This document shows, piece after piece, positions 1-64,000 of a DNA stretch of 64,000 nucleotides (positions are counted from its first letter, which is position 1; every line of letters starts with the position of its first letter). Source of the DNA: a virus; IMG/VR virus record IMGVR_UViG_3300006919_000052, positions 1 through 64,000 of that record; one strand, 5' to 3'. A model generated the notes under the pieces. The model was not told where the DNA came from. It did no database searches and saw nothing but the letters and a program-made list of their open reading frames with translations. The position numbers and the translations under genes are program-made.

Positions 1-2
1 CT

Positions 3-119
3 CAAGATGTAACTGTTAAAGAAATAGGTGAGCAACCATTTGCTAGTTTTGATTATCGTAAATTAGATGATCCAACATTTACACCTAAAGATATGTTAGA
101 CGAACCATTACCATTTTAA
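3..119 (+). CDS. C-terminal fragment, SSB-like acidic tail
   Basis: The window opens inside this gene and only its last 38 codons are visible. The readable tail is rich in Asp and Glu and ends in DEPLPF, an acidic stretch closed by Pro-Phe. Single-stranded DNA-binding proteins typically end this way (DDDIPF in bacterial SSB), where the tip recruits replication partners. A phage SSB is therefore my best guess, but the DNA-binding domain lies upstream of the window and any phage protein with an acidic end could look like this. The next gene starts one base after the stop. Confidence 0.45.
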   Translation, partial: QDVTVKEIGEQPFASFDYRKLDDPTFTPKDMLDEPLPF

Positions 120-120
120 T

Positions 121-372
121 ATGGAAGGATTAGGACTATTAGATAAAGCAATGAATGTTGGTTACACTATGCTTATGGCAATAGATGAACAAATAATACC
201 TAGTGATAGTAATGAAATAGAAGACATGGTATTCATCCCAGATCCAGAACAAAGTGAATTAGAATTAGCTGAAGATTTACTTGAATATTTTGAATCAACT
301 GAGGAATATGAAAAGTGTGCTAATATAAGAGACGTAATTAAAAGTATAAACGTTATAAATGATTTAATATGA
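121..372 (+). CDS. Small acidic protein with UVR-like helix pair
   Basis: An 83-residue unknown protein. It is strongly acidic in the middle. Its last 35 residues form a likely helix-turn-helix hairpin containing YFESTEEYEKCANIRD. This resembles the UVR motif of UvrB/UvrC (a helical hairpin with a basic, Ala-rich second helix), a protein-protein interaction element. The same pattern (YF..SEEY.KCA.I) recurs at the C-terminus of the gene at 16813-17232, so it is a small paralogous module of this phage. The stop overlaps the next start (ATGA). No enzymatic motif is visible. Confidence 0.7.
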   Translation: MEGLGLLDKAMNVGYTMLMAIDEQIIPSDSNEIEDMVFIPDPEQSELELAEDLLEYFESTEEYEKCANIRDVIKSINVINDLI

Positions 373-512
373 TCAAAGCAAACGATTGGGTTGTATTTAA
401 TAATAAAAGAAAAAAGTGTTTTGGTATACACTTTAATAATAATATTTTAATAAAAATGAACGGCACCTTAGTACAGGTACCAAAATCAAAAGTAGAGTTA
501 TGGCAAAAATAG
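369..512 (+). CDS. 47-residue basic protein, unknown
   Basis: A tiny gene that starts in the ATGA overlap with the preceding gene and ends 13 bases inside the next one. The product is basic with several aromatic residues, and the N-terminal half suggests a small beta barrel (alternating WVVF and CFGIHF strands). Position and overlaps on both sides argue that it is translated as part of a polycistronic message. I do not recognise the family. Confidence 0.5.
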   Translation: MIKANDWVVFNNKRKKCFGIHFNNNILIKMNGTLVQVPKSKVELWQK

Positions 513-730
513 AAAAACAAGTTTTACATCATTGCTTGGATAAGGCAAAAGAATTTTTTAAATTAGGTGAGAGGGATAAGGCTAGAGACTATTGTGATAT
601 GGGAATTGGTTATGTTGCATCCAAAAAAGAAATGGGTGCTGATGGAGAAGATTTAATTGAAGACGTTAAAATTAATTTATGGTTAGAACGTTTTTGGATG
701 TTTTTAGAAAATAAAAATTTAATGTTATGA
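500..730 (+). CDS. Small helical protein, unknown
   Basis: A 76-residue, mostly helical, charged protein without cysteine pairs or membrane segments. The first half (KAKEFFKLGERDKARDYCD) resembles a single TPR-like helix pair, but one repeat is too little to assign. It overlaps the genes on both sides (13 bases upstream, 4 bases downstream), which fits translationally coupled early phage genes. Confidence 0.65.
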   Translation: MAKIEKQVLHHCLDKAKEFFKLGERDKARDYCDMGIGYVASKKEMGADGEDLIEDVKINLWLERFWMFLENKNLML

Positions 731-936
731 TAAGATATGATAGCGACCACTCAGAAAAATGGTGGGAATTACTATTTGGATGGAAATGGCCCCACCAAGG
801 GTTAACATTTGGATATGATTTAGTAGAACCCCAAGACCAACCAGAAAATGGATTATATTACCACACAGTATTAGTTTATTTAGGCCCTTTATCCATTATA
901 TATAATTTTGGTAACCATAAACACGATTCAGAATGA
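727..936 (+). CDS. Small Trp/Tyr-rich protein, unknown
   Basis: A 69-residue protein with many aromatic residues, including a W-W-x5-W-x-W-P cluster at residues 12-22. It is predicted to be a compact beta-rich soluble domain. It begins in an ATGA overlap and ends in another (ATGA at 933). No recognised motif; hypothetical phage protein. Confidence 0.6.
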   Translation: MIRYDSDHSEKWWELLFGWKWPHQGLTFGYDLVEPQDQPENGLYYHTVLVYLGPLSIIYNFGNHKHDSE

Positions 937-1283
937 AATTAGATAGTTTATTATTAGGAGTAATTTATTTTGCTATTGGGCATATATTAGTATGGTTTCA
1001 ATTAAATGGTCAGTTTTTTAAAATGGATTGGTTTAGAAAAAATGAAATAATTGTAGCAGCACTTGGGTTTGTTATTTCATTCTTCTATATATGGGCTACT
1101 AAATATACAGTCGAATCATTTAATGGTTTATTATGGCCTGCCCGATTTATTGGTTTTGCTATTGGGATTGCAATTTATGCTTTATTTGTAGCAATATTTT
1201 TTAATGAAGGTATTAGTGTAAAAACATTTATTAGTTTAATGTTATGTATAATATTAATATGTATCCAAGTATTTGGTAAGTAA
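933..1283 (+). CDS. Four-helix integral membrane protein
   Basis: A 116-residue protein with four hydrophobic stretches (about residues 3-22, 39-57, 67-90 and 95-114) separated by short charged loops, so it is an inner-membrane protein. Size and topology recall half-size DMT/EamA or SMR-type transporters, but the signature residues of those families are not clear, so I do not claim transport. Phage genes of this kind can also act in superinfection control. It overlaps the upstream gene by four bases. Confidence 0.65.
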   Translation: MKLDSLLLGVIYFAIGHILVWFQLNGQFFKMDWFRKNEIIVAALGFVISFFYIWATKYTVESFNGLLWPARFIGFAIGIAIYALFVAIFFNEGISVKTFISLMLCIILICIQVFGK

Positions 1284-1298
1284 AATAAATAAAATAAA

Positions 1299-2333
1299 AT
1301 GGAAAAATACCTAAAGGATTTACATCCTGTTTTTAAAGAGACAAAACAATTAGTTTGTTGGGAAAGTTTTAATAAATATATTAATCATTCATCTAAAGTA
1401 AACACACTTCACCCTCATACTGAATGGTCTACTAATTTTTACAGATCAGATTATTTCCAAAAAAATAATTTAATATCTAAATATAAAAAAAAGATTAAGG
1501 ATTATGATCATAAAGATAGACCAAACTTACTTACAAATGAATATAAAATCAATTTAAAGGAACTTGTAAAATATGAAACAAACCAATCACAATTATCTAT
1601 AGATAAGGTAGAAGATTTTATGTTAAAATCACTTCCTATTCATAATAAAATATGGAGTTTAGGAATAAACCATTATAGAGGAGAATTTCAATGGTTATCT
1701 AGATTTTCTATGTGTAAAATGAATCATGAACATTTCCCAAACCAATATAAAGATTTTAAAGCCACAGTTAAAATTATTGAAGAGTATAATAAAACAGGTA
1801 AATTAAAAATAACAAAATCACAAGAATATCTTAGAGATGGATATCATGATTTGATGAATGTGATGTGGGGATTTGCTGAGGTAGGAATAGGTGATAAAAT
1901 ATTAGATGGTTTAGATGTTTTATTAGAATTTGAAAAATTATGTGGGGCACAAAAACGAATGGAAGATCAATTTTGGCCTAAAATAGATTTAGCATCCGGT
2001 TCATTAAGAAGAAGATTATCACTACTAATGATTAAGTCTAGTATTTATAAGGGGTTAGGTGAAGATAAAAAGAGAATTAAAGTTTTAAATGAGATTATAA
2101 ACATGCATAGTAGTAAATGTAATTTTAGACCAATACAGTACTATGTAGGAGTAAATAGATTAACTGAAGCAGCTTTAAGTTTATATAAACTCCAACCCAC
2201 TAAAGAAAATAAACAAAGAATATTAGAATACTATATTTCAGCTGAACCTCAAACTCATGACTATTATGAGTCCCCTAGAGAAAGAGCATTAATTACATTT
2301 GAAATATTAAAAACATTTGGACATATTGAATAA
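1299..2333 (+). CDS. 344-residue unknown protein of glycan cluster 1
   Basis: A soluble, mostly helical 344-residue protein with a charged N-terminal third and a helical repeat-like C-terminal half (about residues 185-340) that could be a TPR-type solenoid. I see no nucleotide-binding, metal-binding or glycosyltransferase motif. Its last 17 bases overlap the radical SAM gene, so the two are probably co-translated and may act together, for example with this protein presenting a substrate. That role is inferred from position only. Confidence 0.7.
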   Translation: MEKYLKDLHPVFKETKQLVCWESFNKYINHSSKVNTLHPHTEWSTNFYRSDYFQKNNLISKYKKKIKDYDHKDRPNLLTNEYKINLKELVKYETNQSQLSIDKVEDFMLKSLPIHNKIWSLGINHYRGEFQWLSRFSMCKMNHEHFPNQYKDFKATVKIIEEYNKTGKLKITKSQEYLRDGYHDLMNVMWGFAEVGIGDKILDGLDVLLEFEKLCGAQKRMEDQFWPKIDLASGSLRRRLSLLMIKSSIYKGLGEDKKRIKVLNEIINMHSSKCNFRPIQYYVGVNRLTEAALSLYKLQPTKENKQRILEYYISAEPQTHDYYESPRERALITFEILKTFGHIE

Positions 2334-3291
2334 TATAATAAAACCATACATTGAACGTGCTGTTATCGAAATAAATGGGGGGTGTAATTACACTTGCCAA
2401 ATGTGCCCTCAAACTAACCCAGGTAGACATAAGGGGTTTTTAAAACAAATGCCCTTAGATGAATTTGAGGGTTATGTTTTACAATGTGTAGATAAAGGAG
2501 TTAAAGTAGTTAATTTAGAAGGTTCAGGTGAAGCAACATTAGTAAGAAAATTACCTGAATATATTAAAATATTAACTAAACATAATATTTTATCTTACAT
2601 ATTTTCAAATGGTTTTAAGTTTAAAGGGGACTATATGAAAAAATGTGTTGATGAGGGATTAAGCCGTATTCGTTTTTCAATTATAGGTTATGATAACGAA
2701 ACATATAAAAAATGGATGAATAGAGATGCATTAGACTTAGTTAAAAATAATGCAATTCAAGCCCAGGAATATATATCAAAAACTAATGGTGTAACCGAAA
2801 TAGCATCATATCATTTAATTACGGATAATGATCAAATTGATTATGAAATAGAACAATATAAGAAAAATTGGATTGAACCTACTAATGCATTAGCTGAAAT
2901 TTGGAAAATGCATAATTGGTCAGGTGTGTATGAAAACCCTAATGAAAGAAAAGGTATAGTTAAAACTTGTGGTAGACCATTTGCACCTGAAATTACAATT
3001 AGAGCAGGTGGGTTAGATGGTAAAACAGGAGCAATACATCCTTGTTGTCAAGTGCTAGGTAGAGATGAAGAGGCTGTACTAGGACATTTATCAGAAAACA
3101 CATTTGATGAAATTTGGAATGGAGAAGAATATCAGAAATTAAGACAAGGTCATATAACAGGGGATTATCCATCATACTGTAAAGGATGTGATTTTTTAAT
3201 TGATGACCCCGAAGTATTAGTTTATACTAACCACAATAGAAGTGTTCATACACTTCCAGGAACTAATTTTACATTAGAAAATTATAGATAA
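2317..3291 (+). CDS. Radical SAM enzyme with SPASM-like C-terminus
   Basis: A 324-residue radical S-adenosylmethionine protein. The [4Fe-4S] motif C-x3-C-x2-C lies in NGGCNYTCQMCPQ near residue 27, followed by the usual barrel glycine segment (LEGSGEAT). The C-terminal 100 residues carry further cysteines (TCGRP, PCCQ, CKGCD) arranged like a SPASM or twitch auxiliary-cluster domain. These enzymes modify peptides, sugars or cofactors by radical chemistry; the substrate here cannot be read. It sits between an unknown gene and a small membrane protein, four genes before a GT2 glycosyltransferase. Together with a second radical SAM gene at 12129-13148, this suggests a surface-glycan or virion-modification role. 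Confidence 0.88.
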   Translation: MDILNNIIKPYIERAVIEINGGCNYTCQMCPQTNPGRHKGFLKQMPLDEFEGYVLQCVDKGVKVVNLEGSGEATLVRKLPEYIKILTKHNILSYIFSNGFKFKGDYMKKCVDEGLSRIRFSIIGYDNETYKKWMNRDALDLVKNNAIQAQEYISKTNGVTEIASYHLITDNDQIDYEIEQYKKNWIEPTNALAEIWKMHNWSGVYENPNERKGIVKTCGRPFAPEITIRAGGLDGKTGAIHPCCQVLGRDEEAVLGHLSENTFDEIWNGEEYQKLRQGHITGDYPSYCKGCDFLIDDPEVLVYTNHNRSVHTLPGTNFTLENYR

Positions 3292-3569
3292 TGAAAAAAA
3301 CACTATTTAATAGACACTGGAGAAGAGCCATATTAAAAACCATGGTTAGAGATAAAAGACTATCACCAATTGAAAGATTAGGAACCAGAATTGGTTATAT
3401 GGGAGCTGGTTTTTTAATAGCTGGTCAATGGACTATAAATCCAATTCTATTTATAATGGGATTCATTTGTGTACTAATACAAGTTAGTATTCGTAGACAA
3501 TGGAATCTTGTAATACTACAATTAAACGGTTTAGTAGCGTGGACCATACATTTTATAAATTCATTATGA
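3291..3569 (+). CDS. Small membrane protein, two helices
   Basis: A 92-residue protein with a basic N-terminus and two hydrophobic segments (roughly residues 34-66, and a weaker one at 72-90). It starts on the last base of the radical SAM stop codon (TAATG) and its own stop overlaps the next start (ATGA). It is probably an inner-membrane protein; the function is unknown. Confidence 0.6.
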   Translation: MKKTLFNRHWRRAILKTMVRDKRLSPIERLGTRIGYMGAGFLIAGQWTINPILFIMGFICVLIQVSIRRQWNLVILQLNGLVAWTIHFINSL

Positions 3570-3724
3570 TAAAACAAACTAAAATAGAAGAAGCAAGAGC
3601 TATAATGGGTATGATTCTTCATTTAAAATCTCAAACTTCAACAGTAGAAACAAAAAAAACAATACAAACCTTACAACAAAAATTAGGAGAATTAAATCAA
3701 CATATAGATGAGACCCATTTGTAA
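3566..3724 (+). CDS. Short coiled-coil protein, unknown
   Basis: A 52-residue helical protein with heptad-like spacing in its second half (TIQTLQQKLGELNQHI). I chose the ATG at 3566 over the upstream in-frame ATG at 3500. The 3566 start sits in a four-base ATGA overlap with the preceding gene, as most starts here do, while the longer form would add residues unlike the rest. It may be a small oligomerising accessory protein. No known family. Confidence 0.5.
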   Translation: MIKQTKIEEARAIMGMILHLKSQTSTVETKKTIQTLQQKLGELNQHIDETHL

Positions 3725-3923
3725 TATAATTTATAAAGGTAATGTAGCATATAAAATACTTGATGTAATTGGTATCCATCATTTTTTAAATAGTGATGAT
3801 AGTATTAATAAACAAGTATTAGGGTTATATGTACATGAAATAGGAGGTGGTCATGTTTTACAACGTGATAATGATTTTCTTATATGTAATGAAATTGAAG
3901 AAGCAATTATAATAAATGAATAG
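3708..3923 (+). CDS. 71-residue unknown protein
   Basis: A small mixed alpha/beta protein that overlaps its upstream neighbour by 17 bases and the GT2 gene by 8 bases. The C-terminal half (HEIGGGHVLQ, then alternating Asp/Leu/Ile) looks beta-rich. No motif identifies it. Position in the first glycan cluster is the only hint of function. Confidence 0.5.
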   Translation: MRPICNIIYKGNVAYKILDVIGIHHFLNSDDSINKQVLGLYVHEIGGGHVLQRDNDFLICNEIEEAIIINE

Positions 3924-4668
3924 TATACCAGTTTTAGGAGTCGCTATTGTTAATGGTGTATATTGGTTAACAAAACAAGTAGCATCAATAGATTATCCAG
4001 TTGATAATTATATTGTAATTAACAATAATGGTAAAGGTGAAATTGATGATGATTTAAAAGCATTATCAAAAATTAAACATCCCTATATTAAAAATTTTAA
4101 AATAGTAAATTTACCCTCTAATTTGGGTTGTGGTGGTGCTTGGAATTTAATAATAAAAAGTTATATAACATCACCAGGATGGCTTATTACATCACATGAT
4201 GTTAGTTTTACACCTGGATTTTTAGAAGAATTAAGTATTAAATCTAATAATGAAGATATAGGATTAATATTTGGTCATGGGGGTGATTTTGGTTTAGGTT
4301 CATTTGATTTATTTTATATTAAAGATTGGGCGGTAAATAATATAGGTTTATTTGATGAAAATTTATACCCAGCATATTGTGAAGATTGGGATTATATGAT
4401 ACGATTAAAACAAAATCCAATTAAAACCATATATAACTTAGAACATAAATATTATCATGGTGAAACATTTGATTATAATATATCAGGTAAACAAACATTA
4501 AAGCATGATAAACACTTATCTAAATTAATAATAGATGCTTGGGAACAGAATAAAGAATATATGCGATTAAAATGGGGTGATGGATGGGAAACATTTAATA
4601 TATCAGATAGTCGAATAAATAAACCATTTGATTTAACATTTAGACGAAAGAAATATTTAGGTTTCTAG
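3916..4668 (+). CDS. GT2-like glycosyltransferase
   Basis: A 250-residue protein with the fold signature of family 2 (GT-A) glycosyltransferases: a hydrophobic first strand (VLGVAIVNG), the nucleotide-binding turn SNLGCGGAWN at about residues 68-77, a DxS in the metal-site position (SHDVSF), and the acidic acceptor-side motif CEDWDYMIR near residue 157. Such enzymes move a sugar from a nucleotide donor to a glycan, lipid or protein. It is shorter than polymerising GT2 enzymes and has no membrane segment. It is the last gene before the Element A promoter at 4676. Donor and acceptor cannot be told from the sequence. Confidence 0.82.
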   Translation: MNSIPVLGVAIVNGVYWLTKQVASIDYPVDNYIVINNNGKGEIDDDLKALSKIKHPYIKNFKIVNLPSNLGCGGAWNLIIKSYITSPGWLITSHDVSFTPGFLEELSIKSNNEDIGLIFGHGGDFGLGSFDLFYIKDWAVNNIGLFDENLYPAYCEDWDYMIRLKQNPIKTIYNLEHKYYHGETFDYNISGKQTLKHDKHLSKLIIDAWEQNKEYMRLKWGDGWETFNISDSRINKPFDLTFRRKKYLGF

Positions 4669-4675
4669 CGAAACA

Positions 4676-4720
4676 TTTGGTTACCCGAGATAGGGTTCGT
4701 ATATTCACGGTATATTAATA
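4676..4720 (+). promoter_or_regulatory. Element A promoter, copy 1
   Basis: TTTGG starts at 4676 and TTCGTATATTCACGG follows, with exactly 19 bases from the first T of TTGG to the first T of TTCG. TATATTCA (4700-4707) fits the Bacteroidota -7 box TAnnTTTG, and the TTTG box lies at the matching -33 distance. The ATG at 4739 is about 25 bases after the expected start point. Five more plus-strand copies share the spacing. Promoter activity is inferred. Confidence 0.75.
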
Positions 4721-4738
4721 AATAAAACAATAAAGGTT

Positions 4739-5482
4739 ATGTCAAATTTAGAAAATCAATTAGATTTATTTCAAGGAATATTATTAACAACTGAGCAAGA
4801 ACAAGAAGTTGCTACTTGGATTGAAAATCAAGCTAAAAGAGCAGTTAAATCTCAAGATGAGGTTAACACAATAGCGTTAATGTTAGATAGAGCAGGTTTT
4901 GTTCAAAATAGAGATTATAAATGTAATTTTGAAGTTTTTGAAGTAACTCAAGAAAGAGAATTTGGTTATTCATATAATAATACAAATTTTACTAAAGAAG
5001 TTACTTATATGAATGCTGTAGGTAATGTTCATTTAATTACTAATTGTATTCATGAAGGTGAAATGAAAAAATATAAGGCTAGTGTAAGTAGAGATGGTAA
5101 TAAATTAATGTGTACTAGTATTACTGAGCAGTATAGATATTATATTCCAAGTTCATTATATACTAAATTTAAAGAACACAATGAGCGTAAAATAAATGAA
5201 TTAGCACATACTAAAAAACAAGCAATTGCTTTAGATATTATAGTTGCTAAATACCAGGAATTATATCCAAAAGCTGAGGTTGTTGTAGGTACAGATTACT
5301 ATAGAAGATCTTATTCTTCATTTCCAATTGTTAAAGTTAAATTTGAATCGGGTAGTGAAATTAGTTTTACTTTAGGTTATGGTAATGAAATGGAAAAAGA
5401 AAGATTCCATAAAAAATATGATGCTGTAAAAGAAACTACTGAAGCATTATTAGAAAGATTTAATAACCAAAAAGCTAAATAA
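4739..5482 (+). CDS. 247-residue unknown early-type protein
   Basis: A soluble protein of 247 residues with predicted helices at both ends and a beta-rich middle (about 65-150). It starts right after an Element A promoter, in the context AATAAAGGTTATG that also precedes the genes at 7735, 14130 and 17574. It leads a run of a dozen very small overlapping genes, as expected for an early host-takeover region. I recognise no family; no cysteine, P-loop or nuclease motif is visible. Confidence 0.75.
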   Translation: MSNLENQLDLFQGILLTTEQEQEVATWIENQAKRAVKSQDEVNTIALMLDRAGFVQNRDYKCNFEVFEVTQEREFGYSYNNTNFTKEVTYMNAVGNVHLITNCIHEGEMKKYKASVSRDGNKLMCTSITEQYRYYIPSSLYTKFKEHNERKINELAHTKKQAIALDIIVAKYQELYPKAEVVVGTDYYRRSYSSFPIVKVKFESGSEISFTLGYGNEMEKERFHKKYDAVKETTEALLERFNNQKAK

Positions 5483-5613
5483 TGAAAAAAAATAGACAAT
5501 ATAGATCAAATCAAGGACGTAGTCCAAAACAAATGGAAGGTTCATATAAAGTATTATTTATTTCATTTGTAGGAATGGTAATAACATTATTTTTAAGTTG
5601 TTTATTTTCATAA
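5482..5613 (+). CDS. 43-residue single-helix membrane peptide
   Basis: A small gene with a basic, polar N-terminus (about 22 residues) followed by one hydrophobic helix (VLFISFVGMVITLFLSCLF). It overlaps the upstream stop by one base (TAATG). It is probably a membrane-anchored micropeptide of the early region; I cannot assign a function. Confidence 0.5.
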   Translation: MKKNRQYRSNQGRSPKQMEGSYKVLFISFVGMVITLFLSCLFS

Positions 5614-5614
5614 T

Positions 5615-5704
5615 ATGATTGAATTAATAGAACATTTATATCAAACAAACCAAATTAGTGTAGAAGTAAAACACCAATTAATTGATAAGTATTACAATAA
5701 ATAG
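5615..5704 (+). CDS. 29-residue micropeptide
   Basis: A possible gene of 29 codons fitted between two other small genes, with one base before it and two bases after it. It encodes a short charged helix. The tight packing in frame with its neighbours supports translation, but a peptide this short could occur by chance. Confidence 0.35.
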   Translation: MIELIEHLYQTNQISVEVKHQLIDKYYNK

Positions 5705-5706
5705 AT

Positions 5707-5841
5707 ATGCAAGGTAAAGAGATTATTGAACGATTAAAGGACATAAAAAAAGATGTGTTAAATGTTGAATCAAAAAAGGCTATGTTAAAGATAGATTATT
5801 TAATTGATGATATTTATATGTACAAAAGTCAATCGTTATGA
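5707..5841 (+). CDS. 44-residue charged helical protein
   Basis: A very charged, Lys/Asp/Glu-rich 44-residue helical protein. It begins two bases after the preceding stop and ends in an ATGA overlap with the next gene. Unknown; part of the array of microgenes between 5482 and 7393. Confidence 0.45.
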   Translation: MQGKEIIERLKDIKKDVLNVESKKAMLKIDYLIDDIYMYKSQSL

Positions 5842-5993
5842 GAAAAAAAAGGGCGTATTATGGGTGTGAAATAGAGTCACCTATCTATAGACAAATAGTA
5901 GCAGAAAAACGGGACAATAATGGATTACATTCCACAATGAGCATGCCAATTAATGAATATAAAACAAAAAGAGGTAAACGAAGCTCTTTATAA
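5838..5993 (+). CDS. 51-residue basic protein
   Basis: A small, strongly basic protein (Arg/Lys clusters at both ends), possibly nucleic-acid or ribosome binding by charge alone. It begins inside the ATGA overlap with the upstream microgene. No motif is recognised. Confidence 0.45.
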   Translation: MRKKRAYYGCEIESPIYRQIVAEKRDNNGLHSTMSMPINEYKTKRGKRSSL

Positions 5994-6025
5994 CACAACA
6001 TAATAATTTAATACGTATATACAAT

Positions 6026-6202
6026 ATGAGTGATAAAGCAAAAGCATGGTACAAAATTGAGGTTACACCGGGAGAAGAAGACGGTAGGGAACCATATGTG
6101 TTTAAAGTTGAGACTAAAGATATTGAATGGACAATGGAACAATATCAACGTAACAGAGAACCGTTTGAATGGAAAATGTTAAATTGGAATATTAGAGTAT
6201 AA
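6026..6202 (+). CDS. 58-residue beta-rich protein
   Basis: A small acidic protein with a Trp-rich pattern (AWYKIEVTPGEED, EWTMEQYQ, FEWKMLNW), probably a single beta-rich domain. Its stop overlaps the next start (TAATG). It resembles the next gene in length and in carrying a C-terminal Trp, but sequence identity is low. Unknown early-region protein. Confidence 0.5.
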   Translation: MSDKAKAWYKIEVTPGEEDGREPYVFKVETKDIEWTMEQYQRNREPFEWKMLNWNIRV

Positions 6203-6378
6203 TGTCTAAGAAATATCAATTTACATTCAAGGGAATAAAATATGAATGCATAGGTGAGAATAAGGAATTTGATATATTCCAGTTTAAATTTGCTATTAAA
6301 GATAAGCAATGGAATACAGTTAGAAACAGGATAACAAATCAATTGAAATGGGGGCCAAATATAAAGATAGTGAAATAA
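6202..6378 (+). CDS. 58-residue beta-rich protein
   Basis: A small mixed-charge protein with alternating hydrophobic residues (YQFTFKGIKYECIG) that suggest a beta sheet. It begins on the last base of the upstream stop and overlaps the next gene by 31 bases in another frame. Unknown. Confidence 0.5.
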   Translation: MSKKYQFTFKGIKYECIGENKEFDIFQFKFAIKDKQWNTVRNRITNQLKWGPNIKIVK

Positions 6379-6689
6379 ATTATTGTTCGTGGTGTGGGTG
6401 TCCTACTATAATGGAAAAAATGCAATTAGCAGAATCGCCAATATTGGAGTTCATGGAACATAAAATTGATAAATTGGGGAGAGAACGTGTATGGAGTAAT
6501 GGAGCGAATTGGAGCGAATTGGATTTAGATTCAGACGATGAAGCGGAATTGTTAGTGTACGATGAGATGTTAAACAGTATATCATTAAAGCATGTGTGTG
6601 AACAATGTATATTGACTGATAATGAATTATGGAAAAAATATTATAACGATGATAACGAAAATGAAATTAGGTTTGACGCTGATTTTTAA
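6348..6689 (+). CDS. Probable zinc-binding small protein
   Basis: A 113-residue acidic protein with a C-x2-C pair near the N-terminus (CSWCGC) and a second C-x2-C pair near residue 84 (VCEQC), a layout suited to one structural zinc. The region between is acidic and helical. At DNA level it holds a perfect 10-base tandem duplication (GGAGCGAATT twice, 6501-6520). Function unknown; phage proteins of this type often bind host regulators. Confidence 0.65.
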   Translation: MGAKYKDSEINYCSWCGCPTIMEKMQLAESPILEFMEHKIDKLGRERVWSNGANWSELDLDSDDEAELLVYDEMLNSISLKHVCEQCILTDNELWKKYYNDDNENEIRFDADF

Positions 6690-6756
6690 GCGTCTAAATA
6701 GACTGAATAGTATAATGGTAAAAGGATTATATAAAACGAGTTGGGGCAAATTTTAA
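6661..6756 (+). CDS. 31-residue basic micropeptide
   Basis: A short basic, partly hydrophobic peptide that starts 29 bases inside the preceding gene. The long overlap and small size make it only a tentative gene; an internal ATG at 6715 would give 13 residues. Confidence 0.3.
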   Translation: MKLGLTLIFKRLNRLNSIMVKGLYKTSWGKF

Positions 6757-6776
6757 ACAATTAAATAAGTAAATAT

Positions 6777-6881
6777 ATGAGTAGAAAATTAGTTAAACAT
6801 TTATTGGAAACAAACTTTATGAGCATAGGTGATAAAGTTAAGCATTTAAGGAAACCGTTTAAACGTAAACCAAAAAAGTAA
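6777..6881 (+). CDS. 34-residue basic peptide
   Basis: A small, very basic peptide whose C-terminal half is mostly Lys and Arg. Its stop overlaps the next start (TAATG), which supports translation. It could bind nucleic acid by charge. Unknown. Confidence 0.42.
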   Translation: MSRKLVKHLLETNFMSIGDKVKHLRKPFKRKPKK

Positions 6882-7162
6882 TGGCATTAATAGAAAAAAG
6901 TATAGCACTAGCTAGTGTTGATGGTTATCAATCTGATGGTACAATCATAGTTGATATTACTGTAGATGAATTTCTGAGTAATATGAGTGTTGATGATAAA
7001 AAACAATTGATTGAATGGGTAAATGGAGCGACACCTAAAATATCATTTAAGGGTAATAATGTAGTACCGTTTGATGAGTTACCTAAACCTGAACCACCTA
7101 AGATGCATAAGTTAACTGATAAGGAAGTTAAGCAATTGAAGCAGCAAGGTAAAATCAAATAA
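6881..7162 (+). CDS. 93-residue unknown protein
   Basis: A small acidic alpha/beta domain (residues 1-60), then a Pro-rich linker (PKPEPPKM) and a Lys-rich tail. It overlaps the upstream stop by one base. The middle segment (VDEFLSNMSVDDKKQLIEW) looks like a helix pair. No family is recognised. Confidence 0.6.
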   Translation: MALIEKSIALASVDGYQSDGTIIVDITVDEFLSNMSVDDKKQLIEWVNGATPKISFKGNNVVPFDELPKPEPPKMHKLTDKEVKQLKQQGKIK

Positions 7163-7170
7163 TAATCACT

Positions 7171-7284
7171 GTGGGTAAAGCGAGCCATAAACAACGGTAC
7201 ATGCAATTGATGGAGTGGTTAACTACATTGAAATACAAACGTAATAAACATAATAAAACGTATGACAACAAACCAACTAGTTAA
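7171..7284 (+). CDS. 37-residue basic peptide, GTG start
   Basis: An open frame that fits the array if it starts at the GTG at 7171; the first ATG in frame is at 7201 (27 residues). The product is basic. Its end overlaps the next gene by 23 bases. Tentative. Confidence 0.33.
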   Translation: MGKASHKQRYMQLMEWLTTLKYKRNKHNKTYDNKPTS

Positions 7285-7393
7285 TATGCTTAGGCAATTA
7301 ATGCGTGATGAACCAAATGATATGTCGTTTGGGGAATTGGCGAGACAAATAATTGGCAAGTATGAGCAACAACAATCAACGTCTGATCTATAA
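7262..7393 (+). CDS. 43-residue helical peptide
   Basis: A small helical protein (repeated Met/Leu spacing, then a Gln-rich tail). It is the last gene of the microgene array before the noncoding stretch at 7394-7673. Unknown. Confidence 0.42.
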   Translation: MTTNQLVNMLRQLMRDEPNDMSFGELARQIIGKYEQQQSTSDL

Positions 7394-7673
7394 TATTTGG
7401 ATATTGAAACATATGTAGATTCATATAGTAGTATATGTTCAAATGTGGGTTAGGATATGATATAAGAGCGAGGTGGTGTTAACCCCTGTGCAGCGCAAGC
7501 CAACCTATTTCGACTCGAACAGTATATACTTGTGAACAAATGAGAATAATGCAATTGCCACACGTGAACATCTTATGAACAATGAGGTATATTCAATAAA
7601 CATATGTTTAAATTGGGCATATGACAATTCCAAATGGTGTTCACAACGATTCATAACGGCTTATGCTTAAACA
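7394..7673. other. Noncoding stretch, locally GC-richer
   Basis: About 280 bases without a convincing gene in any frame. The centre (about 7465-7515) is clearly richer in G+C than its surroundings and contains a T-loop-like TTCGACTC, but I could not fold a tRNA around it. It may hold a small RNA, a leader for the gene at 7735, or a relic of transfer. Confidence 0.4.
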
Positions 7674-7720
7674 TTTGGCTACCGCAATAAATTTTCGTAT
7701 ATTTAGATATAATAATTAAT
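7674..7720 (+). promoter_or_regulatory. Element A promoter, copy 2
   Basis: TTTGG at 7674 and TTCGTATATTTAG from 7694, with the same 19-base spacing as the other copies. The downstream context AATAAAGGTTATG matches copies 1 and 3. It serves the short gene at 7735. Confidence 0.75.
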
Positions 7721-7734
7721 AAACAATAAAGGTT

Positions 7735-7872
7735 ATGATGTATTTAATGGTAGATAATGGAGATAACATGGAAACGATATATAAATCAGATAATATCGAT
7801 GACATGAATGTATATCAGAATAAAGCAATTGCATTGTGGGGTGCCGACAATGTGATGGTAACTACCAAATAA
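7735..7872 (+). CDS. 45-residue early-type protein
   Basis: A small acidic protein that begins with two Met codons directly after an Element A promoter, so it has its own transcription signal despite its size. The sequence suggests a helix-strand mix without motifs. Codon use is less A+T-biased than in the tail genes. Unknown; the promoter is the main support. Confidence 0.6.
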   Translation: MMYLMVDNGDNMETIYKSDNIDDMNVYQNKAIALWGADNVMVTTK

Positions 7873-7890
7873 CTTAATTTACATATAATA

Positions 7891-8013
7891 ATGTTCACCG
7901 TGGTACTCCTTACCGCGGTGATACTCCTATACGCCATACTGAATACTATATTATCCCCCATGCATGCGTACGTATGTACATTGATAATACCATACGCGTT
8001 AATATCCATATAG
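7891..8013 (+). CDS. 40-residue hydrophobic peptide
   Basis: A short gene encoding an almost entirely hydrophobic peptide, probably one or two membrane helices. It uses unusually GC-rich codons for this window (GCG, TAC, CTC). Its first 30 bases form an imperfect hairpin (CACCGTGGT at 7896-7904 with ACCGCGGTG, seven-base loop) that could limit translation. It lies between the gene at 7735 and the terminator at 8115. Confidence 0.4.
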   Translation: MFTVVLLTAVILLYAILNTILSPMHAYVCTLIIPYALISI

Positions 8014-8114
8014 CGTGTATATGCGAGGGAAAGGATGTAGCACAATTTATAGCTCGTACACGATCTTACACCATCGATTGTATATACTTATATAGTGTAT
8101 ATTAATATATAGTG

Positions 8115-8140
8115 AAGCCCCCAATTAAGGGGGCTTTTTT
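8115..8140 (+). terminator. Rho-independent terminator
   Basis: A perfect eight-base-pair stem (AAGCCCCC with GGGGGCTT, loop AATTAA) followed by a run of six T. It closes the plus-strand early region just before the convergent minus-strand methylglyoxal synthase gene. On the minus strand the same stem lacks a good T run, so it should work mainly in the plus direction. Confidence 0.92.
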
Positions 8141-8228
8141 CCATTAAATACCAAAATTTAGAAAACAGTAAAATGGCAACCTTCTTTTTTCAAAACTTTT
8201 TTGGCATCGAGGAAAATATATACTTATA

Positions 8229-8606
8229 TTATTTACTTCGTTTAAAATATTTTATTAATATAGAAGCAGTTCTATAATTAGTTGCCAGTGGTACATCATG
8301 CACATCACATAACCTCATTAACATACTAATATCTACATCATGGGGGTGTTTATCTAATGGGTCTCTCATGAATACTACTCCAGTTATCTCACCTCTTACC
8401 ACCATAGCAGCAATTTCTGCATCCCCACCTAATGGACCTGAATTTACTGTCTCAACGTTATCTATCCCCGCATGCTTTACTTTCTTCCCCGTTGTACCTG
8501 TTGTAATAATTTTTACATCTTTTCGGTTAAAGAATGGTAAACGTTTAGATACAAACGCGACCATGTCTGCTTTTTTGTTATCGTGTGCTATTAATGCAAA
8601 TTTCAT
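8229..8606 (-). CDS. mgsA: Methylglyoxal synthase
   Basis: A 125-residue, apparently complete methylglyoxal synthase, the enzyme that converts dihydroxyacetone phosphate into methylglyoxal and phosphate. Visible family motifs in order: ALIAHD near the N-terminus (the conserved His), the phosphate-binding TTGTTG, SGPLGGDAEI with the catalytic Asp, and DPLDKHPHDVDI with the second conserved His and Asp, then VPLATNYRTA. Length is slightly under the bacterial average (about 150), so it is a minimal form. It follows a coiled-coil membrane protein on the minus strand (stop and start adjacent), behind a weaker minus-strand Element A. Methylglyoxal is toxic, and the pathway also bypasses the lower part of glycolysis and releases phosphate. 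The phage role is unknown. Confidence 0.93.
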   Translation of the reverse strand: MKFALIAHDNKKADMVAFVSKRLPFFNRKDVKIITTGTTGKKVKHAGIDNVETVNSGPLGGDAEIAAMVVRGEITGVVFMRDPLDKHPHDVDISMLMRLCDVHDVPLATNYRTASILIKYFKRSK

Positions 8607-9014
8607 TTAAAATCTATCAATTACATTAGGGTCTTGACCCAATATTTTAATATTAGTTTTTATTTGTTGTATTTCTCTTAAAACATCATTTACATTTTTA
8701 TTAAATACTTGATTCGATTCTCCTAGTTTATTATTAGTTGCATTAGCCAATTTCCTTACCATACCTAATTCCTTATTTATTTCAGCCACCGAACTATATT
8801 GATCCTTTTCTAACTTTGATAATAAATCATTTGATACATCTTTTAAATTTTTTAAATCTTCATCTAATTCCCTATGTCTAATAGAGGAGATATTTTGGAA
8901 TGACTGTAAGCGCGCCAGTGCATCGTGATAATTTGATTGATTTTTACGCAATAATACAATTGCATATACGGTACCTATTGATAAGACCCCACTAATAAAG
9001 TATAATAATTCCAT
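8607..9014 (-). CDS. Membrane-anchored coiled-coil protein
   Basis: A 135-residue protein with one N-terminal hydrophobic helix (residues 3-22) followed by about 100 residues of charged, heptad-patterned helix. It is probably anchored in the inner membrane with a long coiled coil in the cytoplasm or periplasm. It is first in a two-gene minus-strand operon with methylglyoxal synthase, whose ATG directly follows its stop. The architecture resembles the shorter 91-residue protein at 18347-18622. Function unknown. Confidence 0.7.
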   Translation of the reverse strand: MELLYFISGVLSIGTVYAIVLLRKNQSNYHDALARLQSFQNISSIRHRELDEDLKNLKDVSNDLLSKLEKDQYSSVAEINKELGMVRKLANATNNKLGESNQVFNKNVNDVLREIQQIKTNIKILGQDPNVIDRF

Positions 9015-9032
9015 TTTAATGTTTTATGTGTT

Positions 9033-9074
9033 TTATATTGTGTCCAATATACGAACTCTAATCCACCATATCAC
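9033..9074 (-). promoter_or_regulatory. Element A promoter, minus-strand copy
   Basis: Reading the minus strand, TTCGTATATTGGACAC starts at 9055 and leads into the operon beginning at 9014. The downstream half is as conserved as in the plus-strand copies. The TTGG box at the expected distance is replaced by GTGA, so this copy may be weaker or regulated differently. Confidence 0.6.
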
Positions 9075-9160
9075 ATAATTTTATAAAGTAATTGTAAATA
9101 ATATGATATATACGTATAGATGGATGTGAATATGTAAGAGAGAAAGAGTCGTTTTTCCCC

Positions 9161-9177
9161 TATATATTTATAATAAA
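9161..9177 (+). promoter_or_regulatory. Element B, candidate late promoter
   Basis: TATATATTTATAATAAA with the core TATTTATAA ending 12 bases before the ATG at 9186. The same core with similar spacing precedes nine other genes, most of them structural, including one on the minus strand. Confidence 0.6.
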
Positions 9178-9185
9178 GATTAGTT

Positions 9186-9758
9186 ATGAAACATACTTTA
9201 AGATATAATCCTCTCCCTCAATGGAGACCTAATTTTAGCTTTAATTTTTATTTTTTCGGTTTAGTTGATTTATGCTTTGAATTAAGTAGTAGACTTGATA
9301 TACCTAAACCAATGACTATGGTTGAAATAGGAAGTTATAAAGGAGAATCTACTTCTATATTTGCTTCTTCGGGGATTTTTGAAAAAATTACTTGTATAGA
9401 CCCCTTTGAAGGTGAAGAAGAAGCACTTATTTTACTTAATGATGATTGGAGTAGGGTAAAAAAAGAATATTGGACTAATACTCGCCATTGGGATTTTATT
9501 AATTTAATTCAAGATTATAGTTATAAAGTAGTTAACCAATTTAAAGATAATAGTTTAGATTTTGTTTACATAGATGGTAGCCATGAATATTTAGATGTTA
9601 AAAAAGATATTGAATTATATTTGCCTAAATGTAAAAAAGTAATTGGAGGGCATGATTATGATAGAAATGGAAATGTTGAAGTTTGTGATGCTGTAGATAA
9701 AGTTTTAGGGGGTCCTGATGTAGTTTTTAAAGATAGTAGTTGGGTTAAATATTTATAA
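9186..9758 (+). CDS. Class I SAM methyltransferase (Methyltransf_24 type)
   Basis: A 190-residue Rossmann-fold methyltransferase. Motif I (MVEIGSYKGEST, about residues 45-56) binds S-adenosylmethionine, CIDPFE follows as the acidic loop, and VYIDGSHEYLDVKKD plus GGHDYD are typical of the Methyltransf_24 group, which often methylates sugars or natural products. It opens the second glycan cluster behind an Element B site and is followed by glycosyltransferase genes, so a sugar O- or N-methyltransferase is likely. Substrate unknown. Confidence 0.82.
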   Translation: MKHTLRYNPLPQWRPNFSFNFYFFGLVDLCFELSSRLDIPKPMTMVEIGSYKGESTSIFASSGIFEKITCIDPFEGEEEALILLNDDWSRVKKEYWTNTRHWDFINLIQDYSYKVVNQFKDNSLDFVYIDGSHEYLDVKKDIELYLPKCKKVIGGHDYDRNGNVEVCDAVDKVLGGPDVVFKDSSWVKYL

Positions 9759-9773
9759 TTAGAATATGATTTT

Positions 9774-10472
9774 ATGAAAATACTGTTATTAACATACCCT
9801 TACCATTCTGTTCATTATTTTGGGAAAACTTTAGCTCAAGTTATGAACTATGATTTTATACAAGATCCTATGGACATTTCTTTATCTATATCTTCTTCAT
9901 ATTGGGAGGGGGATGGATATCATGAAGGTGTACGTCCTAGACCTTATATTTTTCCTAATAGTATCAATGATAATACCATTGTTACACATAATGTCAAATG
10001 GCATAAACTCCCAGGTAATAGAACGGAGAATACGTTTTTAAATGATTGGACTGGCTCATTCGATAAAGTTATAGCTTTAACTACTAATAATTTATCTTCC
10101 AGTGCTGAAGTTTATTTTACTACTGATTATTACACCAATGTAAATAATACTGCTTATAAAGAATTTATAAGAAATAACTCGGGATATTATAGAAATAATT
10201 TGGCATATCAAGATGATATTGATGTTTGGGATGAAGCTAAGTTAAATAAATTAGAAGAATGCCATGAGTTCTTAGATGATTATATTTTATATAATAATAT
10301 TACTTCTTCGGTAACAGATGATTTTATTGGTACAGAAAAAGGTAAAGATAATATCAATAATGTAATAAATACATGGGGATTAGATGATTGGGTTCCTATA
10401 GAAACTGATAATTTAGATAAGTATGCAGGTTTAATAGATCATTGTTCTAATTGGGAAAGGAATATGTATTAA
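9774..10472 (+). CDS. Unknown protein of glycan cluster 2
   Basis: A 232-residue acidic soluble protein. It begins with a Rossmann-like first strand (MKILLLTYPYHSVHYFGKTL) as seen in some glycosyltransferases and sulfotransferases, and contains a WHKLPG segment near residue 80, but I find no complete signature of either family. It sits 15 bases after the methyltransferase and 15 bases before the GT25 gene, with the same orientation and spacing, so it belongs to the same operon. Confidence 0.68.
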   Translation: MKILLLTYPYHSVHYFGKTLAQVMNYDFIQDPMDISLSISSSYWEGDGYHEGVRPRPYIFPNSINDNTIVTHNVKWHKLPGNRTENTFLNDWTGSFDKVIALTTNNLSSSAEVYFTTDYYTNVNNTAYKEFIRNNSGYYRNNLAYQDDIDVWDEAKLNKLEECHEFLDDYILYNNITSSVTDDFIGTEKGKDNINNVINTWGLDDWVPIETDNLDKYAGLIDHCSNWERNMY

Positions 10473-10487
10473 AAATTATAATTAGTT

Positions 10488-11321
10488 ATGTTTTTGGGAG
10501 TTGATAAAATATATGTTATAAATTTACGCAGACATTCTTTAAGAAAAGAAAGAATAATCCAAAATTTAAATCCACTTAATATTAATTATAAGTTTATAGA
10601 GGCTATAGATTGGGTTAACTATAAAGATAATTTATCCTTTTTCCATAAATGTTTAGATAAATATTTTTTTGACCCTAATGCTTGGTTTAGTTATGGAATT
10701 ATATGTTGTGCCTTATCTCATAGAAAAGCTTATAAAGAATTTTTAGATTCAGGTGAAGAAACCGCTTTATTTTTGGAAGATGATGTAGAACCTACTAAAT
10801 ATTTCTCTAAATTTAATTTTCAAAGATTAAATAATGATATTAAAACATTAAATTGGGGAGTATGTTGGTTAGGAAAAAACCCAGAAACCATAGATACTTT
10901 ATCTCATGTTAAAAATGATTTATATGAATATAATACTTTTAATAATCAACAATTTTCAGCACATGCCTATATTTTAAATAGGAAAAGTGCTCAATGGTTT
11001 TATGATAATACCAAAAAGTTAAAATATGCCGCCGATATAAGATTAGAAATATGTCCCTTTAAAAATTTAACAGTTAAAGAATCATTATTTGTTCAAAGAC
11101 ATAAACTTTTATATAAAGATTATCAGTTTTTAAAGAATAATAATTTAGTAGAATTTTTCCATAGTACTACAGAAGATGTAATTGGAGATACTAAAAGAGA
11201 TGTAAATAAAATTATTAACAGTTACGTACATAAAGAATTACCTATTAAAGAAATAAAACAAGAAAAAATATATTTTAATAACAAACCCCAAAAAGGGTAT
11301 AAATTTTACTTAAATGAATAA
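10488..11321 (+). CDS. GT25 family glycosyltransferase
   Basis: A 277-residue family 25 glycosyltransferase (the LPS galactosyltransferase / procollagen galactosyltransferase family). The start IYVINLRRHSLRKERI is the family's signature N-terminus, CALSHRKAYKEFL follows at about residue 73, and LFLEDDVEPT at about residue 94 is the metal-binding EDD motif. Members add galactose or glucose to lipooligosaccharide or to protein hydroxyl groups. It overlaps the next gene by eight bases. Confidence 0.9.
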   Translation: MFLGVDKIYVINLRRHSLRKERIIQNLNPLNINYKFIEAIDWVNYKDNLSFFHKCLDKYFFDPNAWFSYGIICCALSHRKAYKEFLDSGEETALFLEDDVEPTKYFSKFNFQRLNNDIKTLNWGVCWLGKNPETIDTLSHVKNDLYEYNTFNNQQFSAHAYILNRKSAQWFYDNTKKLKYAADIRLEICPFKNLTVKESLFVQRHKLLYKDYQFLKNNNLVEFFHSTTEDVIGDTKRDVNKIINSYVHKELPIKEIKQEKIYFNNKPQKGYKFYLNE

Positions 11322-12147
11322 TACAATAATATATACTACCTTTTACGTTAAAAACCCTGGATATGAATCACTAATATGGGAATGGTTAATTAGTTTAAGG
11401 ACATTAGGGAAATATAAAGGAAAAATAATTATATTTGATTACGGTATGCCTGAAGATTTAGTTACTAGATTAAATGGTTTTAAATTAGGAGCCCCTATTA
11501 TTATACCTATAGAAGACCCGGCGGATTCTGGAACTATTTCTAATTGGAGAAATATAGATGTTATTCCACACCTAAAAAAATACAAAAATCATATGTTTGC
11601 TCATTTTGATGCTGATATATGGTTTCAAGAAGATGTTAATTTACTATGGGAAGAATTAGAAGATACTAAAGGATGTTATGTTGGGGTTGAAATGGGTAGA
11701 TCATGTAGATACAGAGGCCCAGAAGATAATATTGTTTTAGAAAAATATAACAATAATCAACATAAATTAGGAGGGTTTGTTTTTGGTGGATGGATTGGAG
11801 GAAAGTATAATTCATATCTTAATAAATTAAATCAAATGAAAGATTTATGGGATAATGATTGGGGAATTAGAGAGTGGGGAACAGACCAATGTATGATAAC
11901 ATATTTAGCGGATTTTGAAAAAGATAATTTAAATGGTATTAAATATGGTTGTAGCTGGTATTTTTGTGATATAAGAGAGGATGGGATTTATGTTGATATG
12001 AGTAAATATCCAAACGAATCTCATGGAAAAAAAGTTATTGGTGTACATATAATAGCATTTAATACTGTAGGAAATGAAAAAGAAGATGAATTTTTAAAAT
12101 ATAGATTTAAAACAAGATATCCAGAATTATGGAAAAAACACCAGTAG
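11314..12147 (+). CDS. GT-A glycosyltransferase, GT8-like
   Basis: A 277-residue protein with a GT-A layout: first strand (TIIYTTFYV), then the metal-binding DxD in FAHFDADIWFQ near residue 100, then FVFGGWIGG and EWGTDQCMI, which resemble acceptor-site segments of retaining GT8-type enzymes. Exact family is uncertain. It overlaps GT25 upstream and the radical SAM gene downstream by 19 bases, so all three are co-expressed. Confidence 0.75.
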   Translation: MNNTIIYTTFYVKNPGYESLIWEWLISLRTLGKYKGKIIIFDYGMPEDLVTRLNGFKLGAPIIIPIEDPADSGTISNWRNIDVIPHLKKYKNHMFAHFDADIWFQEDVNLLWEELEDTKGCYVGVEMGRSCRYRGPEDNIVLEKYNNNQHKLGGFVFGGWIGGKYNSYLNKLNQMKDLWDNDWGIREWGTDQCMITYLADFEKDNLNGIKYGCSWYFCDIREDGIYVDMSKYPNESHGKKVIGVHIIAFNTVGNEKEDEFLKYRFKTRYPELWKKHQ

Positions 12148-13148
12148 ATTTACAAAATAAATTATTTTATCATCCAGATAAATTAATAGAATTTTTCCAA
12201 ACTGGTGATACTACACCTGTAACCTGGGAGTTAGATCCTACTAATCGTTGTAATCACAACTGTATAGGTTGCTATGCAGCAGGTGCTGGGGGTCGTACTA
12301 ATGATGATTCATTAACGTGGGAACAGGCTAAATCTTATGTAGATCAAGTATATGATTTAGGAGCTAAAGCTATAAACTTAACAGGAGGAGGAGATCCTAT
12401 GGTTAATAAAATTACTCCACGTTTAATAGAATATATTAAATCTCTAGGAATGGATGTTGGTATGATTACTAATGGAACCATATTTACTGATAAATCTATT
12501 GATATAGTAGTTAAAAATTGTACATGGGTTAGAGTTAGTATGGATGGAGGTACACCTCATGTATATACAGAAATAAGAAAAGTACCAGAACGTCATTTTT
12601 ATTTAGCTCTAGAAAATATGGCTAAATTAATAAAGAGGAGGAATGAATTAGGTACTAATTTAACTGTGGGTTCTGGGTTTTTAACTAGTGAATTAACAAC
12701 ACCTACATTAGTTAAATATGCTGAATTATGTAAAGAAGCAGGAATTAATTACATTCAAGTTAGACCTTTTCATAATGATTTTTCTATTCCATATAATATT
12801 GAAGAAACTTTAGCCTTACAAGATAGTAATTTTAAAGTATATTATTCTAAACACAAGTATGATTCTTCATATGAAAAACAATATCCTAAATGTTTAGCCC
12901 AAACTTTAAGTGGTGTAATTAATGTACATTCTGTTTATTTGTGTTGTCATTTTAGAGGCATAGAAACTAAAAAATTAGGGGATTTAAGAGAAAAAAATCT
13001 TTTAGAGATTTGGGCTGGTCGAAAAAGGCAAAATATACTTGAAGAATTAAATCTTGACAAATGTATAGCCCATTGTAGATTAGATCTTGTTAATCGCCAA
13101 TTAGATGAATTAGTTAATAAGCCTGCTGAACATAAAAATTTTATCTAG
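12129..13148 (+). CDS. Radical SAM/SPASM enzyme
   Basis: A 339-residue radical SAM protein with the cluster motif C-x3-C-x2-C (CNHNCIGCYA, about residues 38-47), the barrel motif NLTGGGDPM, and a C-terminal SPASM-like cysteine set (PKCL, CCHF, CIAHC). SPASM enzymes include peptide modifiers and sugar-dehydrogenating or epimerising enzymes. The gene is last in the second glycan cluster. Its stop codon shares the palindrome CTAG with the stop of the convergent minus-strand fibre gene. Its sequence differs clearly from the radical SAM protein at 2317. Confidence 0.9.
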   Translation: MEKTPVDLQNKLFYHPDKLIEFFQTGDTTPVTWELDPTNRCNHNCIGCYAAGAGGRTNDDSLTWEQAKSYVDQVYDLGAKAINLTGGGDPMVNKITPRLIEYIKSLGMDVGMITNGTIFTDKSIDIVVKNCTWVRVSMDGGTPHVYTEIRKVPERHFYLALENMAKLIKRRNELGTNLTVGSGFLTSELTTPTLVKYAELCKEAGINYIQVRPFHNDFSIPYNIEETLALQDSNFKVYYSKHKYDSSYEKQYPKCLAQTLSGVINVHSVYLCCHFRGIETKKLGDLREKNLLEIWAGRKRQNILEELNLDKCIAHCRLDLVNRQLDELVNKPAEHKNFI

Positions 13149-14014
13149 CAACTTTGAATATAAGATATTTTTCCATCATTTTGGATTTGTATTACTCCAA
13201 TTGGTTGTGCATTTGATGTATCTCTATATCCATAATAAAATCCTCCCCCAATAAATATTTGAGTTAGTTCTGGATCAGTATAAACAAAATTTCCAATTGA
13301 TACATTAGACCAAAAATCATTTAAATAATAAGATGTTGCCGTTGTTAATGAGTTGCAAGCATCAGAAACTTTTGTTGCTGGAGCTGTTAGAGAATTTTTA
13401 CGTGTTTGACCACTTGATATGGATGGTGTAATAGATGGTGTAATAGATGGAGTTATCGAAATAGAAGGTAATGGAGTATTTGAAATTGATATACTAGGTG
13501 TTATACTAGGTGTTAAAGATGGTGATATACTAATTGATGGTGATATTGATGGAGTTAAACTAGGTGTCACAGACATTGTCTTAGTAGGAGATGGAGTTGG
13601 ACTCACCCCTGTACTATCAGGTAATACTGTCATTTCATAATCTCCTACACATCTAAAATATACTGATCCTACTGGAACATTTTGATTTGGAGTCCATTCA
13701 AATGTTGAAGTTTCTCCATATAAAATATATGAAAAAATATAATTACCATATCCACTTTCAGAAGAACTAATTAAACTGTGTAAATCAACTGGATTAGCAT
13801 GAGTTCCTGAGGCATATTTAGGTGCTCCTTGATCGTAAAAACCCTTAGTATTTCTTACGGTTTCATATGTAAATGCACCTGAACCTGATAATCTAGTTTC
13901 ACTAGAACTATTTGGTGGTCTTAAAAGTGTAAAAGTATAAGTTTGTCCTGATACAAAACTGTAATCATTTAAACTACCAGATCCCCTTAATGCGGGTGCA
14001 GAATAATCAGCCAT
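13145..14014 (-). CDS. Ser/Thr/Pro-repeat fibre protein (minus strand)
   Basis: A 289-residue protein in three parts: a beta-rich N-terminal domain (1-130), a linker of TPSIS/SPSIS repeats (about 135-205), and a C-terminal domain with paired cysteines (DACN to the final C). The linker and the C-terminal domain match those of the proteins at 37565 and 38229, so this is a paralogous fibre or decoration protein placed far from the other two and inverted. An Element B site on the minus strand (14027-14035) ends 12 bases before its ATG, which supports late expression. It is likely a virion appendage; the repeats may be glycosylated (inference). Confidence 0.75.
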   Translation of the reverse strand: MADYSAPALRGSGSLNDYSFVSGQTYTFTLLRPPNSSSETRLSGSGAFTYETVRNTKGFYDQGAPKYASGTHANPVDLHSLISSSESGYGNYIFSYILYGETSTFEWTPNQNVPVGSVYFRCVGDYEMTVLPDSTGVSPTPSPTKTMSVTPSLTPSISPSISISPSLTPSITPSISISNTPLPSISITPSITPSITPSISSGQTRKNSLTAPATKVSDACNSLTTATSYYLNDFWSNVSIGNFVYTDPELTQIFIGGGFYYGYRDTSNAQPIGVIQIQNDGKISYIQSC

Positions 14015-14021
14015 ATTTAAA

Positions 14022-14039
14022 TTTTGTTATAAATATATA
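14022..14039 (-). promoter_or_regulatory. Element B on the minus strand
   Basis: Read on the minus strand, TATATATTTATAACAAAA lies 12 bases before the ATG at 14014. It fixes the direction of Element B: the motif reads the same way relative to its gene as the plus-strand copies do. Confidence 0.6.
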
Positions 14040-14068
14040 AAAAAAAAACAAAGACGATGCACAGGAGA

Positions 14069-14115
14069 CTTGGCTACCCAGGATAGGGTTCGTATATTCA
14101 CGGTATATTAATAAT
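14069..14115 (+). promoter_or_regulatory. Element A promoter, copy 3
   Basis: TTGG at 14070 and TTCGTATATTCACGG from 14089, spacing 19. From TGCACAGG at about 14057 through the start of the next gene, this segment is nearly the same as the one at 14431-14504, a direct repeat of about 75 bases. Confidence 0.75.
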
Positions 14116-14129
14116 TAAAAATAAAGGTT

Positions 14130-14420
14130 ATGGTAAATTTAAAAGAAGTATTAGATTTTATTAAGAGTGCAGATCAATCAGAAATTAATGCAATTAAAAA
14201 TGCAGTTGCTATTAAAAGATCAGAATTAGCTTATGATGCTAAAGTATCATTTAGAGTAGGTGATATAGTAGGTATTAATCATAAGAAAATTGATCCTAAG
14301 CAAAATTTTAGAGTTATTAAAATTAATAGTAAGAATATTAAAGTTCAAGCTAGTGATGTTGGTGATGGTAGAATAGGTGGTCAATATACAGTTTCTCCAA
14401 GTTTATTAGTTAAAAAATAA
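14130..14420 (+). CDS. KOW/SH3-like small protein
   Basis: A 96-residue basic protein: an N-terminal helical half (1-40), then a probable SH3/KOW-like barrel (VGDIVGINHKK, NFRVIKINSKNIKVQAS). Similar small barrels bind nucleic acid or RNA polymerase. It has its own Element A promoter and the AATAAAGGTTATG start context. Unknown role; an early regulator is plausible. Confidence 0.65.
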   Translation: MVNLKEVLDFIKSADQSEINAIKNAVAIKRSELAYDAKVSFRVGDIVGINHKKIDPKQNFRVIKINSKNIKVQASDVGDGRIGGQYTVSPSLLVKK

Positions 14421-14436
14421 TTGAAAGTAATGCACA

Positions 14437-14488
14437 GGTAGCTTGGCTCCCCAGGCTACCTTTCGTATATTCACGGTATATTAATAAT
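14437..14488 (+). promoter_or_regulatory. Element A promoter, copy 4, with inverted repeat
   Basis: TTGG at 14443 and TTCGTATATTCACGG from 14462, spacing 19. GGTAGC (14437-14442) and GCTACC (14455-14460) form a near-perfect inverted repeat around the TTGG box (GGTAGC t TGG ctcc CCA g GCTACC), which could be an operator or a hairpin. The other copies show only weak versions of this symmetry. Confidence 0.72.
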
Positions 14489-14504
14489 TAAAAATCAAGG
14501 TCAT

Positions 14505-15314
14505 ATGTTAAATTTAGAATCAAGTAAGTTTTTAGGAAAAAAAGAGTTAAGTGAAATCGCTCCAAGTATTTTCACAATGAAACCAGCAAATACTGTTTCG
14601 GATAAGTACACACATATTCCAACTGAAAGAGTAATTGATGATATGGAATTAATGGGTTGGAAGCCTGTTGATGCCAAAGAAGTTAAAGCAAGAACTGAAG
14701 ATACACGAGGTGTTCAAAAGCATTTAGTTGTTTTTAGAAATAATGATGTTGTTATTAATGGTGAAGATGGAGATACAGTTTTTCCTCAAATATTAATTAC
14801 TAATTCTCATGATGGTAAGAATGCTTTCCAATTTACAGCTGGGTTATTTAGAATGATTTGTGAAAATGGTTTAGTTATAGCTACAGATGAATTTGAAGAT
14901 TTGAAAATGCGTCATATGGGTTATACGTTTGAAGATTTGCAAATACTAATTAGAGGTATGGTTGAGAAATTACCTTTAACAGTAGAAGCAATGAATAAAA
15001 TGAAAGAAGTAGAATTACAAGAAGAGCAAATGTTTAATCTTGCTAAATCATTTCTAGATATTAGAGTAGAAGGTACGAAAAATACTTTTGATAACCAAGC
15101 AATTGAGGATGTTTTAGAATCTCAACGTAAAAAAGATGAAGGTAATATGCTTTGGGAAGTATTTAATAGAGTTCAAGAAAATATTATTGAAGGTAATTTT
15201 GAATATAGAACCCCTTCAGGAAAATTACGTCAAGCTAGAATTATTAAGAATTTTAAGCAAGATCAAGAAGTAAATAAAAAAATGTTTAGTAAAGCATTGG
15301 AATTAGTAGCATAA
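14505..15314 (+). CDS. DUF932 family protein
   Basis: A 269-residue protein of the DUF932 (phage/plasmid-like) family. The core segment GLFRMICENGLVI at about residues 121-133 matches the family's conserved R-x-V-C-x-N-G-L pattern, followed by a long helical half. Such proteins are common on phages and plasmids; their biochemical role is not established. It begins directly after Element A copy 4 and its stop overlaps the next gene (TAATG). Confidence 0.75.
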   Translation: MLNLESSKFLGKKELSEIAPSIFTMKPANTVSDKYTHIPTERVIDDMELMGWKPVDAKEVKARTEDTRGVQKHLVVFRNNDVVINGEDGDTVFPQILITNSHDGKNAFQFTAGLFRMICENGLVIATDEFEDLKMRHMGYTFEDLQILIRGMVEKLPLTVEAMNKMKEVELQEEQMFNLAKSFLDIRVEGTKNTFDNQAIEDVLESQRKKDEGNMLWEVFNRVQENIIEGNFEYRTPSGKLRQARIIKNFKQDQEVNKKMFSKALELVA

Positions 15315-15949
15315 TGAGAAAGTTAATTTACATAACCTTAATAAGTTTCCTTTGGGCATGTAGCCCAGAGGAGCTTATTTCACCTTATCCTTGTTTAGGA
15401 GGTGATTGTGAAACCTTTTTTGAAATAGACCCACTTGTATCGCCTGGTGTATACCAGGATAATAATGGTTATTGGCACATTACGCATAATGATATTCAGT
15501 ATTTTACTATAAAAGGAATTACTAGCGAATTACACCCTGATTATATGGTAAATGGGGTTCCTCAGATTGAAACTATATTTGATTCTGATTATTGGGTGTG
15601 GATTGATGGTTTAACTTTCACAGTACCGTTATATAGCGTTTTAGGATTTTTTACCAGTGGAGATTACACAAACCCAATTCCTGTTGGTAATTTAACGTAT
15701 ACTATACAGGATATGGCTATAAATCACCCACCACTAAATATAGTAGGTTATTCAATTAACCCAGATGTTTGCTTGGATTGTCCTTATTTTGAAACATTAA
15801 TTGGTACTAGAAGTAAATATAATACTCATCCAAAGCAACAAATATTTTTTGATAATCAAATGGCAGGTGATACTACTAAAGTTTTTGTTAAAACTATATT
15901 TAATGGAGATATTGAAATAGAAAAAGAATTTAAAATTATATTCGAATGA
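15314..15949 (+). CDS. Lipoprotein
   Basis: A 211-residue lipoprotein. The N-terminus has a basic start (MRK), a hydrophobic stretch and the lipobox LWAC with Cys at residue 16, so signal peptidase II should process it. After the Cys comes SPEEL, an acidic run that could resemble the surface-export signals of Bacteroidota lipoproteins. The mature part is beta-rich with a C-x6-C and a C-x2-C pair. Phage lipoproteins are often superinfection-exclusion or receptor-masking proteins; that role is inferred. Confidence 0.75.
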   Translation: MRKLIYITLISFLWACSPEELISPYPCLGGDCETFFEIDPLVSPGVYQDNNGYWHITHNDIQYFTIKGITSELHPDYMVNGVPQIETIFDSDYWVWIDGLTFTVPLYSVLGFFTSGDYTNPIPVGNLTYTIQDMAINHPPLNIVGYSINPDVCLDCPYFETLIGTRSKYNTHPKQQIFFDNQMAGDTTKVFVKTIFNGDIEIEKEFKIIFE

Positions 15950-16416
15950 AAAAATTAACAGTCCAAGAAGCTAAAAAATTTATTCCATTAAAAGAAAACT
16001 ATGGAAACACGGATTTAGAACACGCTAAATATTTTACATTAACATCCAGTAAAAGAGGTGAGGGATGGGAAGATGTAACGTATTATACGGATAAAAAATA
16101 TGGTTTATACGCGGATAAAGGAAATGGAGATCAATGGGTATATGTTTTATCTAATCCTTCATCTCCGGGTTTATTAAAAATAGGATATACTAAAAAACTA
16201 CCAGAAGAGAGAGCTAAGCAAATATCCTCAGCAACAGGTGTTGCTTTACCTTATAAAGTAGAATGGGCTTATCAATGTTTTAATGGTGAGACTGTTGAAA
16301 GAGAAGTACATCATAAATTAAAATCACAAAGAGTAAATAATAATAAAGAATTTTTTCAAATTAATTTGGAAGAAGCAAAAGAAGTAATTAACTTAATTGG
16401 AAATAAATTTAAATAA
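15946..16416 (+). CDS. T5orf172-type GIY-YIG domain protein
   Basis: A 156-residue protein whose C-terminal 95 residues form a T5orf172/MUG113-type GIY-YIG domain: WVYVLSN with KIGYTKKLPEERAKQIS at about residues 65-90, then GETVEREVHHKLKSQR carrying the conserved His and Glu. Family members are stand-alone or fused nuclease-like domains of phages. The N-terminal 60 residues are a separate Lys-rich part. It overlaps the lipoprotein gene by four bases. Confidence 0.82.
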   Translation: MKKLTVQEAKKFIPLKENYGNTDLEHAKYFTLTSSKRGEGWEDVTYYTDKKYGLYADKGNGDQWVYVLSNPSSPGLLKIGYTKKLPEERAKQISSATGVALPYKVEWAYQCFNGETVEREVHHKLKSQRVNNNKEFFQINLEEAKEVINLIGNKFK

Positions 16417-16417
16417 C

Positions 16418-16624
16418 ATGAAAGAATTAAAATTAACAAAAGAGCAAATTCAAAATAATAGAAAATCAGATTTAATTCAGGATTTAATGGCTACAGGTAC
16501 CGTAATGGATGAACTATGGAATTACCACCCAGAAAACCCTAATAAAAAAGATATTGTTGATGAGTATAATGTTCTTAAGGCAATTCAAACACAAATAGAA
16601 GATGAATTAGCAGAATTAAAATAA
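16418..16624 (+). CDS. 68-residue helical protein
   Basis: A small acidic helical protein (KLTKEQIQNNRKSDLIQDLM start, coiled C-terminus). The ATG at 16418 follows the upstream stop by one base; an upstream in-frame TTG at 16397 would overlap and is less likely. The N-terminal pattern recalls the start of the HD protein at 17574 (KLTAEQIQQNW). Unknown. Confidence 0.6.
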   Translation: MKELKLTKEQIQNNRKSDLIQDLMATGTVMDELWNYHPENPNKKDIVDEYNVLKAIQTQIEDELAELK

Positions 16625-16646
16625 ATTATCTACATATGTATAATTG

Positions 16647-16820
16647 ATGAAAGAATTTAATGCCAAATTAGTAGAAGAATATGGTTATAAAGCTCATAGG
16701 AGTGGGTTTTTTAGAGAATGGCAAAGATTGACATCATCTATTAGTGAAAATGAAGACATTAACTATGCCGATGCTGCTGAAAAAGCATTTAATCATTTAA
16801 AATTGGTAGGGAGTGAATAA
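16647..16820 (+). CDS. 57-residue unknown protein
   Basis: A short gene with Arg/Trp/Phe residues in the centre (RSGFFREWQR) and an Ala-rich C-terminal helix. It overlaps the next gene by eight bases through its GTGAATAA end. No family is recognised. Confidence 0.5.
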   Translation: MKEFNAKLVEEYGYKAHRSGFFREWQRLTSSISENEDINYADAAEKAFNHLKLVGSE

Positions 16821-17232
16821 AGATAAAATTTTTGAATTATTCGATGATGAAACTATTATTGAAAAAGATAATAAAGATTTGGCTTCCTTTAATGCTAGTC
16901 CATATCATAAATTAGGTATGTTTACTAAATTAATAGTTAACCATTTTGTTTTTCATCATAAATTAGAAAAATTTCTCCAAAAAGAACAACCATCATACAA
17001 CTCAGAATCAACACGTGAGGCATCTTCATTTGTAGTATTTAATAGAGCTTGGAATTACCTTAAACAAGTTAATATAGAAGATAAAAACCACCAACGTGCT
17101 GTATTGGATTTTAATCCTAAAATATTAAATAAAACTTTGGAAAGTGCACTCTTATATTTCCAAGATAGTGAAGAATACAGGAAATGTGCACATATTTTCA
17201 AGATACAACAAATTATAAGAGAAAGAAAATAA
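16813..17232 (+). CDS. 139-residue protein with UVR-like C-terminus, GTG start
   Basis: This protein starts with GTG, overlapping the upstream gene's end. It has an acidic N-terminus, a His-rich middle (FVFHHKLEKF), and a C-terminal helical hairpin (YFQDSEEYRKCAHIFKIQQ) that matches the end of the protein at 121-372. The repeated hairpin resembles the UVR interaction motif. Function unknown; it may bind a common partner with the 121-372 protein. Confidence 0.65.
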   Translation: MNKDKIFELFDDETIIEKDNKDLASFNASPYHKLGMFTKLIVNHFVFHHKLEKFLQKEQPSYNSESTREASSFVVFNRAWNYLKQVNIEDKNHQRAVLDFNPKILNKTLESALLYFQDSEEYRKCAHIFKIQQIIRERK

Positions 17233-17362
17233 TAGCTAGGCTATACTATCCCTTCTACGTACCTTAATATCACAGGGTTTTAGAAAAATGGGATAATAGG
17301 GGTAGGAATAAAGGCATAATAATTAGGGTTAAGGGATACCCTGTTTTAAATATAAATAAGTC

Positions 17363-17560
17363 ATGAGAAATAGAAAATTAGCACACAAAAAATTAGATAG
17401 ATTAGATACAATTCTAATTACTCTCCAACAAATTGTAAATCGCCAATCTCCAATTGAACAGTACAAAATTAATATTGGAAAAGCTCAGGGTATAATTGAG
17501 GATTTAAGGGATATGGTAGAAAGAGAACCAATGTCTCCAGACGAAATGAATAAAATATAA
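17363..17560 (+). CDS. 65-residue helical protein
   Basis: A basic-then-acidic helical protein with coiled-coil spacing (LDRLDTILITLQQIVNRQ). It follows a 130-base noncoding stretch with little recognisable beyond short GGG/CCC repeats. Unknown; possibly an oligomerisation helix. Confidence 0.6.
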   Translation: MRNRKLAHKKLDRLDTILITLQQIVNRQSPIEQYKINIGKAQGIIEDLRDMVEREPMSPDEMNKI

Positions 17561-17573
17561 ATAAATAAAGGTT

Positions 17574-18350
17574 ATGAAATTAACAGCAGAACAAATCCAA
17601 CAAAATTGGATAGAATTTTTATCAAACATTGAACAACATATTACTGGTGATAGAAAAGATAAATTACTAGAATTTTATAAGAAATATGAGGAGCGTATTA
17701 TATTAATGCCAGCGGCTCATAAGAAAGAATACCACAATGCTTTCCCAGGGGGTTATGTAGAACACGTAAATAGAGTAGTAAAAGCCTCATTATCATTTAG
17801 TGCATTATGGGAGGGATTTGGCGCAGATATGTCTACTTTTACTCAGGAAGAACTTGTTTTTTCTGCTATTAATCATGATTTAGGAAAAATGGGAGATGAA
17901 GTAAACGAATCTTATATACCCCAGACTGATCAATGGAGGAAAGATAAATTAGGGGAAGATTATATGTTTAATAAAAAAGTACCATTTGCAGCAGTTCCAG
18001 ATCGTGGGTTATTTTTATTACAATCCCATGGTATACAGTATACATTTAATGAAATGTTAGCTATTCAAACCCATGATGGGTTATATGATGAGGGGAATAA
18101 GAAGTATCTATTCGCTTTTATGCCAGAACAAAAACCACGTACCAGCTTACCATTTATTTTACACCAAGCAGATTTAATGGCCGCCCGTATAGAGTTTGAA
18201 AAGGAATGGTTACCTAAATTAAATGGACAAAATAGCGTGGATACCAAAAAGAAGAATTATACATTGAAGGGGAACATAAAGTCATCCAAATCCAAGGCAC
18301 TAAATACAATTTCAAGTCCTGGATTAAAGAATATGTTAGATAGTTTATGA
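17574..18350 (+). CDS. HD-domain phosphohydrolase
   Basis: A 258-residue HD-domain protein. Metal ligands are visible in order: the first His in GGYVEHVNR (about residue 64), the HD pair in INHDLGKMG (about 101), a further His in IQTHDGLYD (about 165), and Asp in LHQADLMAARIEFE (about 203). HD enzymes hydrolyse nucleotides or phosphodiesters, and phage members often act on dNTPs or signal nucleotides. The start context AATAAAGGTTATG is shared with three Element A genes. The next gene overlaps by four bases. Confidence 0.85.
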   Translation: MKLTAEQIQQNWIEFLSNIEQHITGDRKDKLLEFYKKYEERIILMPAAHKKEYHNAFPGGYVEHVNRVVKASLSFSALWEGFGADMSTFTQEELVFSAINHDLGKMGDEVNESYIPQTDQWRKDKLGEDYMFNKKVPFAAVPDRGLFLLQSHGIQYTFNEMLAIQTHDGLYDEGNKKYLFAFMPEQKPRTSLPFILHQADLMAARIEFEKEWLPKLNGQNSVDTKKKNYTLKGNIKSSKSKALNTISSPGLKNMLDSL

Positions 18351-18622
18351 TAACAGAAATAATAATAGGAATTTTAGGTTTTTTAGTCGTTGTCTTAGGA
18401 TATACGACTTTTAACCTTTTGAGAAAAAATGAACAAGCAGAAGATATTATTGTTTCTCAATCCGATTTTTTAAATAAATTATCATCTCACTTAGATGAAT
18501 CCCAAAAACGTTTAGATGAAATTGATGAAAAGGGAGCATTTAAAAGTGACGATGAAATAGGTTGGTTTTTTAATGAAATAAAGGTTTTACAAAAAGGTTT
18601 ATCTCAATTTAAAATTGACTAA
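18347..18622 (+). CDS. Membrane-anchored coiled-coil protein, small
   Basis: A 91-residue protein with one N-terminal hydrophobic helix (residues 3-24) and a charged helical remainder. It has the same plan as the 135-residue protein upstream of methylglyoxal synthase. It overlaps the HD gene by four bases and precedes the late sigma factor by six. Unknown. Confidence 0.62.
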   Translation: MITEIIIGILGFLVVVLGYTTFNLLRKNEQAEDIIVSQSDFLNKLSSHLDESQKRLDEIDEKGAFKSDDEIGWFFNEIKVLQKGLSQFKID

Positions 18623-18628
18623 TAATTT

Positions 18629-19336
18629 ATGGCCCCACGAAAAAGAAGAAAAAAAAGTAAAAATTACTTTACCCAAGATACTGAAGATGCTATAGTGTTA
18701 TATAATAATACTAAAGATTCAGAAATTAGATCTAAAATATACGAACGTGATATCCATTTCGCGTTTTTTAAACTTACCCAGAATATAATTCATACTTTTA
18801 AGTTTTACCATACTGAAGTAACAGAATTAGAACATTTACAACATGAGATAATTACATTTTTATTATCTAAGATGCATTTATTTGATCCAACTCGTGGTGC
18901 GAAAGCATATTCATACTTTGGAACTATTGTTAAAAGGTGGTTAATATTATATAATACTAAAAATTATAAAAAGAAAATAAATAAAGTAGGTGTAGATGAA
19001 TTATCTAAAGAAGGATCATCCCATATTTACAGTATAGGAGATGATAGAATAAAAAGTGATTTAGATAAGTATGTTGATATTTATGTAAATCATGTTGAAA
19101 ATAACATATTTGATTTATTCCCAAAAAAGAATGATGCTCAAATAGCAGATGCTATACTTGAGTTATTTAGAAAAAGAGAAGATTTAGAGGTATTTAATAA
19201 AAAGGCACTTTATATCTACATAAGAGAAATGGTAGACGTAAAAACCCCTAAAATTACTAAAATAGCTGATCAACTTCATGATATATTTAAATCACAATAT
19301 ATATTCTTTTTAGAAAACGGTTATACTAGATTCTAA
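18629..19336 (+). CDS. Late transcription sigma factor, gp55-like
   Basis: A 235-residue sigma-like protein of the T4 gp55 type. A basic N-terminus is followed by a helical core with the region-2 pattern: LEHLQHEIITFLLSKMHLFDP (acidic helix), then GAKAYSYFGTIVKRWLI, which matches the aromatic promoter-melting helix of sigma region 2.3-2.4. There is no region 4, as expected for gp55, which uses gp33 and a sliding clamp instead. It would direct RNA polymerase to late promoters, for which Element B is the candidate target. It lies directly before the baseplate block. Confidence 0.78.
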   Translation: MAPRKRRKKSKNYFTQDTEDAIVLYNNTKDSEIRSKIYERDIHFAFFKLTQNIIHTFKFYHTEVTELEHLQHEIITFLLSKMHLFDPTRGAKAYSYFGTIVKRWLILYNTKNYKKKINKVGVDELSKEGSSHIYSIGDDRIKSDLDKYVDIYVNHVENNIFDLFPKKNDAQIADAILELFRKREDLEVFNKKALYIYIREMVDVKTPKITKIADQLHDIFKSQYIFFLENGYTRF

Positions 19337-19351
19337 ACCCTTTCTATATCC

Positions 19352-19361
19352 ATATTTATAA
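19352..19361 (+). promoter_or_regulatory. Element B, candidate late promoter
   Basis: ATATTTATAA ends 11 bases before the ATG at 19373 and opens the baseplate/tail block directly after the gp55-like gene. Confidence 0.6.
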
Positions 19362-19372
19362 CCAAAAATATT

Positions 19373-19726
19373 ATGGGAGCATTAGACAATGTAGTATTTG
19401 GAAAGAAGAAATTCTCGGATATCCTTAGTGAAATCTACGACAACCAAAAAAAGAAAGATAAACAAATAACAGGTTTAATTTCAGAATTAAAACCACTTAT
19501 AAATGATATAGGTGATGCCACTTTAATTGTTCCACTCATAAAGGAATATATGGAAATTGGCGTTCGTAACGATGAACAATTAATTAAAATGGCTACTATA
19601 GTACAGCGTGCGCTTAATAATAGTTCTAGCGATGATTCAATGGGTATTACCGATGCCGAAAAAGAAGAATTAATGGCTGAATTAGATAAGCTTAACGAAA
19701 ACTACGAAGAAAACAAGGATGAATAA
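19373..19726 (+). CDS. 117-residue helical protein before the hub gene
   Basis: An acidic, mostly helical 117-residue protein with a Lys-rich N-terminus (FGKKKFSDILSEIYDNQKKKD) and a Glu-rich tail. It overlaps the hub-like gene by eight bases and has its own Element B. It may be a small baseplate or assembly protein. By size alone it could also be a gp33-like coactivator, but I see no specific match. Confidence 0.65.
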   Translation: MGALDNVVFGKKKFSDILSEIYDNQKKKDKQITGLISELKPLINDIGDATLIVPLIKEYMEIGVRNDEQLIKMATIVQRALNNSSSDDSMGITDAEKEELMAELDKLNENYEENKDE

Positions 19727-20978
19727 GAAAGGTTTTGCTGCTTTAAATAATACTTTAAATCCAACACAAGGATCTCAATTACCTACTATAAATGGGTTAA
19801 TCACTAGTGTTAGAGTAGTAGATATTATATTAGATAACCAACACCCTCAATTTGAAGATTATGGTGAATGGAATGGGATTGGTACTATTATGTGCGAAGA
19901 TGTTACTATAAATCAATTTGATAAAAAAGATTTAACTATAGCTACCCCTTTATTGCCCTATTTAAAAAATTTTCCTTTAGTTAATGAAGTAGTATTATTA
20001 TTTAGTCTACCTAGTAGAAATATGGGTTCTGGTGGTAAAAAACAAGAATATTACTATTTAAATCCAATTAATCTTTGGAACCACCCCCACCATAATGCAT
20101 ATCCAAGTTCAATAAAAACTAGTGAATTACCTAACCAACAACAAAAAAGTTATCAAAGTATAGAAGCAGGATCTGTTAGAAGAATAACAGATGAATCTAC
20201 AGAAATAAATTTAAATTCTCCTGTAGCTGAACCTGGTACTAATGGCGGAACTTTTGTTGAAGAATTAAATGTTCACCCTTTATTACCTTTTACAGGAGAT
20301 AACATATATGAGGGCAGATTTGGTAATTCTATACGTTTAGGGAGTACCATAAAGACTAAAAATATTTTATATCAAAATAATTGGTCAGAATTTGGTAAAA
20401 ATGGTAACCCAATCACAATCCTTAGAAACGGACAATCCCCAGATAGTTCAGATGAAGGTTGGTTACCTGTGATTGAAAATATAAATAAAGATTTATCTTC
20501 TATATATTTAACCTCTAATCAAAAAATTCCATTATCATCTGATTTTAGATCATATCCATCTATTACTGGAATTCAACCTGAAACTTTAGGTACTTATAAA
20601 AATCCTCAAATTATATTAAACTCAGGACGTTTAGTATTTAATACTAATTTAGATAGTATTTTAATAAATTCTCATGTTCATGTTGGAATATCTGCTGTTG
20701 AAGATATAGGTTTATTTTCTAGAAAAGGGAATATAAATATTAGAGGTAATAATGTAAAATTAGGTGGAGTAAATGCTACAGAATCTTTAATATTAGGAGA
20801 TACATTTATGATGCAGTTTGGAGCATTATTAGACGCCTTAAATTTTTTAGCTGAGGCTATTATAGAAGAACCTAATTTAGCTGTAAGTGCTCCTATGGCC
20901 GATAATTTAAAATTAATAATTGAAGGATTTAAAGGTCAATTAGGGATAATGTTATCAAAAACTGTTCAAACTACATAG
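19719..20978 (+). CDS. Baseplate hub / spike-like protein (gp5-like)
   Basis: A 419-residue structural protein. The N-terminal half resembles an OB-fold hub domain (DIILDNQHPQFEDYGEWNGIG). The segment YEGRFGNSIRLGSTIK with NPITILRNGQ at about residues 200-245 is typical of hub/spike proteins in T4-like marine phages. The C-terminal part (SRKGNINIRGNNVKLGG) looks like a short beta-helical spike. No lysozyme domain like that of T4 gp5 is visible. It sits next to the gp25- and gp6-like genes, as expected for a baseplate module. Confidence 0.68.
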   Translation: MNKKGFAALNNTLNPTQGSQLPTINGLITSVRVVDIILDNQHPQFEDYGEWNGIGTIMCEDVTINQFDKKDLTIATPLLPYLKNFPLVNEVVLLFSLPSRNMGSGGKKQEYYYLNPINLWNHPHHNAYPSSIKTSELPNQQQKSYQSIEAGSVRRITDESTEINLNSPVAEPGTNGGTFVEELNVHPLLPFTGDNIYEGRFGNSIRLGSTIKTKNILYQNNWSEFGKNGNPITILRNGQSPDSSDEGWLPVIENINKDLSSIYLTSNQKIPLSSDFRSYPSITGIQPETLGTYKNPQIILNSGRLVFNTNLDSILINSHVHVGISAVEDIGLFSRKGNINIRGNNVKLGGVNATESLILGDTFMMQFGALLDALNFLAEAIIEEPNLAVSAPMADNLKLIIEGFKGQLGIMLSKTVQTT

Positions 20979-20980
20979 AA

Positions 20981-23281
20981 ATGGCAAGTGAAGCATTTAT
21001 ATTAAAATTAGCAGAAGAATTTTTGGGTAGTGCCAAAGGTAAAAAAATTTTTGGACAGGAACTTCCAACATCTGCTATAAATAAACAAATACAATCTATA
21101 GCCAATAAAGCAGAATTAACTGAATCTGAATTAATGAATTTAGGTTTCGTAACAGCAGCTCAACAAGGTATAGCAAAAGCTAAAAGTCTAGGAGCAACAG
21201 CTAATACAATTAAATCCACAACTAATTCATTACCTAATGAAGAATTAAAAGCAATAGGACTACAATATGCTCAAAATCAAGGGATTGAAATTGATTCACT
21301 TTCAGAAGAAGATTTAATATCATATGGAAAACAAAATTTTGAATCCTTTGTTCAAGGTTATACTGATGATATAGATTTTGCTAATTTAAATATAGATTTA
21401 CCAAATTTATCACTCCAATTCCCAGAATTAAATTTAGATTTTTTTGGTGAAGGTTTATCTAGAGAAGAAAGAGCTGCCAGAAGACAAAGTAGAAGGGATA
21501 GAAGAAGACAAAGAAGAGATGATGCTCGTGATGCAATTGAAAATGCTAAAGCGGAAATTAGAGCTTTAATTCGTAAACAACAACGAGATTATACTCCTAC
21601 ACTCAAAACATTTGTTATTAGTGGTAAGGTATATGGTGAATCTGTACAGATAGAAGAAAAATGGAAAAAAATTGATGAAAATCAAACACTATCTGAATCA
21701 GAAAAAAGAACAAGAAAATTAGAAGTTACTACAAGTGAAACTGATGGGTCCTTTGGTGGTGTAAGAATATCTGCTGCTTACCTTCAAATGCCAGATAACC
21801 CAAATTCTTTAGATGACCAATTAAACGAAAGAGTAAATATTAATTCCCCAGACCCAGATTATAATAGTGAAACATTTTCATCTGAAGATGTTTTACCTGT
21901 TGTAAATGCTGATGTTAGAGAAATTAATCCTCTAGACATAGCAGAAGGAGTAGAATATTTCCCTTATCCTAATATGTTAATATTACCTCCATTTCGTAGT
22001 GATGGTAGTAAATTTATGGATATAAGTTTATATACATTAAAATTAGAAAATCTAACAGCTAAAGAAATTCAAGCTTTATCACCTAAAGAAAGAAGAGAAT
22101 TTAAAAGAGCAGAAGGTAACCAATTAAGAGAAGCTAGAAAAGAAGAAAGAAAAGAACTTAAAAAAATAAATTTTGATGCTACAACAAGCCCAATAGATGG
22201 AAGTTTTAATATTAGTATAAGAGTACCTGTTTTACCCGTAAATGAACGAGCTTTACTTAATTTATATTTAGTATATACTAAACCAGGTCATGTTCCTAAA
22301 TATCAACCTATATTAAACAGGGATAGAACTGTAAAAAGTGATTTATCTACAGTTAAAATTACTTCTATTGATGTTGAAGTAGAAAGAGCTAAGTTGCTTT
22401 ATCAAAATGCCTCTAATATGGTATTAAATAAAGCAAAAGTATTAGGTTTATCTGTAATAGAAGCAGCATTAATACAAAGAAGAAAATCTGTATTAAGAAT
22501 AACTAATATTATTAAACGTACCTTATTCCCTGTACTTTTAGGATTACTTATAGAATTTGGTATAACATCTCTTCTCCAAGCAAAACAAAAAACTTGTCCT
22601 ACTCCTAGTAGATTAAAAGATGTAATTAAAAGAAGAAACAAAGTAGTTAGACAATTAAATAATATATATAAAGGAATAGCAGTAAATACAGGAATAGCAG
22701 CTGCTGCTCTAGCATTAGGTGCCGCACTTAAATCAGGTAGAATTTCAATTCAAAGTTTACCTATTCCACAAGCAATTGGTATCCCACCTGCTAAAGATTT
22801 TGGAGGTTTAATATCATCACAAACAACAGCATTTCAAAATAAATTTACAAACATAATTACTTTATTAAGACAATTAGAAGAAGAAAATAAGGAATTAAAT
22901 AGAGAATTATTAGTAGCTTTATTATTCGCAGTTGCTGGATCTATATCGGCACTAGCTCTTTTAAATGCTATTGATAAACTAACTGAAGAGTGTACTACAG
23001 ATGATAATCTTCAATTTGAGGCTTTATCACAAGAATTAATAGACCTTACACAAGAACAAGAAGAAGATGGAGAACCTATAATATCAAGTATAAACGGATT
23101 TGAACTTGCCGTAGAAACAGAAGCTAATGGGTTAGGAGATTTAAAAAGAAGATTTGCAGTTGCAAAAGATTCTAGAGGAATAACATTATTAAAAGGAGAA
23201 CCATCATTTAGTTCAGTAGATCAAATTTTAATAGATGAATTAGTATTCTATATACAACAAAACGATTTAAAAGCAGTTTAA
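20981..23281 (+). CDS. 766-residue structural protein with membrane helices
   Basis: A large protein with several distinct parts: an N-terminal helical region (1-145), an Arg-rich stretch (about 160-205, with RREERAARRQSRRDRRRQRR-type composition), two beta-sandwich segments (about 205-300 and 390-460) that resemble carboxypeptidase-regulatory-like domains (ISGKVYG, FGGVRISA), and three hydrophobic segments (about 505-525, 565-590 and 645-665). Membrane helices in a baseplate-region protein suggest a tail-tip or pilot protein that enters the host envelope during injection. This is inference; I do not recognise the family. Confidence 0.7.
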   Translation: MASEAFILKLAEEFLGSAKGKKIFGQELPTSAINKQIQSIANKAELTESELMNLGFVTAAQQGIAKAKSLGATANTIKSTTNSLPNEELKAIGLQYAQNQGIEIDSLSEEDLISYGKQNFESFVQGYTDDIDFANLNIDLPNLSLQFPELNLDFFGEGLSREERAARRQSRRDRRRQRRDDARDAIENAKAEIRALIRKQQRDYTPTLKTFVISGKVYGESVQIEEKWKKIDENQTLSESEKRTRKLEVTTSETDGSFGGVRISAAYLQMPDNPNSLDDQLNERVNINSPDPDYNSETFSSEDVLPVVNADVREINPLDIAEGVEYFPYPNMLILPPFRSDGSKFMDISLYTLKLENLTAKEIQALSPKERREFKRAEGNQLREARKEERKELKKINFDATTSPIDGSFNISIRVPVLPVNERALLNLYLVYTKPGHVPKYQPILNRDRTVKSDLSTVKITSIDVEVERAKLLYQNASNMVLNKAKVLGLSVIEAALIQRRKSVLRITNIIKRTLFPVLLGLLIEFGITSLLQAKQKTCPTPSRLKDVIKRRNKVVRQLNNIYKGIAVNTGIAAAALALGAALKSGRISIQSLPIPQAIGIPPAKDFGGLISSQTTAFQNKFTNIITLLRQLEEENKELNRELLVALLFAVAGSISALALLNAIDKLTEECTTDDNLQFEALSQELIDLTQEQEEDGEPIISSINGFELAVETEANGLGDLKRRFAVAKDSRGITLLKGEPSFSSVDQILIDELVFYIQQNDLKAV

Positions 23282-23284
23282 GTT

Positions 23285-23300
23285 AATATTTATAATAAAT
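23285..23300 (+). promoter_or_regulatory. Element B, candidate late promoter
   Basis: AATATTTATAATAAAT, core TATTTATAA at 23287-23295, ending 13 bases before the ATG at 23309. Confidence 0.6.
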
Positions 23301-23308
23301 CATTATAT

Positions 23309-23650
23309 ATGAAAATCAGTCAATTAAAAACAATAGTTAAAGAAGCCGTAAAAGAAGCAATTCAAGATGAATTAAAAGATATTCTTTTAGAGGCTGTACG
23401 TGCACCAAAACAAGTAATTGAATCATCAATCCCACAAACTAAATTACCTAAACAGGATAAAGTAAAGCTAAGAGAAAATATGATGGGTGTTTTAAATAGC
23501 ATGAGACCAGGAACTGGAGGTACAATGTCTGCTAATACAAATGATATTCCTTTACAGGTAACAAATGCTGATACAGCAAGTCCTAATGGTCAATTACCCC
23601 AGGGAAATGTAAGCATGGATCAAATTATGGGATTAATGAATAAAAGATAA
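23309..23650 (+). CDS. 113-residue protein with amphipathic N-terminal helix
   Basis: The first 30 residues form an amphipathic Lys/Glu helix (MKISQLKTIVKEAVKEAIQD), the rest is Pro/Gly/Asn-rich and probably flexible, and the last dozen residues look helical again. The N-terminus resembles short capsid- or core-targeting helices of T4-type internal and scaffold proteins. It lies five bases before the gp25-like gene. Function unknown. Confidence 0.6.
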   Translation: MKISQLKTIVKEAVKEAIQDELKDILLEAVRAPKQVIESSIPQTKLPKQDKVKLRENMMGVLNSMRPGTGGTMSANTNDIPLQVTNADTASPNGQLPQGNVSMDQIMGLMNKR

Positions 23651-23654
23651 TTAA

Positions 23655-24062
23655 ATGGCATTTGGAGAAAGAAGAATATTTCCTGTTGATTTAAACACTA
23701 GAAGAGCTGTAGGTATAAACCTCCCTCTTAATGGAGATGCTGTCTTTGATCCAAATTATACTACTAAAGAGGCATTAAAAAGCAATTTAATTAATTATTT
23801 ATTAACTAACCCCGGAGAAAGAATAGCAAATCCACTTTTTGGTGCTGGTTTAAGACAGTTTATATTTACTCAAATTGCTAAAGACAATTTAGACTTTTTA
23901 AGGGAAGATATACAAGATAAAGTAAGTAGGGAATTTAGTGAAATACAATTAGATAATATATTAGTAACTGAAGAAATAGATGCTAATACTATAAAAGTAC
24001 AAATTGATTATTCAGTCCCTAATACTAATATCAATGATAATTTAATATTAAATTTTGCATAA
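23655..24062 (+). CDS. Baseplate wedge protein, gp25-like
   Basis: A 135-residue protein of the gp25/lysozyme-like baseplate family. The signature is LLTNPGERIANPLFGAGL at about residues 48-65, followed by the helix-strand pattern of the family. In T4, gp25 joins wedge to hub and nucleates sheath assembly; no enzymatic role is expected. It is followed within three bases by the gp6-like gene, the usual order in contractile phages. Confidence 0.9.
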   Translation: MAFGERRIFPVDLNTRRAVGINLPLNGDAVFDPNYTTKEALKSNLINYLLTNPGERIANPLFGAGLRQFIFTQIAKDNLDFLREDIQDKVSREFSEIQLDNILVTEEIDANTIKVQIDYSVPNTNINDNLILNFA

Positions 24063-24064
24063 TA

Positions 24065-25906
24065 ATGGCAATTAACAGAAACATAAATTATATTAATAAA
24101 GATTTTGCAGATTATAGATCTCAACTTATTAATTTCTCTCAAACATATTTCCCTAACACTTACTCAGATTTTGATCAGAGTTCTATAGGAATGATGTTTA
24201 TAGAACAAGCTTCTTATGTAGGGGATGTTCTTTCATTCTATCTTGATAATCAAGTACAAGAAACTTATTTACAATATGCTAGACAAAATAATAATATATT
24301 TGAACTAGCTTATATGTTTAACTATAAACCTAAAGTAACATCTTTAGCTACAGTAGATATTGATTTTTATCAATTACTCCCAGCTAAAACTTTACCTAGT
24401 ACAGAAATTGTCCCAGATTATGATTATGCTTTATTTGTAGGAGCAAACACTACGGTATCTACTAGATTAGGTGGTAATTATATTATTGAAGACCCTGTAG
24501 ATTTTACAGTTTCTAGTTCTCAGGATGATACTGATGTTAGTATAGCTCAAATATCAAATGGAGATCCAACTTATTATTTAATTAAAAAAACTAGAAAAGC
24601 AACATCAGGAACTATTCAATCAGAAACTTTTACATTTGGTGATTTTCAAGAATTTCCAACAGTAAATATTAATAATGGTAATATATCCCATGTAGTAGAT
24701 ATATTTGATTCAAATGGAAATGAATATTTTGAAGTAGATCATTTAGGACAAGAATTAGTTTATCAACCAATTAAAAATGATAATGCTAATGATCCTAATA
24801 ATTATCAAGAAAGTGATGATACTCCTTATTTACTTCAAACTAAACAAGTTCAACGTAGATTTACAACTAGATTTAAATCAGATACCCAATTACAAATCCA
24901 ATTTGGTTCAGGTAACCCATCAGACACTGATGAAGAAGTTACACCAAACCCAACAAATATAGGTTTAGGGTTGCCTTTTGAAAGAAATAAATTAACAACA
25001 GCATATAGTCCAACTAATTTTATTTTTACAAATACTTATGGTGTTGCTCCTACTAATACAACATTAACTGTAAGATATTTAACAGGGGGTGGAGTTACAT
25101 CTAATGTACCTGCTAATTCATTAGTAGTTCCAATTACAAATGGGGTTAAATTTTTAGCAAGTAGTTTAAATTCAACTACGGCTCAATATATATTTGATTC
25201 GTTTGCAACAAATAACCCAAATGCAGCTACTGGAGGACAAAATGGAGATACACTTTTAGAAATTAGAGAAAATTCATTATCTAATTATGGAACTCAACTT
25301 AGAAATGTTACTGCTGATGATTATTTAATTAGAGCTTTAAGTATGCCCCCTAAGTATGGTGGTATAAGCAAAGCCTTTATACAAAAACCTCTAGTAAATA
25401 ATACGGGAGCTGATTTAGATTTATATGTTTTAACATCTAATACTAATGGTAATTTAATTACAACTTCAACTGCTTTAAAAAATAACTTAAAAGGATATTT
25501 AAACCAATATAGAATGATAGGAGATACTATTTCTATAAAAGATGGTTTTGTAGTTAATATAGGTGTTGAATTTGAAGTAATTATTTCACCTAATTATAAT
25601 AACAATGAAGTATTAAATGCATGTATTTCTCGATTAATTCAATTTTTCCAAATAGAAAATTGGCAAATAAATCAACCAATTATTATAAGAGACTTATATA
25701 GTATAATAGATAATGTCCCAGGTACACAAAGTGTTAAAAATGTTATAATTGTAAATAAAACAGGAACAAATACCGGATATTCTGAATATGCTTATGATAT
25801 TGATGGAGCAACTCAAAATGGAGTAGTATACCCATCATTAGACCCTTGTATATTTGAGGTTAAATACCCAACAGATGATATTAAAGGTAGAATAGTAACA
25901 TTATAA
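24065..25906 (+). CDS. Baseplate wedge protein, gp6/gpJ-like
   Basis: A 613-residue wedge protein next to the gp25-like gene. The N-terminal segment (INYINKDFADYRSQLINFSQ, then QASYVGDVLSFYLDNQVQE) is characteristic of gp6/gpJ-type proteins. The C-terminal region (about 430-600) has the family pattern LRNVTADDYLIRAL, KAFIQ and the alternating beta/helix part that ends in FEVKYP. Gp6 forms the inner ring of the baseplate. Length is close to that of T4 gp6 (660). Confidence 0.87.
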   Translation: MAINRNINYINKDFADYRSQLINFSQTYFPNTYSDFDQSSIGMMFIEQASYVGDVLSFYLDNQVQETYLQYARQNNNIFELAYMFNYKPKVTSLATVDIDFYQLLPAKTLPSTEIVPDYDYALFVGANTTVSTRLGGNYIIEDPVDFTVSSSQDDTDVSIAQISNGDPTYYLIKKTRKATSGTIQSETFTFGDFQEFPTVNINNGNISHVVDIFDSNGNEYFEVDHLGQELVYQPIKNDNANDPNNYQESDDTPYLLQTKQVQRRFTTRFKSDTQLQIQFGSGNPSDTDEEVTPNPTNIGLGLPFERNKLTTAYSPTNFIFTNTYGVAPTNTTLTVRYLTGGGVTSNVPANSLVVPITNGVKFLASSLNSTTAQYIFDSFATNNPNAATGGQNGDTLLEIRENSLSNYGTQLRNVTADDYLIRALSMPPKYGGISKAFIQKPLVNNTGADLDLYVLTSNTNGNLITTSTALKNNLKGYLNQYRMIGDTISIKDGFVVNIGVEFEVIISPNYNNNEVLNACISRLIQFFQIENWQINQPIIIRDLYSIIDNVPGTQSVKNVIIVNKTGTNTGYSEYAYDIDGATQNGVVYPSLDPCIFEVKYPTDDIKGRIVTL

Positions 25907-25909
25907 AAA

Positions 25910-27064
25910 ATGGCAGTATACAAATTATTTCCAATCCAAGATGCAGCTTTATATTCATTTTATCCCTTTATGAATACAGGGATAGATGCTATTATAGAAG
26001 CTGGAAACTTAAATGTAAACTACAATCCAGTACCACAAGTACAAAGGTTTGTAGTTCAATTTGATCAAGACCAAATTACAAATATTATTAATACTGAAGT
26101 AGGTAATACTAAAGCATTTTCTAGTGATTTAAAGTGTTTTATAGCTCAAGCTCAAGGGGTAGTAATGAAAACAGATATGCATGCATATGCAGTATCAGGT
26201 TCATGGGATAATGGATCAGGTACATACTTAGATTCACCAATAACTACAAATGGTGTAAGTTGGGTATCTAGAAACTTTTCAGGAAGTGGTAATTGGCTTA
26301 CATCTGGGTGGGATACTTATGTAACTGCTTCATGGTCTGGAAGTAACAATTCAGGTGGTGGTAATTGGTTTACAGGGTCAAATGATCCTAATAATACTAA
26401 TTTAACTCCATATCAAACTTTTAATTTAAGAACTGAAAAAGATATAAAATTAGATGTAACAGATATTGTTAATGTTTGGTACTCTAGTTCAAATTCTATA
26501 GGTGGTTATACTAATATTGCAAATGAAGGCTTTATAGTAAAATGGGAAGATGCAGTTGAATTTAGCACAGCAGACGCTATTCAACCTATAATGCAATTTT
26601 ATTCAGTAGATACCAATACAATATATCCTCCTGTCTTAGAAATAAAATGGGATGATCAATCATTTGAAACAGGTAGTTTAAATGAAATAGATTCTACTGA
26701 TGTATATATAGCATTAGATAGTAATCCTGGAGTATTCTATTCAGAAAGCATAAATAGATTTAGATTAAATGTACGCCCTGAATTTCCACCTCGTACTTAT
26801 CAAACAGGATCTATATTTACAACTAATAATTATTTAAATAGTAGTTCATTATATGCTGTAAAAGACTTGGATACTAATGAATTTGTTATTAATTTCGATG
26901 ATGAATATACAAAAATAAGTTGTGATGAAATTGGAAATTATTTTACTATATACATGAATGGTTTAGAACCCGAAAGATATTATAAAATTTTAATACAAAC
27001 TACTATTAGTGGTAGTACAATAGTAAAAGATGATCAATATTATTTTAAAGTAGTTAATGGATAA
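25910..27064 (+). CDS. Tail/baseplate protein with DNRLRE-like domain
   Basis: A 384-residue beta-rich protein, Ser/Gly/Asn-rich in the middle. DVTDIVNVWYSSSNSIGGYT (about residues 182-201) with GFIVKWE resembles DNRLRE domains, in which a beta-jelly-roll carries a D-V-T...W pattern. The C-terminal 100 residues look like a fibronectin-type sandwich. It stands four bases after gp6-like and overlaps the next gene by one base, so it is probably a wedge or tail-fibre-network protein. Confidence 0.7.
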   Translation: MAVYKLFPIQDAALYSFYPFMNTGIDAIIEAGNLNVNYNPVPQVQRFVVQFDQDQITNIINTEVGNTKAFSSDLKCFIAQAQGVVMKTDMHAYAVSGSWDNGSGTYLDSPITTNGVSWVSRNFSGSGNWLTSGWDTYVTASWSGSNNSGGGNWFTGSNDPNNTNLTPYQTFNLRTEKDIKLDVTDIVNVWYSSSNSIGGYTNIANEGFIVKWEDAVEFSTADAIQPIMQFYSVDTNTIYPPVLEIKWDDQSFETGSLNEIDSTDVYIALDSNPGVFYSESINRFRLNVRPEFPPRTYQTGSIFTTNNYLNSSSLYAVKDLDTNEFVINFDDEYTKISCDEIGNYFTIYMNGLEPERYYKILIQTTISGSTIVKDDQYYFKVVNG

Positions 27065-27576
27065 TGGCTAATACAGAAAGAAAAGTAAATCTTCTTAAAT
27101 CAGTATTTGGTAAATCTGAATACCAGAAAACAATAGATACTTCTTTTAAAGAATTGGGAGTTACAACTATTGCTCAAGAAATTGAAGAACAGCCAAATGT
27201 AGAAGAGTTTTTTGATATGTACAATACCCTTTTTTATGACATACCAGCTGAAGGTGCAACTAATTCACATCAATTTTTAGTAGAACAAAGTGGTGAATAT
27301 ATTAATTTTCAAGATAAAACAGAAGAAATACAAGCTTTAAGAGCTGAAATAGCAAATTTAAGAAGAGAAAATTTAAATTTACAAGTAAATAATTTAAAAG
27401 ATTTAGGTGGTGAAGGTTTAGAAAAAGATATTGCTAAATTAGAAGACCAAATTAATGCTGTTAATGATCAACAATTAGAAGCAGCAAATAAAATACAAAC
27501 TACTGCTAATTCATTAGCAACATCAACCGCAGAACCAGAAAATAAACAAGCAAATGCTGTAGGGTATTTTGATTAA
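27064..27576 (+). CDS. Coiled-coil baseplate-region protein
   Basis: A 170-residue protein with a long predicted coiled coil in the second half (about 90-150: IQALRAEIANLRRENLNLQV). It follows the DNRLRE-like gene with a one-base overlap and precedes the giant tail gene by two bases. It may trimerise and link the two neighbours. No family is recognised. Confidence 0.65.
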   Translation: MANTERKVNLLKSVFGKSEYQKTIDTSFKELGVTTIAQEIEEQPNVEEFFDMYNTLFYDIPAEGATNSHQFLVEQSGEYINFQDKTEEIQALRAEIANLRRENLNLQVNNLKDLGGEGLEKDIAKLEDQINAVNDQQLEAANKIQTTANSLATSTAEPENKQANAVGYFD

Positions 27577-27578
27577 AT

Positions 27579-30500
27579 ATGGAAGAAGAAAACATTGAAA
27601 TATACCAAGTAGATTCTACTACTTTTGAAAAAGAAACATATTCAGTTTCTGATACTAGTTTAATGTTACAAATTAGTCAGGATACTGATTTTGATTTAGA
27701 TAGAGATTATATTGAATTTTATGTATATGATGAAAATAAAAAATTATTATATCCTGAAGATGTAATCCCATTAAATAGTTTTAATGTAAGGCAAGGAGAC
27801 ATATTACTTGATCCTGAAAATGATCTAAAGTCTTTTGGATTTGATATAGGAAGATATTACATATCCTATAATTTTTATAGAAAAAGAGTATCATCCGATC
27901 CTATTCTTAAATATTATATTAAAGAAATATCATCTGATAGAACCGAAATTAGATTAGCTAGTAATACCATATCTAATGAAGCAATATCAACAGGTGCTGA
28001 AACATTTACTGCTTATAGAAACTTAGCATCTTATTTTGTAGATTTTGCTTTAAACTTTGGAGGTAATAATACTATTATTGCTAATAATTTACAATTAGAT
28101 ACTTCTAATGCTGGGGATACTAGTTTATTAATTAAATTATATGAACCCTTACCCGCTCAATATACTACAAAAAGTCAATGTTGGATAGTAGAAAAATTAT
28201 CTAAAAGCCAATCATATGAGGTATTTTTTCCATTTATTCCCGTTTCTAATGATTCATCAATATTTCTATCAGGTCCTAATCTTAATTTAAACATAATAGG
28301 AGAATCAGCTGAAGCAGGTCAATTATATTCTTATAATACCCTCTTAAATTCAGATGTTACAAGTTCAATTAACCAACTAAAAAATTTATTAGATTCAAAA
28401 GAAATTAATATTAATGTTGATTATGAAAATTATGGAGAATTTGTAAATTTTAGTTCTGCCCAAACACGATTAGAAAATTTTTATTATAAAGTTGGGCTAA
28501 TTGAATCTGCTAGTATCCAATTATCTTTAAATCTTGGAAATATAGCAGGATCAACTACTACTACAGCAGCTTATAGTTCTAGTAAAGCATCATTAACTTC
28601 CATTATTGATAATACAATAAATAATTTTGATGGATATGAATATTTCCTTTATTTTAATAGTGGATCTAAATACTCATACCCAAAATCTAATACAGAACCA
28701 CCATTTACTTTATATAGTACAGGAAGTACAGAAGTATTACAATGGATAGGTAGTGCAGATTCAACTTCTACATATTATGGAGGCCAAGCACTATCAGCCT
28801 CTAATTATGATCAAGATAACCAAGATTGGTTATATTGGTCAATACCTGAATATTTAAGAAATGATTCAGATAATGTTAGATATGAATTATATTTAGATAT
28901 GATTGGTCAGCATTTTGATAATGTTTGGCTATATACAAAAGATATTACTGAAAAGTATAATACGGATAATAGAATTAATTTTGGGGTATCAAAGGATTTA
29001 GTAGCTCAAGCTATCAGAGATTTTGGAATTAAATTATATTCAAATAATTTTAATACTGACGACTTATTTACTGCCTTTTTAGGATTAACTCCATCAGGTA
29101 GTTTATTCCCCTTCCCTAATATAACGGGTTCAATAGGTGGGCAAGTTAATACACCTACGGGGTATGAGTACATAGATACTAAAATATCATCTTCGAATGA
29201 TGTAATACCCTTAGACGATACTAATAAGCGTTTATATAAACGTATTTACCACAACATACCTTACTTATTAAAAACAAAAGGTACAATAGCAGGTTTAAGA
29301 GCATTAATTACTTCTTATGGTATCCCTGATACTATGTTAAGAATTAATGAATTTGGGGGTAAAGATAAAAATGAGAATACTAATTGGGATTTTAGTCAAA
29401 ATGTATTTAATTATGCTTTTAACACCGGCCCAAACTCATTAAATACACTTACATCTTCTTTTAATATTAATGCTAATTTTGGATCAGAAGTACCTTCAGT
29501 AAAGTCAGTAGGTACAGTACAACTGAGATTTAAACCAAATACAATCCCTGAAATAGTATCAGATAATACACCTAACCCTAAGATTAGATATTCTCAATCT
29601 CTATGGGCAATAGATAATGATTTAACTAACCCATTTGATAATCCTTCAGCTGCTGTAGTTTTAGAATACACAGGTTCAGGTTTTATAACCGGTTCTTATT
29701 CTGGATCTTCACCTAGTGAATATGATACTTGGGGTACTTTAAAATTCTTTCCAGATGTACTTTATAACCCATCTGTTAGTTGTAGTGTATATGCTCCCTT
29801 CTTTAATAACGATTGGTGGTCATTTCAACTAGGATATACAGGAGAAGGACCAGCCGGAGCTTCCTCTACTGTTACTGCATCTTTATATGTAGGTAATGAA
29901 ATTAATGGGGAATTAGGATTTAATTTATCATCCTCAGTAACAGCTACGGATGGTAGATCATGGACTAGAGGTGATATTTCAACTGTAAATCATAAAGATT
30001 TAATTAATATAAATTTAAAATCATATCTACCATTCTCAGGTTCTTACCAAGAATACAGATTATGGGGACCAGAACTTAGTCAAAGTGTTTTTTATGATTA
30101 TGTAGTTAATCCTTATTCTGACCAAGGTAACAATGTTAATTCTACACCTAATGAATTAGCTTTTAGGGCTGATTTAGGTACAGAATTAAATACTGGAAGT
30201 AGAGTTTCTATTCATCCTAGAGTAACAGGTTCCGCTGTTCAGATTACCCAATCATTTAATGAAATAGGTAATATTGGTAGTAGCTTTTTAATTAATCAAA
30301 ATAATTCTGATTTATTATTTGTTACTAATGTAGAAAAAATATATGAAAATCAAGTAATTGCAGGTATAAAAAATAGAGTATCAGATAATATACAATTACA
30401 TTCATTAAACATGCCTGAACCACCTTCAGGTTCTGATGCTGACGTTGTTGTATTATCTCCATTAGAATCTATCCAACAAGAAACATTTGAAAGTGGAAGT

Positions 30501-33500
30501 TATAGCCCAAAAGCTGATTATTTAGAAGTTGCTTTTTCTCCTGCAAATCAAATAAATGATGATATTAATGCTCAACTTGGGTATTTTAATATAGGTGATT
30601 ATATAGGAGATCCTAGACAAATATTATCATCATCATTAAGTTACCCTGATTTAGATACTTTAAGTAATGCATATTTTGAAAAATATATTCAAAATTATAA
30701 TGTTAATGACTTTGTTCGTTTAATAAAATTCTTTGATAATTCATTATTTCAAATGATTAAAGATTTTACCCCTGCTAGAACTAGTTTATCTTCTGGTATT
30801 GTAATTAAACAACATATTTTAGAAAGAAACAGACAAAGACAAGCTTTAGTAAGCCAATCATTTCATGATTATTCAGGTTCAATAAAACCTTTTCCAAGAG
30901 ATTATAATACAGGATCAGGTGATACTGGTGCATATGAATATATTAGTGGATCATCAATATATAGATTTAGTGGAGGACCTGGAGGTTCAACTAATAGATA
31001 TAATGGATTAAATACCTCTCCTTCACAATCAGCTTATGGTTTATCTAATAAATACTTTTTAACACAAAGTTACAGTGAATCAATAGAAGGATCAGTTGCT
31101 AATACTATAAATAATAGTGGTTCATTTGTAGGATTTGGAAATACAATAATAGATTCTCAACATGAATTTTATGATGGTGAATTTAGTGGTTCAAATATTC
31201 AAGCAACAACACAATCATTAAACCCGGGATGTGACCCTTATTTAAGAGTAGTAGATACACCCGTAAATTTATACCCATTATTTTTCTCATTAGATGAAGA
31301 TCGAAGAAATGGAACAGTTTCTAGTACTACATTTGCTGATAGAAATAATTATCCTTTAGAGGGATATGTTTGGATAGGATACCAATTTAATGATACTACA
31401 AATCAAACTGAAGTAACAGGAATTAAATTCCCTACAACTGATTTAAATGGTAATTTTATACGAGATTATATAGATGATTCTAGTACAATTGAATTTTTCT
31501 TTCAAGATGGTATTACTACTTATTACATTAATGGTGTAGATGTTTTTGCAAATGGAGTATATGTAACTATTGATAATACGCAAGGAGACTTTACTACTTT
31601 TTTTGACCCAAATGGTGGATCAGAAAATTGGAGTTTAGAAGTTAATGGGGATTATAATACTCGTAATACAGTAAATACTGAAAGTTCAAATGATACACAA
31701 CAAGGTGTATTTTTAAATCCTACCCTTTTATTTCAAAATCAACCAATATATTACTGGAATGGAACTCCAGTAAATGATGCATTAGGTTATTTTGATACGG
31801 GGTCAATAAGTTCTAATTCTAGTGTAATATTAGGACCTAATGGTAATATATCTTCTGGTTCTTATACTATACCTAATTCTTCTAATATACCTTTATTTTT
31901 TAGTGCCTCTATAGTTATAAGTTCTTCAAATACTAGTTTTGATGGAGAAGGAGTAGTAATGGGAACTTACCATTCAGGAAATACACATCCAGGAGCAGCT
32001 GCAGACCAATCCGTAGTATTATCTTCGACAGTAGAAAGTGCGGTATTCCGACCAGTTCCAACTCAAATAGATTTAAATGAAACAGTATTTCAGACTAGTT
32101 ATAATGTTTTAATTCCAGGTGATTCAGGATCAGGTGATCCAACTTTTTTACCACTTATAAATCCAGGAGGTCATCCTAAATTTAGATTAGCATCCTCATC
32201 TTCATTAGATTTTCATTTTCCTTCATTTCAATTAGATGGAACTATCCCAATTGAATCACAAAATTTACTTTGGACTCCATATTCAGGTAGTACCCTTGAT
32301 GCTTCAAATTCAAGTTTTGTTACAGCAACTCCAGGAAATGGCATAGCTAAGTTATCATCCTATTCTTCTTCAAGAGATGGAACAATAGGTATTTACTATA
32401 ATCAAATGGAACTTTATGCTACATTAAATCCACAAAATTCTGGTAATATTGATGAAGTAACAATTAGAGATGTTTATATTAGACCAAGAATTAAATTTAC
32501 AGCAGATTCAAACTTACATATAACATCTTCATGGCAATATTTAGCTTCTCCTCCAGTTACTAATGCATTTTGGCAAACAATCCCTAGTAAGTTTGGAAAC
32601 GCAGATACTGGAACTAATGGAACTTGGTATGTAAATCCAAGTGGTTATACTACTATTGCTAGTATTCTCCAACCTGCAGATGGGGTTTTATATTTTAGAC
32701 CTGTTATTAAAAGTCCTGAAACAGAGTATGAATATACTATGACTGAATTAGATTTAGATGTTAGATTTGATGTTTCAGCCCAATATGATGGAGGTACAAT
32801 ATATGACGAAACTCATACCTTTAATAACCTTATTAGTACTACAGGTCAAAATGGAATAAATAACGATATGTTCCCACAATCTTTTGTTCTAGGTTTATTA
32901 GGAACTGGAGATATACAAGTACATTTAAAAGTAACTGGATCAGACTCTTCAGGTGTAGGGTATGAAAGAATAATTACAAGTTCAAATCCTTTAACAGCAG
33001 TAACCATGGGTCCAGGAGTTGAATTTTCATTTCCTGATAGTCCTATTTTAGATATATCTCATCAAACTGCAGGTGCAACTTCTTCTATAACAACAGAAGG
33101 AGATATGTATTTTATAGAATATTCCGCAAGTAATTACACCCCAGGATTTGGAGGAGCTGGATTTAGTTTCTTTACAGCAGACTTAAGTGATGGAATGGAA
33201 CCAAATACTAAATTATTTATAACTTCTTCATTTAAAGATGCTGTTGTAGGATATGATTTAACAGGAAGTTTATATATTGCTAAAGGTAATGAATTACAGA
33301 ATAATAGTAGTTTTGGTAGTTTTATATTATCTAATCAATTTATAATTGATAATGAAGCCCAAAATGGAGTTAGATTCCATGTATCTGGAAGTTATAATTA
33401 TGAATATTTAAATAGTGATTCATTTAGATTAGGAGTAGAAGTTAATAAGAATTTTGGATCTGGGTTTGAAATTCTTGAATACTCTATGAGTATATACCCA

Positions 33501-35786
33501 ACACAATCAGATAATGCAAGATTACTTCCAGGAATAGGATATAATAGTTTTAGAGCCCCAGTATCAACAGGGCTATCTATTCCTACTTTCTTTGGATCAG
33601 GTGTTATACCTTTTAATAAAGCACTTGATTGTCAACCTTTATTAAATAATTATAATGCCCAAAGAGATAATAGCTTTATAATGGAAGTTGATTATTCTAA
33701 TGTTACAGGATCAATCTTACCATCAAATATAAATCAAATATTAAATAATACAGCTGCTAAAGCATCTCTGCCAGATTCTAATTATACTTCACCTAAAGTA
33801 ATAAACCCAAGATATGATGGTGTAAAATCTACGTGTGCTGAAATAAATGAATGGCATATAAAAGATACGGGTACTTATGGTAAATTACCTAATATAGAAT
33901 TACGGGATGCATTTTTTGGATACTTTAATGATCTATCAGATGATTACCCAAATATAAATGGTTTAACTAGAGTTAATTTAAATTATTTAGTAGATGAACA
34001 AAGTAATGCTTTACCACCTTCTCTGCCTTCTATAGGTATACCAACTCTAAAATCAGTATTCCCTATAGAGGAATTAACTTCTATAGCAGTACAATCTGGA
34101 AGTTCACAATATAAAGTATTAGGAGATAATGTTGAAGTAAAACAATTATTAACATATTATGAACCTATAATGTACTCTCAAAATTCAGGAGATAATTATA
34201 CTAATAAAATTCAACTTTCGGGTTCAGGGTTTGTTTCTAGATATGATAATGATGATGAAAACTCTCAAATATTTCAACAGTTTAAAGCACAAGGAACAGC
34301 TTCTGTAGATACTAGCTCACCAGTCCAAAATGTAGATTATTACATTGACCCCTCTCAGCAAGTAACAGGAAATCCACAAAATACAAATTCAACTAATCCA
34401 TGGGTACAAGGAGGAAACAACTCAGCTTTATATCCATCTAGTGTTTGGGGTGGAAGTAATGGAAATGATTTACCAAATGCACAAGTTGTAAGTATGAAAC
34501 ATTCAATATTCACAACTTATGTTTCTGAAACAAGGGGAACAAGAGATGAATTAAGATTTGAAGTGCATGCATATACAGGAAGTAATGATAATACTGAAAT
34601 ATCATTTAATTTAGAAGATATAGAATGTAATGTATATACTGAAGATGGAAAAGTAACTAGTATTGGAAGTGCTCTAGATTATGGATGGTTTGATGTTAAA
34701 AATATTGTTGAATGGAGAAAAAGAAAAACAAGTCTTAAGTCATTAAGAGATGCTTATTCATCTAGAAATAGATGGAGAACTACAAGAATACCAATACCTA
34801 CCGGAGGAATTAAAGTTACAGCTGATTGGGAAATGTTTGATACTCTTTTTGATAGAGGATTAATGAGAGAAAGAAAACCTAAAAATGGTTCAGGAGTAAT
34901 AGCATTAGAGTGGATAATTACATTAAATACGGGTAATCACACTATTAAAGTTGGAGATGATATTAGATTTAGAATAAATGGTTCATTTAAAAATGCTAGA
35001 GGTGGACATAGACAAGGTTACTTCTTCCCAGATTCTGGAGATTTCTTACAAACACCAACAAGAATTCAAGGAATGGGTGTTTATGATCATTTATTACAAG
35101 AATCTAATGTAGCTGCAGCACCTTTTTGGATGGTAACTGGATCAGGAGAACCAACTTATTTAGTTATGTCCTCCTCAAATATGAATGAAGCATATGGTCA
35201 AGAATTTAAACAAGGAGATTTAGAATATTTCCCTGGTCCATCAGAATACTTTCCTGGAGGAATAGAACCTGCTAACACATCATTTGATACAATAAAATAT
35301 TCACTACAATTATTTACAAACGATCAAATTAGATTTTCTAATAATGAAAACTTTACATACGATATTATTAGAGTATGGGGACCAGATGAAAATATAGAAG
35401 GTGACGGAATAGGAAAATTAAAAATTGAACTATCTGAACCTATAGATGAATCAATAAATAAAGATTTCTTTTTAGTAAGAAGACCAATTGATAGTCCTAA
35501 TTCACTATATTTAGATACTCCATTTCCTTATGAAACATTAGGAAGTGCAAGTATAAGTACAGGAGTAGTAGAATATTCAGGATCTAGATTTGCTTTATCA
35601 GGAAGTATAGATTCAGGTTCCGGTGGTAATTCAGATCTAAGTGGTTCTTACTCTGCTTCATTTAGTTCCTTGGAGTCGCAAATGACCCCTGGTATATTGT
35701 ACCCGAATTATCCGACAGATTATTTAATTCAAAGTGCTTCTATAATAGTAAATGATTTAATTAGTAAAGGAGTAATACAATCTTAA
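27579..35786 (+). CDS. Giant 2735-residue tail/baseplate protein
   Basis: One of the largest phage structural proteins I would expect: a 2735-residue open frame without interruption. Residues 1-420 are beta-rich. About 425-480 (RYELYLDMIGQHFDNVWLYT) and 560-585 (YLLKTKGTIAGLRALITSYG) match the tail protein I / gp53-gp7 region pattern, where a helix with LLKTKGT is typical. Residues 600-2350 are a long run of Ser/Gly/Asn-rich beta domains, partly jelly-roll-like. About 2360-2400 (VEWRKRKTSLKSLRDAYSSR) is a helical, basic segment, followed by a final beta part. It probably combines a baseplate wedge function at the N-terminus with a long appendage. Confidence 0.72.
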   Translation: MEEENIEIYQVDSTTFEKETYSVSDTSLMLQISQDTDFDLDRDYIEFYVYDENKKLLYPEDVIPLNSFNVRQGDILLDPENDLKSFGFDIGRYYISYNFYRKRVSSDPILKYYIKEISSDRTEIRLASNTISNEAISTGAETFTAYRNLASYFVDFALNFGGNNTIIANNLQLDTSNAGDTSLLIKLYEPLPAQYTTKSQCWIVEKLSKSQSYEVFFPFIPVSNDSSIFLSGPNLNLNIIGESAEAGQLYSYNTLLNSDVTSSINQLKNLLDSKEININVDYENYGEFVNFSSAQTRLENFYYKVGLIESASIQLSLNLGNIAGSTTTTAAYSSSKASLTSIIDNTINNFDGYEYFLYFNSGSKYSYPKSNTEPPFTLYSTGSTEVLQWIGSADSTSTYYGGQALSASNYDQDNQDWLYWSIPEYLRNDSDNVRYELYLDMIGQHFDNVWLYTKDITEKYNTDNRINFGVSKDLVAQAIRDFGIKLYSNNFNTDDLFTAFLGLTPSGSLFPFPNITGSIGGQVNTPTGYEYIDTKISSSNDVIPLDDTNKRLYKRIYHNIPYLLKTKGTIAGLRALITSYGIPDTMLRINEFGGKDKNENTNWDFSQNVFNYAFNTGPNSLNTLTSSFNINANFGSEVPSVKSVGTVQLRFKPNTIPEIVSDNTPNPKIRYSQSLWAIDNDLTNPFDNPSAAVVLEYTGSGFITGSYSGSSPSEYDTWGTLKFFPDVLYNPSVSCSVYAPFFNNDWWSFQLGYTGEGPAGASSTVTASLYVGNEINGELGFNLSSSVTATDGRSWTRGDISTVNHKDLININLKSYLPFSGSYQEYRLWGPELSQSVFYDYVVNPYSDQGNNVNSTPNELAFRADLGTELNTGSRVSIHPRVTGSAVQITQSFNEIGNIGSSFLINQNNSDLLFVTNVEKIYENQVIAGIKNRVSDNIQLHSLNMPEPPSGSDADVVVLSPLESIQQETFESGSYSPKADYLEVAFSPANQINDDINAQLGYFNIGDYIGDPRQILSSSLSYPDLDTLSNAYFEKYIQNYNVNDFVRLIKFFDNSLFQMIKDFTPARTSLSSGIVIKQHILERNRQRQALVSQSFHDYSGSIKPFPRDYNTGSGDTGAYEYISGSSIYRFSGGPGGSTNRYNGLNTSPSQSAYGLSNKYFLTQSYSESIEGSVANTINNSGSFVGFGNTIIDSQHEFYDGEFSGSNIQATTQSLNPGCDPYLRVVDTPVNLYPLFFSLDEDRRNGTVSSTTFADRNNYPLEGYVWIGYQFNDTTNQTEVTGIKFPTTDLNGNFIRDYIDDSSTIEFFFQDGITTYYINGVDVFANGVYVTIDNTQGDFTTFFDPNGGSENWSLEVNGDYNTRNTVNTESSNDTQQGVFLNPTLLFQNQPIYYWNGTPVNDALGYFDTGSISSNSSVILGPNGNISSGSYTIPNSSNIPLFFSASIVISSSNTSFDGEGVVMGTYHSGNTHPGAAADQSVVLSSTVESAVFRPVPTQIDLNETVFQTSYNVLIPGDSGSGDPTFLPLINPGGHPKFRLASSSSLDFHFPSFQLDGTIPIESQNLLWTPYSGSTLDASNSSFVTATPGNGIAKLSSYSSSRDGTIGIYYNQMELYATLNPQNSGNIDEVTIRDVYIRPRIKFTADSNLHITSSWQYLASPPVTNAFWQTIPSKFGNADTGTNGTWYVNPSGYTTIASILQPADGVLYFRPVIKSPETEYEYTMTELDLDVRFDVSAQYDGGTIYDETHTFNNLISTTGQNGINNDMFPQSFVLGLLGTGDIQVHLKVTGSDSSGVGYERIITSSNPLTAVTMGPGVEFSFPDSPILDISHQTAGATSSITTEGDMYFIEYSASNYTPGFGGAGFSFFTADLSDGMEPNTKLFITSSFKDAVVGYDLTGSLYIAKGNELQNNSSFGSFILSNQFIIDNEAQNGVRFHVSGSYNYEYLNSDSFRLGVEVNKNFGSGFEILEYSMSIYPTQSDNARLLPGIGYNSFRAPVSTGLSIPTFFGSGVIPFNKALDCQPLLNNYNAQRDNSFIMEVDYSNVTGSILPSNINQILNNTAAKASLPDSNYTSPKVINPRYDGVKSTCAEINEWHIKDTGTYGKLPNIELRDAFFGYFNDLSDDYPNINGLTRVNLNYLVDEQSNALPPSLPSIGIPTLKSVFPIEELTSIAVQSGSSQYKVLGDNVEVKQLLTYYEPIMYSQNSGDNYTNKIQLSGSGFVSRYDNDDENSQIFQQFKAQGTASVDTSSPVQNVDYYIDPSQQVTGNPQNTNSTNPWVQGGNNSALYPSSVWGGSNGNDLPNAQVVSMKHSIFTTYVSETRGTRDELRFEVHAYTGSNDNTEISFNLEDIECNVYTEDGKVTSIGSALDYGWFDVKNIVEWRKRKTSLKSLRDAYSSRNRWRTTRIPIPTGGIKVTADWEMFDTLFDRGLMRERKPKNGSGVIALEWIITLNTGNHTIKVGDDIRFRINGSFKNARGGHRQGYFFPDSGDFLQTPTRIQGMGVYDHLLQESNVAAAPFWMVTGSGEPTYLVMSSSNMNEAYGQEFKQGDLEYFPGPSEYFPGGIEPANTSFDTIKYSLQLFTNDQIRFSNNENFTYDIIRVWGPDENIEGDGIGKLKIELSEPIDESINKDFFLVRRPIDSPNSLYLDTPFPYETLGSASISTGVVEYSGSRFALSGSIDSGSGGNSDLSGSYSASFSSLESQMTPGILYPNYPTDYLIQSASIIVNDLISKGVIQS

Positions 35787-35810
35787 TAAGATGCATATTT
35801 ATAAGCATAT

Positions 35811-35826
35811 AATATTTATATAAAAA
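35811..35826 (+). promoter_or_regulatory. Element B, candidate late promoter
   Basis: AATATTTATATAAAAA with TATTTATAT ending 12 bases before the ATG at 35834; a second, weaker copy (GCATATTTATAAGCAT) lies about 20 bases upstream. Confidence 0.58.
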
Positions 35827-35833
35827 CACAACA

Positions 35834-36499
35834 ATGGGATATTTAAACAATTCAGTAATAACAGTTGATGCTATTCTTACTAAAAAAGGTAGAGAGCTGT
35901 TAGCAAGAAACGATGGTTCATTTAGAATCACTCAATTTGCATTATCTGATGATGAAATAGATTATACACTTTATAATCCAACACATCCATCAGGTTCAGC
36001 ATATTATGGTGAAGCAATTGATAACATGCCTCTATTAGAAGCATTTCCGGATGAACAACAAATAATGAAGTACAAATTAACTACTTTACCAAGAGGTACA
36101 GCTAGACTACCAGTACTTGATTTAGGATACGCTTCAATAAACTTAAAACAAGGTGCTCAGTTAGCAATAACTCCACAAACTTTAAACTATTTAAGTCAAA
36201 ATCAAACATTCGAAACTAGTGGTTATGTAGCTACTATTGGAGATGTTCGTTTATTTAGTAACTTTAATGGTATAGGAATTAATACGGATGTTGCAACTAA
36301 TGCAAATTCAACAACTACAATTGGTACTAATGTATCCAAAACAGTTATTGGTACTCAAATTAATCTAACAGCAACAACCGTTAATACTTTATTTGGTACT
36401 CAAAATACTTTAAAAACTACTTTAACAGTAACAGGTTTAGATAGTGGAGCAAGAATAACAATCCCAGTAACAATAACACAAAACCAACTAACTTCATAA
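35834..36499 (+). CDS. Virion structural protein, conserved
   Basis: A 221-residue protein. The N-terminal segment (ILTKKGRELLARNDGSFRIT, then FALSDDEIDYTLYN) is a pattern I associate with conserved tail-region structural proteins of Bacteroidota phages. The C-terminal half is Thr/Asn-rich and beta-structured. It is first in a short set of fibre genes behind Element B and precedes the 351-residue protein by three bases. The exact virion position is unknown. Confidence 0.7.
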   Translation: MGYLNNSVITVDAILTKKGRELLARNDGSFRITQFALSDDEIDYTLYNPTHPSGSAYYGEAIDNMPLLEAFPDEQQIMKYKLTTLPRGTARLPVLDLGYASINLKQGAQLAITPQTLNYLSQNQTFETSGYVATIGDVRLFSNFNGIGINTDVATNANSTTTIGTNVSKTVIGTQINLTATTVNTLFGTQNTLKTTLTVTGLDSGARITIPVTITQNQLTS

Positions 36500-36502
36500 G
36501 AT

Positions 36503-37558
36503 ATGGGCTTTAAAAGATTCGATCCACAAGATTTTGTAGTAAGTGCTGATACAGTTACTTCTACAGTATGGTCTAATAATAGTGTATCACTTAACACGTA
36601 TGCAACCTCTTCAACACAAAGAGAAGGATCATCTGGTCCTTATTATTTAAATGTTTATCAAACAGCATCTGACCTACCAGAAGCAGCAGTACAATTTGGA
36701 ATTGCTTATGCTAATGATACAGGAGGAGGAAGCTTATTGTTCGATCCCGCAGTAAGTGGTAAATCACCTTCAAGAACTTCATATGGTCAATATAGAACTT
36801 TAGTTTTAGAAGATGAAAATTCACAGTTTGTATTTGGTTCTAGTTTTTCAGGAAGCCAGTTTATAGCTTTAAGTATTGAAAGAGCAAGATATAAAGAAAA
36901 ATTATTCCCAAGTTCATTTAATTTAGTATTATCAAGTAGTAATGTTAACTTAACACAGTTAAGTTTAACTGATAACTCAAAATTACAATCAATCCCCACT
37001 TATTATGGTGCTCAAAGAGCATATCAAGTAATTAGTGGATCAGATGGTACTTCATATGATGGAGGAATTGGATACACAGAAGTATCTGGATCATATGGTT
37101 TATTCCTTCCAGACATTTCTACAGTATTATTAAATGTAGCTGCTTTATGTGATAAAACATCAATAGGTATTGGTTTAAATATTGTAAGTGCTTCAAATGA
37201 TAATGACAATTCAGCTGGTCTTTCTAATGCAACGGAATTATATAATCATATTTCAAGTTCAACAGGTGATACAGATGGAGAAATATTTAAATTAAATTCC
37301 CAAGAAACAATAACATCAGATTTTGTATTTGTTAGAGCAAGAAACGCAGAATTTAATTATTCAGAAAATCCAAGTTTTATATCAGGATCAACAGGAGAAG
37401 TAATTTATAGTTATTTTATTGATAATCCCCAGACATATGCAACAACGGTTGGAATGTATAATGATAGTAATGAACTTTTAGCTGTAGCTAAATTATCAAA
37501 ACCTTTACTAAAAGACTTTACAAAAGAGGCATTAGTTAGGGTTAAATTAGATTTTTAA
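36503..37558 (+). CDS. Virion structural protein with shared C-terminal domain
   Basis: A 351-residue Ser-rich, beta-structured protein. Its last 70 residues (NYSENPSFISGSTGEVI to the end) are related to the C-terminus of the 108-residue protein at 42581: the shared pattern is NY..NP...SGS.G, then VGMY/VGLY, then LLAVAKL/LLAVGKL and P, and a final strand. The shared domain may be a docking module for a common partner. Confidence 0.72.
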   Translation: MGFKRFDPQDFVVSADTVTSTVWSNNSVSLNTYATSSTQREGSSGPYYLNVYQTASDLPEAAVQFGIAYANDTGGGSLLFDPAVSGKSPSRTSYGQYRTLVLEDENSQFVFGSSFSGSQFIALSIERARYKEKLFPSSFNLVLSSSNVNLTQLSLTDNSKLQSIPTYYGAQRAYQVISGSDGTSYDGGIGYTEVSGSYGLFLPDISTVLLNVAALCDKTSIGIGLNIVSASNDNDNSAGLSNATELYNHISSSTGDTDGEIFKLNSQETITSDFVFVRARNAEFNYSENPSFISGSTGEVIYSYFIDNPQTYATTVGMYNDSNELLAVAKLSKPLLKDFTKEALVRVKLDF

Positions 37559-37564
37559 TAATGA

Positions 37565-38209
37565 ATGGCTACTTTCAAACAATTCAAAGCGCAAGATATA
37601 ATAATATCTCCACTAGAGGTAAATAAGGGATTTAGGTTTGTTGCAAATTCTCCAACACCTACTATCTCACCAACACCTAGTGCTACACCTAGTGTTAGTG
37701 TTACCCCTAGTATTAGTATAACTCCTAGTACTAGTATTTCAGTAACACCTAGTATAACACCTAGTATAACACCTAGTATTAGTATAACACCAAGTGTAAG
37801 TATAAGTAGAACACCTAGTATAACACCTACTATATCTGTTAGTGGACCAGCTAATGTTACAGTTACACCATCCCCTAGTATTAGTATTACACCTAGTATT
37901 AGTATTACACCTAGTATTAGTATTACACCTACTAGAAGTGTGACACCTTCTACATCATCAACTCTATTTTCAGAAACAAATTATGGTTATGATACTTTAG
38001 ATGCACAAGATGCTTGTGATGATCAAGGAACTAACCCAACAATTTATTCAAATATAGAATGGACAAATACTTCAACTCCAATCTTATATTTTAATTCTAG
38101 TGGTGGTAAACGTGCTGCAGCAGGATGGTATGCAAGAAATAATGTAGTTAAATATTATGGTACTACAGGTACTTGGGGAAGTAGTGGACAAATTTGTAGT
38201 CTTTCATAA
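37565..38209 (+). CDS. Short Ser/Thr/Pro-repeat fibre protein
   Basis: A 214-residue protein: a 30-residue N-terminal part, then about 105 residues of TPSISITPS-like repeats (about 33-135), then a C-terminal domain (about 140-214) with paired Cys (DACDD and the near-terminal C). The C-terminal domain matches the third end domain of the neighbouring 1262-residue protein (YGYD/LGYN, DAC, YSN, YFNS, A.GWYA). Probably a tail appendage. The repeat tract resembles mucin-type linkers and is a candidate for O-glycosylation (inference). Confidence 0.75.
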   Translation: MATFKQFKAQDIIISPLEVNKGFRFVANSPTPTISPTPSATPSVSVTPSISITPSTSISVTPSITPSITPSISITPSVSISRTPSITPTISVSGPANVTVTPSPSISITPSISITPSISITPTRSVTPSTSSTLFSETNYGYDTLDAQDACDDQGTNPTIYSNIEWTNTSTPILYFNSSGGKRAAAGWYARNNVVKYYGTTGTWGSSGQICSLS

Positions 38210-38228
38210 TAATAAAAATATAAAATAA

Positions 38229-41200
38229 ATGGCGTTTTTTAACGATGATAATGTAGGAATAGATAGATACTTTGGGAAACCAGGGAACTACCTTAATTCC
38301 CAATCTTTATCAAGTACTGATTCTGTTTATTTTGTACCTGAAGTGTTAGTTTATGCTAATGCTTCTCAACTATATTATACAAATTATATATCAGGAAGTT
38401 ATGGAGAGATTTCGGATGCAATTGTACCTACAGAAAATCTAGATGGTACTCTTACTCCACCTTCAGGTTCAGATAATATATATAATACAACATATTACAA
38501 TTATGAGGAAACAACATTAAATCCTCAAAAATCATTCCCAACATCCCAAAGTATTGGAGTAATAACTGTACCCTCAAAATTGTATGGAGATTATATTCAA
38601 CCAGGAACAGTTAAAATAGAAAGCCCAAATAGTGGAACAATAACAGATGATGGAAATGGTAGATTAAGAATTACGGGAAGTAGTGGAAATTCTCTTTTTG
38701 TTGGTAATGTAATTTACGAACATGGGATGATTATATTAGCTAACACTTTAACAGATGCTGATTATGATACATTATCAATTCAACCCTCACCTTCAATAAC
38801 ACCAACAACAACCCCTTCATCAACCCCTTCTATTAGTATAACTAGAACTCCTAGTATTACACCAACAGTTACACCTAGTATAACAGTTAGTAAATCAGTT
38901 AGTGCTACTCCTAGTATGAGTATAAGTGCTACACCAAGTGTAAGTATAAGTTCAACACCTAGTATTAGTATAAGTACAACTCCTTCAGTATCTATTAGTA
39001 AATCAATAACACCAACTACTAGTAAAAGTGTATCAGTAACTAGAACACCTAGTGTATCAATTAGTAAATCTGTAAGTGTAACACCTAGTATTACTATTAG
39101 TAAATCTATAACTAGAACTCCAACAAGTACAACTACACCTTCTACAACACCTAGTATTAGTATAACACCTAGTATTAGTATAAGTGCTACTCCAAGTAAT
39201 ACTCCAAGTATTAGTATTTCTAAATCTATAAGTGCTACTCCAAGTATTAGTATTTCTAAATCTATAAGTGCTACTCCAAGTACTAGTGTAACACCAAGTA
39301 ATAGTGTAAGTAAATCTATAAGTGCAACTAGAACCCCTTCAGTAACACCTAGTATTACAATAAGTAAATCAGTAAGTGTTACACCAAGTATTAGTATAAC
39401 ATCTTCTACTACTCCAAGTCCTAGTATTACTATTAGTAAATCTATCACTAGAACACCTACTAGAACTCCAAGTATTAGTATAAGTAAAACACCTAGTATA
39501 ACACCTAGTATTACTATAAGTAAAACACCTAGTATAACAATTAGTAAGTCTATTAGTAATACCCCAAGTATTAGTATAACACCATCTACCTCAGTTACAC
39601 CTAGTGTTAGTTTTAGTGTTACACCTAGTATTAGTATAAGTAAAACTCCAAGTATTTCTATTACACCTAGTATTTCTATTACACCTAGTATTAGTATAAG
39701 TGCTACACCAAGTATTACACCTAGTATTACTGTAAGTAAATCGATAAGTGCTACACCTAGTATTAGTATAACACCTAGTATTACAGTAAGTAAATCTATT
39801 TCTAAAACCCCAAGTGTAACAATAAGTAAATCAATAAGTGCTACCCCAAGTGTTAGTATAAGTAAGTCTATAACCCCAAGTATTAGTATTAGTAAGACAC
39901 CTAGTATAACGGTTAGTAAATCAATTACTAGAACACCAAGTGTTACCCCTAGTAAATCAATATCAAGAACACCTAGTGTAACTAGAACACCTTCTATAAC
40001 ACCTAGTATTTCTATTTCACCAACACCTGAATCATCAGTTACACCTTCTGCTTCAATAACTAGAACACCTTCTATAACCCCAAGTATTAGTATAAGTAGA
40101 ACACCTAGTATAACAGTTAGTAAATCTATAAGTAGAACACCTACTGTAACTATAACACCTAGTATAACGATAAGTAAATCAATAAGCGCTACACCTAGTG
40201 TAAGTATAAGTAAAACACCTAGTATAACGATTAGTAAATCTATAAGTGCTACTCCTAGTATTAGTATAACACCAAGTATAACAGTTAGTCCTTCTAGAAC
40301 TCCAAGTGTTACACCTAGTATTTCTATAAGTAGAACACCTAGTGTAACTAGAACAAGTTCAGTAACACCTAGTATTACTATTAGTAAATCTATCACTAGA
40401 ACACCTACTAGAACTCCAAGTATTAGTATAACAGCTTCTACTACACCATCACCTAGTATAACAATTAGTAAGTCAATTACAAGGACTCCTTCTAGAACAC
40501 CTAGTATTACTATATCTAAATCAATTACTAGAACACCAAGTGTTACTGCAACAAGAACAGTAACACCTACTAGAACAGCAACAACCACTAGAACACCATC
40601 TACTACTAGAACACCTTCTATAACACCAACAAGGACTTTTACACCTACTAGAACACCTAGTAAATCAATCACCAGAACACCTTCTGTAACACCTAGTATT
40701 ACTATTAGTAAGTCAATAACTAGAACACCATCTAAAACACCTAGTAAATCAATAACTAGAACACCATCTATAACAGCAACCACTACTAGAACACCATCTA
40801 GAACACCTAGTAAATCAATAACTAGAACGCCATCTAGAACACCTAGTAAATCAATAACTAGAACGCCATCTAAAACACCTAGTATAACAATTAGTAAATC
40901 TATAAGTAGAACACCTACTGTAACTAGAACACCTAGTATAACAATTAGTAAGTCTATTAGTAGAACACCAACACCTACACCATCTAGAAAATTATCTGAT
41001 ATAGATATTTTCATAGCTGTTTCTAGTTGGAGTGCAACTAAAGATATGGATGCATTCTCATATAACTCTTGTAATGTAATTGGATTTGGAGCTAATCAAT
41101 ATTCTGTAGATTTAATCAAATCAGTAGCAAATGGTGCGGGTAATGCTTATCCAGAAGTAGGTGATGAAATAAGAGTATCGGGAAGTCTTGTAGCAGGTAG

Positions 41201-42017
41201 TGGATTCTTTGGGTATGTAGATACCTCAGGAACTTTAGGTGCAGGACCACAAAATGTTTATGTAGGAGTTAACGCAGCAGGAATTGTTTCTACTGGAATG
41301 ACATTATGTACTAGTATTACACCAACACCTACTAGAACGATTAGTATAACACCTTCAAAATCTATAACACCTAGTTATACACCTACTAAAACCCCATCTA
41401 GAACACCTTCTAGAACACCTAGTAGAACAGTAACACCTTCAAGTACACCAACTTTATTCCAATACCAATCAGTTAGTTCAGAAGGTTCAGGTGCAACGAC
41501 AATTTCAACAGCTTGTGGTACATTTTCAAACCAAACTTCATTCTGGGTTGCTCGTCCATCATTATCTCAAATTCAAGTAGGAGATGAAATTTATAAAAAC
41601 TCAGCAGGTACTGTAACATGGGTAGGAGGTTTATATTATTATGGTATCCATGAAGTTGATGGATTTGGTGCTACAAGATATATGAGAGTAAACAATGCAG
41701 GTGAAGTTACTAGCACTGGTACTTGTACTTCTCCAACACCAACACCAACAAGAACCCCTTCATCAACACCAGCTGGTTTAAATGCCTTATCATTAGGTTA
41801 TAATGTTGATGATGGAGATGATGCTTGTATAGATCATACTTTCAGTCCAACAACATTCTATTCAAATTGTTCATCATTTGGTAGTGGATGTACCATATAC
41901 TTTAATTCAACAGGTACTAAACATGCTCCTGCAGGATATTATGCAGATGGAACATCAGCTGGGTCTAAAACAGCAACAGGAACAATTACTTTAACACAAT
42001 TATGTAATCAATTTTAG
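38229..42017 (+). CDS. Large mucin-like repeat fibre protein
   Basis: A 1262-residue protein. Residues 1-185 are a beta-rich N-terminal part that probably attaches to the virion. Residues about 187-920 are a tract of Thr/Pro/Ser/Ile repeats: TPSISITPS and SKSISATPS dominate the first two thirds, SKSITRTPS and TRTPS the last third, so positive charge rises toward the C-terminus. Three end domains of about 80-100 residues follow (about 925-1030, 1075-1170 and 1185-1262), separated by short PTPTRTPS linkers and each with paired Cys. The same domain ends the proteins at 37565 and 13145 (minus). It is probably a long flexible fibre with receptor-contacting tips. Confidence 0.78.
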   Translation: MAFFNDDNVGIDRYFGKPGNYLNSQSLSSTDSVYFVPEVLVYANASQLYYTNYISGSYGEISDAIVPTENLDGTLTPPSGSDNIYNTTYYNYEETTLNPQKSFPTSQSIGVITVPSKLYGDYIQPGTVKIESPNSGTITDDGNGRLRITGSSGNSLFVGNVIYEHGMIILANTLTDADYDTLSIQPSPSITPTTTPSSTPSISITRTPSITPTVTPSITVSKSVSATPSMSISATPSVSISSTPSISISTTPSVSISKSITPTTSKSVSVTRTPSVSISKSVSVTPSITISKSITRTPTSTTTPSTTPSISITPSISISATPSNTPSISISKSISATPSISISKSISATPSTSVTPSNSVSKSISATRTPSVTPSITISKSVSVTPSISITSSTTPSPSITISKSITRTPTRTPSISISKTPSITPSITISKTPSITISKSISNTPSISITPSTSVTPSVSFSVTPSISISKTPSISITPSISITPSISISATPSITPSITVSKSISATPSISITPSITVSKSISKTPSVTISKSISATPSVSISKSITPSISISKTPSITVSKSITRTPSVTPSKSISRTPSVTRTPSITPSISISPTPESSVTPSASITRTPSITPSISISRTPSITVSKSISRTPTVTITPSITISKSISATPSVSISKTPSITISKSISATPSISITPSITVSPSRTPSVTPSISISRTPSVTRTSSVTPSITISKSITRTPTRTPSISITASTTPSPSITISKSITRTPSRTPSITISKSITRTPSVTATRTVTPTRTATTTRTPSTTRTPSITPTRTFTPTRTPSKSITRTPSVTPSITISKSITRTPSKTPSKSITRTPSITATTTRTPSRTPSKSITRTPSRTPSKSITRTPSKTPSITISKSISRTPTVTRTPSITISKSISRTPTPTPSRKLSDIDIFIAVSSWSATKDMDAFSYNSCNVIGFGANQYSVDLIKSVANGAGNAYPEVGDEIRVSGSLVAGSGFFGYVDTSGTLGAGPQNVYVGVNAAGIVSTGMTLCTSITPTPTRTISITPSKSITPSYTPTKTPSRTPSRTPSRTVTPSSTPTLFQYQSVSSEGSGATTISTACGTFSNQTSFWVARPSLSQIQVGDEIYKNSAGTVTWVGGLYYYGIHEVDGFGATRYMRVNNAGEVTSTGTCTSPTPTPTRTPSSTPAGLNALSLGYNVDDGDDACIDHTFSPTTFYSNCSSFGSGCTIYFNSTGTKHAPAGYYADGTSAGSKTATGTITLTQLCNQF
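38788..40990 (+). repeat. Degenerate TPSISI-coding repeat tract
   Basis: About 2.2 kb of imperfect short repeats with unit elements such as ACACCTAGTATTAGTATAAC, 12-27 bases apart. The tract stays in frame. The reverse strand is also open over most of it (744 codons) because the repeat lacks stop complements. Such tracts can change length by slippage or recombination. Confidence 0.9.
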
Positions 42018-42037
42018 ATAATTTTAAAAAATAAAAT

Positions 42038-42562
42038 ATGGGGTTATTAAATATAAATCATAATCAATTACATTATTATAACGGTAATAATATTAGTGTT
42101 TTACTTGATCACATGGGTAATGTAAAAATGCTTTATACAAATACAGGAAAACATATAGATGATTGTCCTAGCTATATAAATAGTTTTGCCCGAAAATTAA
42201 AAACTTTAGAGTTTGATTCTATTTTAATAGGTGGAGCAGGTTTAGGAATATTAGCTCATTGGGTAGATACAAATACTTCTTGTTCTAAAATAGATGTAAT
42301 TGAAAATGAAAATGAAGTAATTACTTGGCTAAGTGAAAGTAATCACTTATCTTCAGATATTAATATTATAGAGGGAGATGCCTTTAAATATAATATAACT
42401 TCAAGTTATGATTTAATATTAATGGATTTATGGTGGGACACATCAGGTAATTATAATAATGATGAATTAGAATTAATAACAAAATATTCTAGTAGTTTAA
42501 ATGAAAGTGGATCTTTATATTTTCCAATTAATAGTAAAGTATTAAACTTAGAATCAATATAA
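42038..42562 (+). CDS. Class I SAM methyltransferase, spermidine-synthase-like
   Basis: A 174-residue Rossmann-fold protein with motif I LIGGAGLGILAHW (about residues 62-74), the acidic loop VIENENEV, GDAF for adenine contact, and YDLILMDLWWD for the post-II strand. The layout resembles spermidine-synthase-type methyltransferases, but the N-terminal part is too short for a full aminopropyltransferase. It stands 20 bases after the large repeat fibre gene. It may modify the fibre, its glycan, or a small molecule. Confidence 0.72.
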   Translation: MGLLNINHNQLHYYNGNNISVLLDHMGNVKMLYTNTGKHIDDCPSYINSFARKLKTLEFDSILIGGAGLGILAHWVDTNTSCSKIDVIENENEVITWLSESNHLSSDINIIEGDAFKYNITSSYDLILMDLWWDTSGNYNNDELELITKYSSSLNESGSLYFPINSKVLNLESI

Positions 42563-42576
42563 TATTTATTATAAAA
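42561..42576 (+). promoter_or_regulatory. Element B variant
   Basis: AATATTTATTATAAAA with TATTTATTA in place of TATTTATAA, ending 9 bases before the ATG at 42581. It is the weakest match of the set. Confidence 0.45.
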
Positions 42577-42580
42577 TAAC

Positions 42581-42907
42581 ATGGGTACAAGAGATAGTTT
42601 TTTACAAGCTTTTATAGGTGAAATGGATGTGACTATGTCATTTTCTAGTTCCTATGAAATTTTTGAAACTCAATATAAATGTACAATAGGTTCTGAAGAA
42701 TATAATTATACTAATAACCCAACTGTTCTATCAGGAAGTCAAGGGCAACCTTATGATTATGCAACTGGATCATTTTTCTCTCCTTATGTTACTTGTGTAG
42801 GACTATATGATGAAGCTTATAATTTATTAGCAGTAGGAAAATTAGCACAACCATTACCAACATCTCGTACAACAGATACTACAATTTTGGTTAATATAGA
42901 TAGATAA
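42581..42907 (+). CDS. Small structural protein, partial paralogue of 36503
   Basis: A 108-residue protein whose C-terminal 75 residues (NYTNNPTVLSGSQGQPYDY, VGLYDEAYNLLAVGKL) are clearly related to the C-terminus of the 351-residue structural protein. It is thus a stand-alone copy of that domain with a short N-terminal helix. It could compete for or cap the same docking site. It is the last structural gene before the third glycan cluster. Confidence 0.68.
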   Translation: MGTRDSFLQAFIGEMDVTMSFSSSYEIFETQYKCTIGSEEYNYTNNPTVLSGSQGQPYDYATGSFFSPYVTCVGLYDEAYNLLAVGKLAQPLPTSRTTDTTILVNIDR

Positions 42908-42911
42908 AATT

Positions 42912-42950
42912 ATTTGGTTATTAAGTAAAATGGTCGTATATTATAATAAA
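42912..42950 (+). promoter_or_regulatory. Element A promoter, copy 5
   Basis: TTTGG at 42912 and GTCGTATATTATAATAAAAG from 42932 (GTCG in place of TTCG), spacing 19 as in the other copies. It gives the glycosyltransferase/carbamoyltransferase block at 42962-50881 a promoter distinct from that of the neighbouring tail genes. Confidence 0.7.
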
Positions 42951-42961
42951 AGTTATATCCA

Positions 42962-44392
42962 ATGTCAAAATCTAAAGGGCTGGGTGATACAGTAGCCAAA
43001 ATCACTAAATTTTTTAAAATAGATAAACTTGTTAAATCCATAGATGAAGATTGTGGGTGTGATAAAAGGCAAGAGTATTTAAATAAAATAGTACCTTATA
43101 AATCGTCTAAAAAAGACGAAAGTATTTTTGTACAAATAGCATCATATAGAGACCCCGAATTAAATAATACTTTAGAAGATTTATTTAAAAATGCTCAAAA
43201 CCCAGATAATCTTAAAGTTTGTATTGCTTGGCAACATGATGATAAAGATAAATGGGATCAATTAGATAAATATCAAAATGATAGTAGGGTTTTAATTTTA
43301 GATATTCCTTATAAAGAATCAAATGGTGTATGTTGGGCTAGAAATATGATTCAACAATATTATACTGATGAAACTTATACTTTACAATTAGATTCCCATC
43401 ATAGATTTATTAAAAACTGGGATACAGAATTAATTAAAATGTATAAAGGCCTTCAGAAAAAAGGACATAAAAAACCTTTAATAACTAGTTATTTACCCTC
43501 ATACTTCCCAGAAAAAGATCCTAAAGATAGAACACAAGAGTGTTGGCAACAAGATTTTAATAGATTTACTCCTGAAGGTTATATATTTACTTTTCCTTCC
43601 CTAATTTCAGGGTGGGAAAATTTAGATTCTCCTGTTCCAGGAAGATTTTATTCTGCCCATTTTGCTTTTGCAGGAGGAGCATTTTGTAATGAGGTACAAC
43701 ATGATCCCGAAATGTATTTTCATGGTGAAGAACCTAGTATAGCTGCTAGAGCTTTTACTTGGGGTTATGATATTTTTCACCCTCATAAAATTATAGCATG
43801 GCATTTTTATAGTAGAAACGGTTTTATAAAACATTGGGATGATCATAGTAATTGGAACGACATTGATGAACATTCCCATTTAAGATATCGAACTTTACAT
43901 GAAATGGACGGACATAAATGTACACCATGTGCTAAAAATGCTTTGGGAAAATATTATTTTGGGGAAGTAAGAACCCTAGAAGAATATGAGCGTTATGCTG
44001 GATTAAAATTTGGAGATAGAACAGTAACCCAATTTACTTTAGATAGAAATGTACCTCCTAATCCACCAGATAAATATGAAGGTATGTTAAGACCTCATTT
44101 TAAACATTGTATTGATGTACATCAAGACCATTTTAATGAAGATGATTATGATTTTTGGGTAGTTTCTTTTGAAATGGAAGATGGTACAGTAGTAGATAGA
44201 CAAGATGCAGATGCTAATGAATTAAAAAGATTATTAGAGCAAGCTAAAGGAGATGATGGTTGGGTTAGAATTTGGAGAGAATTTTTTGGACAAAAACCTG
44301 ATAAATGGGTTATATGGCCTCATTCCGAATCTAAGGGATATATTGAAAGATATGAAGTAAAATTAAATAAAGGAATAGAACCACCTCAATGA
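42962..44392 (+). CDS. GlcNAc-transferase family enzyme (GT60-like)
   Basis: A 476-residue GT-A protein of the family named for Skp1 GlcNAc-transferase. The start FVQIASYRDPELNNTLEDLF (about residues 56-75) is the family signature, followed by VCIAWQHDD, ILDIPYKESNGVCWARN, and the metal-site LQLDSHHRFIKNWD at about residues 140-153. Further down come FHGEEPSIAARAFTWGYD and HPHKIIAWHFY. Known members move GlcNAc onto protein hydroxyproline or threonine. The neighbour at 44389 is a second copy. The location directly after the mucin-like fibre gene makes fibre O-glycosylation a reasonable idea, though the acceptor is not proven. Confidence 0.83.
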   Translation: MSKSKGLGDTVAKITKFFKIDKLVKSIDEDCGCDKRQEYLNKIVPYKSSKKDESIFVQIASYRDPELNNTLEDLFKNAQNPDNLKVCIAWQHDDKDKWDQLDKYQNDSRVLILDIPYKESNGVCWARNMIQQYYTDETYTLQLDSHHRFIKNWDTELIKMYKGLQKKGHKKPLITSYLPSYFPEKDPKDRTQECWQQDFNRFTPEGYIFTFPSLISGWENLDSPVPGRFYSAHFAFAGGAFCNEVQHDPEMYFHGEEPSIAARAFTWGYDIFHPHKIIAWHFYSRNGFIKHWDDHSNWNDIDEHSHLRYRTLHEMDGHKCTPCAKNALGKYYFGEVRTLEEYERYAGLKFGDRTVTQFTLDRNVPPNPPDKYEGMLRPHFKHCIDVHQDHFNEDDYDFWVVSFEMEDGTVVDRQDADANELKRLLEQAKGDDGWVRIWREFFGQKPDKWVIWPHSESKGYIERYEVKLNKGIEPPQ

Positions 44393-45654
44393 GAAAAATA
44401 ATGCTACATCTCCCTGCTTATAGGGAACCCGAATTAATACCTACTATTAAAGATGCATTAGCCCAAGCTAAAAATCCTAAAAGAATACATTTTGGTATTT
44501 GTAGGCAATATAATCCTGAGGATGGTTTTGATAATTTAGATGAATTTAGGGATGATCCTAGATTTAAAATATCAGATATCCCTTATGAAGAAGCTAAAGG
44601 TTTACCCTATGCTAGAGCTATTATAAATGAAGAGTTATTAGATGATGAAGATTTTGTTTTACAGTTAGATGCTCATCATAGATTTGCAAAAGACTGGGAT
44701 GCAACTTTAATTAAATGGTATGATAAATTAAAAAAGAAGGGTAAAAATCCTTTAATATGTGGTTATTTACCATATTATAACCCATTTAATGACCCAGCAG
44801 AAAGAGTAAATGAGCCATGGTTTAGTGAAGCAGCATGTTTTTATCCACATGGTACTATATTTATTCGCCCTACAGGATATCATCATGTAGACTATAAAAC
44901 ATTAAAAGAACCAGTACCAGCTAGATTTATTTCAGGTCATTTTTGTTTTGGTCCAAATAAATGGGCTAAAACAGTAAAACATGATCCTGAAATATATTTT
45001 TCAGGAGAAGAATTAAATTTATCGGTTAGAAGTTTTACACATGGTTATGATTTATTCCACCCCCACCAAGTAGTTGTTTGGCATGCTACAATGAGAGAAG
45101 AAAGGGATAATATGTTAATATGGGATGATCAATCTAAGCGTGGGGATGATATGTGGTGGAGACAACAAGATATAGGGAGAGCTAGAATTAGACAACTTAT
45201 AGGAGTTGAAGATAATGGTTATGATTTAGGTGAATATGGTTTAGGTAATGTTCGTACTATAAGAGATTATGAAAAATATGCTGGTATTCATTTTAAGAAA
45301 AAATCATTCCAAAAATATACTAGAGACAATAAATTCCCTCCAAACCCTATAATTGAAGATGAACAAGAATGGGAGGATAGTTTTATGTTTTCATTTTATC
45401 ATTTAGTAAATGTTACTCCTGACCAACTACCAGCTAAAGATTATAATTTTATTTTAATAGCATATGATGATAAAGATGGAAATAGTATTGATAGTGAATA
45501 TATAGATGATTATAGATTAAAACAATTTTTAGAAGAAGGTAAACCTATCCATTATGAAAAAATGTTTATGACAGATGAAAATCCTGCAAGGGTAGTATAT
45601 TGGGGACACAGTGAAAAAAGAGGATGGGTTGAAAGAATAGAATCAAAAATCTAA
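44389..45654 (+). CDS. GlcNAc-transferase family enzyme, second copy
   Basis: A 421-residue relative of the preceding gene, overlapping it by four bases. It has the same landmarks: LHLPAYREPELIPTIKDAL at the N-terminus, ISDIPYEEAKGLPYARA, the LQLDAHHRFAKDWD metal site, FSGEELNLSVRSFTHGYD and HPHQVVVWH. It starts directly at the catalytic fold and lacks the 50-residue N-terminal extension of its partner. The pair probably arose by duplication and may act in sequence or on different acceptors. Confidence 0.83.
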   Translation: MRKIMLHLPAYREPELIPTIKDALAQAKNPKRIHFGICRQYNPEDGFDNLDEFRDDPRFKISDIPYEEAKGLPYARAIINEELLDDEDFVLQLDAHHRFAKDWDATLIKWYDKLKKKGKNPLICGYLPYYNPFNDPAERVNEPWFSEAACFYPHGTIFIRPTGYHHVDYKTLKEPVPARFISGHFCFGPNKWAKTVKHDPEIYFSGEELNLSVRSFTHGYDLFHPHQVVVWHATMREERDNMLIWDDQSKRGDDMWWRQQDIGRARIRQLIGVEDNGYDLGEYGLGNVRTIRDYEKYAGIHFKKKSFQKYTRDNKFPPNPIIEDEQEWEDSFMFSFYHLVNVTPDQLPAKDYNFILIAYDDKDGNSIDSEYIDDYRLKQFLEEGKPIHYEKMFMTDENPARVVYWGHSEKRGWVERIESKI

Positions 45655-46637
45655 TGATAGTATACCATTTAGAAACTCCATGTCATTGGCTTGGGTGGCA
45701 TGACGTATTTAATCAATTATCTAACCATATAAACAATAAGTATAATGCTACTTATTACCATAAACTTCCAATTATATCAAAAGATAATGATCATCTTTAT
45801 ATAGATAAATTTAATTTAAAACAAAAAGATTGTGAATTAATAATTTATGATGAAAAAAATGATATTTTAAAAGCTGTTACTTGGTGTGAGGTCCATAACT
45901 GTGGAGGTGAAGAAGAATGTTTATTAGATCTATTTAAAAAAAGAAACAATAAAAATGATATTCTTTTAATAACCCATCAAAGTACATGGTTTTATGAATT
46001 AGAAGAACAAAAAACATATTTAAAAGGGAATTGGAATTTTACAATTGAATCAACCCCCTTTTATACTTTTTCAAGTCCTATAGATCATGATGTTTTTTAT
46101 GAAAAAAGAAAATTAATAAATTATAAAGATTTAAATGATCAGATGTTTTGGTTATCTACTACTCGTAGAGAAGACCCATTTAAATTAAGAGAATTAGGTT
46201 TATGTAATAAAGGAGAAAAATCTTTAAAAATTGAAGAATATTTAGATTTATCAATTAATTACAAAGTAGGATTATCCATTTCAAGCTTAGCTGAAATATG
46301 TTATAGAGACATAGAATACATGGCTACAGGAATCCCAATGTTAAGATTAGAATATAAAGGAGAATATACACCTCAATTAATACCTAATTACCATTATATA
46401 GCAATTAACAGAGAAAAATATAACTTCCCAGGATCTAAAAATAACAAAAATTGGACTACTAATGACGATAGGATAGGAGGAGATATTTATGTACAAGCAT
46501 ATAAAGAAAGATTTTTAGAAGTAAAAGATGATTTTGAGTTTTTAAATCAAATATCTATAAATGCTAGAAAATATTATGAGGATTATTGTAAACCCTCTAC
46601 TAGAGTTAATTATTTATTATCACGTTTAAAATTATAG
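45654..46637 (+). CDS. GT-B-like glycosyltransferase
   Basis: A 327-residue protein without a clear signature in its first half. The second half looks like the C-terminal lobe of a GT-B enzyme: AEICYRDIEYMATGIPMLRL (about residues 214-233) has the acidic-Gly-Pro donor-binding pattern, and ISINARKYYEDYC is the usual closing helix. The region fits GT1/exostosin-like families. It overlaps the preceding gene by one base and precedes the next by two. Confidence 0.62.
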   Translation: MIVYHLETPCHWLGWHDVFNQLSNHINNKYNATYYHKLPIISKDNDHLYIDKFNLKQKDCELIIYDEKNDILKAVTWCEVHNCGGEEECLLDLFKKRNNKNDILLITHQSTWFYELEEQKTYLKGNWNFTIESTPFYTFSSPIDHDVFYEKRKLINYKDLNDQMFWLSTTRREDPFKLRELGLCNKGEKSLKIEEYLDLSINYKVGLSISSLAEICYRDIEYMATGIPMLRLEYKGEYTPQLIPNYHYIAINREKYNFPGSKNNKNWTTNDDRIGGDIYVQAYKERFLEVKDDFEFLNQISINARKYYEDYCKPSTRVNYLLSRLKL

Positions 46638-46639
46638 AT

Positions 46640-47515
46640 ATGCCTTTAATAAAAGATAAATTAGCTATTTGTTATACATGCTTTGGGGAAACTTTTAGAG
46701 AAAGTACTATAAACAAATTACAAAATTTATACATTGATGATGAAAACCTTTTTTATTTTATATTAACTGATGATAAAAAATATTTTAAAAATATTAAAAG
46801 GAAAAATTTAATAGTAAACGAAATTAAAGATTTTTATAAAGAATATCCTCATATAGAAGAATATGAACCCATAATAGAAGCAAAAGATAAAAATGAATAT
46901 GCTAAAATTTTTACAGAGAAAAACTATTTATTTCCTTTTTCTTTAATGAGATTTCATTTTTTACAAGCAATAAAATATAATATTAGTAATATATCTTTGA
47001 TTTGTACTGATACTAGAATTAATTTAGATTTTTTACCTTTAATGGAATTAGAACCTAATACCATAATTAATACTATATCAGAATGGGATGAAAGTACTAG
47101 TAAATTTGGTATGAATGTTATTAGTGACTTTCTAAAAAAAGAATATAATCACCAAATAGACCAAAAGGTAAGAGTATTAGATGCAGCAGCTAGGATTTTT
47201 TGTTTTAGAGATATTAAACAAGCAAAAGATTTTTTTGATGTTTGGGATAAAGTTATGCTTTATTTATATGAATCTAATCAAATTAATATATTTAAAGGAT
47301 CTTATGTAATAAATGATGAATATATTTTGGCTCCCATATATAGGATGTTTAAATTGAATAATAAACATTGTCATTCTTGTTCATCTCATCGTTTATTTGA
47401 AGTAAAACATAATGTTAAAAAAGAAAGATTTTGGAAAACATTAGGTTATGATGGGTTACAAGAACATACTAATTACGAAGAATTTTTAAAACTAAATAAT
47501 TTAAATAATGGCTAA
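46640..47515 (+). CDS. Unknown protein of glycan cluster 3
   Basis: A 291-residue soluble protein. ICYTCFGETFRESTINKL at the start and LICTDTRINLDFLPL near residue 116 are reminiscent of GT-A first-strand and DxD regions (DTR in place of DxD). A C-x2-C pair (CHSC) lies near residue 247. It could be a diverged glycosyltransferase. It is cotranscribed: two bases after the GT-B-like gene and eight bases of overlap with the carbamoyltransferase. Confidence 0.58.
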   Translation: MPLIKDKLAICYTCFGETFRESTINKLQNLYIDDENLFYFILTDDKKYFKNIKRKNLIVNEIKDFYKEYPHIEEYEPIIEAKDKNEYAKIFTEKNYLFPFSLMRFHFLQAIKYNISNISLICTDTRINLDFLPLMELEPNTIINTISEWDESTSKFGMNVISDFLKKEYNHQIDQKVRVLDAAARIFCFRDIKQAKDFFDVWDKVMLYLYESNQINIFKGSYVINDEYILAPIYRMFKLNNKHCHSCSSHRLFEVKHNVKKERFWKTLGYDGLQEHTNYEEFLKLNNLNNG

Positions 47516-49187
47516 TATAAGTTTTTACGGATCACATAATGGCTCTTTAATAATTGAAGATAAAGGAGAAATATTATGTGTAATTGAAATAGAAAGGTTT
47601 TTAAATGCTAAAAATATGGGTCTAACCCAATATTTTACTCCTAGATATATAATGATAACTTTAGAAGAAATTTTAAAGTGGGTTAAATCTGAATATGGAA
47701 TAACAAAATTTGAAAATTGTTATTTTGCAAGTACAGACTTTATAGGAGAAAATTGGAAAGGAGAACATATAACTTTTCAAACTAATACTCTTATAAATGC
47801 TAAAAACTTTATTCATTCTACACATCATGAATCACATGCTAATGGAGTATTTTATCAATCCCCTTATAAAAAAGCTTTAATATTTTCATTTGATGGTGGT
47901 GGAGATGATGGTAAATTTAATGTTTATTTAGGAGATAAAGAAAAAGGGGTTGAATTAATAGAAGTATTAAAAAACCCATTTGAACATCCTTCACGTCCTT
48001 TCTATGATTTAGGATTTGCCTATATGGTATTTGGTCATTATTTTAAAGATATATCTTTTAATGATCTATCCCATGGTAATTTAGTATACCCAGGTAAAAT
48101 AATGGGGTTAGTATCTTATGGTAATTATAGACAAGAATGGTTAGATGATTTTATCACTTTCTTTAAAAGTGACCCTGAGGGATCAAATGATGATTATGTT
48201 AATAAAATAAATAAATTAGGAGATAAAATAGGTGTTAAATTTAGTATAACTGAAAGATTAGAAGGACAAATAGCTTATGACATAGCTGCTACAGCTCAAA
48301 AGGCATTTGAAGAGTGTTTCCTAGAAGTTGCAGTTCCTTATTTTAAAAAATATCCTGATTTACCAGTGTGTATTACAGGAGGATGTGCTTTAAATATTAT
48401 TTTAAATACTAGAGTAAAAACTGAGTTTAATAAAGAAGTATTTGTTGGACCAAATCCAAATGATTGTGGTATTGGTTTAGGTTTAATGTTAAAACATTTA
48501 AAACCCCAAACACCAATTGATATAACATATAAAGGTTTACCTATATTAGATCAATCTACTATAGCAAGAACACTACCAGAATATCCTCATGTTAAAAAAT
48601 TAATGGAAGATGATGGTTATTATCACCCATTTGAACAATATCCACCTTCAATTTTAGTTGATGACTTAGAAAAAGGTAAAATATTAGGGATAGTAAGAGG
48701 TCAAGCAGAACATGGTCCTAGAGCTTTAGGAAATAGAAGTATTTTATGTAATCCCTCTATAGCTGAAATGAAGGATATTTTAAATGAAAAAGTAAAACAT
48801 AGAGAATGGTATAGACCATTTGCACCTGTTGTTAGATTAGAAGATGTTTCTAAATATTTTGATTGGGAGGATGAAGCAAGATGGATGAGTTTCTGCCCTA
48901 CAGTTAAAGAAGAATGGAGAGAAAAATTACCATCTATTACCCATATTGATAACACAGCTAGAGTCCAAACAGTAACAAAAGAACAAAATGAATGGTTATA
49001 TAATTTACTTACTGAATTTGATAAAAGAACAGGTGTAGGAGTTTTATTAAATACTTCATTTAATGTAAATGGTAAACCAATTTTATCCACTTATAGAGAT
49101 GCATTCCAAATATTTGATAACGAACAATTAGAATGTTTATTACTAGAAAATTATTATATTAGAAAAGAAGAATTTCCAAAGTTATGA
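47508..49187 (+). CDS. NodU/CmcH-type carbamoyltransferase
   Basis: A 559-residue O-carbamoyltransferase of the NodU/CmcH family, near full family length. The N-terminal ASKHA-like part shows FYGSHNGSLIIE, then HSTHHESHANGVFY (metal-binding His cluster) and IFSFDGGGDDG for ATP. The C-terminal YrdC-like part shows EHGPRALGNRSILCNP and LNTSFNVNGKPI. These enzymes make carbamoyl-AMP from carbamoyl phosphate and ATP and carbamoylate hydroxyl groups of sugars or antibiotics. In a glycosyltransferase block the likely target is a sugar hydroxyl. It overlaps both neighbours. Confidence 0.9.
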   Translation: MANISFYGSHNGSLIIEDKGEILCVIEIERFLNAKNMGLTQYFTPRYIMITLEEILKWVKSEYGITKFENCYFASTDFIGENWKGEHITFQTNTLINAKNFIHSTHHESHANGVFYQSPYKKALIFSFDGGGDDGKFNVYLGDKEKGVELIEVLKNPFEHPSRPFYDLGFAYMVFGHYFKDISFNDLSHGNLVYPGKIMGLVSYGNYRQEWLDDFITFFKSDPEGSNDDYVNKINKLGDKIGVKFSITERLEGQIAYDIAATAQKAFEECFLEVAVPYFKKYPDLPVCITGGCALNIILNTRVKTEFNKEVFVGPNPNDCGIGLGLMLKHLKPQTPIDITYKGLPILDQSTIARTLPEYPHVKKLMEDDGYYHPFEQYPPSILVDDLEKGKILGIVRGQAEHGPRALGNRSILCNPSIAEMKDILNEKVKHREWYRPFAPVVRLEDVSKYFDWEDEARWMSFCPTVKEEWREKLPSITHIDNTARVQTVTKEQNEWLYNLLTEFDKRTGVGVLLNTSFNVNGKPILSTYRDAFQIFDNEQLECLLLENYYIRKEEFPKL

Positions 49188-50881
49188 AAAATTATACAAT
49201 AGTTTCAGGTTTATGGGATCTAAACCGAGAAGGTAGAAAGTTTGAAGAACATTACATTCCCAGATTTAAAGAATTTTTAAAGATAGAAGCAAATATGATT
49301 TTATTTGTTCCTGCTTCATTAGAAAAACTTGTATGGGAACATAGAAACCCAGATAATACTTTTGTTAAAGTATTTGAATTAGAGGATATAAAACAATTAT
49401 ACGCCCCACACTGGGATAAAACACAAGAAATTAGAAAGAACCCAGATTGGTATAATTTAACAGGTAAAGGAGGATGGTTACCTAATAGTCCTCAAGCATC
49501 ATTAGAGTATTATAATCCTATAGTACAGTCTAAAATGTTTATGTTGCATGATGCTGTATGTTATAATAACTTTGAAACTGATTATTATTTTTGGGTTGAT
49601 GCAGGTTTAACCAATACAGTTCCTGCTACACATCTAGGTGAAAACAATTGTTTAGATTATTTAACCGAATGTTCAAATCCCTTTTTATTTTTATCATACC
49701 CTTATGATGCAACCGATGAAATACATGGGTTTAAATACCCTGAAATGAATGAAATTGCAGGGGAAAAAGTAAAATACGTTTGTAGAGGAGGTTTATTTGG
49801 TGGGCATAAAGAACAAATCAGAGAAGCTAACTCAACTTACTATGCATTATTAACTCAAACCTTAGAAAGGGGCTTAATGGGTACAGAAGAAAGTATTTTT
49901 TCTATTATGGCTCATAAAGAACCAAATTTATATAGAAGATTTGAATTAGATGGAAATGGTTTAGTAGTAAAATTTACAGAAGCTTTAGTAAATAAAGATG
50001 TTAAATTAGTTGATATTCCTAAAAATTCTAAACTTAATAAAAAAATATCTATATGGGATCTAAAAAACCTAAAAACAAATTTATATATTTTAACATTTAA
50101 TTTTCCAAAACAGTTGGAATTTACATTAAAAACAATGGAAAAAACTCCTGAATGGTTGGAGAAACCCCATTTAGTATTATTAGATAATTCTACAGACGAA
50201 AAAGCTAAAGCTAAAAATAAAAAAATAGCAAAAAAATATAAATTTGAATATATTGATAATGGAGGTAATATAGGAATATGTGGAGGAAGACAAGCAGCAG
50301 CAGACCATTTTGATAAATCAGATGCTGATTATTATTTCTTTTTTGAAGATGATATGACATCAAATCCACCTTCAATGGAGGGGCAATTTTGTAGAAATGG
50401 CTTAAGAAAATTTATTCCTGATTTATATAATATATTACATACAATTATGTTAAAGGAAGACTTTGATTTTCTAAAATTATCATTTACAGAAGTATATTGG
50501 GATAATAATATTCAAACTAGTTGGTATAATGTTCCACAAGACATAAGAACTAGAGATTGGCCTAATTATGATAAATTACCTACCACTGGTAATGATCCTA
50601 ATGCCCCTAGAACTATTTTTAATAAAATAAACACTTTAAGTGGAGTAGCTTATATAGATGGAGAAATTACTTATACAAATTGGCCTATGATTGTTTCTAA
50701 AAAAGGCAATAAAAAAATGTTTATAGATACAAAATGGGATCATCCTTATGAACAAACTTGGATGTCCTATATGTACCAAGAAACTAAAAAAGGCAATTTA
50801 CATCCTGCAGTTTTATTAGCTTCTCCTATATGGCATGAACGTATTCATTATTACAAACCTGAGGAACGAAGAGAAAATTAA
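49184..50881 (+). CDS. HtrL/YibB-like and GT2-like fusion protein
   Basis: A 565-residue two-part protein. The first part (about 1-270) matches the HtrL/YibB type: YTIVSGLWDLNREGR at the start, then VQSKMFMLHDAV, YYFWVDAGLTN and a late GTEES. The second part (about 300-500) is a GT2-type domain: LYILTFNFPKQLEFTLKTME, VLLDNSTDE, the turn NGGNIGICGGRQAAAD and the metal-site FFFEDDMTSN. HtrL/YibB proteins occur in LPS loci and have a GT-A-like fold; the fusion could add two sugars in sequence. It ends the third glycan cluster. Confidence 0.8.
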   Translation: MKNYTIVSGLWDLNREGRKFEEHYIPRFKEFLKIEANMILFVPASLEKLVWEHRNPDNTFVKVFELEDIKQLYAPHWDKTQEIRKNPDWYNLTGKGGWLPNSPQASLEYYNPIVQSKMFMLHDAVCYNNFETDYYFWVDAGLTNTVPATHLGENNCLDYLTECSNPFLFLSYPYDATDEIHGFKYPEMNEIAGEKVKYVCRGGLFGGHKEQIREANSTYYALLTQTLERGLMGTEESIFSIMAHKEPNLYRRFELDGNGLVVKFTEALVNKDVKLVDIPKNSKLNKKISIWDLKNLKTNLYILTFNFPKQLEFTLKTMEKTPEWLEKPHLVLLDNSTDEKAKAKNKKIAKKYKFEYIDNGGNIGICGGRQAAADHFDKSDADYYFFFEDDMTSNPPSMEGQFCRNGLRKFIPDLYNILHTIMLKEDFDFLKLSFTEVYWDNNIQTSWYNVPQDIRTRDWPNYDKLPTTGNDPNAPRTIFNKINTLSGVAYIDGEITYTNWPMIVSKKGNKKMFIDTKWDHPYEQTWMSYMYQETKKGNLHPAVLLASPIWHERIHYYKPEERREN

Positions 50882-50894
50882 TATTTATATTAAA
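50879..50894 (+). promoter_or_regulatory. Element B, candidate late promoter
   Basis: TAATATTTATATTAAA, TATTTATAT at 50882-50890, ending 13 bases before the ATG at 50904. It overlaps the end of the preceding gene. The genes behind it (nuclease, primase, exonuclease) are not structural, so Element B may not be strictly late. Confidence 0.5.
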
Positions 50895-50903
50895 TCATAA
50901 ATT

Positions 50904-51389
50904 ATGAGTTGGACCTATAAAACACACAAAATAGGAGACATTACTCAATTCCCAGAAAATACATTCGGTTTCGTTTATATTACAACACACAAACCTACGG
51001 GTAAGTCTTATATTGGGAAAAAGGTATTGTTTCATAATAAAAAAAAGAGACTCGGAAAAAAAGAGTTAGCTGCCTTAACTGGAATTGTTGGTCGTCGCCC
51101 TACATACAAATTAGAAGTTAAAGAATCAGATTGGAAAAAATATTATGGTTCTCAAAAAGATATTAAACAATTACTTTTAGAAGGTAAAAAAGATGAATTT
51201 GAACGTATAATTTTAAGAATGTGTCCTGATAAAAAATCAATGACATATTTTGAAACTAAGTATCAAATGATATATCAAGTTTTAGAAAAACCAGATGAAT
51301 TTTTTAATGATAATATTTTAGGTAAATTTTTTACAAAAGACTTAAAAGATATTAACTACGAAGATCCTTTGGAAATTAAAATACATTAG
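50904..51389 (+). CDS. GIY-YIG-like nuclease
   Basis: A 161-residue basic protein. The segment GFVYITTHKPTGKSYIGKKV (about residues 22-41) has the spaced VYI...YIG pattern of GIY-YIG nucleases, followed by a Lys-rich stretch and W-x2-YYGS (about 72-77). A conserved Glu in YFETKYQMIYQ may be the metal ligand. Members include phage homing endonucleases and DNA-processing enzymes; whether this one is mobile cannot be said. It stands before primase and exonuclease genes. Confidence 0.72.
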   Translation: MSWTYKTHKIGDITQFPENTFGFVYITTHKPTGKSYIGKKVLFHNKKKRLGKKELAALTGIVGRRPTYKLEVKESDWKKYYGSQKDIKQLLLEGKKDEFERIILRMCPDKKSMTYFETKYQMIYQVLEKPDEFFNDNILGKFFTKDLKDINYEDPLEIKIH

Positions 51390-51404
51390 TGTATATTACC
51401 CCAT

Positions 51405-52334
51405 ATGGTAAACCAGTTATTAGTTACATTAGTAAACTCTGTAATGGGTTCAGGCAAGGCAACTGCTAGAAACAATTATGCCTATCACTGTCCATTCTGT
51501 CACCATCATAAACCTAAAATGGAGGTTAATCTAACAGAAAATCGTGAAGGTAAAAATCCTTGGCATTGTTGGGCTTGTGATGTAAGAGGTACTACTATAT
51601 ATTCTTTATTTAAACAATTAAAAGTAGATGTAAGTAAATTTACAGAACTTAAATCATTAGTAAAAACTTCTAAATCAATAAAAGAAACACAAGTTGCATC
51701 TAATGTTGTATTACCTAATGAATATATTGGCCTAAATAACGTTGATAACAGCGGAATTATGGCTAGGCACGCGCTTGCGTACCTAAAAAAAAGACACATT
51801 AGTAAATACGATATAATAAAGTACAATATAGGATATTGTAAAGAAGGATTATATAAAAATATGATTATAATCCCAACATATGATGCTGAGGGTAGATTAA
51901 ATTATTTTACTGCTCGTTCCTTTGAAAAAGAACCATACATTAAATATCGTAACCCATCAGCAAGTAGAGATGTAGTACCTAATGAACATTTAATTAATTG
52001 GAATATACCAATTATTTTATGTGAAGGATTATTTGATGCTATTGCTATAAAAAGAAACGCAATCCCACTATTAGGGAAAAACATACAGAGTAGCTTAATG
52101 AAAAAAATAGTTACCTCTGTAGTAGATAAAATTTATATTGCATTAGATAGGGATGCAATTAAACAAGCTTTAAAATTCTGTGAAAAATTAATGGCAGAAG
52201 GTAAAGAAGTCTATCTTGTAGATTTACAAGATAAGGACCCGAGTGAAATGGGTTTCGAAAATTTCACTAGACTTATTCAAAACACAGTACCATTAACCTA
52301 CTATGATTTAATGGAACACAAACTAGCTATATGA
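51405..52334 (+). CDS. DNA primase
   Basis: A 309-residue primase. The N-terminal zinc finger is visible as CPFCHHHKPKMEVN with CWACD 30 residues on (CHC2-type, about residues 25-60). The TOPRIM domain follows with IILCEGLFDAIAIK (catalytic Glu, about residues 203-216) and IYIALDRDAIKQA (the DxD, about 246-258). It makes RNA primers for lagging-strand synthesis. It is short, like T4 gp61 rather than a DnaG with a helicase-binding domain. It overlaps the exonuclease gene by four bases. Confidence 0.88.
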   Translation: MVNQLLVTLVNSVMGSGKATARNNYAYHCPFCHHHKPKMEVNLTENREGKNPWHCWACDVRGTTIYSLFKQLKVDVSKFTELKSLVKTSKSIKETQVASNVVLPNEYIGLNNVDNSGIMARHALAYLKKRHISKYDIIKYNIGYCKEGLYKNMIIIPTYDAEGRLNYFTARSFEKEPYIKYRNPSASRDVVPNEHLINWNIPIILCEGLFDAIAIKRNAIPLLGKNIQSSLMKKIVTSVVDKIYIALDRDAIKQALKFCEKLMAEGKEVYLVDLQDKDPSEMGFENFTRLIQNTVPLTYYDLMEHKLAI

Positions 52335-53110
52335 TCAAAAAATCATACAATAGAATACTAGAGATCTCAGATGATCACAAACAAATTACTTTACCTGATT
52401 CAAGGTATTACAGACGTAATGGAGAATATTATCCTTCAATTACTTATGTTTTAAATGCTTATCCAAAAGGCAAATATTTTGAAGATTGGCTTAAAAAAGT
52501 TGGATACAGTGCAGAATGGATTGTAAAAAAAGCAGGTGAAGAAGGTACAGCAGTACACGAAATGATTGAAGAATATTTTGAAGGTAAAGAATTAAAGTAT
52601 TTAAATGATAATGGTCATCCCAAAATGCCCCCTCATGTTTGGCAAATGTTTTTACGTTTTGTTGATTTTTGGGAAACCTATAAACCAACATTAGTTGAAA
52701 CAGAAGTATCGTTATTTTCAGATAAACTTAAAGTAGCAGGTACTTGTGATTTAGTATGTGAAATTGAAATAGATGGTAAAACAGAAAGATGGGTAATTGA
52801 TTTTAAAACATCTAATCATTTACAAACAACTTACGATTTACAAGGAGCTGTTTACGCCCAATGTTATGAAGAATGCTATGGTATGCCTGTAGATAGAGTA
52901 GGTGTATTATGGTTAAAATCTAAATCTAGAGGTGCAGATAAAGCAGGTAAACGTTTAAAAGGTAAAAATTGGGAAGTTTATGAATCACCTCGTACACAAG
53001 ATCAAAATATAGATATATTCCAATCAGTAAAAAAATTATTTGATCTAGAAAATCCAAAGCATAAACCTGCGACACAAAAATTTGAAACCATAGTAAAAAG
53101 AACCGTTTAA
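52331..53110 (+). CDS. PD-(D/E)XK exonuclease (RecB/Cas4-like)
   Basis: A 259-residue nuclease of the PD-(D/E)XK fold. Visible are GTAVHEMIEEYFEGKEL (the conserved His, about residues 72-88), GTCDLVCEIEIDGK (active-site Asp, about 137), WVIDFKTSN (the D-x-K pair, about 156-164) and the helix QGAVYAQCYEE. Phage members process DNA ends in recombination or genome maturation. It overlaps the primase gene, so both are made together. Confidence 0.85.
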   Translation: MIKKSYNRILEISDDHKQITLPDSRYYRRNGEYYPSITYVLNAYPKGKYFEDWLKKVGYSAEWIVKKAGEEGTAVHEMIEEYFEGKELKYLNDNGHPKMPPHVWQMFLRFVDFWETYKPTLVETEVSLFSDKLKVAGTCDLVCEIEIDGKTERWVIDFKTSNHLQTTYDLQGAVYAQCYEECYGMPVDRVGVLWLKSKSRGADKAGKRLKGKNWEVYESPRTQDQNIDIFQSVKKLFDLENPKHKPATQKFETIVKRTV

Positions 53111-53124
53111 TATTTATAACAAAA
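53108..53124 (+). promoter_or_regulatory. Element B, candidate late promoter
   Basis: TAATATTTATAACAAAA, core TATTTATAA at 53111-53119, ending 11 bases before the ATG at 53131 of the first lectin gene. Confidence 0.6.
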
Positions 53125-53130
53125 TATCAA

Positions 53131-53820
53131 ATGGGATTCTATAGAGGACCAAATATAGTAAAAGATGATTTAGCATTAGCCCTTGACTTTGCTTCCCCAA
53201 GATGTTGGACAGCAGGCTCGACAACAGCATATGACCTTACTGCTAATAATAATAATGCAACGGTTAATGGTTCACCCGCTACCCAAGATGCGGGAACTCC
53301 AGCTCAAAATATGTATTTTGATGGTAGTAATGATTATTTGCAAATATCAGCGAATGAAACCTCTTTAAGTTTTAAACCTGGTCAGACCATAGGAATGTGG
53401 GTTTACCACCCGGGTATTAGCGGAAGAAGAAATTTATGGGATCAAGCATATGGGGGCTATGGTACTTGGACTCATGAACAAGGAGGAACTATTAGTTATT
53501 ATTATGGGAGTAATGGGGGTAATGCACAATCATATAAGGGGTTTAGTAGTATGGATGTACCAGAAAATGGATGGCAATATATAACAAGTACAAGATACAC
53601 AGGAGGAGCAAAATGGTATTTAAATGGCTCGCTAGAAGTAACAACAACAGATAGCTACACTCCCATGAGTGCAACTACAACAAACAATATTAGAATAGGA
53701 CTAGGATATACTGGAGTATATTTTCAAGGGAATATAGCATTAATACATGCCTACACTAGAGGACTTTCTGATAGTGAGGTTTTACAAAATTATAACGCGT
53801 TAAAAGGAAGATTTATATAA
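53131..53820 (+). CDS. LamG-like lectin/receptor-binding protein 1
   Basis: A 229-residue protein with a concanavalin A/LamG jelly-roll. The start (FYRGPNIVKDDLALALDFAS) is shared with two further lectin genes here, then MYFDGSNDYLQI, the strand GQTIGMWVY, KWYLNGSLEV, and the closing helix YTRGLSDSEVLQNYNALKGR typical of the Laminin_G_3 group. Such domains bind glycans on the host surface. The last base is the first of the next gene's ATG. Likely a tail-tip adhesin. Confidence 0.82.
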   Translation: MGFYRGPNIVKDDLALALDFASPRCWTAGSTTAYDLTANNNNATVNGSPATQDAGTPAQNMYFDGSNDYLQISANETSLSFKPGQTIGMWVYHPGISGRRNLWDQAYGGYGTWTHEQGGTISYYYGSNGGNAQSYKGFSSMDVPENGWQYITSTRYTGGAKWYLNGSLEVTTTDSYTPMSATTTNNIRIGLGYTGVYFQGNIALIHAYTRGLSDSEVLQNYNALKGRFI

Positions 53821-54560
53821 TGGGGGTATTTTCAGGACATTACACAAGCGTAGATCAAGTAAAAGGACCATCTGGTTTTTATAACATTTATACTAGCGAA
53901 GGCCCCGTTTGTACTTATGTAGACCAAGATTATGATGGTGGTGGTTGGGCTATGGTTTTAGCCAATAGAGGAGGTACAGCGGGTATGAACAATCTTAGTT
54001 ATAGTGATGCTATAAATAAATCTAATTATAGAACAGAACCATCATCAGATGATTCAACAAATACGGTACATGGTGTTAACCCATCTTTAACAAATTTAGG
54101 TTTAAGTGATGTTAATACTTTTATAGGTTTAAAATTTTGGTTTGAATTAGCTGGTAGAGTAGTAACAGATAAAGTAACTATAGTACAATTTGTATCATCA
54201 ACACACGGAACAGCTTTAAGTGCTACAAGTTCACATAATCATAGATATAGATGGCGTTTTGATGGTTGGGGAACCGGTTATTCATTTACTAATTCCGTTG
54301 CAGTTACTGATGAAACAGGTACTGGTTCTCCTGGTTTTTATAGTTACCATTCAAAAGGTAGCCGTAAGTTAACTACTTATGATAATGACCAAGATTCAAA
54401 TGGTGGAAATTGTTCTACGTATTATAATAATAATCCTTTTTGGTATGGCAGTTGTTGGTCAGGAAATTATTTTGCTGGGGGAGGATATAACGATAGACCT
54501 TACTGGACTAGTTCTAATTCAGCTAATTCTCACATCTATGGTGCAGTTTATATAAAATAA
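53820..54560 (+). CDS. Fibrinogen-like lectin domain protein
   Basis: A 246-residue protein with a fibrinogen-related domain. The first half has the DGGGWAMVLANRGG segment (fibrinogen domains have DGGGWTV). The second half has the calcium site DNDQDSNGGNCS (about residues 196-207) followed by PFWYGSCWSGNYFAGG, the standard end of fibrinogen and ficolin domains with the disulphide-forming Cys. In animals this fold binds acetylated sugars such as GlcNAc. In a phage it is probably a receptor-binding or glycan-binding part of the virion. It is flanked by LamG-like genes. Confidence 0.82.
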   Translation: MGVFSGHYTSVDQVKGPSGFYNIYTSEGPVCTYVDQDYDGGGWAMVLANRGGTAGMNNLSYSDAINKSNYRTEPSSDDSTNTVHGVNPSLTNLGLSDVNTFIGLKFWFELAGRVVTDKVTIVQFVSSTHGTALSATSSHNHRYRWRFDGWGTGYSFTNSVAVTDETGTGSPGFYSYHSKGSRKLTTYDNDQDSNGGNCSTYYNNNPFWYGSCWSGNYFAGGGYNDRPYWTSSNSANSHIYGAVYIK

Positions 54561-54565
54561 AAAAT

Positions 54566-54775
54566 ATGGCAATAGAAATAAAACCAATGAAATTAATTTT
54601 TTCAAGAACTGAAACTACTTGGAAAAAAGTAGTAGAAGATCTAAATGGTCTTTTAATATACGAAGAAATAAATCCAATAATAGAAGAACCAACAGAGGAG
54701 GAATTTGATGCTTGGGAAACACAAACGTGTTCCCTACCACAATGGAATATAGTTGAAGTAATAAGATTTATATAA
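54566..54775 (+). CDS. 69-residue protein between lectin genes
   Basis: A small acidic protein (EEINPIIEEPTEEEFDAWE) placed between the fibrinogen-like and second LamG-like genes, overlapping the latter by one base. Its position suggests a fibre-assembly chaperone or adaptor. No family is recognised. Confidence 0.55.
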   Translation: MAIEIKPMKLIFSRTETTWKKVVEDLNGLLIYEEINPIIEEPTEEEFDAWETQTCSLPQWNIVEVIRFI

Positions 54776-55470
54776 TGGCATTTTTTAGAGGACCAAATGT
54801 AGTTCAGGACAATTTAATAGTATCTTTAGATGCCGCATCTTCCAGATCATACCCAGGTAGTGGAACAGTTTGGTATGACTTAAGTGGTAAGGGTGTTAAT
54901 CTTAACAGTTCAGGTTCCCCTACTTTAACTACACTAGGAGGAGCAACTTGTTTTAATTTTGATCAAGATGGGGATGTATTTTCAGGACCCACTGGAGGTA
55001 TACCTTCTACTGTTAATACTAATACTACCCAAAGAACATTAGAAGCATGGTTATATCCTGCATCTTCTGAAGTAACAAGTGGTGATAGAGGAACTATAAT
55101 TCTATTAAATGGGGGAAGTGGGAATTATATGTCTATAACTAAAAGTAGTAGACAATTATCTAGTTATTGGTATGGAAAAAACAATAATGGATACCATCAA
55201 GGAGCACCTGCAATTACAAATCAAACATGGAATCATTGGTGTACTGTATGGACTGGGAGTGAACTTAAACAATGGCAAAATGGAACAAAATATACTACTA
55301 ATAATATTACAGGTACTAGTACTCGTAATACTAATTTAATAATAGGTAGAGAATCCTCAGGTAGACAATATGCAGGAGGAATTGCTATAATACGTATTTA
55401 TAATAGTGCATTAACTGATAGTCAAGTAGAACAAAATTGGAATGCACAAAAATCAAGATTCGGAAGATAA
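54775..55470 (+). CDS. LamG-like lectin/receptor-binding protein 2
   Basis: A 231-residue LamG-like protein. The start (FFRGPNVVQDNLIVSLDAAS, SYPGSGTVWYDLSGKG) is the most complete form of the shared N-terminus, then the jelly-roll strands QRTLEAWLYP, KQWQNGTKY, and the closing helix YNSALTDSQVEQNWNAQKSR. It overlaps both neighbours by one base. A glycan-binding adhesin is likely. Confidence 0.82.
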   Translation: MAFFRGPNVVQDNLIVSLDAASSRSYPGSGTVWYDLSGKGVNLNSSGSPTLTTLGGATCFNFDQDGDVFSGPTGGIPSTVNTNTTQRTLEAWLYPASSEVTSGDRGTIILLNGGSGNYMSITKSSRQLSSYWYGKNNNGYHQGAPAITNQTWNHWCTVWTGSELKQWQNGTKYTTNNITGTSTRNTNLIIGRESSGRQYAGGIAIIRIYNSALTDSQVEQNWNAQKSRFGR

Positions 55471-56120
55471 TGTATTCAGGACCACACACAGTAACAAACG
55501 GTTTAGTTTTTGCAGCAGAACCAACTTCAGTCAGATCTTATCCTAGAACAGGAACAGTTTGGAAAGATATAAGTAAAGAACGCCACAATACAACAATCCC
55601 ATCAGGTGCTTGGACAAATAGCTTTAATGGTTATATGAATTATACAAGCGATCAAACTTCTATAATATCTCCTAGTGCGTGGAGGGGCACTGATGAGTTA
55701 ACAATAGAAATGTGGTATAGACCAGCAACTAATGGTATACACACTGGATGTTGTGATACAATATTTGGTAGGTATGATTTTAGATTTTTCCAAATAAATG
55801 CTAATCTTTATACAATGATAAGTTTTAATAATGGGGGTAGATATTATCAACACCCTTCTTTTAGTGTGGCTTATGATCAATGGCATCATATAGTTGGGGC
55901 TCGTAGAGATAATAGGTTTATTATTTGGGCTGATGGGGTACAAAAACACAATTCAACTTTTGGAACTGGGCTACCTTTATATGATACCAGCGCCACATGG
56001 TATATTAGTACTACAAGACAATCAAATGTTGACTTTGGTAGCCTTAGAATATACAATAGAGGATTAACAGACTCAGAAATTTTACAAAACTTTAATGCTA
56101 GAAAAAACCTATATATATAA
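55470..56120 (+). CDS. LamG-like lectin/receptor-binding protein 3
   Basis: A 216-residue LamG-like protein. I place the start at the ATG at 55470 (TAATG overlap). The upstream start at 55437 would add residues unlike the paralogues, and MYSGPHTVTNGLVFAAEPTS lines up with the other two. Landmarks are SYPRTGTVWKDIS, LTIEMWYRP, HHIVGARRDN, and YNRGLTDSEILQNFNARKN. Part of the lectin cassette. Confidence 0.82.
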   Translation: MYSGPHTVTNGLVFAAEPTSVRSYPRTGTVWKDISKERHNTTIPSGAWTNSFNGYMNYTSDQTSIISPSAWRGTDELTIEMWYRPATNGIHTGCCDTIFGRYDFRFFQINANLYTMISFNNGGRYYQHPSFSVAYDQWHHIVGARRDNRFIIWADGVQKHNSTFGTGLPLYDTSATWYISTTRQSNVDFGSLRIYNRGLTDSEILQNFNARKNLYI

Positions 56121-56121
56121 T

Positions 56122-56280
56122 ATGGCAAATTTTATAATAATTGAAGTCCCAGAAGACAAAATAGGAACCGATATATTACATAGTAATAAATATATGGTTG
56201 AAAATACCAGAGATTTAAGTAGATGGTTTGGTGCAAATACTAGACAAGAATGTACAGATTATATAAATAATTATACTTAA
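56122..56280 (+). CDS. 52-residue unknown protein
   Basis: A small protein starting one base after the third lectin gene (ATG at 56122; an upstream in-frame ATG at 56095 would overlap the lectin gene). Mixed alpha/beta (FIIIEVPEDKIGT). It could be a small adaptor like the one at 54566. Unknown. Confidence 0.5.
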   Translation: MANFIIIEVPEDKIGTDILHSNKYMVENTRDLSRWFGANTRQECTDYINNYT

Positions 56281-56281
56281 A

Positions 56282-56330
56282 TTTGGTTACCGGTAAAACT
56301 TTTCGTATATTCATATCGTAAAATTCACTC
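56282..56330 (+). promoter_or_regulatory. Element A promoter, copy 6
   Basis: TTTGG at 56282 and TTCGTATATTCATATCG from 56302, spacing 19. It lies between the lectin cassette and the kinase gene at 56352, so the kinase/fusion group has an early-type promoter. Confidence 0.72.
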
Positions 56331-56351
56331 ATATGTATAATAAAATATAGA

Positions 56352-57152
56352 ATGATAAAATTGTATAACTTAATAAAAGAACAATTAGAAAGACCAAAAG
56401 CTATTATCCTAGCTGGCGCTCCTGGAGCAGGTAAGGGATATGTTTTACGTGGTTTAGACATTGATGGTATTAAGACACTTAATGTAGATAATACTTATAT
56501 TAATTTATTAAAAAAAGCTAATGTATCATTAGATTTAAAAAATGCTGGTCCTAGAGATAGAAGTGAAGCAGCTAAAGCAATGGCATCAGCTAATAAAGAA
56601 TTTAAAGGAAAAGTAGCAGCTACAATAGAAGGTAAAGAACCTTTTATATTAGATGGAACAGCAGCATCAATTAAACAAACAGCTAATTTAAAAAAAGAAT
56701 TAGAAGAAGCTGGATATGAAGTATTTATGCTTTATGTTTATACTGATTTAGAACGTTCACTTAAACAAAATCAAGATAGATTTGAAAAATCAGGTGGTGA
56801 AGATAGAAGTTTAGCCCCAGCTATAGTAATGAGAACATGGGCCTCGGTTACTGATAATTATAAAGCATATGAAGCAATGTTTAAAAACAATTTTGTTTCC
56901 GTTGCTAATACATTAGAAGATAAAAAATTAAGTGATGTAGAGGATATAATAAAAAAATATTTAGATCCTTTTAAACCACAAGGAACAAAACCAAAAGATG
57001 CTAAGGCACAAGCAAGATCAGATAAATCAAAAGCTGCTTTAAATGCTAAATTAAAAGAACTAATCGCAGATGAAAATGTTCAAAATATAATAAATAATTC
57101 AGTTTCAAAAGAACAAGCACAAGAAGTATTAAGACAATTTTTATCTAAATGA
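56352..57152 (+). CDS. P-loop kinase, zeta-toxin-like
   Basis: A 266-residue P-loop protein. The Walker A motif GAPGAGKGY is at residues 22-30, followed by a helical lid region, FILDGTAAS (about residue 97) in the Walker B place, and Arg residues in the helical C-terminal half. The arrangement recalls zeta-toxin/UDP-GlcNAc-kinase or adenylate-kinase-like proteins, often present in T4-like phages. The first 16 residues form a Leu/Glu helix ahead of the fold. Substrate unknown. It overlaps the next gene by four bases. Confidence 0.75.
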   Translation: MIKLYNLIKEQLERPKAIILAGAPGAGKGYVLRGLDIDGIKTLNVDNTYINLLKKANVSLDLKNAGPRDRSEAAKAMASANKEFKGKVAATIEGKEPFILDGTAASIKQTANLKKELEEAGYEVFMLYVYTDLERSLKQNQDRFEKSGGEDRSLAPAIVMRTWASVTDNYKAYEAMFKNNFVSVANTLEDKKLSDVEDIIKKYLDPFKPQGTKPKDAKAQARSDKSKAALNAKLKELIADENVQNIINNSVSKEQAQEVLRQFLSK

Positions 57153-58864
57153 GTTTAACAAGTTACTTAACAGAAGGATTATTACCTGAAGAGGAAAAAA
57201 AACAAACTACAGCAGTATATGCTGGCGGTTTTAAACCTCCTACTGCTGGACATTTTGAAGTAGTTGAAGAGGCATTAAAACAAAATCCTGAAATAGATGA
57301 ATTTATTATCTTTATAGGTACTAAAGAAAGAAATGGAATATCTCAGGATGAGTCTTTATTAATTTGGGAAGTATACAATAATTATCTCCCATTTAAAGTT
57401 AAATTAGAACCAACATCTATACCACCTGTTAAAGCAGTATATGATTTTGCTAAAAATCACCCAACAAGAGAAGTATTATGGATTATAGGTGCTAGAGAAG
57501 GTAATGATGAAGATTTTAAAGATATTTCTGCTAGAACAACTTCTATTTCTAAATATCCAAATTTAGAACTTCGTACTATTATAACACAAGGTGGAGTTTC
57601 AGGTACTGCTGCTAGAAATGCTTCTAAAGTATCATTAGAAAAATTTATACCTTTTCTACCAACAATGCTTAATCCAGAAGAACAAGAAGAAGTATACAAT
57701 ATAGTAGCAGATAAAATATCTGAAAACGATCCTGAAGATGGTAAAGCTGCTCCCTATGGTTCAGGATATAAAAAATTAAATGAAAATGCATCTTATTCCC
57801 AACATATAGATGTAATGGAAAAAATAGCCCAATTAACTAATCATATGATTGATAAGGGTATGAATATTGAACCCTTACCTTCAATGGAGTTTGTAGATGG
57901 AGATTCAGAAAATGCCAAAGACTTTTTTGGTAAAACAGCGTATTATGATCCAAATAGACAACATATTGTTTTATACACGGAAGGTAGACATCCTAAAGAT
58001 ATAGTACGTTCGTATGCACATGAAATGATTCATCACATACAGAACTTAGAAGATAGATTAGGAGATATACCTGGTACCGATACAACAAGTTCAGATCATT
58101 TAACTAATCTAGAAAAAGAAGCTAATTTAAAGGGTACAATGACATTTAGAAATTGGACTGATAGTATATTAAATGAAGCAGTTGTAGGTGATAAAATTGA
58201 ATGTGATAAATGTGGGTGGAGTTGGAATATAGTAGATGGTGGTAATGATTTATTTATGTGTCACAAATGTGGACATAATAATGAACCCATAAGTGAAGGT
58301 AAGAAAAAAGACCCATTTGGTTTATTAGCATATGCTCAAGAATTAGGCCGTTTAAGAGAAGATGAAAGCGAATATAAAGTTTATTTAGATATGGACGGAG
58401 TATTAGCTGATTTTGACCAACGTTTTAGAGATTTATCTGGAATGGAACCAAGTGAATTTGAAAATAAATACGGTAGAAAAGCATTTTGGGATTTAATAGA
58501 TGAAGAACATAAAATTAAATTTTGGGTTGGTATTAAACCAATGGATGGTGCATCAGCATTAGTAGATGCTGTTAAAGATTATGATTATGAATTATTAACA
58601 TCTCCATCAGCAAAAAAACAATCTTATCTAGGAAAAATACTTTGGGTAAAAAATCATACAGGTGACGTGTTTCCTTCAAAACCTCGTATTAACTTTAAGA
58701 AAGCAAAAGAAAAACACCTTATTAAACCACAATTAGCAAAAACAGATATCCTAATAGATGATAGAGAAGATACTATTGGGAGATGGAATGCAGCTGGTGG
58801 TACAGGTATAGTATATAAAAGTATAGGTCAAACATTAAGTGATCTTAAAAAATTAGGTTTATGA
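57149..58864 (+). CDS. Four-domain fusion: nucleotidylyltransferase, zincin, zinc ribbon, HAD
   Basis: A 571-residue protein with four recognisable parts. (1) About 20-190: a cytidylyltransferase/NMNAT-like domain with YAGGFKPPTAGH (the HxGH-type nucleotide-binding site, here TAGH) and SGTAAR at the end. (2) About 205-340: a zincin-like metallopeptidase with HEMIHH at about residue 291 and a downstream Glu in LEKEAN. (3) About 351-375: a zinc ribbon (CDKCGW, CHKCGH). (4) About 410-571: a HAD/5'-nucleotidase with DMDGVLADFD, LLTSPSAKK and IDDREDT. NAD salvage or nucleotide metabolism fits parts 1 and 4. The embedded protease is unusual and may cut the chain or other proteins. Confidence 0.8.
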   Translation: MSLTSYLTEGLLPEEEKKQTTAVYAGGFKPPTAGHFEVVEEALKQNPEIDEFIIFIGTKERNGISQDESLLIWEVYNNYLPFKVKLEPTSIPPVKAVYDFAKNHPTREVLWIIGAREGNDEDFKDISARTTSISKYPNLELRTIITQGGVSGTAARNASKVSLEKFIPFLPTMLNPEEQEEVYNIVADKISENDPEDGKAAPYGSGYKKLNENASYSQHIDVMEKIAQLTNHMIDKGMNIEPLPSMEFVDGDSENAKDFFGKTAYYDPNRQHIVLYTEGRHPKDIVRSYAHEMIHHIQNLEDRLGDIPGTDTTSSDHLTNLEKEANLKGTMTFRNWTDSILNEAVVGDKIECDKCGWSWNIVDGGNDLFMCHKCGHNNEPISEGKKKDPFGLLAYAQELGRLREDESEYKVYLDMDGVLADFDQRFRDLSGMEPSEFENKYGRKAFWDLIDEEHKIKFWVGIKPMDGASALVDAVKDYDYELLTSPSAKKQSYLGKILWVKNHTGDVFPSKPRINFKKAKEKHLIKPQLAKTDILIDDREDTIGRWNAAGGTGIVYKSIGQTLSDLKKLGL

Positions 58865-59433
58865 AAGTAAATGGATTAAAAAGAGAATTTCAAGAAAAAG
58901 ATGTAGAAAGAATTAGAAATCTTGTTAAAGGTAAACATGGAGATAAAACAGGTACTAGTGTAGGATATACTAAACCACAAGAACTCTATGAAGAAGGAGA
59001 TATATGGGAAAGTGATGGTCGTACTTGGACTATTAAAGATGGTATTAAACAAAATATTACAAAATTAGATAAGGCTAAAAAAGCACACGTTATGCCTTTA
59101 CTTTGCCCTAAATGTAATACAGTAATGAAAAATCGCAATGATAAATCTTTTTACAATATACACAAAATGTGTTTTAATTGTGTTGTTGATTTTGAACATA
59201 AATTAAAAAAAGAAGGTAAATACGAAGAATACGAACGTAAAATTAAAAATGATGAATTAGATAATCGTATTAAAGAATTTAAACTTTGGGTAAAAGAAAA
59301 ATTAAATGAAAGTAATGATGGTTTTGTTTCTGAAGCAGGTGATGTAGAAAGATGGGTAGGAAAATTAAATCCTGAAAAAGTTGATGATCATTTAAAAGAA
59401 GTTGTAGAATATTTGGAATCACTTAAAACTTAA
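58861..59433 (+). CDS. 190-residue zinc-finger-like protein
   Basis: A 190-residue basic-to-acidic protein. A C-x2-C pair (LCPKCN, about residue 82) and a second one (MCFNC, about residue 101) suggest one zinc site. The N-terminal part includes a DIWESDGRTWTIKDG segment that I associate with conserved phage hypotheticals. The C-terminal third is helical and acidic. The start overlaps the fusion gene's stop (ATGA). Confidence 0.68.
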   Translation: MKVNGLKREFQEKDVERIRNLVKGKHGDKTGTSVGYTKPQELYEEGDIWESDGRTWTIKDGIKQNITKLDKAKKAHVMPLLCPKCNTVMKNRNDKSFYNIHKMCFNCVVDFEHKLKKEGKYEEYERKIKNDELDNRIKEFKLWVKEKLNESNDGFVSEAGDVERWVGKLNPEKVDDHLKEVVEYLESLKT

Positions 59434-59436
59434 TTT

Positions 59437-59454
59437 TATATATTTATAATAAAC
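59437..59454 (+). promoter_or_regulatory. Element B, candidate late promoter
   Basis: Core TATTTATAA at 59441-59449 within ATATATTTATAATAAA, ending 15 bases before the ATG at 59465. Confidence 0.58.
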
Positions 59455-59464
59455 ATATTTTACT

Positions 59465-60196
59465 ATGAAAGATAATTTTGATGTACACTCTTGGAATATA
59501 AAAAGATATTTAAATGAGTTAGACATAAATAAACAAGGAGGAGAAGATGATATAGACCAAGAAGATGTAGCGGGGTCATTAAATGTAACCCATGGGGGTG
59601 ATGATCCTACTATAGGAGCAGAAGAAGAAGCTGGTGTTATAGGTGATAGAGTAGAAGAAAATGAATCATATTTAAATAGTCTTGCATTAAAACTATCATC
59701 AAAACACCCAGATTTAGATTTTTATGTTAGAGATGAACCTGGTTTTGATAGAATTGATGTAGTAGGATCTGAACGAGATAAATTAATATTTGGCGATGAA
59801 TTCCATGGTAAAGAATTTGGTGAGTATGAAGTATTCCATACAGATGATGATGATAGAGGAGAAATAGTTCGTATTGTTAAATCTGATTCTATAATGAGAA
59901 GTAAGAATGAATCCTTACAAGCGGTTGAAGAAACTGTTAAATTTATAATGGAAGATCTTGAAGGTTATTCTAACTATTTCCCAGATGGTAAAACAAAAGG
60001 TTTAACCTCAGATGAAATGTCTACTATCTTAATGCAAATTGTTAAAGACATAGAAGAAAACGGAAAACAATTACAAGAAAAACTTTGCAAAAAAGGAGAA
60101 GCATATAGAAAAAAAAGAATGGCAGCTGGGGAAAAATCATCTGCTTATTTATCAGGTCGTGCTGTAAAAGTATGTAAAGGAGATATGAAAGGATAA
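59465..60196 (+). CDS. 243-residue acidic protein, unknown
   Basis: A strongly acidic protein, rich in Asp/Glu in the first 130 residues, with a helical, more basic C-terminal 60 residues (KLCKKGEAYRKKRMAAGEKS). The first residues (FDVHSWNIKRYLNE) form a short amphipathic helix like those of neighbouring proteins. It may be a head or internal protein; no family is recognised. The next gene starts at its stop (ATAATG). Confidence 0.62.
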   Translation: MKDNFDVHSWNIKRYLNELDINKQGGEDDIDQEDVAGSLNVTHGGDDPTIGAEEEAGVIGDRVEENESYLNSLALKLSSKHPDLDFYVRDEPGFDRIDVVGSERDKLIFGDEFHGKEFGEYEVFHTDDDDRGEIVRIVKSDSIMRSKNESLQAVEETVKFIMEDLEGYSNYFPDGKTKGLTSDEMSTILMQIVKDIEENGKQLQEKLCKKGEAYRKKRMAAGEKSSAYLSGRAVKVCKGDMKG

Positions 60197-60471
60197 TGAC
60201 TAAAGAACAATTATCAGAAAGAATACAAGAATCACTCCGTGATTGGTTTAAAAAAGAAGATTGGGTTAGAATCAATACTTCAGGTAATATTTCTGGTAAG
60301 TGTGGTACAATGAAAAAAGGTAAAGCTACAACTAGATGTTTACCTAAGAAAAAAGCACAATCCTTAACTAAAGCAGAACGTAAAGCTACGGTTGCTAAAA
60401 AAGTTAGAGGTGATAAAAAAGGAAAACAATTTGTGAAAAACACAAAGAAAGCTGAATATAAAAAAAAATAA
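60196..60471 (+). CDS. DUF5872 family protein
   Basis: A 91-residue, very basic protein of the DUF5872 type: WVRINTSGNISGKCGTMKKG with ATTRCLPKKKAQSL, then KAERKATVAKKVRG. The two Cys are in the family's positions. DUF5872 occurs in phages and large eukaryotic viruses, with unknown function; the charge suggests nucleic-acid binding. The N-terminal 20 residues (KEQLSERIQESLRDW) are an added amphipathic helix. Confidence 0.75.
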   Translation: MTKEQLSERIQESLRDWFKKEDWVRINTSGNISGKCGTMKKGKATTRCLPKKKAQSLTKAERKATVAKKVRGDKKGKQFVKNTKKAEYKKK

Positions 60472-60475
60472 ACAA

Positions 60476-61162
60476 ATGAAAAAATTATTTACACTATTAT
60501 TTGCAGTTACTTTATTAATAGGGTGCAAACAAAATCAACCAGTAAAAATTCATGAAGGTGCATATGCATTCTGTGGAGCATCAGGAGCAATTCCTACTGG
60601 AAATAAAATTATTATACAAGGAGTAGAGTATGATGAAGGTTGTGCTATTTGTCCTGTATTAGAAGGACAATCAATTGGTAGTTTAGTAATGGAAGGTGTA
60701 AGCCCAAGCTGGGGTGAAGTAACTGGTACTAAAGGAAAATTTAGTACAAAGAAGTATTTTGAATATCCAGGAAATGATGGCAGTACTGTATGGGATGGAA
60801 AATATGTATGGTCTTATTTCTGGTACTTTTCACCAACTGACACAATTCCTCAATTTAATCCTGATACTAAAAGTTGGGAATGGATGAATCCAAATAACCG
60901 AAAGTTTATAATTGATTTAAGTAATCCTGCAACAAGTGAAAGTAATATGTTTGCTATGCCAGGCGTTATTTTTGATACTACATCAACAGGTATTGTATTA
61001 GCTAAAGTTTATGGACCACTTAATGAGGCAGCTGTACCATTACGTAAAGCAGTTCCTGTAAAAAATGGACAAACTTCAATAACTGCTGCTAAAGAAGGTT
61101 TTCCATACCCTGTAGGAACCCCAGTTTCATTAGTAGAATTAAGTAAAGACTTACAAAATTAA
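60476..61162 (+). CDS. Lipoprotein 1 of three
   Basis: A 228-residue lipoprotein with a Lys-rich start, a hydrophobic stretch and the lipobox LIGC (Cys at residue 17). The mature part has Cys pairs (FCGAS, GCAIC) and aromatic-rich segments (KYVWSYFWYF). It begins the first of three consecutive lipoprotein genes of similar layout. The function is unknown; host envelope modification or superinfection exclusion is plausible. Confidence 0.75.
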   Translation: MKKLFTLLFAVTLLIGCKQNQPVKIHEGAYAFCGASGAIPTGNKIIIQGVEYDEGCAICPVLEGQSIGSLVMEGVSPSWGEVTGTKGKFSTKKYFEYPGNDGSTVWDGKYVWSYFWYFSPTDTIPQFNPDTKSWEWMNPNNRKFIIDLSNPATSESNMFAMPGVIFDTTSTGIVLAKVYGPLNEAAVPLRKAVPVKNGQTSITAAKEGFPYPVGTPVSLVELSKDLQN

Positions 61163-61174
61163 AAAACAATAAAA

Positions 61175-61675
61175 ATGAAAAAATTATTATTATTAATATT
61201 ATCAATGTTCCTATTTGTAGGATGTAAAAATGGAGTTAAAAAAGTAGAAAAAGTAGAAACATCACCTGCTAAATTTACTTTAACAGTAATTAATCATACA
61301 GATCAAGATATGAAATGGGAACAAAGTTGGGCAATGACAGGACCAGATTCTGGAATTGTAGCAGCAGGTGATACTGTTGAATTATCTTCTAATGAAGTTG
61401 ATTCAGACCATATTAATGTTTACCCAATGCCCCCTAAAAGTATAGATCAACCAAACCCAGGAAATGGAACTTTTAATATGCAGTATGGTTGGGATGGACA
61501 TATAGCCCGTGTATATTGCGATAATGTATGTAACAAAGGTTACCCAACAGCTGATGTACATTATGATGGTACAAATTGGATATACGCAACTGAATGGTTA
61601 AAGGATCCATCAGTACAAACTAACACAACAAACACAGTAACTATAACTACAAAACCTTGGTCTAAAGAAAACTAA
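61175..61675 (+). CDS. Lipoprotein 2 of three
   Basis: A 166-residue lipoprotein: signal peptide MKKLLLLILSMFLF with lipobox FVGC (Cys at 17). The mature part is a beta-rich domain with a C-x3-C pair (CDNVC). It lies 12 bases after lipoprotein 1. Unknown function. Confidence 0.75.
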   Translation: MKKLLLLILSMFLFVGCKNGVKKVEKVETSPAKFTLTVINHTDQDMKWEQSWAMTGPDSGIVAAGDTVELSSNEVDSDHINVYPMPPKSIDQPNPGNGTFNMQYGWDGHIARVYCDNVCNKGYPTADVHYDGTNWIYATEWLKDPSVQTNTTNTVTITTKPWSKEN

Positions 61676-61678
61676 AAT

Positions 61679-62527
61679 ATGAAAAAAATATTATTATTAT
61701 TGGGGTTATTATTAACAGGATGTTCAACAACATGGCATGTAAGTACAACAGGTCACGATCCAATATATGATACAGTTTTAGAAGTACCAGCTAATGTACA
61801 AATAGATACATTATCATCTTCACAATTAAGATGGAAATTAAGAACTGACTTTAGATTCAGATATGATTTTGCTCAATATGCTTTATCCCAACCTAGATCA
61901 TTTGATTGGAATAATAGAGTTTTAGGTAATAGATATAATGTTTACAACCCATATTATGGATTTGGATATAGTAATTACTGGAGTAGAGACATGATGTGGA
62001 ATGATTGGGTATGGGGTTATAATTCATATAATATGTGGTCACCATTTAGATACGATAGATGGGGTTATAATCATTATGGATGGAATAGCTGGGGTTGGAA
62101 TGGATACTATGGTAATAGCTGGGGTTGGAGACAACAAATGAATAATTATGCTTGGCAACATAGAAATAGACCTAATACAGCCTACATTAATGGTAGAAGA
62201 GGTTCTAATAATATACAAAGTAGAATTGTTGTTAATAATACTAACCGAACAAGAGTTAATGTAAGAGAAGATAAAGTAGATTTATTAGCTAATAAAATAC
62301 GTAAGAGAGTAAATAATAAGAATATTAGAGTTTATAATAACCCAAATAACCCTAATATAAACAATAAATCAAAACCACGAGTTTACGTTAGGCCTAATAA
62401 TAATAGTAAACCACGAGTTTACGTTAGACCTAATAATAATAGTAATAACTCTAGACAAATAGTTAATTCACCTCCAAGATCTAGCAATAATAGTGCGTCA
62501 AGGAGTAATATTAGAAGAAAAAATTAA
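61679..62527 (+). CDS. Lipoprotein 3 of three, Asn/Tyr/Trp-rich
   Basis: A 282-residue lipoprotein: signal peptide with lipobox LTGC (Cys at 15). The mature part has an aromatic run (about residues 80-150, many Asn/Tyr/Trp/Gly, WGYNHYGWNSWGWNGYYG-like), followed by Asn/Arg-rich repeats, including a duplicated 12-residue unit (SKPRVYVRPNNN). Its composition is unusual for a lipoprotein and suggests a sticky or flexible surface domain. Unknown. Confidence 0.72.
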   Translation: MKKILLLLGLLLTGCSTTWHVSTTGHDPIYDTVLEVPANVQIDTLSSSQLRWKLRTDFRFRYDFAQYALSQPRSFDWNNRVLGNRYNVYNPYYGFGYSNYWSRDMMWNDWVWGYNSYNMWSPFRYDRWGYNHYGWNSWGWNGYYGNSWGWRQQMNNYAWQHRNRPNTAYINGRRGSNNIQSRIVVNNTNRTRVNVREDKVDLLANKIRKRVNNKNIRVYNNPNNPNINNKSKPRVYVRPNNNSKPRVYVRPNNNSNNSRQIVNSPPRSSNNSASRSNIRRKN

Positions 62528-62541
62528 TATTTATAAATAAA
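62525..62541 (+). promoter_or_regulatory. Element B, candidate late promoter
   Basis: TAATATTTATAAATAAA with core TATTTATAA at 62528-62536, ending 16 bases before the ATG at 62553. Confidence 0.55.
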
Positions 62542-62552
62542 AATATATTATA

Positions 62553-63467
62553 ATGAGCGATTTCAATTACCAAAAATACCTAAAAAATAATCCTTTACTT
62601 AAAAAAGAAGTAAAAGATACACTACTTACCGAAGCTAAAGACAAAGAAGTCGAAGAAGTAATGGGGGTAGACAGAAAAGGAAACAAAAAACCTGATACCG
62701 ATGGAAGCGATGCTTCTAAATTTAAAAGAGCAGCTAAAGATGTTAAAGAAGTAAGAATTGATCGTGATGTAGCTGAACGTATTGAAGGTTTATTAGATAG
62801 ATCTATGAAAGCTAAATTTATAGATGCATTTATGGACATATACTCAGATTTATTAGAAGAAGATAATTTCTTTCCTGAAGATATAATCAATCACTTAAAT
62901 AATGAAATGCATGCTGAATTAGCTGGTTATCAAAGACAAGGTGATAGATTAAATAGTATAGGAGAGGATGCTAGAACGGATGCTGAAGAAGAAGGATATA
63001 AAGATGGCATGAAAGACGAAAAAGAAGACATGAAAGAAGATGCTAGAACAGATGCTGAAGAAGAAGGATATGAAGATGGATTTAAAGATGCTAAATCAGA
63101 TATGAAAGATGCTATTAGTAAAATGAAAGTATCAGAACTTAAAGCAAAAATTAAAGAAGATATTATTTCATTACTTGAAGAAGATAGTTTAGAAGAAGAT
63201 GCTAGAACAGATGCTGAAGAAGAAGGCTACAAGGACGGAATGAAAGATGAAAAAGAAGATCTGGAAGGAGAAGATATTGAAATTGATATTGAAGAACCAT
63301 TAGATGCAGAAACTGCTCAAGGTGGTCTTACTGATGATGAAAGAGAAGTTCAAGATGCTCTAAAACTTGCTTATGATAATGCTATTGCAATGGGAGATCA
63401 AAAACTAGCTGACCAAATTGGTAATTCAATTACATTCTTTACTAGGACTCACGTTGTAGAAAGATAA
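62553..63467 (+). CDS. Acidic repeat protein with N-terminal tag
   Basis: A 304-residue, very acidic protein. The start FNYQKYLKNNPLLKKEVKDT is an amphipathic helical tag. Residues about 139-235 contain three copies of an EDARTDAEEEGYKDGMKDEKED-type unit. Head core or scaffold proteins of T4-like phages are similarly acidic and often carry short cleavable N-termini, so an internal head protein is a fair guess. No enzymatic motif is visible. Confidence 0.68.
   Translation: MSDFNYQKYLKNNPLLKKEVKDTLLTEAKDKEVEEVMGVDRKGNKKPDTDGSDASKFKRAAKDVKEVRIDRDVAERIEGLLDRSMKAKFIDAFMDIYSDLLEEDNFFPEDIINHLNNEMHAELAGYQRQGDRLNSIGEDARTDAEEEGYKDGMKDEKEDMKEDARTDAEEEGYEDGFKDAKSDMKDAISKMKVSELKAKIKEDIISLLEEDSLEEDARTDAEEEGYKDGMKDEKEDLEGEDIEIDIEEPLDAETAQGGLTDDEREVQDALKLAYDNAIAMGDQKLADQIGNSITFFTRTHVVER
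62967..63262 (+). repeat. Three-copy acidic coding repeat
   Basis: Three in-frame copies of a roughly 66-base unit starting at 62967, 63039 and 63198 (each with GATGCTAGAAC and GATGCTGAAGAAGAAGG). The first two are nearly adjacent; a 90-base non-repeat segment separates the second and third. They differ by a few base changes, mostly at third positions. Confidence 0.85.
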
Positions 63468-63468
63468 T

Positions 63469-64000
63469 ATGTTAAGCGAACGCAAACTCACTGAAAATGA
63501 ACTGGAGCAAAGGAAAATCGCTCTCAAGGGTTTGTTAAAAAACAAACGTGCTTTAGTTCAAAAGTATGGTAAGGATGCCGAAACAGTTATGTATGGAATA
63601 GCTACCAAACAGGCAAAGAAAAAAATTGAAAATATGAATTTGGACAAATTAAAAGAAATGATCCAGGATGCCCTTATTGTTAAGGAAGCATCCCCTTTTG
63701 TACTAGCAGCAGACGCAGCAAAAGATGCGGGTAAAAAAGAATTTGAGTTTCCTAAAGGTAGTGGTAAAATGCATCCTGTAACTATCAAAAAAGATATTGA
63801 AGAAGATTATTTAGATGTAGATGATACAAAAAATAATGATACTGGTTTTTCTGGCCGAGCAGATTATGGTGAAGAAGATAAAGCACTAGGTCAAGAAGAT
63901 GAGCTAGAAATGAAAGGTTTAGAAGAAGATAAGGAGCTAGAGGATTGGAATAGTGAATTTGGTGATGATGCAGAATCTCAAGATAGAATAGATAATGAAG
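63469..64000 (+). CDS. Conserved phage structural-region protein, partial
   Basis: An open frame from the ATG at 63469 to the window's end (177 codons visible, no stop). The N-terminal pattern (ERKLTENELEQRKIALKGL, then KKNKRAL-like VQKYGKDAETVMYG and ATKQAKKK) is one I recognise from conserved T4-like marine phage proteins near head genes. The visible C-terminal part is acidic. The remainder lies outside the window. Confidence 0.68.
   Translation, partial: MLSERKLTENELEQRKIALKGLLKNKRALVQKYGKDAETVMYGIATKQAKKKIENMNLDKLKEMIQDALIVKEASPFVLAADAAKDAGKKEFEFPKGSGKMHPVTIKKDIEEDYLDVDDTKNNDTGFSGRADYGEEDKALGQEDELEMKGLEEDKELEDWNSEFGDDAESQDRIDNE

What the first reader, a model, noticed from the sequence alone, without database searches (positions are those of the whole stretch)
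60476..62527. Three consecutive lipoprotein genes in a phage
All three have clean lipoboxes (LIGC, FVGC, LTGC) and start only 4-13 bases apart. A fourth, unrelated lipoprotein lies at 15314. Phage lipoproteins such as T5 Llp block receptors. A triple set suggests a surface-exclusion complex or an envelope-altering device. The third has an Asn/Tyr/Trp-rich domain that is unusual.
Basis: partly seen in the sequence, partly recalled or inferred. Interest (0 to 1): 0.6.

Follow-up and report, generated by a model that had tools for sequence, protein, structure and literature searches.

The report
Phage lipoprotein trio linked to glycosidase
A phage of marine, probably Bacteroidota, bacteria carries three back-to-back genes for membrane-anchored lipoproteins; in other phages two of these families are fused to, and the third lies next to, a sugar-chain-cutting enzyme (GH7-like), so they probably act on sugar polymers of the infected cell's envelope, although this has not been tested.

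Summary
In detail: three co-directional ORFs (Lp1 60476-61162, Lp2 61175-61675, Lp3 61679-62527), 12 and 3 bases apart, each with a clean lipobox; they are the only ORFs among 78 that pass a strict lipobox rule. The surface-exclusion reading gained no support but is not excluded. The three are not a fixed complex: in relatives the same slot holds Lp2-Lp3, GH7-Lp3 or Lp3 alone. Lp1 and Lp2 occur elsewhere as C-terminal domains of a phage lipoprotein related to glycoside hydrolase family 7 (profile match to PDB 8pof, E 7.6e-9; ExDxxE motif in 46/46 sequences), and Lp3 lies beside that enzyme in further contigs. In one lineage GH7, Lp1 and Lp2 share a slot between ribonucleotide reductase and amidase/holin genes. 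Lp1 belongs to a phage-borne superfamily (125 close and 84 distant IMG/VR contigs; none in 50,697 isolate phages), is under purifying selection, and has no relative of solved structure. Lipid anchors, transmembrane anchors and plain secretion all occur, so its common place is beyond the inner membrane. Best reading: accessory modules of a phage-encoded, envelope-located, glycan-directed set. Substrate, partner in this phage and purpose are untested.

The parts
60476..61162 (+). Lp1: lipoprotein, 228 aa (lipobox LIGC); orphan beta-rich domain; family also found fused to the C-terminus of a phage GH7-like enzyme
61175..61675 (+). Lp2: lipoprotein, 166 aa (lipobox FVGC); family also found fused to the C-terminus of a GH7-like enzyme in one contig (L121)
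61679..62527 (+). Lp3: lipoprotein, 282 aa (lipobox LTGC); Trp/Tyr/Asn-rich middle and Asn/Arg-rich basic tail (pI 12); family lies beside the GH7-like gene in L094 and L173
60196..60471 (+). 91-aa phage gene (phrog_14910/23735) forming the left border of the variable lipoprotein slot
62553..63467 (+). 304-aa phage gene (weak phrog_3025 match) forming the right border of the slot

Best explanation
[quoted passage not shown] They belong to a modular set of phage envelope proteins whose catalytic member, in related phages, is a GH7-like glycosidase lipoprotein. Lp1 and Lp2 are accessory (most likely glycan-binding or substrate-presenting) modules of that enzyme, found either fused to its C-terminus or as separate lipoproteins. 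Lp3 is a companion whose aromatic middle and basic tail suit binding to glycan or wall polymers. In the phage studied they would act on a beta-linked glycan of the host envelope, alone, with a host enzyme or with an enzyme gene outside the fragment. The likeliest purpose is to loosen or remodel envelope or surface glycan late in infection, helping release of progeny. Shown: the genes, lipoboxes, fusions, shared slots, conserved catalytic motif and purifying selection. Inferred: location, glycan role, timing and purpose.
For: (1) Lp1 domain fused to the GH7-like domain in two sequence types (L092/L093, 544 aa; L103, 511 aa) and Lp2-type domain fused in L121 (hhalign E 5e-14, 33% identity over 129 columns). 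(2) GH7 assignment: profile A4 matches PDB 8pof 'Putative glycosyl hydrolase family7', E 7.6e-9, aligned through the CNEIDF.ETNG region; motif present in 46/46 distinct sequences. (3) 65 GH7 loci found; 24 hold an Lp1, Lp2 or Lp3 gene within 5 kb or fused, in both gene orders and in five flank lineages. (4) The same slot is filled by different combinations: 91-aa gene [Lp1-Lp2-Lp3 | Lp2-Lp3 | GH7-Lp3 | Lp3] 304-aa gene in the window's lineage; ribonucleotide reductase [Lp2 | GH7 | GH7+Lp1 fused | GH7, Lp1 | GH7+Lp1 fused, Lp2] amidase/holin in another. (5) Lp1 in about 19 flank lineages, dN/dS median 0.19. (6) Anchoring by lipid, transmembrane helix or none, all beyond the inner membrane.
Against: No GH7 gene was found in the window, and most Lp1 loci (about 73) have none within about 6 kb. 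The GH7+Lp2 fusion rests on one contig. Lp1 has no detectable relation to any carbohydrate-binding module by sequence or by fold. The five lineages partly share genes, so the linkage events are not fully independent. Placement beside lysis or peptidoglycan-hydrolase genes holds in only two of the lineages, and the window's own slot adjoins genes of unknown function, not lysis genes.
Confidence: 0.42

Rival explanations
1. Superinfection exclusion: the lipoproteins bind outer-membrane receptors from the periplasm, as T5 Llp does with FhuA, and stop related phages from adsorbing or injecting.
For: Phage lipoproteins with this role are known and T5 Llp is periplasmic (PMC9586334); Lp1 is an accessory gene spread over many unrelated phages; a variable slot suits such genes. 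The Cor superinfection exclusion profile matches the Lp1 signal peptide weakly (E 0.037, residues 1-22 only).
Against: The Cor match covers only the signal peptide. Mature proteins are 17-32 kDa, larger than the small Llp/Cor proteins. Lp1 is strongly conserved across unrelated phages (dN/dS 0.19), unlike what is expected of receptor-specific blockers. Fusion with a GH7-like enzyme is unexplained.
Confidence: 0.22
2. Lysis accessories: the set helps break the outer layers at the end of infection, in place of or beside spanins.
For: In one lineage the slot lies between ribonucleotide reductase and amidase and holin genes; in L114 Lp1-GH7 follows a membrane-anchored glucosaminidase.
Against: In the window and in most Lp1 lineages no lysis genes were found nearby; none of the proteins looks like a spanin, and PHROGs spanin hits lie at the signal peptide end.
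Confidence: 0.15
3. Auxiliary metabolism: the infected cell uses phage-encoded glycan-binding and glycan-cutting lipoproteins to take up environmental polysaccharide, like a miniature Sus system.
For: GH7-like enzyme motif intact; a sulfatase gene (PF00884) lies just upstream of GH7 in L161-L167; Sus systems of Bacteroidota are built mainly from lipoproteins (PMC5080379).
Against: No surface-export signal on any of the families, no transporter gene seen beside them, and the sulfatase shows no signal peptide at its N-terminus.
Confidence: 0.13
4. Virion components with N-termini that only resemble lipoprotein signals.
For: The slot in the window lies among genes that may encode head-internal proteins.
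Against: Clean lipoboxes conserved in homologues; Lp1 relatives with ordinary Sec signals or transmembrane anchors.
Confidence: 0.03

Closest known systems
Glycoside hydrolase family 7 (PDB 8pof and relatives)
   Same: The partner enzyme family in related phages matches GH7 by profile (E 7.6e-9) with the ExDxxE catalytic motif.
   Different: The phage form is a lipoprotein of about 290 aa and is not recognised by Pfam. The window itself holds only the accessory families, not the enzyme.
T5 Llp / T1-type Cor superinfection-exclusion lipoproteins
   Same: Phage-encoded lipoproteins, probably facing the periplasm.
   Different: No sequence relation beyond the signal peptide; much larger; fused to or beside a glycosidase in other phages; sequence-conserved across unrelated phages.
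Sus-like polysaccharide-utilisation lipoproteins of Bacteroidota
   Same: Sets of lipoproteins with a glycosidase.
   Different: No SusC/SusD match among the proteins scanned and no lipoprotein export signal; carried by phages.
Uncharacterized phage protein A0A6J5QU59 (BFVD)
   Same: Only significant fold match of Lp1 (E 4.1e-8, 23% identity); about the length of the secreted Cys-rich Lp1 branch.
   Different: Function unknown.

Membership tests
Bacterial lipoprotein (signal peptidase II substrate) | Positively charged n-region, hydrophobic h-region, lipobox ending in Cys | tested here: met
   All three; conserved in homologues
Surface-exposed Bacteroidota lipoprotein | Acid-rich export signal at +2 to +6 after the Cys (QKDDE, SDDDD, SDDFE) | tested here: not met
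   Lp1 CKQNQP, Lp2 CKNGVK, Lp3 CSTTWH; no LES-like sequence in any of 63+12+10 lipobox homologues (motif from PMC5080379)
T5 Llp / Cor superinfection exclusion proteins | Sequence relation to Llp or Cor | tested here: not met
   Only the signal peptide of Lp1 matches phrog_1119, E 0.037
T5 Llp / Cor superinfection exclusion proteins | Blocks infection by related phages through an outer-membrane receptor | not testable with these tools
   Needs expression and plaque assays
Spanins | Small o-spanin lipoprotein overlapping or following an i-spanin near the endolysin | tested here: not met
   Sizes 166-282 aa, no i-spanin-like gene or endolysin recognised beside them in the window; spanin profile hits only at the signal peptide end
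Glycoside hydrolase family 7 (partner enzyme, not in window) | Profile relation to a GH7 structure | tested here: met
   8pof, E 7.6e-9 over 189 residues; no Pfam GH7 hit
Glycoside hydrolase family 7 (partner enzyme, not in window) | ExDxxE catalytic motif | tested here: met
   46 of 46 distinct sequences
Glycoside hydrolase family 7 (partner enzyme, not in window) | Hydrolase activity on a beta-1,4-glycan | not testable with these tools
   Needs purified protein
Carbohydrate-binding module | Relation of Lp1 or Lp2 to a known CBM by sequence or fold | tested here: not met
   No Pfam, NCBIfam or PDB match; fold search of Lp1 model without significant PDB hit; Lp2 fold not tested

The most novel reading that the evidence does not exclude
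A previously undescribed, widely spread phage envelope system: a GH7-like glycosidase lipoprotein with interchangeable accessory lipoproteins (an Lp1 superfamily of new fold, Lp2, Lp3), exchanged as a set between unrelated large phages and used to remodel the glycan envelope of infected Bacteroidota and other bacteria.
Probability: 0.28. Interest if true: 0.72.

Novelty: new variant of a known kind. Interest (0 to 1): 0.52.

Why it matters
Lp1 is a widespread secreted protein of uncultured large phages (125 close and 84 distant IMG/VR contigs) yet is absent from 50,697 isolate phage records and from Pfam, NCBIfam and PHROGs. Linking it and its neighbours to a GH7-like enzyme gives a first testable idea of what such phages do to the envelope of marine Bacteroidota, a group central to polysaccharide turnover. 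It also turns a guess of superinfection exclusion into a set of specific alternatives that expression experiments can separate.

Tried and rejected
Annotation by Pfam, PHROGs and NCBIfam for all three: no real match; the hits were signal peptides or below cut-off, including PF20287 SH3DP for Lp2. Isolate phages by tblastn: none for Lp1, Lp2, Lp3, GH7 or Lp1 branch 2. Bacterial genomes: no Lp1 by pattern scan of 84,980 species (two exact short patterns only, low sensitivity); in 296 Bacteroidota genomes Lp1 gave one weak match to an unrelated lipoprotein, GH7 none (without a positive control), Lp3 only the genome used as centre, Lp2 only matches starting in the signal peptide region. First AlphaFold model of Lp1 with close homologues failed (pLDDT 41.6); adding the distant branch gave pLDDT 71.6, but no significant PDB fold match. 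Kelch hits in the PDB profile search come from a 20-residue repeat match and were rejected. A T4-type late promoter (TATAAATA) occurs no more often than chance (27 vs 29 expected). L010's 125-aa gene after Lp1 looked Lp2-like but hhalign did not support it. L094 scored for Lp2 as well as GH7; this was judged to come from the similar signal peptide and was not counted as a fusion.

Full report
WHAT IS THERE. The three ORFs are present as described: Lp1 60476-61162, Lp2 61175-61675, Lp3 61679-62527, on the + strand, with gaps of 12 and 3 bases and 4 bases to the 91-aa gene upstream. Their N-termini are textbook lipoprotein signals. A strict lipobox rule passes only these three of 78 main ORFs in the window; three passing ORFs falling next to each other by chance has p about 0.001. 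The window is 64,000 of a 64,338-base linear virus record, so the genome is probably incomplete. Phage nature is supported by baseplate-wedge-like, primase, exonuclease and virion-type genes. Only 4 of 63 genes have an SD-like motif upstream and GC is 30%; this fits a Bacteroidota phage. The two cellular-database hits for Lp3 are phage-like contigs, one binned into a Schleiferiaceae MAG. The host is inferred, not shown.

THE THREE FAMILIES. Lp1 has 125 relatives in IMG/VR by a search with six short patterns; the best 80 are 57-87% identical and lie in contigs up to 373 kb; their flanking genes fall into 19 groups that share fewer than two genes. None is found in 50,697 isolate phages. A second, Cys-rich, mostly Sec-secreted branch has 84 relatives, recognised by the Lp1 profile at E about 1e-6 to 1e-8 and sharing residues such as C33, C59, P60, W112, S113, S156, N157. 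Anchoring differs: lipobox in most of branch 1, an N-terminal transmembrane segment in L026, L042, L044, L073 and in L205, L217 and others, cleavable Sec signal in L124 and most of branch 2 (read by eye). The shared location is therefore beyond the inner membrane. Median pairwise dN/dS of Lp1 is 0.19. AlphaFold with both branches gives a beta-rich model of fair confidence (pLDDT 71.6, pTM 0.73) with no significant PDB match and one significant viral match, an uncharacterised phage protein. Lp2 has 12 contigs and Lp3 six plus two. Lp3 combines a Trp/Tyr/Asn/Gly-rich middle with an Asn/Arg-rich basic tail.

THE LINK TO A GLYCOSIDASE. In L092/L093 Lp1 is the C-terminal part of a 544-aa lipoprotein. 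Its N-terminal domain recurs as a separate lipoprotein, and a profile of 12 members matches PDB 8pof, 'Putative glycosyl hydrolase family7', at E 7.6e-9, aligned through the catalytic ExDxxE region; the motif C.EID[FL].ETNG is present in all 46 distinct sequences. Pfam does not recognise it, so 'GH7-like' is the right name until tested. A profile-guided scan found 65 loci. Lp1 is fused (two sequence types), immediately upstream (L003-L005, L114), or downstream within 2 kb (L007, L010, L012, L042, L106, L124, L146); an Lp2-type domain is fused in L121 (hhalign E 5e-14; one contig only); Lp3 is adjacent in L094 and L173 and about 0.85 kb away in L161 and others. Together 24 of the 65 loci hold at least one of the three families. 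Grouping by shared flanking genes gives five lineages; they are partly related, so the events are not fully independent, but gene order and fusion state differ between them.

SWAPPABLE SLOTS. In the window's lineage the slot between the 91-aa gene and the 304-aa gene holds Lp1-Lp2-Lp3 (window), Lp2-Lp3 (L082, L089, L096), GH7-Lp3 (L094) or Lp3 alone (L100). In another lineage the slot after ribonucleotide reductase and before amidase/holin genes holds Lp2 (L083-L087, L091), GH7 (L104, L105), GH7+Lp1 fused (L103), GH7 then Lp1 (L106), or GH7+Lp1 fused then Lp2 (L092, L093). That the families replace and accompany one another in two unrelated places is the main evidence that they form one functional set. 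It also shows that the triple in the window is one combination among several, not a fixed complex.

WHERE THEY ACT. Surface lipoproteins of Bacteroidota carry an acid-rich signal after the Cys (PMC5080379). None of the Lp1, Lp2, Lp3 or GH7 homologues with a lipobox has it. The default place is the periplasmic face of the outer membrane. This does not by itself speak against superinfection exclusion, because T5 Llp acts from the periplasm (PMC9586334).

INTERPRETATION. The best-supported reading is that Lp1 and Lp2 are accessory modules of a glycan-directed phage envelope set and Lp3 its companion; binding to glycan is an inference from the fusions and from Lp3's composition, not a measured property. 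The purpose is open: helping release, remodelling the surface, excluding other phages and feeding on polysaccharide all remain possible. I favour envelope-glycan remodelling late in infection because in one lineage the slot adjoins the lysis genes and in L114 a membrane-anchored glucosaminidase precedes Lp1-GH7. In the window itself no GH7 gene was found; it may lie outside the fragment, or the accessory proteins may work without it, as they seem to in the roughly 73 Lp1 loci with no GH7 nearby. Confidence in the glycan-set reading is 0.42.

NOVELTY. Phage lipoproteins and phage-borne glycosidases are both known kinds. What is new here, as far as the searches reach, is the combination: a GH7-like lipoprotein family in phages with exchangeable accessory lipoproteins, one of them a large superfamily without annotation or known fold. 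Literature searches found no description of it, within an open-access library only. That GH7 is otherwise mainly eukaryotic is my own background knowledge and was not tested.

Noticed in passing
38780-41014 (-): A 744-aa open frame lies antisense to the 1262-aa ORF 38229-42017; either composition bias or a real overlapping gene.
   Followed up: no
56352-60471 and 62553-64000: Several consecutive ORFs start with short amphipathic stretches (MIKLYNLIKEQL, MSLTSYLTEGLLPEEE, MSDFNYQKYLKNN, MLSERKLTENEL) reminiscent of T4 capsid-targeting sequences; one (571 aa) has nucleotidyltransferase-like and 5'-nucleotidase domains. They might be injected head proteins.
   Followed up: no
42962-50881: Cluster of glycosyltransferases (phrog_24687 twice, phrog_842 weakly) and a NolO-like carbamoyltransferase (phrog_1601).
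   Followed up: partly
15314-15949: The fourth lipoprotein has C-S-P-E-E-L after the lipobox, closer to a Bacteroidota surface-export signal than Lp1-Lp3; it may be the surface-exposed one.
   Followed up: no
L161-L167: A sulfatase gene (PF00884/PF16347) lies directly upstream of the phage GH7-like gene.
   Followed up: partly
L007, L010: Genes that look like Fe-S assembly proteins (IscU-like, ferredoxin-like, IscA-like, by eye) sit between the GH7-like gene and Lp1.
   Followed up: no
L146, L179-L258: Large phage family of Cys-rich secreted proteins (CNGEYALCAASTCKPTGKTITGNNGVPYPEVECRCPIL...), a distant branch of Lp1; ribonucleotide reductase is nearby in 19 of 78 loci.
   Followed up: partly
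L085:8416-10462: Phage lysis region with a thioredoxin-like protein bearing a signal peptide between a spanin-like gene and the endolysin (first two by eye).
   Followed up: no
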